Positions 1-38,481 of a stretch of 38,481 nucleotides of DNA are shown piece by piece. The translations under genes and the position numbers were made by a program. The notes below the pieces were generated by a model that had not been told where the DNA came from, searched no databases, and worked only from the letters and a program-made list of their open reading frames with translations. How positions within the stretch are numbered: the stretch's first letter is position 1; every line of letters starts with the position of its first letter. Source of the DNA: Deltaproteobacteria bacterium (GTDB lineage: Bacteria > SAR324 > XYD2-FULL-50-16); assembly GCA_029881655.1 (NCBI GenBank), contig JAOUME010000010.1, positions 1 to 38,481 on the forward strand, read 5' to 3'.

Positions 1-537
1 CAACAATAGGGCACTGATGTATTGAGAGCTTTGATCGCCTGGTATTTTGACAAGCCCCCCCTTGAGGCGTTTCCCCTGAATCATGACCGGTGGGCAACCG
101 GTGTGATCGATATCCTCGACCTGTCCGCCCATGGAGTTAAGCGCCTCAATCAGGTCACGGATGGGTCTTTTTCGCATCCGCTCATTGCCGTTGAGAATAT
201 AACTTCCCTTGCCGAGGGTTAAGGCCGCGGTTAGGAATCGGGCGGCGGTTCCGGCGTTTTCGATATAGAGTTCGGTATTCAGTTTTTTGAATTCGCCACC
301 GCAACCACTTATTTCATGAACATCCTTCTTTTTAACGATGTTGGAGCCAAGCTGGTTTAAGACCTGAGTCATAAAACGGGTGTCATCAGAATTCAAAAGT
401 CCGGAGATATGGCATTTGCCCGAAGCGATGGAGGCCATCAATAAAACACGGTTCGAGATGCTTTTGGAACCGGGAATTCGGATTTCGCCCTTGATGGGGC
501 CGGATCGGGGTATTGTGATTGAGCTTGGGATCTGCAT
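1..537 (-). CDS. aroA: 3-phosphoshikimate 1-carboxyvinyltransferase (EPSP synthase), N-terminal part, truncated by window edge
   Basis: Hand translation of the minus strand from ATG at 537: MQIPSSITIPRSGPIKGEIRIPGSKSISNRVLLMASIASG...NSDDTRFMTQVLNQLGS...LYIENAGTAARFLTAALTLGKGSYILNGNERMRKRPIRDL; PGSKSxSNR and NAGTAxRFL are EPSP synthase signatures. Absent from the ORF track because it runs off the window. Confidence 0.93.
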   Translation of the reverse strand, partial: MQIPSSITIPRSGPIKGEIRIPGSKSISNRVLLMASIASGKCHISGLLNSDDTRFMTQVLNQLGSNIVKKKDVHEISGCGGEFKKLNTELYIENAGTAARFLTAALTLGKGSYILNGNERMRKRPIRDLIEALNSMGGQVEDIDHTGCPPVMIQGKRLKGGLVKIPGDQSSQYISALLL

Positions 538-627
538 TCTTCAGTTGAAATGATTGATTGGCGATGGGTAAATTCTGATGGAATTCCTAAAAAGAGTAAA
601 GCCTTAAAGAGAAATCCAGGGAGATGG

Positions 628-2076
628 TTATTTGGATGGTTTTGATCGTACCAGAATATCGGTTTCGGCGAATTTGGCCTGGATTCCGACAGCTAGCTGT
701 TTTCGGTTTAAAGGACTTGAGGTATGAGACAGGACCAGTTTTTTTGAAGGGTCGTTGATGAAATCGGTTGCCTCGCCATGGATAGGGGCTCCTCCGACAT
801 CGGACTTTTTGAGATCAAGAGGCATTTTATAGATTTCAACCAGTTTTTTATATTGGCTTTCCAGGATACCATTGGAGGAGAAGTCCTCAACAATCATCTT
901 CTTTAATGATTTCAAGGCTGTTATGTCTGAAAAATGCCCGTAAGTCTTATAACCGTCATTATCCATTGCCCTGAAGATCAAGATTGTCGTATCGGTTGGA
1001 TGGGGCGATAAGATGGGCTTGATTTCGAGGTCGCCATAGTGATTCCAGTCACCCAGCATGAGTTCATGGTAGGTGAAAAAATCACTCAGTTCCTCTTCGG
1101 GAATGCTTGTGAGAGCCGCGAGTTTTAGCAAGACGGTCTTATAGACGACACGAGTCGCGAAAATCTTGATTTTGTACTTCTTGTTGATAATTGAACATAG
1201 ACCGGCGAAATGATCGTCATGGACATGGGTAAAAAAGATACCGCCCAGATTTTCAGGTTGAAGATCAAAAGCTTCAAGAGTGGTTCGGATTTGCGGGCCA
1301 GTATCAATTAAAAAGGCTTTCCCGTCGTAGACCACAATACTTCCCAGACAAGGCCGATTCGGATCCCAACCATCTCCTTCGCCCGTATGAATAACGGCAA
1401 ATAAAGCCTCCGGTATCTTCGCAGGGGGAAGTTTATAGGAAGTTTTATAGGATTCACCTTTTTTTAAGTTCAAGTCGACTTCAATGGAATCGCCTTTATA
1501 ACTAAGAGTAAATCGGTTTAAAGCCGTCCTTTTGATATAAAACCCGGAGTGAATTTCAATCTCTTGATCTTCAAGAGGGATGCAGTCTAAGAGTTGATCG
1601 GTCCTTAAAAAATCTCCAAAGGCGAAGTTGAGCTTGTAGCTGATATTTTCTTTCGCGAACTGGGCTGTTTCTCCCAACTGGGTGTATTCTTCCTCTGAAA
1701 CCAAACCGAAATTACCCCTGTAAAAGTAATCCATTTGAGCCTTAAGTTGCTCGGTTTTTCCAATTAAAATGGGTTTCTGATTGGTGTTGTTTGGATGGTT
1801 GGGGATGATCATGCCCTGTTTATAAAGCATGTGCAAAAGAGGAAATTCGCTTAAATTTGAGAGCATTTCATTTTGAAATAGCTGATCTGATAGAAGAACA
1901 GCATTGGGACCACTCTCAAAAGTCCGCCCATCCTTTTGCGTCAGGGGCAACAAACTTTGCTGACTTAAGTGTTTAACAATATCAGCAGGGCATGCGCATA
2001 GAAGCTTGATATCAATCTCTGGAACTTCAACCCAGTAGACTGCCGGTTGAACAAGTTTTTTTGTTATGAGGCCCAT
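628..2076 (-). CDS. MBL-fold metallo-hydrolase with about 200-aa non-MBL N-terminal extension
   Basis: 482-aa ORF; THVHDDHFAGL (HxHxDH) motif, DTGPQIRTTLEAF, later GHFSD and LSHTS segments. Confidence 0.8.
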   Translation of the reverse strand: MGLITKKLVQPAVYWVEVPEIDIKLLCACPADIVKHLSQQSLLPLTQKDGRTFESGPNAVLLSDQLFQNEMLSNLSEFPLLHMLYKQGMIIPNHPNNTNQKPILIGKTEQLKAQMDYFYRGNFGLVSEEEYTQLGETAQFAKENISYKLNFAFGDFLRTDQLLDCIPLEDQEIEIHSGFYIKRTALNRFTLSYKGDSIEVDLNLKKGESYKTSYKLPPAKIPEALFAVIHTGEGDGWDPNRPCLGSIVVYDGKAFLIDTGPQIRTTLEAFDLQPENLGGIFFTHVHDDHFAGLCSIINKKYKIKIFATRVVYKTVLLKLAALTSIPEEELSDFFTYHELMLGDWNHYGDLEIKPILSPHPTDTTILIFRAMDNDGYKTYGHFSDITALKSLKKMIVEDFSSNGILESQYKKLVEIYKMPLDLKKSDVGGAPIHGEATDFINDPSKKLVLSHTSSPLNRKQLAVGIQAKFAETDILVRSKPSK

Positions 2077-2236
2077 TTGATAAAAAAATAATTAATTTTA
2101 AAATTAAATATCATAGTTCGGTCAGCTAATTAATCTTTGCTATTGCTAGCCATAGGATTTGCGTTGATGCATTTTTGATGCTAGGTTCTAATTAATGTGG
2201 AAATTTATTAATATTACTATGATAATAACATAGTCA

Positions 2237-2779
2237 CTATAATTTGTTTTTCAGGTACGCGTCAATCTTATCGTCAATCGCCAGAGTCGTCTGACTAAAT
2301 ATTTTTACGTTTTTTTGATGAACCCAATCAAAAAAAGAATTGATGACATAGCTGTACATAGGATCGATTAGGATATTGACATCCATACCGAGGGTCGAGT
2401 GAGCAAAATTGATGATGTTATGAAAATCGTCTCTTGGTATGCCGATCAGTTTGACGATCTGGCCCAGCATGATCTTTTCTTCGTCCATAATAACCCCATC
2501 CACTACCGCCATCGCGATTAGGTCGAGAAAGAAACTGTAGTGAAGCTTTTTGCTTTTGATTTCGTTAAATATGGCTTCAATTTGCGCATCATTGTAGTCT
2601 TGCGTTTTAATGATGCGCTCCTTATGTTTTTCATTGAGTCCAAAATTACCAATCATTTTTTCCAGCAATTCCACTTCGTTTTTATCGAGTTTATTGTCGA
2701 TTCTAGCCATGTGGCTGATTAAAGACAAATAATTGACTCTGGTTTTGACGCTGGTTCTGCAAATATTTGGAAGTCTCAT
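2237..2779 (-). CDS. TerB-like (tellurite resistance TerB family) protein
   Basis: 180-aa ORF, all-helical; 'LISHMARIDNKLDKNEVELLEKMIGNFGL...DLIAMAVVDGVIMDEEKIMLGQIVKLIGI' resembles paired acidic TerB helices. Confidence 0.6.
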   Translation of the reverse strand: MRLPNICRTSVKTRVNYLSLISHMARIDNKLDKNEVELLEKMIGNFGLNEKHKERIIKTQDYNDAQIEAIFNEIKSKKLHYSFFLDLIAMAVVDGVIMDEEKIMLGQIVKLIGIPRDDFHNIINFAHSTLGMDVNILIDPMYSYVINSFFDWVHQKNVKIFSQTTLAIDDKIDAYLKNKL

Positions 2780-2982
2780 TTCACGGTCACTTAACAGTTT
2801 GAATTAAAAAGAATTTAAATACTTTTGACGCCTGTTGACTTTTATTCTTTTCTTTTTGTAGTACAATGATTTAAAAAAAGATGCTATCAAAAACTTTATA
2901 TCGAATCCGTTGTCAGAAAGATTCTACGGATTCAACTTCAAGCAAATCATAAAATAAATATCTCATATTATCCCAGGCTCTA

Positions 2983-4059
2983 ATGACCTTTACCCTAAAA
3001 ACCCTATCCCAGGAATTGGGAGCTGAATTTAATGGCAATGAAAAACTGGTCATTGACCATGCCTGCGGAATGGATAACCTGTCTGAGGGGGGGCTTGCCT
3101 ACATTGCCAACCCTAAGGAATTATCCAGCTTGCCTACACCCGAGGGTGTCTTTGACTCTCGAGAGAAATCACTTGAAGCGTCGAGCGATGCATCCACCGT
3201 GGCTTTTATTGTGCCTAAAAGCACAAAATATACTCATCACAACGTCATCTTCGCGGATGATCCGCTGGAAATGCATGTCAGAGCAACACTGCTGATTCAT
3301 ACCCCGCATAAAGTAAAGCCTCATGTTGATTCCAGAGCCATTATTGGGAAAAAGGTAAAATTGGGAAAGCAAGTAATGATCCACGCTGGCGCGGTCATCT
3401 ATGACGAGGTATCCATCGGGGATCATAGCGTGATTCATGCGGGAGTTGTCGTTATGCGGCAGGCCGAAATCGGGAGCGACTGCGTTCTTTTTCCAAATGT
3501 AACGCTGGCTGAGCGTACCAAGATCGGAAACCGCGTTGTGATTCATCCGTCTAGCGTGATAGGCTCTGACGGTTTCGGGTTTTATCAAAGGGACAAACTC
3601 AATAAAAAAATTCCTCAAATCGGGAGGGTTCTGATCGAAGACGATGTAGAAATTGGTTCGTGCTGCGCGATCGATCGGGCTCGATTCAGTGAAACCATTA
3701 TCAAAAGTGGCTGCAAACTGGACAACCTGATCCACATCGCGCATAACGTGGAGTTAGGAGAGAATTCACTGATTGCGGCACAGTCTGGCATCGCGGGAAG
3801 CACAAAAACGGGAAACCATTTGATGATGGGGGGACAATCGGGGATTCGAGATAATCTAGAGATCGGAAGCCACGTCACCCTACTGGCGAGAACCTTGATA
3901 TCCTCTAAAACGAGAGATGAGGAGACCGTGGCCGGAATGCCTTCCAGGCCTATTGCTCAGTGGAGAGAAATCCAAGCTAAAATCAACAGTCTAAAGAGTC
4001 TCTACGATAAGGTTCACCAAATTGAACAAGCCCTTAAACAAAAAGGGCTTATCGATTAG
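2983..4059 (+). CDS. lpxD: UDP-3-O-acylglucosamine N-acyltransferase
   Basis: Left-handed beta-helix hexapeptide repeats, '[15 protein letters not shown]' and '[48 protein letters not shown]', canonical LpxD sequence. Confidence 0.96.
4028..4050. repeat. 8-bp perfect inverted repeat (AAGCCCTT-N7-AAGGGCTT) at the 3' end of lpxD
   Basis: Read directly; overlaps lpxD codons [11 protein letters not shown]; no T-run follows on either strand. Confidence 0.6.
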
Positions 4060-4114
4060 CGGTTATCATAGGACTGGATTTATGCGGGTTTTCCTACCTA
4101 TTTAGAAGCCTGAA

Positions 4115-7100
4115 TTAATTTTCCAATTCAGACAAAAACGCTTTTTGTTCTTGATAATCGCTATTTTCAATCCCAATCAAACTCTGAAGGACTCTCCAGT
4201 TCTTTCTCCGTTCAATAGCAAAAAGCGCCATATGTCGGCTGATTCCAACCGGTTTCATCAGATCGCCCTTCTCAACCAGGATATAGACACCTTTCACAGG
4301 AATATAGGCCCGATGTTTAGGATTTAAGAAACTACGGTTGGTAATATCGTTTTGAGTTGTCCTTTTTAAGATTTCATCGAGATGAGTAAGATTTTTCTCC
4401 TCCCCCTTGGCGATCTTAAAGAAATGTTTTCTGAAGCGGGCCTCTGTGGTGGCCCAATGTGCGACTGTATAGTTATATTTATCCTTGGTACCGGGGATGG
4501 TTTTCCGCATCCAGTCGTTTTTAAGGTTTGGATTTCCCTTCAAGGAAAGACTTAAACGGAAGTCTTCACCCAAAGAGGGATTAAAGACGAATTCAGGCAT
4601 CCCCCTGGAATCGCGGATCAATTTCGCCTGTTCGGTCGATTTGTCATCTGGTACGCCATGTTCCGGCTGACAGGTACTAAAGGCCTGAATATAGGCGGTT
4701 CCGCGGTACAAAAGCCCATCAAGGATAGTGCGGAACAGATTTGCGGCATTGGCCATGGATACCTGCCCCACAAAAGGACTCCCGTGACCATACAACAAGG
4801 TTCCGGCAACCTCTTTTCTTTCGGTGAGTTTCCCTTCCGTTGCGGCTCCAGCCTGGTTCATGTCGAATCCACCGGGCATGACAGAACTATCGGAGTTTTG
4901 CCCTCCAGTATTGGAGTAGACTTGGGTATCCAGCATTAAAACCTTCATGTTGGGTCGGTTTTGCAAGACGACCTTGGATAAGTTCTGGTAACCTATATCC
5001 CCGATCGCGCCGTCTCCCCCGACAGCCCAGACCTTGGGAAGCTCAGTAATCTCAAGGTCGGTCATGTGAGCGTCGCTAAAATGGGTGTAGGTGAAATAAT
5101 CCTCAGCCGTATAGGAATCGCCGTCTACATTCAGGATAAAATCGGTGAGTCTTTCGGGGATGACCGAGCGTTTGCCGTGATCGATGATGATCGATTCGCT
5201 CCAAAGCCATCCAATGGTCGGACTATCCTGAAAAAGAGAGTTCATCCATGGATATTGATGCGGATTGTTAGGATGGGTCGATCCGTAAACGCTGTTGCAT
5301 CCCGTGCTGGAGGTCATCATCATAACGGACATTCCGTTTGAGTATCGCTCGTCGACAGCTCTTAGATCCCGATGGTTAAAGGCATCTTGTCTTAATACCA
5401 GATTCAGGGCATTGATCAGGTCCTTATCGGAGCCCTTAAAATTCTCATCCATGTATTTGACGCTGGCTTGGTCGTTTTCCGAACCCAATCCCAAAATAAG
5501 ATGCTTAACAGATCTGCTCCAGTAGAGATAAGAATCGGGATCTTTCTTCTTTAGACTTTCGAGATTTTTTAGTCCGTTTTCTACGAGCTGAACGGCCTTT
5601 TTGTTGAGCCGCTCCGACTTTGCATGATAAAGGGGTCTCATATAGGCTTCGGTTAATCCCGAAACGGCCTTAAGGACGGTTTTTTCACCACAGCCCGCGC
5701 AAGCACCATCCCCGGAGACCAGAGCGTCATAATAGCTACGTACCATGAGATGGTTCTGGAGAACCGCGGCTTTGCTTTCAATGGGTTTGTCCGCGTTAAA
5801 TTTACCCAGGTATTTTTGGGTTGTCTCAGGCATCAGGTCCATAAACTGGATGGAAGTGTGATTCTCACCGTTGATTTCCTCGGTCTCCAATACCATCTTC
5901 AAGGCGTTGTGTTCACCGCATTCAAGCACGCATTCCCCGCAACCCTTGCAAAGATCACTGATCATGATGCTGAAGACTCCGCCTGTGCCTTTTTCTTTTT
6001 TCTCGGGAATCTCGAAGATGGGACGAACCTTGGCGTATGAAACGGGATAGATGCTTAAAATCGCACGCAATTCCTTTTTAGAGGATTCATAAGCCCGATT
6101 GTCTTTGATGGTTGGTTTTTTTGAGACAGCCAGTTCAAGATGCTTTTCGAAAATATCCACAAAAGCTGGCGGCGCATTTTTCTTATCCTGCGCTATTTCG
6201 AGCATCTCGACCCGTAAGGTATCATCGATTTCAGGAATGAGTGCCAGCAGGTCTTTTTTTATTGTATCATCTGAAACATAATGCTTAACGGCAGTCTCGA
6301 TTACCGTGGAGATATCCTGTGCGGTATTGGGTAGTGCCGTATCAGGACATGAAACGATGCAATCCATGCATTGCGTGCAATTTTCAGGAAAATATTTAGG
6401 TACTTTGCGTCTGGAAACGTACTTGCTGTTGGTCGCGGCCGTCGCGGCGGCCATGATCCCGGTCGAAGCAAGCGCGGATGATGGCTGATTGTAGCCATAA
6501 CCGGCTCTAAACTCGGAATTATATTTCTCGAGTGTTTGCATGGGCGCTTTTTGAGGCTGCTCTTTTTGCTGATGGGTTAAAAGGTCGAACCTGCCAGCCC
6601 CTGTGACCGGCATAATCGTTTCACCTCTCATGCTGGACGTGTCTGGCGCGTCAACTTTTCCGGGAGTGGCTTCCCATACCATTTCAAAGCCTTTTTTCAT
6701 GACCGTCATGTTAGACTGAACGACATCATTTCCAAAACGGCTGAATTTTTTATCGTATTGTGCCTCGACCGTTTTCAAAAATTCATCATCTGGGATATTG
6801 TTGTCCTTTAAAAAACGGCCGACCTTAAAAAATGCACCTAAAAACGAGTTTCCTTGCATTCTAAACTGCAAGTCACCCCTGTCGGTCGCGTCGGTGGCAA
6901 TTTTAAAACCCTCGAGCCCGTAAAGGCGTATATTTTTATCCAGGATCTCCTGGCGGTGTTCTCTTGGGATTCTTTTCCAGAATCCCTCAGAGGTCGTCTC
7001 ATTGCTCTCGATGATTAAGGCGCCCCCTTCATTAAGACCCGCGAGTGGATTGGTATGGGTAAATGCCTTTGGATCACAGCACAGCACAACGTCTACATGA

Positions 7101-8752
7101 CGAAGGTCACAATTAACCCTGATTCTCTCAGGAGCGACAACCAGGAAGTAACTGGTTGGGGCGCCTTTTTTCTCGGAACCGTATTTGGGATTGGCGCTGA
7201 TATGGTTTACCTCGGCGTAATTACCATCCTCATCTTTACAGTCATCGCGGACAGCAATGTAAGAGCTTAACTCGCCCAGGATTTCGCCCAGGTTTTTACC
7301 CGTGGTGATGGCTCCCCATCCCCCAATCGAGTGAAACCTGATGGCGATTGATTGATCAGGTAGAAGACTCGGGGTTTCATCTGATTCAACAGCATAGGGG
7401 TGATCCACACCTATATAGACGAAGCTGACACCATCAGAGGCTTTTTTGCCGTCCTTGCGGGCAATCTTACCTGTAACGAATTCATAAGCGCCCAAGACAC
7501 CCTCGGGTCTGAAATCCCTGGAACCAAGACCATAGACGCCTGAAAAAATTCTGGGGAGTTCTTCACAGGAAAGTTTGGGTAAATGGGCAAAGGCATTGGT
7601 ATCTGAGTTGTTGTGCGCTTTTGAAAGAGCGGTTCTTATATCCCTGGCCAGCGGATTGTCCCCTGATGTCTGATCATCCATTCTCTCAAGCACGATCACA
7701 TTTTTTCTTCCCCTTAAAGCTTCGATAATGGCTTTTTCAGGAAAGGGTCTGATGACATTGATATGAATGACGCCGACTTCTTCATTTCTGGTTTGCTTGA
7801 TGTAATCGACTGCGGCTTCAATATTCTCGGCGGATGATCCGAGCGATATAAAGATAGTGTCGGCTTTCTCACAGTTATATTGAGAAATCAGACCGTAGTA
7901 CCGACCCGTCAGGTCGCCAAAATCCTGGTAAGCTTTTTCAAAAAATCCTAAAATTGGTTCTACGAAATTATTTCTTCTTGCGATAACCCCGTTCATGTAA
8001 TGCTCCTGGTTTTGAACCGGGCCCATTAATATCGGATTTTTCAGGTCAATGCATTCAGGCACTCTTCGGCGTGTTTTGCCGAATAGCTCTCTCTGAGCGT
8101 CTGTTGGGCATTCGATTATATCGTCCGGTCTTCCAAGAAATTCCCGAATTAGACCTTCATCCGGCAACAAAAAAGTTCTTTCCAGGTGAGAGGTCAAAAA
8201 ACCGTCCTGGACGTTGATGCCTGGGTTCAAGGCGAGTTCGTTGACCCGTCTTAAAATTAATGCCTGATCTGAAGCCTGTTGAGCGTCCTTGGAAAAAAGC
8301 ATGCTCCATCCGGTGTCGAGTAGCGTGTAAACGTCATCATGGCCGCAGTGGACGTTCAAGGCTGATTTCGTCAAGGCCCTGGCCGCAATCTGGACGACCA
8401 TGGTACTGAGCTTCGCGGGGGCGTGATAGTAGGGTTCAAGACCGTAGACGACACCTTGACCGGAAGTGAAATTAACCACCCGCTTACCCGTGATGGAGAT
8501 AGCGATGGCACCAGATTGAGCCGCGTGCTCCCCTTCGGCCTCTATGGCTATTTTTGAGTCGCCAAAGACGTTCAATTCGCCGTTCGCGAAAGAAAGTTGG
8601 AAATTTTCACCCATTTCGGTTGACGGGGTAATCGGATAAAATACTCCCGCTTCGGCCAATCTCGCTTCAGTATAGTAGCTGACTAACTGGTTTCCGTTGG
8701 TTGTGATTCTTTTACCTGGATATTTCGGTTTTTTCTTGATTTCCTGGCTCAT
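4115..8752 (-). CDS. nifJ: Pyruvate:ferredoxin (flavodoxin) oxidoreductase, long form (1545 aa)
   Basis: N-terminal 'GVFYPITPSTEMGE', EKR-like gamma segment 'IRFHSIGGWGAITTGKNL', two cluster motifs CTQCMDCIVSCP and CKGCGECVLEC, TPP domain 'DGACAGCGEKTVLKAV', 'GGDGAIGDIGYQNLSKV', 'LDTQVYSNTGGQNS'. Confidence 0.92.
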   Translation of the reverse strand: MSQEIKKKPKYPGKRITTNGNQLVSYYTEARLAEAGVFYPITPSTEMGENFQLSFANGELNVFGDSKIAIEAEGEHAAQSGAIAISITGKRVVNFTSGQGVVYGLEPYYHAPAKLSTMVVQIAARALTKSALNVHCGHDDVYTLLDTGWSMLFSKDAQQASDQALILRRVNELALNPGINVQDGFLTSHLERTFLLPDEGLIREFLGRPDDIIECPTDAQRELFGKTRRRVPECIDLKNPILMGPVQNQEHYMNGVIARRNNFVEPILGFFEKAYQDFGDLTGRYYGLISQYNCEKADTIFISLGSSAENIEAAVDYIKQTRNEEVGVIHINVIRPFPEKAIIEALRGRKNVIVLERMDDQTSGDNPLARDIRTALSKAHNNSDTNAFAHLPKLSCEELPRIFSGVYGLGSRDFRPEGVLGAYEFVTGKIARKDGKKASDGVSFVYIGVDHPYAVESDETPSLLPDQSIAIRFHSIGGWGAITTGKNLGEILGELSSYIAVRDDCKDEDGNYAEVNHISANPKYGSEKKGAPTSYFLVVAPERIRVNCDLRHVDVVLCCDPKAFTHTNPLAGLNEGGALIIESNETTSEGFWKRIPREHRQEILDKNIRLYGLEGFKIATDATDRGDLQFRMQGNSFLGAFFKVGRFLKDNNIPDDEFLKTVEAQYDKKFSRFGNDVVQSNMTVMKKGFEMVWEATPGKVDAPDTSSMRGETIMPVTGAGRFDLLTHQQKEQPQKAPMQTLEKYNSEFRAGYGYNQPSSALASTGIMAAATAATNSKYVSRRKVPKYFPENCTQCMDCIVSCPDTALPNTAQDISTVIETAVKHYVSDDTIKKDLLALIPEIDDTLRVEMLEIAQDKKNAPPAFVDIFEKHLELAVSKKPTIKDNRAYESSKKELRAILSIYPVSYAKVRPIFEIPEKKEKGTGGVFSIMISDLCKGCGECVLECGEHNALKMVLETEEINGENHTSIQFMDLMPETTQKYLGKFNADKPIESKAAVLQNHLMVRSYYDALVSGDGACAGCGEKTVLKAVSGLTEAYMRPLYHAKSERLNKKAVQLVENGLKNLESLKKKDPDSYLYWSRSVKHLILGLGSENDQASVKYMDENFKGSDKDLINALNLVLRQDAFNHRDLRAVDERYSNGMSVMMMTSSTGCNSVYGSTHPNNPHQYPWMNSLFQDSPTIGWLWSESIIIDHGKRSVIPERLTDFILNVDGDSYTAEDYFTYTHFSDAHMTDLEITELPKVWAVGGDGAIGDIGYQNLSKVVLQNRPNMKVLMLDTQVYSNTGGQNSDSSVMPGGFDMNQAGAATEGKLTERKEVAGTLLYGHGSPFVGQVSMANAANLFRTILDGLLYRGTAYIQAFSTCQPEHGVPDDKSTEQAKLIRDSRGMPEFVFNPSLGEDFRLSLSLKGNPNLKNDWMRKTIPGTKDKYNYTVAHWATTEARFRKHFFKIAKGEEKNLTHLDEILKRTTQNDITNRSFLNPKHRAYIPVKGVYILVEKGDLMKPVGISRHMALFAIERRKNWRVLQSLIGIENSDYQEQKAFLSELEN

Positions 8753-8825
8753 TATGGCTTCCTAGATCGGTTTGGTTTTTATAATGGTCTATACTGCCTA
8801 CCAAATAAATTAACGATTTTGTTTT

Positions 8826-8870
8826 ATGCCGTAAAGGGTTAAATCAATATTATTTAACAATCTACGGCAT
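8826..8870. promoter_or_regulatory. 45-bp nested inverted repeat upstream of the PFOR gene
   Basis: ATGCCGTA-aagg-GTTAAAT-caatatt-ATTTAAC-aatc-TACGGCAT: outer 8-bp and inner 7-bp perfect arms around one centre; 74-118 bp upstream of the nifJ start codon. Confidence 0.6.
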
Positions 8871-9298
8871 TTGACTTACGTATTTAATGATAAATGAAAT
8901 TAAGCAATGGGAACTAAATTTGGGCTTTATGTCCAGCCTTTTTAAAAGCAAATGGCTAAAGGAGGTTTAAAGTGAAATGGGAATTTATCATGTTCTAAAC
9001 GAAGTCCCGAAAAAATTTGAAAAGAATCGGATCGCTCACCTTTGCTTATTGGCCTGATATTGAGAATCGATAAAATATAAATCTCAAAAATTACCTGACA
9101 AAAACGGGTTTCTTCGGCGAAGTCGCAACAAAACATCACGTCATTTTCAAGGCAACGAATGCAGTTCGATAAGGGTGATTCTTCTTTAAACCAGAAACAA
9201 CTTTAAAGAAACTTATCAAATAGATCAACTTCCGCAACGGATAAATATTATCTTTTGGTAAAAAGGACTACTTTGGGTGGTAAAGCGAATTGGGTATC

Positions 9299-10732
9299 TT
9301 ATTGAAACAAGACAACTTTTGATGCCCAGTCAAGGAGAGGCACCCAGTAGATACCAAAGAAGACCAAAGGCACCGCGCAACTGGCAACAAAAGCGATGGT
9401 AGCGGGTTTGCCTTTAAACTCGATTTCGGGCGTGATATCTTTATCTATGATCATTACCTTAAGTACATAAACGTAGTAATAAAGTGACACCACGGAGTTG
9501 ATGCCGGCGACGATAGCCAATAGAAACATCTCTTTCTCGATAACCACTTTGAAAAGGTACAGCTTGCCGATAAAACCGGCAAAAGGAGGAATCCCCGCGA
9601 GACTGAACATGCAAACCGCCAAAGATACTACCAACAGGGGCTTTTTATAAATCATCCCCTTGTAACTGTCGATTTGGAAGTTGGTGCCTTTAGAAAGGTA
9701 GATGATGGCCATAAAAGCCCCGAGGTTCATCAAAAGGTAAATCGGGATGTAAAAAAAGACCACCTGCCTTCCGGCGTCGTTCATCACGGCAACCCCCATC
9801 AGCAAAAAGCCCGCATGAGAAATGGAAGAATAGGCCAAAAGTCTCTTGATGTCGGTTTGTTTTAGGGCCGCGAAATTTCCCAGGGTCATCGTGAGCATCG
9901 CGACAATGGATATGAATACCCCCATCTGTTCGGATTGTTCCGGAAGCAAAACGGCAAAAAACCGCATTAATAGAGCCAGTCCCGCAACCTTTGGGGCGCA
10001 GGATAAAAAGGCGGTTATGGGAGTCGGAGCCGCTTGATAGGCGTCTGGTGTCCAGAAATGAAAGGGTACAGCTGAAATCTTAAATGCGATTCCTCCCAGG
10101 GTCATGAAAATCGCCAAAAAGTAGATGGGGCTTCCTAAAATATGGTACCCGGAAAGCCCATTCCAAAGACCTTCAAAGGTTAAAGACCCGGTCAACCCAA
10201 AAAGAAAAGACATTCCATAAAGCATGATCCCGGTGGCAAACGAGCCGAAAAGAACGTACTTGAGAGCTGCTTCTTTCGAGGCCGGGTTTTTCTTATTCAT
10301 GGCCACCAGAAGATATGACGGCAGTGAAACCAGCTCGATTCCCACGACCGTCATCAACAAGTGCTTGGATGAAACCATGAACATCATCCCCAGGCAGATG
10401 GTCGAGAGTAAACCGTAGTTTTCCCACCGAAGATCGCTGTCGATTTCTTCGCTGTTGGACATCATCAGGACCGTAGACAATATAACCAGAAAAAACAATT
10501 GGTTATAAAGGCGGCTAAAGGAGTCGATCTGGATCATGTTGAAAAACAGAACCTGGGAACCGCTACCCGCTCCTTCCATCATAAAGGCGATGCACAAGAT
10601 AAAGATGAAAAAAACGGTAACCGGCAATCGGCTGATTTTCGGAACGGCCTTGCCCACAAAAAAGATTAAAATTGAAATTCCGATCAGGACATAAGCCGGA
10701 ATAAAATTCAAATAGGGCAGTGTGTTAACCAT
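9299..10732 (-). CDS. nuoN: NADH-quinone oxidoreductase subunit N
   Basis: 477-aa polytopic; 'GGIAFKISAVPFHFWTPDAYQAAPTPITAFLSCAPKVAG', last gene of nuo operon. Confidence 0.95.
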   Translation of the reverse strand: MVNTLPYLNFIPAYVLIGISILIFFVGKAVPKISRLPVTVFFIFILCIAFMMEGAGSGSQVLFFNMIQIDSFSRLYNQLFFLVILSTVLMMSNSEEIDSDLRWENYGLLSTICLGMMFMVSSKHLLMTVVGIELVSLPSYLLVAMNKKNPASKEAALKYVLFGSFATGIMLYGMSFLFGLTGSLTFEGLWNGLSGYHILGSPIYFLAIFMTLGGIAFKISAVPFHFWTPDAYQAAPTPITAFLSCAPKVAGLALLMRFFAVLLPEQSEQMGVFISIVAMLTMTLGNFAALKQTDIKRLLAYSSISHAGFLLMGVAVMNDAGRQVVFFYIPIYLLMNLGAFMAIIYLSKGTNFQIDSYKGMIYKKPLLVVSLAVCMFSLAGIPPFAGFIGKLYLFKVVIEKEMFLLAIVAGINSVVSLYYYVYVLKVMIIDKDITPEIEFKGKPATIAFVASCAVPLVFFGIYWVPLLDWASKVVLFQ

Positions 10733-10780
10733 AGTGCTTCTTGGTCTGTAAATAACGATAAAAGTTGATATAAGCGTGAA

Positions 10781-12286
10781 TTATTTTACAAAAATACTAC
10801 TGTAATGATTTAGCGACACTTCAAAAAACTCAATGAGGGTATTAGGGAAAATCCCCAGGAAAACCACAATGATGACCAAAGGAACCACGCTAAAGAGTTC
10901 CACTCGGTTGATCTCCAGTAAATCTTTGTATTTCTCGTTGACCGGTCCAAAAAAGATCCGTTGGTAAGCATAAAGCATGTACCCCGCGCCGAAGATGATT
11001 CCCAAACCTGAAAGGATGGTTGGAACCTGATAAACCTTGAAAGACCCCGTTAGAATCAAAAGTTCGGAGATAAACCCGCTTAAACCCGGCAAACCGATGG
11101 CGGCCATATAGGCGATACTGGTGATTGTTGCGTATACAGGGGTAACCGAGGCGATGCCACCAAAGCCATCGATATTACGGTGATGAGCCCGATCATAAAT
11201 CACTCCAACCAAAAGGAAAAGCATCGCGGTGATGGTTCCGTGGTTAAACATCTGCAACACGGCGCCGTTGACCCCCTGGGGCGTGGCGGCGGCGAGTCCC
11301 AGGAGGACAAAGCCCATGTGACTGATCGAGGAATAGGCAACCATCTTTTTTAAGTCTCTCTGTGCCAGGGCGCAAAGGGCACCGTAGATGATATTTATCA
11401 CCGCGAGGGCAACCAGAAAATCCCTGAACCATTCGAAGGTCTCCGGGAAAAGAGGAAAGTTTAGCCGTAAAAAGCCATATGTTCCCATCTTTAAGAGAAC
11501 ACCGGCCAGGATGACTGAAATGGCGGTCGGTGCCTCGACGTGAGCGTCTGGAAGCCAAGTATGAAACGGGAAGATGGGAACCTTGATGGCAAAGCCGATA
11601 AAAAGGGCAATGAAGATGACTTTAACAAACTCCATTCCGAAAATCAGCGGTCCGTTAAAAGTTCCGCCAGCTTGAACCCTTTGGAGCATCTCGATCATAT
11701 TGAAGGTGGAATCGCCAGGCGCAAAATACCACATTCCCAAAATCGCCAAAAGCATTCCGATACTTCCAAGCAGGGTATACAAAAAGAACTTGATGGCGGC
11801 GTAAACTCTTCTTGGTCCACCCCAAACTCCGATTAGGAAGTACATCGGAAAGAGCATGACCTCCCAGAAAAGATAAAACAAGATCAGATCCAAAGCCATG
11901 AAAACTCCCAGCATCGCTGACTGCAAAAGGAGAAACATGGAAAAGTAGCCTCTTTCGTACTTATTGATGTTCCAGGACGCCAGGACGGCCACAACGCCGA
12001 TAATCAATGTCAAGAGAATCATGGAAATGGATATGCCATCCACACCTAAAAGATAATCCACACCCAGACTGGGTATCCATTGGAATTGTTCAATAAATTG
12101 AAATTCCGATAATTTCGTTACGCCTTTTAATGATTTATCGTATTCCAGAAAAAGAGGTATCGCGACTATAAAATCGATAATGGTCGCAACCAAGGCCACC
12201 CATTTTCCCTTTTCTCTGGGTAAAAAGAAGAGTATCGGAACCCCAAGCAGGGGAATAAAGATTATCCACGATAAAATATGACTCAT
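10781..12286 (-). CDS. nuoM: NADH-quinone oxidoreductase subunit M
   Basis: 501 aa; 'KVPIFPFHTWLPDAHVEAPTAISVILAGVLLKMGTYGFLR'. Confidence 0.96.
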   Translation of the reverse strand: MSHILSWIIFIPLLGVPILFFLPREKGKWVALVATIIDFIVAIPLFLEYDKSLKGVTKLSEFQFIEQFQWIPSLGVDYLLGVDGISISMILLTLIIGVVAVLASWNINKYERGYFSMFLLLQSAMLGVFMALDLILFYLFWEVMLFPMYFLIGVWGGPRRVYAAIKFFLYTLLGSIGMLLAILGMWYFAPGDSTFNMIEMLQRVQAGGTFNGPLIFGMEFVKVIFIALFIGFAIKVPIFPFHTWLPDAHVEAPTAISVILAGVLLKMGTYGFLRLNFPLFPETFEWFRDFLVALAVINIIYGALCALAQRDLKKMVAYSSISHMGFVLLGLAAATPQGVNGAVLQMFNHGTITAMLFLLVGVIYDRAHHRNIDGFGGIASVTPVYATITSIAYMAAIGLPGLSGFISELLILTGSFKVYQVPTILSGLGIIFGAGYMLYAYQRIFFGPVNEKYKDLLEINRVELFSVVPLVIIVVFLGIFPNTLIEFFEVSLNHYSSIFVK

Positions 12287-12342
12287 TTAAACCTCGGTTT
12301 TCTTGATATTAATTTTTAATTTATCGTTGCCTGAAAGCCTAT

Positions 12343-14463
12343 CTAAATAAAATAAAACACTAAAAGTACGATGAATCCGATTCCAACCAACAAAGAAGCT
12401 CCGACCAGTGACTGTATTTTTCCGGATTGAAGGCGACTAAATCCCTGACCACTAAACTGGCTTAGCCAGCCTGTTCCGTTGACGCAGCCGTCCACGATCT
12501 GATTATCGAAAACAGCGCTGATCTTCGCGATCCATTTTCCGAAAAATCCCGCGAAATTAACGATTCCGTCAATCACCTTCTGGTCATGAAGACTACAAAT
12601 CTGAAAGATCGCCTTGATCGGCGTGATGATGACGATTTCATATAATTCATCAATATAATATTTGTCGGACAGTAGCTGAAAGAGTTTTTTCGCCCATATG
12701 AAAGACATAATGATTTGTCTGGTCTTTGGGCTCAAGTAGTAAAAGAAAAACGCGATCAGTCCCGTAAAGATCGTCCATAAAACCGATAAAATCATGAGGG
12801 TCCATTCCAGTTGCGTGTGATCCTCTTCGACGCTTAATGACTCGTCTGTCATGGTAGAACTCACATGGGTATCGATTAAAGACGACGTTTCGATCAGTTT
12901 AGACGGTGCGATCTCAAGGTCCTGAACCACCGGACTGAGATAATCGGTAAAACCACTATGACCACCCAGGAAATGGGGTATGTTCAAAAAGCCCAAAACC
13001 AAGGCTAAAAAAGCTAAGATGGCAATCGGAACGACCGTTCTTTTAGGCTGTTCTTTCACATGATCCCAGGTATGCTTATCACAGCGACTCTCCCCAAAAA
13101 AGGTCATGAAGATCAGCCGCCACATGTAAAATGAAGTAATTCCCGCCGCCGTAAAACCGATCAGCCATAAAGCAGGTGAACCCTGCATGTAAGCTTTCCA
13201 GAGGATCTCGTCCTTGCTGAAAAAACCGGAAGTCAAAGGAAATCCCATGATAGCGAGGGTCGCGGCAATCATAGACCAGCCGGTCACCGGCATTTTCTTT
13301 AAGAGACCGCCCATCTCTCTCATATCCTGCTTGTGGTGAAGCGCGACAATCACTGAGCCGGAGCCCATGAAAAGGGCCGCCTTAAAAGCCGCGTGGGTTA
13401 AAAGGTGGAAGATGCCCGCGCTGAATGCGCCAACGCCCATGGCCAGGAACATGTATCCCAGTTGGCTGACCGTCGAATAAGCCAGGACTTTCTTGATATC
13501 GAACTGGGCCATGCCGATCGTGGCGGAAAAAAAGCAGGTTAAGGCCGCGATCCAGGATACGAACATCAGTACGTTGGGCGCCAAAGCAAACAAAAAGTAC
13601 ATTCTGCCGATCATGTAGACACCGGCGGTCACCATGGTCGCCGCGTGAATGAGGGCACTGACCGGTGTCGGGCCAGCCATGGCATCGGGCAGCCATACGT
13701 AAAGCGGTATTTGGGCTGACTTTCCCATGGCGCCAATAAAAAAGCACAAGGCTGCGATTTCAAGAAGCGGATAATCCCAAAGGGACGACTTGGATAAAAA
13801 CAGCGCTCTCTGATCCAACTCGCCGAAAGACAGGGTGACGATGTCGTAGTGCTGGCTGGAAAAAAGATAAAGCAGGAATATACCGGTAATAAAACCCAGG
13901 TCTCCGACCCGGTTAAACAGAAAAGCTTTCTTGCCCGCCTGTGCATTGTCGGAATCTGAAAACCAGAAGCCGATCAAAAGATAAGAACAAAGACCAACAC
14001 CTTCCCAACCCAGAAACATAATTACCAGGTTATCTCCCAATACCAAGAGCAACATGGCCGCTAAAAAAAGATTGATATAGGAGAAAAATCGCCAGTAGGA
14101 TTGGTCATCATGCATATATCCCATCGAGTAGATATGGATCAAGGTACCGATACCGGTCACGATCATCAACATCAGGGCGGAAAGAGGATCGTAGCGGAAA
14201 GCCCACTGGACATCAAGTTCAGCGACACTGATCCAGTCGGTCAGGTGGATCGTAAAGACGCGTTGCTCCGGCTCAAGGGTGATCAGGACAAAAAAACTGG
14301 CAAAAGATATCACTGCGGCCAAGCCCGGAGTAAGGCATCCCAGTATCCCTGTCTTGAACTCGCCGACGCTTGCTTGTATCCGCTTACCGAAAAAACCAAG
14401 GATCAAAGCCCCGATTAGTGGTAGAATGGGTACAAAAGGAATCGCTGTTTGAATAAAACTCAT
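12343..14463 (-). CDS. nuoL: NADH-quinone oxidoreductase subunit L
   Basis: 706 aa; 'MGKSAQIPLYVWLPDAMAGPTPVSALIHAATMVTAGVYMIGR'. Confidence 0.96.
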   Translation of the reverse strand: MSFIQTAIPFVPILPLIGALILGFFGKRIQASVGEFKTGILGCLTPGLAAVISFASFFVLITLEPEQRVFTIHLTDWISVAELDVQWAFRYDPLSALMLMIVTGIGTLIHIYSMGYMHDDQSYWRFFSYINLFLAAMLLLVLGDNLVIMFLGWEGVGLCSYLLIGFWFSDSDNAQAGKKAFLFNRVGDLGFITGIFLLYLFSSQHYDIVTLSFGELDQRALFLSKSSLWDYPLLEIAALCFFIGAMGKSAQIPLYVWLPDAMAGPTPVSALIHAATMVTAGVYMIGRMYFLFALAPNVLMFVSWIAALTCFFSATIGMAQFDIKKVLAYSTVSQLGYMFLAMGVGAFSAGIFHLLTHAAFKAALFMGSGSVIVALHHKQDMREMGGLLKKMPVTGWSMIAATLAIMGFPLTSGFFSKDEILWKAYMQGSPALWLIGFTAAGITSFYMWRLIFMTFFGESRCDKHTWDHVKEQPKRTVVPIAILAFLALVLGFLNIPHFLGGHSGFTDYLSPVVQDLEIAPSKLIETSSLIDTHVSSTMTDESLSVEEDHTQLEWTLMILSVLWTIFTGLIAFFFYYLSPKTRQIIMSFIWAKKLFQLLSDKYYIDELYEIVIITPIKAIFQICSLHDQKVIDGIVNFAGFFGKWIAKISAVFDNQIVDGCVNGTGWLSQFSGQGFSRLQSGKIQSLVGASLLVGIGFIVLLVFYFI

Positions 14464-14500
14464 CTATTAGAACTTTTAAAACGGGTTTTTTTAATGATAC

Positions 14501-14812
14501 TTAGCCTCTTAGCTTTGTGTATTGATCAACCATGATATGCTTGTATTCCTTATAGGCCGCAAGTACGATCGCCAAGGCAACGACGGCCTCGGCCGCTGCC
14601 AATAAAATAATGAAAATAGCAAAGATCTGCCCATCAAAGGGCGACCCTTGAGATGGCGTAAATTTCCCGAAGGCCACAAAATTAATCGCCGAGGCGTTTA
14701 AAATCAGTTCAACGCCCATTAAAATTGCAATCGCGTTCTTTTTGGAGAGAAACAGAACTACCCCTAACGTAAAAAGGGCAGCGGACGCAACAAGGTAACC
14801 ATCTAAAATCAT
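14501..14812 (-). CDS. nuoK: NADH-quinone oxidoreductase subunit K
   Basis: 103 aa; 'NAIAILMGVELILNASAINFVAF...AAAEAVVALAIVLA'. Confidence 0.95.
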   Translation of the reverse strand: MILDGYLVASAALFTLGVVLFLSKKNAIAILMGVELILNASAINFVAFGKFTPSQGSPFDGQIFAIFIILLAAAEAVVALAIVLAAYKEYKHIMVDQYTKLRG

Positions 14813-15312
14813 GAGCGCTCTCCTTTATTGATCAGAACGATAGCTCCGACCATGGCCGCAACCAGCAAAAATGAAATCACCTCGAAAGGCAGAATATAGT
14901 TTCTAAGTAAAAGTTGTCCAATCTGCTTGGTCGTAGGACCGTGGTCGATCAGGCTTTGGGATGGCCAGGTCGTATGGTTTAAGATGATCAGTAGAATCAG
15001 CAAAAGCCCTCCCCCACCAATCAAGGTAAGAATACCCTGGAAAGACGGGTTGCTGGTTTCTGGTTGAGATATGCTTCCAGTCATCATGGTTCCAAAGATC
15101 AAAAGGATGTTAATTCCGCCCGCATAGACCATGATTTGGATCACCGCCAGAAAATCACCGCCCAGTAAAACGTAAAATCCGGCAATTCCAAACAAGACGA
15201 AAAATAAAGCGAATGCCGAACGCAAAAGATTGTACGAAAAAACGACCAACAGACTTGATCCGAAAATCAACGCGCAAAAGATGTAAAAAAAGATTTCTGG
15301 TATGCCGATCAT
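14809..15312 (-). CDS. nuoJ: NADH-quinone oxidoreductase subunit J
   Basis: 167 aa; 'DFLAVIQIMVYAGGINILLIFGTMM', overlaps nuoK and nuoI ends. Confidence 0.94.
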   Translation of the reverse strand: MIGIPEIFFYIFCALIFGSSLLVVFSYNLLRSAFALFFVLFGIAGFYVLLGGDFLAVIQIMVYAGGINILLIFGTMMTGSISQPETSNPSFQGILTLIGGGGLLLILLIILNHTTWPSQSLIDHGPTTKQIGQLLLRNYILPFEVISFLLVAAMVGAIVLINKGERS

Positions 15313-15989
15313 TGGTTATCCTTGTCATCTGTGGTGCTTGGTTCTTTCTCTTTATCTGTTTTTTTAGAAACCGCTTGTTCCTCTGCCGCCTTTTTATCAG
15401 CCAAGGCCTGTTTTTCCTTCTTCTTTGCTTCGGCTATGGCGTCCAGTTCCATTCCTTTTAACAATATTTGTTGCCTTGAATCGTCATCGACAAAGCTCAG
15501 GACCAATTTGTCCAGGCTTTGTGTATTCATCTCAAACCGATTGGTATGATAAATTGATCCCGGTTTGCAGGGAATAGTGCAAAGTCCGCAGAACATACAT
15601 TTACCTATGTCGATTTTAAAGATGCTGCAGGTTCTGACTTTGTTTTCCTCGTTGCCGTCTTTGCCGATGACAGTCACCTTTTCGCACTTGACGGTCTCAA
15701 GATAGATGCAGTCGATAGGACAGGCTTTCATGCAAAGGGTGCAAGCGGTACAGATGCTCATATCGACATTTAAAATCCCTCTGTAGTTTGGCGGCATTCC
15801 TGAGAGGGGACCCTTGTAATTGTCTTGTATCGTCTGATCGGTACTGATATCAGCTTCCGGGTACTGAACGGTGACAGGCCGGGTGAAAAAACTGGCCAGA
15901 GTAATGCTCATACCCTCAAAGACGGTCTTAACGCCGTTTACGAGGTTATTGAAGTAGCGATCTTTTGATTGTGTTGTAATTTCGCTCAT
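15309..15989 (-). CDS. nuoI: NADH-quinone oxidoreductase subunit I (2x[4Fe-4S])
   Basis: CTACTLCMKACPIDCI and CMFCGLCTIPCKPGSI motifs; highly charged C-terminal tail. Confidence 0.95.
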   Translation of the reverse strand: MSEITTQSKDRYFNNLVNGVKTVFEGMSITLASFFTRPVTVQYPEADISTDQTIQDNYKGPLSGMPPNYRGILNVDMSICTACTLCMKACPIDCIYLETVKCEKVTVIGKDGNEENKVRTCSIFKIDIGKCMFCGLCTIPCKPGSIYHTNRFEMNTQSLDKLVLSFVDDDSRQQILLKGMELDAIAEAKKKEKQALADKKAAEEQAVSKKTDKEKEPSTTDDKDNQ

Positions 15990-16007
15990 AGTTTATATAG
16001 GCTCTTT

Positions 16008-17165
16008 TTACGCTCTGGTATTGACGGTTTTGTTTTGTTCTCTGAAGTTAATCGCCACCCTGTAGAAAAATTTTAGCAAGACCAAAAGGAATATCAAAAA
16101 CATAATTGGGCCAGTGACCATATCGATAACCGGGAACTGATGATCAATCAACATGTAGACCGCCTGTCCGAAAAAGGCGATAAAAGATAAGGGTAAAAGA
16201 TACTTCCAGGATAAATCCATCAACTGATCAATTCTAAACCGTGGCAAGGTCCATCTGAGCCATATGATCACGAACATGATAAAAAAAGTTTTAAGCAAAA
16301 ACAAAAAGATGCTTAAATACCAATAGGGCTGTAAAGCTTCGGGCAGATTTCCGCCACCAAGAAAGACGGCAGTAGTTAGAGCTCCGATGACGTATAGGTT
16401 AGCCCATTCGGCCAAGAAATAAACGGCAAAGCGGAATCCGGAATACTCGGTGTTAAAGCCCGAGACCAACTCGGATTCGGCTTCCGGAAGATCAAAGGGT
16501 ACCCGGTTGCCTTCGGCCAAAGAGCCTGTGAAAAAGATTAGAAAAGCGATCATGGTAAAGGGATTTTGAAAAGCGCTCCATTGCCAGGGAGCCCAGCCCT
16601 GTGCGTTCATCAGTCCAATCATCGAAAGGCTACCGGCGAAGAGGATCGAAGGCAAAAGCCCCATGGCGACGGGTATTTCATAGCTCACGATTTGCGCGGC
16701 AGAGCGCATTCCTCCAAGTAGCGACCACTTGTTATTCGAACCCCATCCAGCCATCAGTGTGCCGACTACCACCAAGGCGGTTATTGAAATCAGATAAAGT
16801 ACCCCGACATTCAAGTCCGCGGCGATAATGCCCATCCCCCAAGGCAGGACGACAAAGGGAGCGAAGACCCCGATCATGCACAGATAGGGCGACATCTTAA
16901 ACAAGAGCCGGTCAGCGCCTTTTGGGATCAAGTCCTCTTTCATGAAAAGCTTAACAGCGTCGGCGACAAACTGGAGCAATCCCTGGGGTCCGACTCGGTT
17001 AGGACCGATCCTGGACTGCATCCTGCCGGCGATTCGACGCTCAAACCAGGTTGTCAGACCGCTGATGACGGCCATAAAAGTGACTGACAAAGCGGCGATG
17101 ATGAACATGATGATCGCCTTGACCAGATAGATATGGACTCCCAAAGAGACCGCGAATGCTTCCAT
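16008..17165 (-). CDS. nuoH: NADH-quinone oxidoreductase subunit H
   Basis: 385 aa; 'ERRIAGRMQSRIGPNRVGPQGLLQFVADAVKLFMKED', 'AEGNRVPFDLPEAESELVSGFNTEYSG'. Confidence 0.97.
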   Translation of the reverse strand: MEAFAVSLGVHIYLVKAIIMFIIAALSVTFMAVISGLTTWFERRIAGRMQSRIGPNRVGPQGLLQFVADAVKLFMKEDLIPKGADRLLFKMSPYLCMIGVFAPFVVLPWGMGIIAADLNVGVLYLISITALVVVGTLMAGWGSNNKWSLLGGMRSAAQIVSYEIPVAMGLLPSILFAGSLSMIGLMNAQGWAPWQWSAFQNPFTMIAFLIFFTGSLAEGNRVPFDLPEAESELVSGFNTEYSGFRFAVYFLAEWANLYVIGALTTAVFLGGGNLPEALQPYWYLSIFLFLLKTFFIMFVIIWLRWTLPRFRIDQLMDLSWKYLLPLSFIAFFGQAVYMLIDHQFPVIDMVTGPIMFLIFLLVLLKFFYRVAINFREQNKTVNTRA

Positions 17166-17195
17166 AAGTTTAATTAGTTGATAATAAAATCAAAT

Positions 17196-18317
17196 TTAAC
17201 GATCCACCTCGGGTGCCACGACATCTAAAGAACCGATTAACGCGACCAGATCGGCGATAAAAAGGCCCTGGGAAATCTCCGGTATAATCGACATGGCTGT
17301 AAAGGAACCCGTTCTGATTTTAAGCCGGTAAGGTGAAGTCTTATTGTTTGAGTAAAGAAAATAACCGGTATCGCCTCGGGGTGTCTCAGTCCTGACATAG
17401 ATATGCCCTTGAGGCGGCTTGATCACGTTTTTGACCTTCGCTTGAATTTCACCTGATGGCAATTGGTTAAGGCATTGCCGGATAAGTTTAACCGATTCCT
17501 TAATTTCCTTGGCTCTGACGATGTAACGGTCATAACAATCCCCCAAAATCCCTTCACTGCCGGTGCCCACCGGGATATCGAAATCAAGTTTGGAATAGAT
17601 ACTGTAGGGCTCGTCCTTCCTAAGATCGTAATTGACTCCCGAGCCCCTAAGGTTGGGCCCAACCAGATTGTAATTGATGGCCTGCTCTGGTGTTATGACA
17701 CCGAGGCTGGCAAAGCGGTTAATAAAAATCCGGTTGTAAGTGACCAGTCGGTTGATCTGCTCCATGGCAAATTCGAAATGGTTTAGAAACTCGACAGTTT
17801 TCTGGATGAAGTCCGCCGGCAAATCATTAGCGACCCCACCGATGGTCATATAATTGTAGGTGAGTCTAGCGCCGCAAACCCTTTCCAAAAGATCATTGAT
17901 GTACTCTCTTTCTCTTAGGCAGTGGACAAAAGGGGTCACGGCACCCATATCCATATCCGCGGTTCCGATAGCGATCAGGTGACTAGATATGCGGTTCAAC
18001 TCCCCTACGATCACCCTGATATACTCGGCTCTTTCGGGTATTTCAATTCCCATCATTTTCTCAACCGCCAGACAATAAGCCCAGTTCGCGTTCATCGAGC
18101 AAACATAATCAACCCGGTCAGTATAAGGGACGAATCCCTGCCAGGTAACAGACTCGGCGATCTTTTCGATACTGCGGTGCAGGTAACCGATATCCGGTTC
18201 GCAATGATAGATAATCTCACCATTGGTCTTTAGGATAAACCGAATCACGCCATGGGTCGAAGGATGCTGCGGACCCATGTTGATCGTCATGTAGGATGTC
18301 TTAAGGTCGGCTGTCAT
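17196..18317 (-). CDS. nuoD: NADH-quinone oxidoreductase subunit D
   Basis: 373 aa; 'NMGPQHPSTHGVIRFILKTNGE', 'DIGYLHRSIEKIAE', 'SLDVVAPEVDR'. Confidence 0.97.
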   Translation of the reverse strand: MTADLKTSYMTINMGPQHPSTHGVIRFILKTNGEIIYHCEPDIGYLHRSIEKIAESVTWQGFVPYTDRVDYVCSMNANWAYCLAVEKMMGIEIPERAEYIRVIVGELNRISSHLIAIGTADMDMGAVTPFVHCLREREYINDLLERVCGARLTYNYMTIGGVANDLPADFIQKTVEFLNHFEFAMEQINRLVTYNRIFINRFASLGVITPEQAINYNLVGPNLRGSGVNYDLRKDEPYSIYSKLDFDIPVGTGSEGILGDCYDRYIVRAKEIKESVKLIRQCLNQLPSGEIQAKVKNVIKPPQGHIYVRTETPRGDTGYFLYSNNKTSPYRLKIRTGSFTAMSIIPEISQGLFIADLVALIGSLDVVAPEVDR

Positions 18318-18832
18318 CTTTCCTTCTTGGGTGGTTTGAAACTTTGTGAGATTTCCGAAGGTGTATTATCCATACCACCGTACAACATGGGTGTTTGATA
18401 GTCTTTTCTTAAGGGATAACCTACCCAGTCTTCGGGTAGCAAAAGGCGTCTCAAATCAGGGTGGCCTTTGAAATCAACGCCAAAAAGATCAAAAGTCTCT
18501 CTTTCGAGCCAGTCGGCGCTTTTCCATAATGTCGTCACGCTGTCGATGGACAGATCATCAAAGGGCAAAGCGCATTCGATAACAACTTTATGGCGGTGCG
18601 AGTAAGAAAAGAGATGCCAGTACATGACTAAAGTATCATCGATGTGGACGGCCGTTTGGCTCATGAGGGTGTCAAAATCCATTTCCCTGACTTCCTTTAA
18701 GTAACGCATGACGCTTGAAAATTCGTAAGCCGTGATGGAAATGGACGGATCGGGGCCCTCTTCTTTCAATATCACTTCCTGATTGGCAAAACGGTTAATA
18801 TGATCAAATATTTCGGCAACGCTCAATCCCAT
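18314..18832 (-). CDS. nuoC: NADH-quinone oxidoreductase subunit C
   Basis: 172 aa; 'SADWLERETFDLFGVDFKGHPDLRRLLLPEDWVGYPLRKDY'. Confidence 0.95.
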   Translation of the reverse strand: MGLSVAEIFDHINRFANQEVILKEEGPDPSISITAYEFSSVMRYLKEVREMDFDTLMSQTAVHIDDTLVMYWHLFSYSHRHKVVIECALPFDDLSIDSVTTLWKSADWLERETFDLFGVDFKGHPDLRRLLLPEDWVGYPLRKDYQTPMLYGGMDNTPSEISQSFKPPKKER

Positions 18833-18836
18833 TGAT

Positions 18837-19331
18837 TTAACTTGTCTGAGTGTTTTTTCTTAGGTACTTTTCTTTTTTTATCTTTTTTTGGACATCAATC
18901 AAGGCAGAAAGCAGGGCTTCCGGTCTGGGTGGGCAACCCGGAAGGTAAATATCAACGGGGATAACCCTGTCTACACCGTGCAAAACCGAATATCCGGCCT
19001 GAAACAAACCTCCCGTGTTTGAACAGCTTCCCATCGAAATGACGTATTTGGGATCAGGCATTTGTTCATAAAGCAGTTTAACCCGACTCGCCATCTTTAA
19101 GGTAACCGTACCCGCCACGATCATCAGATCTGACTGCCTGGGTGTAGCTCTGGGGGCTGCTCCAAAACGGTCCAAGTCTCCCCTGGGGCCGCCGGTTTGC
19201 ATCATTTCGATTCCACAACAAGCCAACCCAAAGAGCATGAAAAATAAAGAGTTTGCCCTAGCCTTGTTTAAAAGGTCATCAACAGCACCAATGATGAATC
19301 CCTCGGGTTCAAACTGATTTAATAAATTCAT
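18837..19331 (-). CDS. nuoB: NADH-quinone oxidoreductase subunit B
   Basis: 164 aa; '[10 protein letters not shown]', '[10 protein letters not shown]', '[16 protein letters not shown]'. Confidence 0.97.
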
Positions 19332-19355
19332 TGTTTATAGAGCCAAGATTATAAA

Positions 19356-19766
19356 TTAGGTGTCCTGTGTCTTTTCAAATTGAGATTTGATGCTTTTGGC
19401 CCACTCAAGTCCGCCTTGTGACCACGCATAAATAAAACCAACCAGCAAGATGATAATAAAAAGAGCAATCTCAACAAAAGCCAATATCCCCCAACCGCTA
19501 TTGACCATATCTTTAAAAATGACGGTCACAGGATACATAAAAGCAATTTCAACATCGAAAATAACAAAAACAAAAGCAACGAGATAAAAACGCATGTTGA
19601 ACTGTGTAAAGCCGGGTCCGACGGGCAATTCACCGCAGTCATAAACGGTTTCTTTTTGTTCGTTGGGGTTGTTCGGGCGAATCAGGCTACTAACAAACAG
19701 ATTTAAAGCCACGAATCCGATACCAACAATCAAGAATGTAAAGACGTATGCGAAATTTTCAAGCAT
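19356..19766 (-). CDS. nuoA: NADH-quinone oxidoreductase subunit A
   Basis: 136 aa; 'YDCGELPVGPGFTQFNMRFYLVAFVFVIFDVEIAFMYP'. Confidence 0.96.
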   Translation of the reverse strand: MLENFAYVFTFLIVGIGFVALNLFVSSLIRPNNPNEQKETVYDCGELPVGPGFTQFNMRFYLVAFVFVIFDVEIAFMYPVTVIFKDMVNSGWGILAFVEIALFIIILLVGFIYAWSQGGLEWAKSIKSQFEKTQDT

Positions 19767-20052
19767 GGTTCAATGCGTTAATTTTATAATGAAACTAATG
19801 TCGGTCTTATAATTGAGAAGTCATTTGATAGTGGTTTATCTCATATAATAAAGATTAATGCAAACCAATCGAATTAAAATCTAACGACTCCAAATTCTCC
19901 AAGTCAATTAGGCTTATAATCGGAAAAATCAACCAATGCAACCTTTTTATCAAATTTATTTTAACTTACAAAACTAAATTCTGACGAAAAAGACTCAGTG
20001 ATGAGAGAATGAAATAATCTGGTTTAATATAAATGAATGATGGTTCCGGCAA

Positions 20053-21471
20053 TCAGGTGATGGGAGATTGATTGGAGAGGCATTGATCGCAGAAAATATC
20101 AGGTGGATGATTTAAAGAATTGTAAAGACCTTCTTTACTGAGATAGGCTAAAGAAGTCGCGCCTAAAATCTTACAGATATTCTTTACGCTTCGCCGGTAA
20201 GATATAAGGGACGTGGGATCTTTGGTTTCGATGCCGTAGTGACAAGGGTGGTTATAAGGAGGGCAGGGAATCCTGAGGTGCACTTCTTTGGCACCGGCGT
20301 CGAAAAGATTTTTAACCAGCAATTTCGTGGTCGTACCCCTGACGATCGAGTCGTCAATCAAAACCAATTTTTTATTACGAACGACATCTTTCAATATATT
20401 ATACTTCATAGTCGCTAAGGATTGGCGGTCTTTTGATTGGGTCGTAAAGGATCTAGTTCCACCGGTTGAGGGTTCCTCAAGGATCGCAACTCTGTAGGGA
20501 AGCTTGCTTGCTTCGGCAAAACCGGTAGCAGCCGGGATTCCTCCTTTTGGAACGGCGGTTACGAAATCAGCTTCGATGGGCGACTCATTAAAAAGCTCTT
20601 TTCCCATCCGCTCTCTTAAAATTTGGAAGGATTCTCCGCGCTGGATGCTGTCGGGTCTGGAAAAGTAAATAGACTCAAATACGCAACCGATACTGTTTTT
20701 ATGATTTTTTCTGTAAAGGTTGCTTTCAATTTTGGAATGTTTGTCGATGACCAGGACCTCACCTGGCTTGACTTCGCGGTGTGTAAAATTGATTTCATGA
20801 TCAGGATGCAAAGCCAGATTATAACGCAGGATAATATCAAACGCACAGGTCTCAGATGCGAAGGCGACGCATTTTATGCCATTGATGGAAAATTCTCCGA
20901 TATGCAGCGTACGGATACCCCATGGGTCTCTAAAGGCAAAAAGCCGGTCATCATCCTCAAACATCATCATCGCGGCGAATCCACCTTTGACCTGCTTCAT
21001 AGCGGCTTTGATGGCCTGAACGACCCTTTTCCCGTTTTTTCGGATATGGATATTGACTAAAGCTGCAATTATTTCAGCGTCGTTGCGCGAATAGACTTTA
21101 ACGTTGAGCTTTTTTATATACTTAATCAATGGATCTACATTCAATAGATCGCCATTTGAAACTATTACCATCCTTCCGCGCATGCTTTGAGCCCAATGGG
21201 GATGAATTTCCCTGACTGAAGCCACACTGTTTCTGGTCGAATAACGGGTATGCCCGATAAAGGTCGTTCCCAGGAATTTAGTGAGCCCCTCCTGGGTGAT
21301 GACATTTGCGACCTTGCCAATTCCTTTGAGAGTCTCTATGCACTGAGGCCCCTCGGTTACGAATCCGGCGACCCCAGCGGCATCGTGTCCTCTGTGTTGA
21401 AGAGACCTAAGTACCGTCGGCAGAAAATCTTTTGCGTTAGGGTGTCCGATAATTCCAAAGACGCCACACAT
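20053..21471 (-). CDS. purF: Amidophosphoribosyltransferase
   Basis: 472 aa beginning MCGVFGIIGHPNA; Ntn-type 'LQHRGHDAAG', PRPP motif 'KKLVLIDDSIVRGTT'. Confidence 0.95.
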   Translation of the reverse strand: MCGVFGIIGHPNAKDFLPTVLRSLQHRGHDAAGVAGFVTEGPQCIETLKGIGKVANVITQEGLTKFLGTTFIGHTRYSTRNSVASVREIHPHWAQSMRGRMVIVSNGDLLNVDPLIKYIKKLNVKVYSRNDAEIIAALVNIHIRKNGKRVVQAIKAAMKQVKGGFAAMMMFEDDDRLFAFRDPWGIRTLHIGEFSINGIKCVAFASETCAFDIILRYNLALHPDHEINFTHREVKPGEVLVIDKHSKIESNLYRKNHKNSIGCVFESIYFSRPDSIQRGESFQILRERMGKELFNESPIEADFVTAVPKGGIPAATGFAEASKLPYRVAILEEPSTGGTRSFTTQSKDRQSLATMKYNILKDVVRNKKLVLIDDSIVRGTTTKLLVKNLFDAGAKEVHLRIPCPPYNHPCHYGIETKDPTSLISYRRSVKNICKILGATSLAYLSKEGLYNSLNHPPDIFCDQCLSNQSPIT

Positions 21472-21780
21472 ATCATAACTATAAATAACGGTTTGAAAAG
21501 GATGAGTGAGGAAGGCTAATGCTCTATTTTTTCTTGTAGCGGTATCAATACGTCAATAAAAAAATTGAAATAAATTAATCATTAAAAACAGGTGAGTTGA
21601 ATTAATGACATAGTTTATCAGATAGTTGTATAAATGAGAAATTCTTGCAAAAGGCTATTTTGTAACTTAATCTTTGTTCTAGGCAATGGGTTAACTTGGC
21701 GAATAAACATAATAATATCATTAAGTGTGAAGATTTTAAATGAGCTTTGGTAACGACAAAAATAAAAGTGTGGGAATAAG

Positions 21781-23205
21781 ATGAACGAGTTTGATAACGC
21801 GATAGCGACACTGGTTTTTAATTTAAAACTATTAAATAAAAAAAGCCGTAAAAATGTTCTTATTAGTGCGGGTCAGAGAAAAAACAAACGAAAGATGCTG
21901 GAGCACATAAGCAAATTGGCCGAGTTCGGAATTAAGATTTACGCTACGGGCGGGACAGCTCGTTTTTTTAATGAAAATAATTTAAAAAACATTCCAATCT
22001 ATAAAATAAGTGAAAAGAAAGAGCCAAATATTGAATCTTTTTTAAAGGACAATCGGTTCGATTTGGTCATCAATATTCTGACTGGTGATGAAGATTACGA
22101 CGAATCATCCGACAGCAAACTGATTCGGGCCTTATCCATAAAAAACGGGATTCCACTAATTACCGATGTGGAGGTTTCGATCCTGACGATAAATCAGTTG
22201 ATTCAGGAGCATCAAAAAGGGACCTATAAATACAAGATCGCCGATAAGACGGAGCCTTGGAACTTAAAGCTCGAGTTTTTTCAGTCCGTTAACAACCTAG
22301 GGGGGTTTGCAAACTATCACGCGCATTTCGATAAGGCCTATTTGATCAACAAGGACAACCTGAAGTTGTCTCATGTCGATATGCAAAAAAAGTGGGAGCT
22401 TTATAAATATCTCAAACAAAATTACACCCATGAGGATCTGGTTGAGCGGATTTCCAGGGGCTTAGAGACGATGATGAGTCAAGGGGTGACCTATTGCCGG
22501 ACTTTCGTTGACGCCGATAGCACGGTTAAGCTCAAACCCATTAAGGCCGCTTTGGAGGTTAAGGCGAAATATCAAAACCAGATTAATTTTGAAATCGGCG
22601 TACAACCTCTTGAGGGTGTGCTAGATCCCAAGACGAGAAAATATTTTGAACAGGCATGTGAAATGGCCGACTTGATCGGTGGGCTTCCATCTAAAGACCG
22701 TCCTCGGCCAGAAAAGCATTTGGATTATATCATGGAGCTTTCCAAGGAGTTAAACAAGAAGCTTGATGTTCATATCGACCAGGAAAACAACCCGTTTGAA
22801 ACTGAGACGGAGCTTCTGGCACTTAAAACGATTGAGCACGGCCTTCAGGGCAAAGTAAGCGGGATACACGCGATTTCTTTATCTTCTCACCCAAAAAGCG
22901 ATCAAGACCGGATCATAAAGATCGTCAAGGACGCTGGACTGAACATCATTGTTTGTCCTTCAGCGGCAGTCGGGATGAAGCAATTAGAAATGGAGGCGCC
23001 CTTACATAATTCGATTGCGCCTGTTTTAAAACTTTTGGATGCCGAGGTGCCGGTCTTTATGGGGGTTGATAATATCTATGACCTTTTTATGCCGTTTGTA
23101 GACGGAGATATGTGGTTTGAGTGCCGAATGCTGATGGAAGCGACCCGACTTTACGACTACGAAAAAGTCGCGGCGATTGCATGTGATAAGAGAGGTTTTG
23201 AATAA
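21781..23205 (+). CDS. MGS-like domain fused to amidohydrolase (cytosine-deaminase-like)
   Basis: Residues ~25-145 resemble the CarB C-terminal/MGS fold (VLISAGQRKNKRKMLEHISKLAEFGIKIYATGGTARFF...DLVINILTG...IPLITDVEVSIL); remainder has HAHFDKAYL, VHIDQENN, GIHAISLSSHP and MGVDNIYDLFMPFVDGDM, matching CodA-type metal-site segments. Confidence 0.72.
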   Translation: MNEFDNAIATLVFNLKLLNKKSRKNVLISAGQRKNKRKMLEHISKLAEFGIKIYATGGTARFFNENNLKNIPIYKISEKKEPNIESFLKDNRFDLVINILTGDEDYDESSDSKLIRALSIKNGIPLITDVEVSILTINQLIQEHQKGTYKYKIADKTEPWNLKLEFFQSVNNLGGFANYHAHFDKAYLINKDNLKLSHVDMQKKWELYKYLKQNYTHEDLVERISRGLETMMSQGVTYCRTFVDADSTVKLKPIKAALEVKAKYQNQINFEIGVQPLEGVLDPKTRKYFEQACEMADLIGGLPSKDRPRPEKHLDYIMELSKELNKKLDVHIDQENNPFETETELLALKTIEHGLQGKVSGIHAISLSSHPKSDQDRIIKIVKDAGLNIIVCPSAAVGMKQLEMEAPLHNSIAPVLKLLDAEVPVFMGVDNIYDLFMPFVDGDMWFECRMLMEATRLYDYEKVAAIACDKRGFE

Positions 23206-23432
23206 ATTAATCATATAATAACAATTTGTCCTAGAACCATCCTGAATCGTTTTTCAATTTTCCTATTGAGTCTGATCAAATCAATACCGACCCGACTTTA
23301 TTTCAATGAGTAATTTTCATTAAAAATAAAGCGCACCATCCTAAATAAATCTTGCTAAATCAAGTATAATTTGCTTTCATTAAACGCAATAACTTTAAAA
23401 TAGAATTAATTAAAGTCAAACATATTGATTAA

Positions 23433-25439
23433 ATGGATTATAATAAGGAGAGGCAGTTTTCTTACCCATCGATTCAAAAGGAATTTCTGGATTATCAGCT
23501 AAAAACAAAGCTATCAGGAGGGGATGAGTGGGATGTTCTGAGGCATAAAATTGCTCTTTTTGAAAAGAATGACGCGCTAAATGAAATTGCTGATTTGATA
23601 AACGAGGAAAAAGGGTTAGTTGCGGTTAAGCGCTTAAAATATTACCTAAGTCCCGATCTGGTCGGTTATCCGAGTTGGAGTGACTTTAGCCGGGATAATT
23701 CAGTCACTTTGAAGTTCCTAAATCAATTTCGTTTGATCGCAAGTGACAAAGGAAATTTCCTAGAAAAGGTTAAGACTCAATTCAAATTAATAAAAAAGGA
23801 GGGATGTTATTGTTCATGGGATGTTTGGGGATCGTTACTTTGGTTTTTTAATCCTAATGACTTCATGCCCGTTAAGGTTAAGATATTTAACCAAGTGGCC
23901 AAGAACAGTCCGTTTCCCCCTTTTAATTTTAAGGCTGACCCCGAGGGACTTAACGGTTACCTCAACTGGATAGAGACCCTAAAAAACGCCACAGGAAAGG
24001 TGAAAACACCTAGCGGAAGCGATCTTTTTTCATTTTTGTGTTATCTATCCAGAGGCCGGCAAGATCACGAAGATAAAATACAGCGCGATGACATTAGTCC
24101 TTTTAATCCCGTGGTTCCAATCAACAGGGTCTATTTCGGTCCCCCTGGGACGGGTAAGACCTACCGCCTGATTCATGAAATTCTGCCATTATACCAATCC
24201 GAGGAATCTTTGAAAGTTGGTCGGCATGAAATCGCAATCGATATTTTTCAGGACAGTTCCTGGCTTGTGATTCTCGCCGCGGCGATCATTGAACTGGGCG
24301 GCAGGGCGATGACCAGTGAACTTTGCGCCCACCCCTTCATACTAAACAAGCTAAAAAGCATCGGCAGGATCACGGTAGCTCCTGATCAGATCACTCAAAC
24401 CTTAAGCTCGAAATCCTTAGGCGGGGATTCACTAAAAAACAGCCAATCTGGAAACCATCTTCAACTCTTTAAGAGAGAAGACCAGAACTACTGGTCTTTA
24501 CTGGATGGATGGGAAGAGTTGATGCCGGAAATTTACGAAAACATCGAGAAGATGGAATATTTGATCCAAAAGGCCGATAATAAAGCCTACGAGTTCATCA
24601 CTTTTCATCAATCGTTTAGTTATGAGGAGTTTGTCGAGGGTATCAGGCCGGTTTTCGATCAGAATGTTTCAAAGGGTCAGATGCGCTACGAGGTTTGTCC
24701 GGGTATCTTTTACCAACTTTGCCAAAAAGCGGTCAAGAATCCCTCAAGACGCTTTGCCGTCTTTATCGATGAGTTGAACCGCGGTAATATCAGCAAGATT
24801 TTCGGTGAGTTGATCACGCTTTTGGACACCGATAAACGGCTGGGTATGCAAAACGAAGTAAAAGTAACCCTTCCCTATTCAAAACAAGAGTTCGGCATAC
24901 CTGCCAACCTTGACGTGTACGCAACAATGAACACGGCTGACCGTTCGACCGCGCTTTTGGACACCGCGATCAGAAGAAGGTTTGACTTTATTGAATGCGT
25001 GGCCGATGAGAATTTGATCATGGGAATCGATAATCAAGGTAGAATCAGTGACGAGGAAGGCGGATCGATCGATCTTCGCTTAATGTTTGTGAACCTAAAC
25101 CGTAGGATCGAGTATCTCTTGAGCCGCGACCAGTTGTTGGGGCATGCCTATTTTATGAATGTGCGTCATTTTAAGGATCTCAAGCGGGTTATTTCGGAAA
25201 AAATCATACCTCAACTCCAGGAATATTTCTACAGCGACTGGCATCCCATACAGCTCATCTTCAGAGATTTGACCGATAATAATCGTAACCATCCGTATCC
25301 CATCATCTCAAGGAGAAAAGTGTCTGAAAAAAAACTATTCGGCTTCACCCTGGATGACTTCGAAGAAACTTTTCAATACACGGTTCAAGAGGATTATTCA
25401 TCTGAAGCCATAAAGAAAATCTATGATCTGACATTATGA
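23433..25439 (+). CDS. mcrB: McrB-like AAA+ GTPase subunit of an McrBC-type restriction system
   Basis: Walker A GPPGTGKT, 'FITFHQSFSYEEFVEGIRP', 'AVFIDELNRGNISKIFGELITLLDTDKR', 'ATMNTADRSTALLDTAIRRRF'. Confidence 0.88.
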   Translation: MDYNKERQFSYPSIQKEFLDYQLKTKLSGGDEWDVLRHKIALFEKNDALNEIADLINEEKGLVAVKRLKYYLSPDLVGYPSWSDFSRDNSVTLKFLNQFRLIASDKGNFLEKVKTQFKLIKKEGCYCSWDVWGSLLWFFNPNDFMPVKVKIFNQVAKNSPFPPFNFKADPEGLNGYLNWIETLKNATGKVKTPSGSDLFSFLCYLSRGRQDHEDKIQRDDISPFNPVVPINRVYFGPPGTGKTYRLIHEILPLYQSEESLKVGRHEIAIDIFQDSSWLVILAAAIIELGGRAMTSELCAHPFILNKLKSIGRITVAPDQITQTLSSKSLGGDSLKNSQSGNHLQLFKREDQNYWSLLDGWEELMPEIYENIEKMEYLIQKADNKAYEFITFHQSFSYEEFVEGIRPVFDQNVSKGQMRYEVCPGIFYQLCQKAVKNPSRRFAVFIDELNRGNISKIFGELITLLDTDKRLGMQNEVKVTLPYSKQEFGIPANLDVYATMNTADRSTALLDTAIRRRFDFIECVADENLIMGIDNQGRISDEEGGSIDLRLMFVNLNRRIEYLLSRDQLLGHAYFMNVRHFKDLKRVISEKIIPQLQEYFYSDWHPIQLIFRDLTDNNRNHPYPIISRRKVSEKKLFGFTLDDFEETFQYTVQEDYSSEAIKKIYDLTL

Positions 25440-26719
25440 TTACCTATCAGGTTAAAGAATTTGAACGTGTCCCTTTTAAGGGCAATCTAGGTGAGGATCG
25501 CAGATTTATTTTAACACCTTCCCGAATTAAACATCTAAGAAATCTTGAGCACCTTTTACCGCCAAACGCGGTTCAATGGCTCTCTAACGGTGTGCGATTC
25601 CAGCATTACTGCGGTGTTATTTCCATTGGTAAAGAACAGATCGAAATCTTGCCTAAAATCACATCCTGTGAGACCAGAGCGGATTTAAGTCGCGAGATCC
25701 TAATTAAGATGCTTTATGAGACGAAGAAGATTACCCCATTGAAAAATCGAATAGCCAAGATGAACTACCAAAGTAAATACTTTATCGAGATACTGATCGA
25801 ACCTTATTTAAGAGAGCTGAATGCGGTTTTAAAGCAGGGTCTTTTCAAAATTTACGCGCTTCAGAGCGGTTCTCAAACCATGGTAAGGGGAAGACTGCTT
25901 TTTGATCAGCAAATCAAAAGCGGCTATAGGGGAAAAGGTGAGTTCTATTGCCGTTATGACGAGTTTATCGAGGACAATCTCTGTAACCAGATTATCAAAA
26001 AAACCCTGCAATTCATTGGTCGGTTTTATCTGTCACCCAGGACGAAAAGAGTTGTTTTCCAACTTCTGAGTCGGTTTCATGAGGTGGGGGAACTAAGCGG
26101 CACACTGAAGGAAGCTCAGACTGTCGGTTTTCAAAAAGAGAGACAACCCTATAAAAGGATCGTCGAGATGTCCTGCTGGATGCTATCGGGACTTAAGCCG
26201 GATGTCGTTTCCGGGTCGAAGATTTCAGGTGCTTTTTTATTTGATATGAACCGCCTGTTTGAAGAATATATTGCGGTTAAAATCGCCAAAATCACCAAGG
26301 ATAAAAACTTGTTTTTAAAAAAACAGGGTGTTAAAAAATACCTGATTCACTGGCAAAATCAGGACAAGGACCTCTTTCGTCTTATCCCTGATATCGTTCT
26401 TTTCGGCACCAAGGATAACAAGGTTAAACTGATCATCGATACTAAGTGGAAAAGGGTCAATACCGAGGGTGGGAGGTTAGGCGTCGAACCGTCTGATATC
26501 TATCAGATTCTTGCTTATTCCAGTCGATTTCAATGTAAAAACGTTATCCTGGTCTATCCAGGGTATAAAGAGCATGACTTGAAACGAACCGTTCTTAACG
26601 TAAAGAACAGCCGCCAAAAGATCATCCTGCGTTTTATCGATCTTGCCGGAGCCTTAAAAAATAACTCAAGAGACAGCATCAATCATCAATTGATCGAAAT
26701 TCTGTCAGAGGTTTGTTAG
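25436..26719 (+). CDS. mcrC: McrC-like nuclease subunit
   Basis: ATGA overlap with mcrB; 'NGVRFQHYCGVISIGKEQIEILPKI', 'MVRGRLLFDQQIK', PD-(D/E)xK-like 'LIPDIVLFGTKDNKVKLIIDTKWKRV'. Confidence 0.88.
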   Translation: MITYQVKEFERVPFKGNLGEDRRFILTPSRIKHLRNLEHLLPPNAVQWLSNGVRFQHYCGVISIGKEQIEILPKITSCETRADLSREILIKMLYETKKITPLKNRIAKMNYQSKYFIEILIEPYLRELNAVLKQGLFKIYALQSGSQTMVRGRLLFDQQIKSGYRGKGEFYCRYDEFIEDNLCNQIIKKTLQFIGRFYLSPRTKRVVFQLLSRFHEVGELSGTLKEAQTVGFQKERQPYKRIVEMSCWMLSGLKPDVVSGSKISGAFLFDMNRLFEEYIAVKIAKITKDKNLFLKKQGVKKYLIHWQNQDKDLFRLIPDIVLFGTKDNKVKLIIDTKWKRVNTEGGRLGVEPSDIYQILAYSSRFQCKNVILVYPGYKEHDLKRTVLNVKNSRQKIILRFIDLAGALKNNSRDSINHQLIEILSEVC

Positions 26720-26914
26720 GCTGAGTCTGAAAAATAATTAAATTCTCAAAATCGATTAAAATAATATTTATTAAAATTACTTTATTATACTGAGCTTATC
26801 TAGGATAATAGAATTAATTTAAAAGGTTGTCATACCGCAAGGAAAAATGTATTATATGAATAATCGCATATTGATGAGTTTTTTATCTAACTGTTAATCA
26901 AAACAAGGAGCCTT

Positions 26915-27313
26915 ATGATCGAATCCGCTTACGGAATCAAAAGACATTCCCCCCATTCTTATGAGGAAACCATCACCAAAGTCACCGAAAGCCTGAAACA
27001 GGAAGGTTTCGGTGTCTTAACCGAGATCGACGTTAAAGCCACCTTAAAAAAGAAAATCGATAAGGATTTTACCAAATATATCATTTTGGGTGCCTGCAAT
27101 CCACCTTTGGCATTCAGCGCTCTGACCAGTGAGATTGATATTGGGCTTTTGCTTCCATGCAATGTGGTGGTTTATGAAAACCCCAAGGACGGTAAAGTGA
27201 TCGTGGCGGCAGTCGACCCCATGAGCATGCTTCAGGTTACCGGAAGGAAGGATCTGGGCGATTTCGCAGACGAGGTCAAAGCAAAGCTCACCCGGGCCAT
27301 TAACGCCGTTTGA
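26915..27313 (+). CDS. DUF302 family protein
   Basis: 132 aa; 'SYEETITKVTESLKQEGFGVLTEIDVKATLKKKIDKDFTKYIILGACNPPLAFSAL...GLLLPCNVVVYE' typical of DUF302. Confidence 0.85.
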   Translation: MIESAYGIKRHSPHSYEETITKVTESLKQEGFGVLTEIDVKATLKKKIDKDFTKYIILGACNPPLAFSALTSEIDIGLLLPCNVVVYENPKDGKVIVAAVDPMSMLQVTGRKDLGDFADEVKAKLTRAINAV

Positions 27314-27336
27314 CCAGAATTTACAGTCTGAATTAG

Positions 27337-27371
27337 GTTCCGGCATTGACAATCATAATAGATGCCGGAAC
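27337..27371. repeat. 10-bp perfect inverted repeat with 15-nt loop (GTTCCGGCAT ... ATGCCGGAAC)
   Basis: Read directly, 24 bp after the DUF302 stop; no T-run follows, so not a textbook terminator. Confidence 0.65.
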
Positions 27372-27465
27372 TAAATATCGCCAAAAAAATTCCCACCCTA
27401 TCATTTCATAAATAGATCACTTCTGTTCATCTGTTTCTCCGAGCAAAAGAACTTTATTCGGCTTA

Positions 27466-27520
27466 GATGAAAAATAATTCATCTTTTTTTCATGAGTTGT
27501 TCATCTTGATAGGTTAGTAT
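27466..27520 (+). promoter_or_regulatory. Putative OmpR-family-type activator site and promoter P1 (copy 1 of a duplicated 55-bp element)
   Basis: GATGAA(27466) then TTCATC(27478), TTCATG(27489), TTCATC(27500) at 11-bp spacing; GTTAGT at 27513 containing possible -10 TAGTAT (27515-27520), 43 bp upstream of the b561-DHC start. Confidence 0.65.
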
Positions 27521-27562
27521 AACAAACATCACCACCCACCTAACCATGTCAAACAACAATAT

Positions 27563-28717
27563 ATGCAGGAAAAACATTCAAAAATTAAGGTTTGGGACCT
27601 TCCCACAAGGCTTTTTCATCTTTTGTTGATCCTTTGTGTCTTGGGTGTTTTTATCTCAAGCCTGAAAGAAAACCAGCTTTTTTATCACGTCTGGTTTGGT
27701 GAACTCATTCTGGTTTTATTGTTATTTCGTTTAGGTTGGGGCTGGCTGGGGCATTTTTTTTCACGCTTTGGCAACTTTTTATTGCCGCCAAAGCCTGTGT
27801 TGTCATATGTGAAAGTTCTAATCAAGGGTGAGAATCCAAAGAGTCTGGGGCATAACCCTCTGGCTGGCTGGGTGATGATCTTTCTTTTGGTTTTGCTGTC
27901 GATGATCACCGTTAGTGGGCTTATTGTCCTGGGAGGAGAGGAGAAAATCGGTTTTCTCGCAACCTTGATTACGGTTCCCCAGGGTCATTTCGCCAAATCG
28001 ATCCACGTTTTCTTAAGCAAATTGCTGGTCGTCTCCATTGGGATTCATCTTTTGGGCGTTCTGTTAAACAGCCTTTTGCACAAAGAAAATTATGTCATTT
28101 CGATGATTACCGGGAAGAAGAATGCCACTGATCATGAAGCATCTGCTTTTTACCCTAAAAAGCGGGTCAATCAGGTCGTATTTATTGTGATGATATCGGT
28201 GCTGATGATATCGATCCCATATATTTTACCGATGAACTATTATAATCCCTTGACCAGAGATGCGCATTTGTCCAGACAGAGCGAAGACGATCTTCATTAC
28301 CAGAAAATATGCGGGGATTGTCATTTCGAGTTTCATCCCAGCTTATTGCCAAAACGTTCATGGACAGCCATGCTGGATTCGTTAGAGGATCACTTCGGGG
28401 AAGACGCGAGCTTAAACGCTAAGGACAAGGAGAGGATAGCCGATTATTTATTGAGTAATTCTGCGGAAAAAATGCTTAACGAATCGGCCTATAAAATCAT
28501 GATCTCTATTAATGAAACGAACTCGCCCCAGAGAGTGACTGAAGTGGATTACTGGAAATCAAAACACGCGATGATCAAACCGGAACAGTTCAGGGAAAAA
28601 CCGATCAAAAGCAAACTGAACTGCGGGGCTTGTCACCCGCTTGGAAAATACGGCTCATTTGAGGATGCCGACATAGCGATACCAAATAACGCGAGTATAG
28701 CTGATGCGCTTAAATAA
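27563..28717 (+). CDS. Cytochrome b561-type membrane protein fused to C-terminal diheme cytochrome c (DHC-like) domain
   Basis: N-terminal 'KVWDLPTRLFHLLLILCVLG...YHVWFGELILVLLLFRLGWGW'; C-terminal CGDCH and CGACH with 'PSLLPKRSW...LEDHFGEDASL' as in DHC. Confidence 0.85.
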   Translation: MQEKHSKIKVWDLPTRLFHLLLILCVLGVFISSLKENQLFYHVWFGELILVLLLFRLGWGWLGHFFSRFGNFLLPPKPVLSYVKVLIKGENPKSLGHNPLAGWVMIFLLVLLSMITVSGLIVLGGEEKIGFLATLITVPQGHFAKSIHVFLSKLLVVSIGIHLLGVLLNSLLHKENYVISMITGKKNATDHEASAFYPKKRVNQVVFIVMISVLMISIPYILPMNYYNPLTRDAHLSRQSEDDLHYQKICGDCHFEFHPSLLPKRSWTAMLDSLEDHFGEDASLNAKDKERIADYLLSNSAEKMLNESAYKIMISINETNSPQRVTEVDYWKSKHAMIKPEQFREKPIKSKLNCGACHPLGKYGSFEDADIAIPNNASIADALK

Positions 28718-28752
28718 CAGCGTTAAATTAAACCCGAAGCGATAGGAACCAA

Positions 28753-29214
28753 ATGATCATTAAAACAAAGTCATTGCTTAATAAATATCTTATCTTAGGA
28801 GGTCTTTTTATTTTGGTACTTGTTGTACATCAAAACGAGGTCCTAGCTTTTGATAAAAATCCGGTCGTTAAAGCGTTTCAAAAGCAGTTGGAAAGCAAAG
28901 CGCAAAACCAAAGCCCAGGCTTTAAGGGATTCTCGGCGGAAGAAGGGGAAAAGTTGTATCACCTAAAGCGAGCTTTTTCCAAAGATGGAGAAACGCGCTC
29001 TTGCACCAGTTGTCACACCAATGATCCGACCAAGCCCGGTGAGACAAAGGTAGGCAAAGCGATTAAGCCTTTGGCTCCCAAAGTTAACAATGAGCGTTTT
29101 ACGGATGTGGAAAAAATCGAAAAATGGTTTCGGAGAAACTGTAAATGGGTTTTAGAGAGAGAATGCACAGTCGTAGAGAAAGGTCATTTTATTGAATTTA
29201 TTTACTCAATTTAA
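28753..29214 (+). CDS. SHP-like monoheme cytochrome c (DUF1924)
   Basis: Signal peptide; CTSCHTNDPTKPGETKVGKAIKPLAP..NNERFTDVEKIEKWFRRNCKWVLERECTVVEKG, strongly SHP/DUF1924-like. Confidence 0.85.
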   Translation: MIIKTKSLLNKYLILGGLFILVLVVHQNEVLAFDKNPVVKAFQKQLESKAQNQSPGFKGFSAEEGEKLYHLKRAFSKDGETRSCTSCHTNDPTKPGETKVGKAIKPLAPKVNNERFTDVEKIEKWFRRNCKWVLERECTVVEKGHFIEFIYSI

Positions 29215-29226
29215 AAAAGGAAAGAA

Positions 29227-29814
29227 ATGAAAAACAAATCACGGTTTTTAGTCGTTTTGATGTTGATGACGATGAGTCTGTTTCTGATCGCAACGACGGC
29301 ATACGCCGATAAGGACGAGGATGATGAGAAAGAGTATAATTTATTAGGAAAACTGGAACACAGCGGGGAAAAAGGTAAAAAGATTTTCCAGATTCGATCC
29401 ATTCCCCCTGTCACTGATACAACTTATCTCAAAGAGTGCGGTGCTTGTCATTTTGCATACCAGCCGGGCCTCTTACCGGAGAAATCATGGGAAAAAATCT
29501 TTAGTGGACTGGAGAGTCATTTCGGTGAGGACGCAAGTCTGTCTGCCGAGAAAGCAAAGAGCCTAAGAGAGTACGCCATCCAAAATTCCGCTGAAAAGGC
29601 CAATTCAAAAAGAGCCAATAAAATTCTAAGGAGTATCAAGGGCGAACCGCCTCTGAGAGCCTCCGATACCCCCTACCTAATTCATGAGCATAATGAATTC
29701 CCGGCTTCAGTCTTAAAAAGAAAATCGATCATGTCGATCGCGAACTGTGGCGCTTGTCATACTACGGCGGATCGGGGTATCTATTCCGAAAGATATATCC
29801 ATATCCCCAAATAA
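29227..29814 (+). CDS. Secreted diheme cytochrome c (DHC)
   Basis: Signal peptide; two CGACH motifs; 'PGLLPEKSWEKIFSGLESHFGEDASLSAEKAKSLREYAIQNSAEKA', paralogous to the domain fused to b561. Confidence 0.87.
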   Translation: MKNKSRFLVVLMLMTMSLFLIATTAYADKDEDDEKEYNLLGKLEHSGEKGKKIFQIRSIPPVTDTTYLKECGACHFAYQPGLLPEKSWEKIFSGLESHFGEDASLSAEKAKSLREYAIQNSAEKANSKRANKILRSIKGEPPLRASDTPYLIHEHNEFPASVLKRKSIMSIANCGACHTTADRGIYSERYIHIPK

Positions 29815-29920
29815 GGCTAAAGGGGGGCAACTCTGTTTAGCTGGAGTTATCCCTCATAATGTATTGAAACCGGTTGGGTACGATGATTTAATGAGCCAAA
29901 AAATTTCCTCTTAGATAAAG

Positions 29921-31177
29921 ATGATACCAGCCACGAAAAAACACCTTACCCTGATTTTCTTTTCCATCATTATCGCTTTTAATATTTTATTGTTGTGCAT
30001 CAGTTATTTTTCGATGTACCAGAGCATTATGCGTTCAATGAAATATCATCTGTCGGTGGATGATAAAAAGGAATTCAAGGCTAAGTTTTTTTTCAGCGAT
30101 ATCGACAGTTTCCAGGGTATCACGGATGACGAGATTATTCACATTCTTGATAAGGATGGAGTCATCGTTTCTACTTTTTTTTCCAAGAATTATGCTATCG
30201 AATTTTCCCAAGAGAATTTCCAAAGAGCGCTCGATGGCGAGGAAATTTTTGATTTTCAGGAGATTGACGGCATTGAGTTTCTGGTTTTTTATTTTCCCTT
30301 GACCAAACAATATGTTGGTAGGATCGCCGAGCCACTAATCCAGCTGATGGAATATGAGCGTAATTTTGTTATTTTCACGGTGATCCTGTTTCCCGGAGTG
30401 CTTTTGCTGTCTTTTTTTATTAGCCGTTATCTGGTCAACCAGGCTATGATCCCTATAACCGAAGCTTTTCGTTTTCAGGAAAATTTTTCATCGAATGTAT
30501 CGCATGAACTCCAAACCCCACTGGCATCTCTCAAAGGAAATTTGGAAGTCGCGTTAAGAAACCCTAGAAAAGTCGAGGAGTACAGGGAAGTTATCCGCTT
30601 AGGACTCAAGGAAACCAATCGGATTATTGCTCTTTCCCAGGATCTGTATCTTTTGGCTTCATCGAGTTTCAAAAGCCTTTCTTTGTTTCATGAGGAGGTG
30701 GATCTGAAAGATCTTTTCGAGGATATCAAGCTGAATTTTCTTCATAAAATCGAAGCCAAGCAAATGAGCCTAAAGGATCATGAGATTCATTCCGCTCCAT
30801 GTTTGTGTGACGCCGTGCTGATCCAACGGACACTAGAGAATCTCATGGACAATGCCATTAAGTACTGTCCTGAAAAAGGAGAGATAACTGTTTCGATAAA
30901 AAGACACAAAGATGAATGGCAAATCCGTTTCGATAATCCCTGCGAAATTATAAGTCAGATAGAAGCGAATAAACTGACTAATCCATTTGTCAGAGGTTCA
31001 AACGCAGAGGCCTCAGAAGTGGAAGGCAAGGGCTTGGGGTTAAATATTGTGAAATATATTGTTCGCTCTCACAAAGGGAGCGTCAAAATTAATATCTCCG
31101 AAGATCATATTTTTTCTATAATGATTTTATTACCCATTATGTCCAACTCAAAAAAGAGTAAAAATGAATTAACTTAA
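29921..31177 (+). CDS. Sensor histidine kinase
   Basis: Two TM segments, 'NVSHELQTPLASLKGNLEVAL' H-box, 'TLENLMDNAIKYC' N-box, 'GKGLGLNIVKYIV' G2 box; atypical G1. Confidence 0.92.
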   Translation: MIPATKKHLTLIFFSIIIAFNILLLCISYFSMYQSIMRSMKYHLSVDDKKEFKAKFFFSDIDSFQGITDDEIIHILDKDGVIVSTFFSKNYAIEFSQENFQRALDGEEIFDFQEIDGIEFLVFYFPLTKQYVGRIAEPLIQLMEYERNFVIFTVILFPGVLLLSFFISRYLVNQAMIPITEAFRFQENFSSNVSHELQTPLASLKGNLEVALRNPRKVEEYREVIRLGLKETNRIIALSQDLYLLASSSFKSLSLFHEEVDLKDLFEDIKLNFLHKIEAKQMSLKDHEIHSAPCLCDAVLIQRTLENLMDNAIKYCPEKGEITVSIKRHKDEWQIRFDNPCEIISQIEANKLTNPFVRGSNAEASEVEGKGLGLNIVKYIVRSHKGSVKINISEDHIFSIMILLPIMSNSKKSKNELT

Positions 31178-31416
31178 AGGAATATTTGTTTTAAAATAAA
31201 TAACAAAATTATATATAATTCATTCAAATACGATCAGGAGGTTTGAATTACAGCCCAATTTGAATATGATGAGTATTGATTGAAATTCAACTGTATGGTT
31301 AACAAGTGATGCAATCACCAGCCGCTGATGGGTCGGGGATATAAAAGGTTTCAATTTTCACGAAAGAACTTCGTATGGTCATTGATATTTGGTTGACGAT
31401 TGTAGCTCGTCAAATA

Positions 31417-31471
31417 AATGAAAATAATTTCATTTTGATTTCATTAGGAGTTCATTCGCACCTGTTAGTTT
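31417..31471 (+). promoter_or_regulatory. Putative OmpR-family-type activator site and promoter P2 (copy 2 of a duplicated 55-bp element)
   Basis: AATGAA(31417) then TTCATT at 31429, 31440, 31451 (11-bp spacing); GTTAGT at 31464 containing possible -10 TAGTTT (31466-31471), upstream of 31559 gene. Confidence 0.65.
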
Positions 31472-31558
31472 AAAATATAGAATAATTAAAAAGATACGGA
31501 TTTTGATGTGGATATTTATTATATTTTTCAAAAACAACCTTAAAGAGGTAATAAAAAA

Positions 31559-32122
31559 ATGAGTGCTAAGGGGATATTCAAACTGGCTTTGGGAGCGATT
31601 CTTATGTTGAGCGCGAACCTCTTCGGAGCAGTTTCGACACAAGCGGGGGAATTCTCTTTGATGGGTGGATACGGCTTTACCTCATTAACTGTCCCGACCA
31701 ATGGGCTCTCAGGAGTTGCGGGCTACAGAACCGATATGCAAGGTGGGTGGTTTTTCACCGATTATCAACTGGTGGCTTATAATCTTGTTGGAAAGGCGAC
31801 GGTTGCAAAAGATGTCAAGGTCGATTGTCTGGTTAAGATGAAAAGTTATGAAATGAACTACACCGTTCTTTTCGGGAAATCGGATTCTTTGAGTTTTGGT
31901 CCAGGAATCGGTTATGGTGTCGCTATTGTTACAGAGGATGTTAATTCAGTCGATGGAGGAAGAAGAGGGGATTCCTGTCCGTTTTTCGCGAACAGCGATC
32001 TACATTTTGGGAATTTGTACCTAAAAATCGCTAAAAGATTCGATAGCTATTTGTGCGAAGGGAGGCTAAGCTCTTTTGGCGGTCTAATCGGTGGTGGTGT
32101 GGTATGCGGCATAACCTACTAA
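31559..32122 (+). CDS. Small outer-membrane beta-barrel-like protein
   Basis: 187 aa; signal peptide ending near 'STQAGE'; glycine/aromatic-rich amphipathic segments, C-terminal 'GGGVVCGITY'. Confidence 0.6.
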   Translation: MSAKGIFKLALGAILMLSANLFGAVSTQAGEFSLMGGYGFTSLTVPTNGLSGVAGYRTDMQGGWFFTDYQLVAYNLVGKATVAKDVKVDCLVKMKSYEMNYTVLFGKSDSLSFGPGIGYGVAIVTEDVNSVDGGRRGDSCPFFANSDLHFGNLYLKIAKRFDSYLCEGRLSSFGGLIGGGVVCGITY

Positions 32123-32973
32123 AACTGATCCTATTAGGGATCGCAATCACTTTTTTCGCGGCTGGATGCAGAGATCTGCTGACGAATCATTCGCTCAATA
32201 TGGATGGCGTAATGCATGGTGAGAAGCTTGATAAGGGCGCCAATAATTGCAGTTCTTGTCATGGTATTAACCTAGAGGGCAATGGGCCTTTGCCAAGCTG
32301 CTACGGATGTCACGACCGTTTGTGGAGTAGCGATGATCACATTACCGACCGCGGCGGTGTCAAGCATCTTTTTGCGCTGGACTCTTCGGCATCCTGCGGG
32401 AAATGTCACGGCGGTCCTGACCTGAAAGGGAAAAGAAGCAGGCCATCCTGTTATCAATGCCATGATGATAACTGGTCCGGCTTTACGGATCATAGCCTGG
32501 AAATCAACGGCTATTTCCACAAGCCTGACATGACCAACGCGATGACCGACTGTATCGATTGCCACGGAGCGGATATGGACGGTGGAACGACCGGAGTTTC
32601 CTGCTATCAGTGTCACTTTAACAAATGGGACCCCAGTAAATGGATCGATCATACGGTTGTTATCAATAACGCCAGGCACGCCACCGGTCATTACGATCCC
32701 GAAGCAAACTGCGTAGACTGTCACGGGAGCGATCTTAAGGGTACCAAGGACGCGCCGTCATGTTATAGCTGTCATTGGGGAGTATGGGCGGGAGCAATGA
32801 TTCCGCATACCGATTACGAGCATGGAATACCCCACGCTAGAGGGATGGATACGCCCATCGCCAGCGGATGCGGGAATTGTCACGGAGCCGACCTCAGGGG
32901 CGCTAACGGAATTGATTCTTGCTACAAGTGTCACGGAAACGAGTGGGATGATGATGATCATGATGATGACTAA
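32104..32973 (+). CDS. Decaheme c-type cytochrome lipoprotein with five tandem diheme modules
   Basis: Ten CXXCH. Start reassigned from the track's 32053 to ATG 32104: MRHNLLKLILLGIAITFFAAGC gives a clean lipoprotein signal; overlaps the upstream stop. Confidence 0.88.
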   Translation: MRHNLLKLILLGIAITFFAAGCRDLLTNHSLNMDGVMHGEKLDKGANNCSSCHGINLEGNGPLPSCYGCHDRLWSSDDHITDRGGVKHLFALDSSASCGKCHGGPDLKGKRSRPSCYQCHDDNWSGFTDHSLEINGYFHKPDMTNAMTDCIDCHGADMDGGTTGVSCYQCHFNKWDPSKWIDHTVVINNARHATGHYDPEANCVDCHGSDLKGTKDAPSCYSCHWGVWAGAMIPHTDYEHGIPHARGMDTPIASGCGNCHGADLRGANGIDSCYKCHGNEWDDDDHDDD

Positions 32974-33042
32974 ATAACAGGCGGAATTATTATCCATAAT
33001 TATTTTATCGCTATGATGAACCCAAATTGATTCGCTGATACG

Positions 33043-34020
33043 ATGAATCGTTTATTTCTTTTATTCAGTATTGGTTTAATCGGATTGGTATTTCAGAGTT
33101 GTTTCATTCACAGCGATGTTGTCCAGGTCGACCCCACCACCGCCAAAAGTGAGCTTTGCGGAGAATGCCATATCCATGAATACAAGGAATGGCAAAAAAG
33201 CGCTCATAGCAGAGCCTTTACTTCGATCGAATTCAAAAGACAGACGGATCGCTATAAGATCAAAAAATGTCTCTCCTGTCATATCCCCGAGCCCATTTAC
33301 GGTAAGAAGAAAGTCACCGCGCGAGAAAACCATCTAAACGAAGGAGTCAACTGCGTCGCGTGTCATTTGACTCCCGATCAGAAAATGGGCGGGCCCTTGT
33401 TCGTCCTGCCGGCGCATAGCGTGAGTATGAATGATGAGTATTATCTCAAAAGTGAGCTTTGCGGGACTTGTCACGAGGAGCATTTCGAGCAATGGGATAA
33501 GTTTGAGCCTCCAGATAGTCAAGCGAAGCAGACTTGTCAGGGGTGTCACATGCCCAGTGCCGAAAGAAAACTGATTACCGAAGGTTTGTTTCAATATGCG
33601 CATTGGAAGCAGGACGTTAGAAAACATCTTTTTTTATCTGAACCGGAGCTTCAGGGCGAGTTAAAGGATTGGCTTAAAGTCAAGGCCGAAACTTTGTCTA
33701 TTGAAAAAGGGAATCACCCCATAAGAGTTGAGCTAAACCACAGGCTTCCGCACGCGTTTCCGGCTGGAATTTTCGGTTTTAAAGCCATCGATTTGTTAGT
33801 CTCAATCAAAAGTGAATACGGATTGACTCTTGAGGAACAGATCACCACCCTTTATGCGGAAGAAAAAAAAAATATCATGCCTAATAAGACCTACTTCAAG
33901 ATATTTCAATTTAAAAAGGCGGACTGGAATAAGGCGGAGTATATCGAGATCAGGATAAATCGTCGCAAAAGCAGAACCGATTATGGTGTGAACCTTTTGA
34001 CGATGCATCGGCGGATATGA
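33043..34020 (+). CDS. Pentaheme c-type cytochrome (cytochrome c554-like) with C-terminal non-heme domain
   Basis: CGECH, CLSCH, CVACH, CGTCH, CQGCH; N-terminal hydrophobic signal with possible lipobox VFQSC. Confidence 0.85.
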   Translation: MNRLFLLFSIGLIGLVFQSCFIHSDVVQVDPTTAKSELCGECHIHEYKEWQKSAHSRAFTSIEFKRQTDRYKIKKCLSCHIPEPIYGKKKVTARENHLNEGVNCVACHLTPDQKMGGPLFVLPAHSVSMNDEYYLKSELCGTCHEEHFEQWDKFEPPDSQAKQTCQGCHMPSAERKLITEGLFQYAHWKQDVRKHLFLSEPELQGELKDWLKVKAETLSIEKGNHPIRVELNHRLPHAFPAGIFGFKAIDLLVSIKSEYGLTLEEQITTLYAEEKKNIMPNKTYFKIFQFKKADWNKAEYIEIRINRRKSRTDYGVNLLTMHRRI

Positions 34021-34021
34021 C

Positions 34022-34672
34022 ATGACCAACATTCCCGATACAACTAAATTTAAAAGATTTGAAAAAACGGAGATTCTACTTCACTGGTCTCATGGACTTC
34101 CATTTTTGTTTTTGGTCTTAACGGGATTTTGGTTGGCTTGGGACGGCATGACCGGTATCGAAAGGTCTGAAAGCATATCTTATTATCATAAAATCGCTGG
34201 GATTGTCTTGATATTTCTGCCGCCCGTGGTCGTCATCAGCGGCAATTTGGAGCTGATAATACGCAATTTCAGGAAAATCATCTCATTTGGCCCGGCGGAT
34301 GTTTCCTGGATAAAATCTCAAAGTAACAAGCAGGAACCGCTAGCTCAGGGAAAATTTAATTTTGGACAAAAGATGAATACTCTGGCTGTCATGGTCTATT
34401 CATCGTTCCTGCAACTTACGGGTATCTGGCTTTGGATCACCCCTCAGGGGTTGTTGCCAAGATGGCTACACACCATCGTGGCGTTCGGAGGAAGTTTTCT
34501 TTTATGCGGACATCTTTATATGGCCATGGTCAACCCCAGTACAAGAAAAGCTTTCATGGCGGTCATTACGGGGTTTGTATCGAAAGACTATATAAGGCAC
34601 CATCATGAGCTACAGCTTGATGATGCCGAGGATGCTGATGATAGGGGATTTGACTTAAGGCGTGACAAATAA
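34022..34672 (+). CDS. Membrane b-type cytochrome (cytochrome b561/formate dehydrogenase gamma-like)
   Basis: Four hydrophobic segments with conserved His: 'LLHWSHGLPFLFLVLTGFWL', 'YYHKIAGIVL', 'LHTIVAFGGSFLLCGHLYMAM'; start one base after the preceding stop. Confidence 0.82.
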   Translation: MTNIPDTTKFKRFEKTEILLHWSHGLPFLFLVLTGFWLAWDGMTGIERSESISYYHKIAGIVLIFLPPVVVISGNLELIIRNFRKIISFGPADVSWIKSQSNKQEPLAQGKFNFGQKMNTLAVMVYSSFLQLTGIWLWITPQGLLPRWLHTIVAFGGSFLLCGHLYMAMVNPSTRKAFMAVITGFVSKDYIRHHHELQLDDAEDADDRGFDLRRDK

Positions 34673-36168
34673 TGAACCCGGCTTTAAATAAGATAATTAA
34701 ATTTATTGTGAGCGGTCTGTTGCTGATTATTTTATATCAGACCGGACTTTCTCAAGGAATTGAGCCTCAGCTTAAACAATCAATGGTGGAAAACAAACGT
34801 TTTTATGATCATATGTACGATATTTTATCACCCGGGACTCTTTCCAAGGGGCATGCCTATCTTGATAACTTCATGGGTTGTTTTAAGTGCCACACCTTAA
34901 ACACGGGCGTGTCTGACGGGTACTGTATGGATTGTCATCAGGAGATCAAAAGTCAGAAAAACAAAAAAAACGGTTACCATGGAAAACAAAATGACAAGGA
35001 ATGTCTTGAATGCCACCTGGAGCATCAGGGAGTTCAGAGCGAGTTGTTTAACCTCGATCTAGTCAAGCACGAAAAATTCGGATTTAAATTAAACGGTGGT
35101 CATGCCGGGATCAAGTGCGATAAATGCCATTTGAGTGAAAAGATGAATCATGAGGCGAGAAACATTCTGATCGATGGTCGAAAAAAAGAACTCAGAAGCT
35201 ATTTAGGACTTTCTGTCGATTGTGATATTTGTCATAATAGACCACATAAAGATCAGTTTAAGGATAAAATTTGTAAGGATTGCCATAGCGATGTATCCTG
35301 GGGTTCCTTGAAATTCGATCATCAAAAGGATTCGGATTTCAAGCTTGAGGAAACTCATTTAAAAATCAATTGCAAGGCATGTCACAAGCCCAATAAAAAT
35401 GACCCAAAAACGGTAGGCTATCAGGGAATCGGGAAAAAATGCGTTGATTGTCATGAAGATCCGCATGAAAAAAGAAGCGGAACTGATTGCGAGTACTGTC
35501 ACACGCCAAAAAAATGGAAAAATATCAACAATATTAAAAAGCTTAGTCGGTTTAATCATTCAAAGCGCTTTTTTGTCCTTGAAGGCGAGCATAAAAAGCA
35601 TAAATGCGAAGATTGCCACGTTTTAGAAAAAAAAATTGTTTATAAGATAGCCAAATACAATTTGTGCGATGATTGTCACAAGGACCCGCACAAAGAGCAG
35701 TTTCAACCCAGGAAATGCGTCCAGTGCCACAAACCGGTTATTGAGTGGAAAAAGCCGAATTTCAATCATGATAAAACGAATTTCGTCATTAAGAACCTTC
35801 ATAAGAAAATCAAATGCAAGGATTGTCATCAGGATGGAAAATACGTTTTGGGGGACCTGGCTAGCTGCGAGGGCTGCCACGAAGATATCCGCAAGATCAT
35901 GATGGGAACCCATTTTCTTCAAAAGGGAAACAACATCCCTCCTGACGCGATGTATCCGGCGGTACCTTGTACCTCCTGCCACCAGCAAAAGGAGGTTAAG
36001 GTTAATGAGGATTTGATCAGGAAAAAATGCGTGGAATGTCATAACAAATCCTTTGGGGACTTATGGGACTATCGTCTCGAAAAGCTGGGTAAAAGACCCG
36101 AGACGCAAACGACACTTGAAAAACAAACCCGTCTATTACAATCTCACCGATTCGCGGACGCTTTTTAG
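34672..36168 (+). CDS. 16-heme c-type cytochrome (c3/doubled-CXXCH-like repeats)
   Basis: Sixteen CXXCH by hand count in 498 aa; N-terminal signal; TAATG overlap with the upstream gene. Confidence 0.88.
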   Translation: MNPALNKIIKFIVSGLLLIILYQTGLSQGIEPQLKQSMVENKRFYDHMYDILSPGTLSKGHAYLDNFMGCFKCHTLNTGVSDGYCMDCHQEIKSQKNKKNGYHGKQNDKECLECHLEHQGVQSELFNLDLVKHEKFGFKLNGGHAGIKCDKCHLSEKMNHEARNILIDGRKKELRSYLGLSVDCDICHNRPHKDQFKDKICKDCHSDVSWGSLKFDHQKDSDFKLEETHLKINCKACHKPNKNDPKTVGYQGIGKKCVDCHEDPHEKRSGTDCEYCHTPKKWKNINNIKKLSRFNHSKRFFVLEGEHKKHKCEDCHVLEKKIVYKIAKYNLCDDCHKDPHKEQFQPRKCVQCHKPVIEWKKPNFNHDKTNFVIKNLHKKIKCKDCHQDGKYVLGDLASCEGCHEDIRKIMMGTHFLQKGNNIPPDAMYPAVPCTSCHQQKEVKVNEDLIRKKCVECHNKSFGDLWDYRLEKLGKRPETQTTLEKQTRLLQSHRFADAF

Positions 36169-36192
36169 GTTAACTTTTATGGAACAGGGAAT

Positions 36193-36918
36193 ATGTTAAA
36201 ATATATCAGGATATTAACCTTATTCTTTTTCACGCTGATACCGTTTCTTTTGACCGGATTTCCCGTACTCGCTTCTAAGGGAAGTTATGTGGATATTGAG
36301 AATTATTATATTCTTCAGATCGGCAATATTGTGGTGCAAGGAAAATCCAACTTCTTTGACTTCAAAGGTGAGGCTATTAAACATGAGGGGAAATTGGTTG
36401 AGGAAGATGAAACCTATACCGGCAGGATTATTTTGCGTTTTAAGGATTTACATTTCAATCTTCCTTTGGCAGGGAGCATTATCACCGACCCAAAATATAT
36501 GGATGTAAAGCATCACCCTGAAATCGAGATCAACCTAGATCACTTCAAGCCAGAGGAAAAGCCTACTAGCGTTAAAAGTATGCTCAGTATGAACGGGGTC
36601 ACGAAACCGATTTCAATCGCGACTACAATCACCAACAGCACACCTGTCGTTAAGGTTAATGGTAGTTTCACCGTCAAGCAAACCGATTATAAGATCATTC
36701 CCTATAAAGCGGGTCTGGTAAAAGTCGTTGATGAGTTGAACATTAGTTTTTTGGTTTATTTTTGCGAAACGCATGATAAGATGCCGCCTAATGATTATGT
36801 CAGCCCAGAGAGGATAAAGCAGTTTCTGGTAGAGGACAATATTACCATCATTACTGATGATACGTTTTATGGTTGTGAAGAGTTAAGGCCACTCAGAGAG
36901 CAGGGTCTTTTGAAATAG
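36193..36918 (+). CDS. YceI-like secreted protein
   Basis: Signal peptide; 'GRIILRFKDLHF..DPKYMDVKHHPEIEINLDHFK..SVKSMLSMNGVTKPISIATTI..VNGSFTVKQTDYKI' resembles the YceI lipocalin-like fold. Confidence 0.75.
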   Translation: MLKYIRILTLFFFTLIPFLLTGFPVLASKGSYVDIENYYILQIGNIVVQGKSNFFDFKGEAIKHEGKLVEEDETYTGRIILRFKDLHFNLPLAGSIITDPKYMDVKHHPEIEINLDHFKPEEKPTSVKSMLSMNGVTKPISIATTITNSTPVVKVNGSFTVKQTDYKIIPYKAGLVKVVDELNISFLVYFCETHDKMPPNDYVSPERIKQFLVEDNITIITDDTFYGCEELRPLREQGLLK

Positions 36919-36952
36919 CCAAGTATATTGAACAACGATTAAGGGATACCCG

Positions 36953-37624
36953 ATGAGAATATTACTGGTTGAGGACGAAAAAGGAGTTGCGAGTTTTATT
37001 AAAAAAGGTCTTGAAGAAGAGCGTTACACTGTTGACCTAATGACGAATGGAGAGGATGGATTGCATTTGGCGCTGACTGAGACATATGATCTTTTGCTTT
37101 TGGATGTGATGCTTCCGAAGGTTAATGGATTTGAAATATGTAAAACGGTCAGGGAGAATCAGATACAGACACCGATCTGCATGCTAAGCGCAAAAGGATC
37201 GGTTCAAGACAAAGTGCAGGGACTGGACTACGGTGCGGACGATTACCTCACAAAACCCTTTTCTTTTGAAGAGTTATTAGCCAGGGTAAGGGCTTTACTC
37301 CGCAGAAAAAATGAAACAATCTTAGAACTTCAGGTCGGAAATCTCAAGCTGAATACCCAGACTCATCGAATCTATGTCGATCAAAATGAAATTCTTCTAA
37401 GACCCAAAGAGTACGCGATTTTGGAATACCTTGTGCGCAACGAAGGCCGGATTATTTCCAGAACCCAGATCCTGGAAAATATATGGGGTTATAATTTCGA
37501 TCCGAACACTAATATTGTTGATGTCCACATTAAATCGATCCGTAAAAAACTTTCTGAGTTCTCCGAGATCGATTATATACGTACCATAAGGGGGATGGGT
37601 TATATGATTGAAGATTTAAAATAA
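36953..37624 (+). CDS. OmpR/PhoB-family response regulator
   Basis: 'RILLVEDEKGVASFIKKGLEEE', 'DLLLLDVMLPKVNG', 'GADDYLTKPFSFEELLARVRALLRR', winged-helix 'LRPKEYAILEYLVRNEGRIISRTQILENIWGYNFDPNTNIVDVHIKSIRKKL'. Confidence 0.96.
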   Translation: MRILLVEDEKGVASFIKKGLEEERYTVDLMTNGEDGLHLALTETYDLLLLDVMLPKVNGFEICKTVRENQIQTPICMLSAKGSVQDKVQGLDYGADDYLTKPFSFEELLARVRALLRRKNETILELQVGNLKLNTQTHRIYVDQNEILLRPKEYAILEYLVRNEGRIISRTQILENIWGYNFDPNTNIVDVHIKSIRKKLSEFSEIDYIRTIRGMGYMIEDLK

Positions 37625-37702
37625 CCAAGCTGCTATAGCTTATTCTTTTCAGCGTCATGTTTTATAAAGTTTGTTGAATAACGAAAATTAACGGAGCAAA
37701 GA

Positions 37703-38260
37703 ATGCCATTTGATCAAGTGAAAGAATTTAGAAGCGTGAAAATCGGAATCATATTAATCCTATTGGGTTTTTTATTTGGTTTGGGATTGGGGATCGTCTT
37801 TGGGGTCTTTGAAGACAATCTTAAAGATAACCTAAAAAAGGACGCTGGAATCGTTCTGCAACAAATCTATCAGGGGGATCAGGCAAAGGCTGATAAAATT
37901 GTTAGTAAAAGTTGGGTGTACATCAAAAGAGCCCACTTTCACGCAACTGGCATGGCGACAATCGCGTTGCTTTTAACAATTATTATGTGCCGTATACCTG
38001 TAGCGGAAAGTTTGAAAAAATTAATCGCCATATTTTTTGGAATTGGGTCGATTGGTTATCCCTTATCATGGTTATTGGCGGGCTTAAACGCGCCAGCGTT
38101 AGGCAGTACGGGTGTCGCAAAATCGCAGTTGGTTTTCCTGGCCGCACCATCCATCGGGTTTTATAGTTTTGGTTTTTTGGTTTTTTTCGCTTTAATCCTA
38201 AAGATTTTATTTCTACATAAAGTTGATTCCAATGAGGAAAGTAACCAGTCCTTGATATGA
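37703..38260 (+). CDS. Polytopic membrane protein, function unknown
   Basis: 185 aa, about five hydrophobic segments, downstream of the response regulator; no family recognised. Confidence 0.6.
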   Translation: MPFDQVKEFRSVKIGIILILLGFLFGLGLGIVFGVFEDNLKDNLKKDAGIVLQQIYQGDQAKADKIVSKSWVYIKRAHFHATGMATIALLLTIIMCRIPVAESLKKLIAIFFGIGSIGYPLSWLLAGLNAPALGSTGVAKSQLVFLAAPSIGFYSFGFLVFFALILKILFLHKVDSNEESNQSLI

Positions 38261-38481
38261 TTTCTAATTAACCTTATAGCTGAAAAACCTGACAATTTTC
38301 ATTTCAATGAAACAACTGGATTGAATCAATATCTTGGGATTAAGGAAAAAACCAAAGAAAAAGGTTGCCAGTTGGTTTAATTATTTGAAATAATAATTGT
38401 AGGAAGATTGATTTCATGTCCATTAAATTCGACCTGATTAAAAAGTATGAATAGGGTATTAAGATTGTAATTTAATGTTTT

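Follow-up and report, generated by a model that had tools for sequence, protein, structure and literature searches.

What controls the two neighbouring cytochrome operons of this SAR324-class bacterium, each of which begins behind the same short promoter-like element? We analysed the whole stretch of 38,481 nucleotides (the window) together with its genome and other genomes. In our reading, to which we give a probability of about 0.83 from sequence comparison, the element is the operator-promoter of an autoregulated two-component system of the OmpR/PhoB family that activates a c-type-cytochrome regulon. SAR324 bacteria are uncultured, and to our knowledge their gene control is essentially unstudied.

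A composite element precedes both operons

The two operons and their predicted promoters are arranged as follows.

27467..27520, + strand: predicted operator-promoter, copy A (ATGAA 27467-27471; TTCAT at 27478, 27489 and 27500; GTTAGT at 27513; -10 TAGTAT 27515-27520)
27563..28717, + strand: cytochrome b561/diheme cytochrome c (DHC) fusion, first gene of operon A (Pfam Ni_hydr_CYTB and DHC; ATG 43 nt past the -10)
28753..29214, + strand: sphaeroides heme protein family (SHP, DUF1924; Pfam PF09086)
29227..29814, + strand: diheme cytochrome c (DHC; Pfam PF09626)
29921..31177, + strand: membrane sensor histidine kinase (HisKA/HATPase), last gene of operon A
31418..31471, + strand: predicted operator-promoter, copy B (ATGAA 31418-31422; TTCAT at 31429, 31440 and 31451; GTTAGT at 31464; -10 TAGTTT 31466-31471)
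31559..32122, + strand: small outer-membrane beta-barrel-like protein (OMP), first gene of operon B
32053..32973, + strand: decaheme lipoprotein (10 CxxCH; start likely 32104)
33043..34020, + strand: pentaheme c-type cytochrome
34022..34672, + strand: membrane protein of the cytochrome b561 family
34672..36168, + strand: multiheme cytochrome with 16 CxxCH
36193..36918, + strand: YceI-like protein
36953..37624, + strand: OmpR/PhoB-family response regulator (Response_reg and Trans_reg_C), last clear gene of operon B

No molybdoenzyme is found among these genes. The 31559 protein matched no Pfam family, and its low-confidence model resembles the 8-strand barrels of OmpA, OmpX and Ail.

Both intergenic regions carry the pattern ATGAA-N6-TTCAT-N6-TTCAT-N6-TTCAT-N10-TANNNT. 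The preliminary description had reported one architecture in two copies, and all the repeats, GTTAGT and the hexamers are where it placed them; the step from ATGAA to the first TTCAT is, however, 11 bp and not 12, since ATGAA starts at 27467 and 31418 and base 27466 is the preceding A/G. Its hand count of 37 matches in 55 positions (27466-27520 against 31417-31471) is exact. In all 13 sites collected from this and other genomes, a -10-like hexamer (CAGTCT in one, TANNNT in the others) lies exactly 10 bp past the last repeat, and the sequence at 17 bp spacing matches TTGACA at no more than three of six positions, so that the last TTCAT occupies the -35 slot as had been proposed. The operator thus abuts the -10 at a fixed spacing without a -35 hexamer, as in class II activation, and its repeats show the 10- to 11-bp phasing of OmpR/PhoB-family operators. 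The upstream ATGAA, which played no part in finding the 11 sites outside the window, recurs at precisely the same offset in 7 of them; because it is a conserved inverted half-site, the operator comprises four half-sites (inverted, direct, direct, direct). This geometry is best read as a CusR-type inverted pair followed by two direct repeats of PHO/TorR type that end at the expected -35 position.

The sign of regulation is not fixed by sequence, and operators beside a -10 can also serve repression. Repression from this position nevertheless seems unlikely: the last repeat fills the slot in which PhoB-type activators contact sigma next to the -10, and a promoter with no usable -35 should have little strength by itself.

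The element is rare and marks unlinked targets

The two intergenic regions have 35% and 28% G+C, which might favour chance likeness of AT-rich DNA. Their best ungapped 55-bp match is 38, and dinucleotide-preserving shuffles of both regions (500 pairs) gave a mean of 29.2 and a maximum of 34, none reaching the real value. Within the window, TTCATN6TTCATN6TTCAT has no perfect match beyond the two copies. Allowing up to three mismatches gave seven matches there against 3.6 expected, which is not significant by itself; the case for significance is therefore made by the perfect matches together with the tests across the genome and between genera. In the window's own genome (G000, a 3.0-Mb draft), the triple TTCAT with at most one mismatch was found eight times and the reversed-pattern control never. 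With the -10 added, a part of the pattern adjusted once the first genome scan had been made, five sites matched perfectly (reversed control, 0), and each of the five points toward an ORF that begins 43-88 nt downstream. Two of the matches with at most one mismatch (C139 and C192) overlap coding ORFs, have no -10 and were taken as chance.

Three of the five perfect sites are outside the window and unlinked to its locus.

C109: upstream of a gene for a haem-binding protein (Haem_bd)
C158: upstream of three multiheme lipoprotein genes with 7, 11 and 9 CxxCH
C34: upstream of a membrane-protein ORF of 31 codons; a second operator copy lies in tandem

At C34 the target does not encode a cytochrome, and no match to this ORF was found in 18 relatives. 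The genome scan that the preliminary description had suggested returns almost only cytochrome promoters, and the three unlinked sites refine the earlier picture by indicating a regulon wider than the locus.

Other genera of the family retain the element

The element also precedes the ortholog of the SHP/DHC/kinase operon in G001, G003 and G005, which represent three further genera of the family; G001 and G003 have it before the orthologous OMP/cytochrome/regulator operon as well. Perfect sites in these held-out genomes (two in G001, one in G003) are all at orthologous loci; up to two mismatches adds the other G003 site and the operon A site of G005, as well as, in both G005 and G003, unlinked sites upstream of genes for multiheme lipoproteins. 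The second promoter is absent from G005, where two contig ends overlap and the kinase and OMP genes are about 80 nt apart, a distance implying that the two operons have been joined and share one array. The four genera carry two to six arrays per genome. Between genera the 54-bp core is 57-72% identical and the flanks 15-35%, and footprinting in relatives thus bears out the element. This cross-genus conservation, with diverged flanks and spacers, already refutes chance likeness or a recently duplicated promoter, and together with the shuffles, the reversed control and the unlinked sites at cytochrome genes it makes that explanation negligible.

Among 67 genomes outside the family a single perfect match was found, PHO-box-like and before an alkaline phosphatase gene. 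No motif was found at the SHP loci of other taxa, where the sole score above 12 bits came from a Stutzerimonas locus beside a different kinase/regulator pair of OmpR type, and so reflects a separate system built in a similar way. The whole genomes of 19 other taxa with SHP loci had no motif except for two single-mismatch matches. The R1 model fits its training sites by construction; in leave-one-out scoring they reached 22-49 bits, whereas 1.27 Mb of loci from other taxa yielded no score above 18.6.

The regulator scores best with the CopR/CusR/CzcR-type model

The regulator at 36953 combines a receiver with a winged helix (Trans_reg_C) and has a probable partner kinase, as in other two-component regulons of the OmpR/PhoB family. 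Its best score among all NCBIfam models is with TIGR01387 (cztR_silR_copR; 252.4 bits, below the curated cut-off of 279.2). The PhoB model gives 213 (cut-off, 296), and the TorR model is absent from the 25 best. By these scores 36953 appears closest to the CopR/CusR/CzcR-type model and not to PhoB, and the best PDB matches of the modelled 29921 kinase core include HprS and CusS (27% identity).

PHO boxes consist of 11-nt direct repeats that are occupied head-to-tail; their Streptomyces core is GTTCACC (PMC4415409). The alkaline phosphatase match and the PhoB-like regulator adjoining pstB in G000 could accordingly suggest that the elements are PHO boxes tying the cytochromes to phosphate starvation. 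We consider this very improbable: no match in the genome precedes phosphate genes, the pstA-pstB-phoB stretch that we inspected has none, the inverted upstream half-site is foreign to a plain PHO box, and the motif tracks a 65-69% identical ortholog of 36953 across the family.

Full-length orthologs of kinase 29921 (within the family, only G001, G003 and G005 besides G000) and these regulator orthologs occur in exactly the 4 of 10 family genomes that carry sites; this and the other per-genome counts cover ten genomes of one family, and the co-occurrence is partly linkage, since both genes sit in the site-bearing operons. In an out-of-family genome (G041), a relative of the kinase (28% over the sensor) is encoded next to a regulator of its own; the 3.6-kb contig that carries both has no motif. 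A different, unlinked regulator might bind the element while the local system controls something else; some targets are indeed unlinked to two-component genes, and we infer the binding by 36953. Such an arrangement seems improbable, as an operator phased at 11 bp in place of the -35 is the signature of the OmpR/PhoB family, whose two other full-length members listed for the genome are PhoB-like (beside pstB) and OmpR-like. In addition, the element is upstream of both local two-component genes in G000, G001 and G003, and the single run behind the one element of G005 keeps both. The genome scan, the orthologous loci and the co-occurrence with 36953 thus all support the earlier reading of a regulon of the locus's own two-component system.

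A proposed mechanism

The same four-part tag before cytochrome genes, at a constant promoter distance, is in all probability where the adjacent sensor-regulator pair docks. Kinase 29921 would phosphorylate 36953, and two dimers of the latter would bind one helix face of a sigma70-type promoter in which the activator operator takes the place of the -35. The four phased half-sites, 11 bp apart (ATGAA inverted, then three TTCAT), end 10 bp before the -10, and the most downstream subunit would touch RNA polymerase. Operon A (b561-DHC, SHP, DHC and kinase), operon B (OMP, multiheme cytochromes, b561, YceI and regulator) and the unlinked cytochrome genes would be turned on in this way; as the operons contain the kinase and the regulator, we propose autoregulation.

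Comparison with known systems

Boxes of inverted half-sites with N6 between 5-bp halves are known from E. coli (AAAATGACAAnnTTGTCATTTT) and for CzcR (GAAACn6GTAAT) (PMC11195947). The pair ATGAA-N6-TTCAT matches the CusR/CopR/CzcR/HprR boxes, consistent with the TIGR01387 score and the HprS/CusS matches of the kinase core. The element differs from them by two more direct TTCAT at 11 bp and by its core (GTCAT/GTAAT in CusR/CopR/CzcR boxes), and the score stays under the cut-off. Those systems control metal efflux and resistance, whereas the sites found here precede genes for cytochromes and a haem-binding protein as well as a small membrane ORF. The 11-nt direct repeats close to the -10 recall PhoB (PhoP), but the extra inverted half-site, a core unlike the E. 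coli CTGTCAT, the lack of phosphate-gene targets and the separate PhoB-like regulator set the PHO system apart. TorR is likewise an OmpR-family regulator over a multiheme c-type cytochrome operon, torCAD, where TorC is pentaheme (PMC11727998) and the tor boxes CTGTTCATAT contain TTCAT (PMC9239176). Here the operons are without TMAO reductase, TorR is outside the best 25 models, and the 11-bp-phased inverted-plus-direct geometry is absent from the tor box descriptions that we consulted.

Proteobacteria are known to carry the b561-DHC/SHP/DHC set close to genes for a sensor kinase and a response regulator, with three types of sensor, one of them QseC-like (PMC2909971). b561-DHC/SHP/DHC neighbourhoods were widespread in our analysis too. 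The cited paper describes neither the operator and its unlinked targets nor the multiheme OMP operon. Literature searches on TTCAT with OmpR-family direct repeats, or on regulation of SAR324 multiheme cytochromes, returned nothing relevant. The kind of switch is ordinary, while this switch and its gene set, regulon and composite operator alike, appear undescribed. On balance we favour a dedicated, autoregulated system of the SAR324 lineage with a dispersed electron-transfer regulon (the SHP/DHC/b561 module, the outer-membrane multiheme conduit, extra multiheme lipoproteins, the haem-binding protein and the small membrane peptide), acting through a CusR-type inverted pair that has acquired two further half-sites as direct repeats, so that two dimers replace the -35.

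Such a regulon can be read from sequence, with the motif predicting which cytochromes work together and tying the oxygen-binding SHP module to the multiheme outer-membrane conduit. It also singles out a sensor, and knowing what that sensor detects would tell under which conditions the pathway operates. The four genera, including one in which two operons are joined behind a single array (G005), provide a natural operator series for studying how OmpR-family regulators tolerate inverted plus direct half-sites.

Two similar promoter elements in the cytochrome locus

The preliminary description proposed a duplicated 55-bp promoter element, and re-reading the sequence found both copies where it had placed them:

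27467-27520, copy A, before operon A (b561-DHC, SHP, DHC and the sensor histidine kinase 29921)
31418-31471, copy B, before operon B (OMP, multiheme cytochromes, b561, YceI and the OmpR/PhoB-family regulator 36953)

The repeat positions and the count of 37 identities in 55 positions were correct, while ATGAA had been placed one base off. The arrangement is ATGAA-N6-TTCAT-N6-TTCAT-N6-TTCAT-N10-TAGT(A/T)T. At best, the two intergenic regions agreed at 38 positions over 55 bp; the maximum in 500 trials with shuffled region pairs was 34.

Sites elsewhere in the genome

The window is contig C135 of a draft genome (G000; 3.0 Mb, 304 contigs). This genome belongs to the SAR324 class, since G011, a member of the same class, gave coordinates and scores identical to those of the genome behind locus L137 (SAR324 cluster bacterium NIOZ-UU44). 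The draft contained 8 matches to TTCATN6TTCATN6TTCAT with at most one mismatch and none to the reversed pattern. With the -10 added (TANNNT, 10 bp past the last repeat), the genome scan gave 5 perfect matches (zero-mismatch control, 0); the reversed control with the -10 matched once, only at up to two mismatches. Three perfect matches lie outside the window:

C109, 67 nt upstream of the gene for a 168-aa haem-binding-domain protein (PF14376, 90 bits)
C158, 62 nt upstream of the first of three consecutive multiheme lipoprotein genes (7, 11 and 9 CxxCH)
C34:40487-40638 (L050:10467-10656), minus strand, tandem arrays and a 31-codon ORF (peptide MTDILLKVYVNFLFSMMGYLVMVAVVVFVAG), the site being 49 nt upstream of the ORF

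The second C34 array has one mismatch, carries ATGAA-N6 and lies upstream of the first at a distance of about 94 bp. The ORF has a good ribosome-binding site, encodes a one-helix membrane peptide and is followed by a terminator-like hairpin and T-run. No homolog was found in 18 relatives; its product may be a small membrane protein with a regulatory or cytochrome-associated role.

Conservation in other genera

Searching 77 genomes with the same pattern gave matches outside G000 at two places in G001, one in G003 (both from other genera of the family) and one in a distant genome, G068. G001, G003 and the window share the gene order SHP, DHC, kinase, OMP, multiheme lipoprotein, pentaheme, b561, multiheme, YceI, regulator. 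At orthologous loci the element is conserved: in G001 and G003 it precedes the first gene of the run and again the OMP gene (one G003 copy has two mismatches), and in G005, from another genus, SHP-DHC-kinase only. Since the overlapping ends of G005 contigs C27 and C38 put OMP about 80 nt past the kinase stop, one promoter seems to serve both halves (L047, L090), the operons apparently being joined with a single operator. This joined run would be a natural promoter-loss variant. Comparison between genera gave 57-72% identity for the 54-bp core and 15-35% for the 40 bp on each side. The sites away from these loci are:

G005 C17, before an octaheme lipoprotein gene
G003 C43, before a diheme lipoprotein gene
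G068 L043:4357-4409, before an alkaline phosphatase gene, four 11-bp-phased TTCA(C/T/A) repeats

The G068 site, whose core nearly matches that of our element, is most likely a PHO box; the TTCAT-repeat pattern describes OmpR/PhoB-family geometry in general.

ATGAA, which played no part in finding the non-window sites, occurs at the exact offset in 7 of these 11 (background about 0.0016 per position; the binomial value calculated from this is too strong, since orthologous sites are not independent). The consensus of 13 sites is ATGAAATTTATTTCAT-N6-TTCAT-N6-TTCAT-N10-TAGTNT. Leave-one-out scores were 22-49 bits, whereas the highest score in 1.27 Mb of loci that contain SHP in other taxa was 18.6. 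Across ten genomes, the 13-site model recovered its training sites, which match by construction, at E ≤ 6e-7, with no further match below E 0.01.

The candidate regulator and its proposed operator

Sites before cytochrome genes were identified in four of the ten family genomes (G000, G001, G003 and G005), and full-length kinase orthologs (42-43%) as well as close regulator orthologs (65-69%) are confined to these four. The others showed one- or two-mismatch matches at rates like the control. The four regulators share an almost identical DNA-recognition helix region; that of the 46-49% paralogs in G002 and G006 is different. The other full-length OmpR-type regulators listed for G000 are PhoB-like (adjoining pstB) and OmpR-like. 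Regulator 36953 scored best against TIGR01387 (CopR/CzcR/SilR type; 252, cut-off 279), and HprS and CusS were among the best solved-structure matches of the modelled kinase core (27% identity).

The known boxes of the CopR/CusR/CzcR subfamily consist of two inverted 5-bp halves separated by N6 (E. coli CusR, AAAATGACAAnnTTGTCATTTT; CzcR, GAAACn6GTAAT; PMC11195947). ATGAA-N6-TTCAT has this geometry. The element has two extra TTCAT repeats, which extend the pair towards the -10, in the manner of the 11-nt direct repeats of PHO boxes (PMC4415409). The core is shared with tor boxes (CTGTTCATAT), which likewise serve a cytochrome operon (PMC9239176, PMC11727998). If the -10 spans -12 to -7, the last TTCAT occupies about -27 to -23; there is no -35, in keeping with an activator-dependent promoter. 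Two regulator dimers may bind one face of the DNA. As the kinase gene ends operon A and the regulator gene operon B, both would be switched on from their own elements, in positive autoregulation. We hypothesize that operon B encodes an outer-membrane electron conduit, a reading kept tentative by the low-confidence small-barrel model of OMP (pLDDT 61).

Proteobacteria are already known to have SHP/DHC/cytochrome b operons accompanied by sensor-regulator genes (PMC2909971). Systems of this kind are well known; the open-access literature gave us no account of the operator, the regulon or the kinase-regulator pair, and both the present member and the composite operator appear to be new.

Other observations

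In Stutzerimonas kunmingensis (L150:17138, minus strand) and related loci, TTCAC-N6-TTGAC-N6-TTGAT-N10-TAGTTT is conserved just inside or upstream of a methyltransferase-like ORF. The architecture is like that of our element, but the system is different: the adjoining OmpR-type regulator/kinase pair is presumably ColRS-like, judging by gene content.

Other genes of the window are:

9299-19766, minus strand, complex I operon (named subunits B, C, D, H, I, J, L, M and N; the genes checked included none recognised as E, F or G)
23433-26719, AAA-domain gene and, after it, a gene of McrC type (restriction component of the McrBC family), the pair lying immediately upstream of the cytochrome locus
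21781-23205, MGS-like domain joined to an amidohydrolase domain in one protein (NCBIfam PRK06886, above cut-off)
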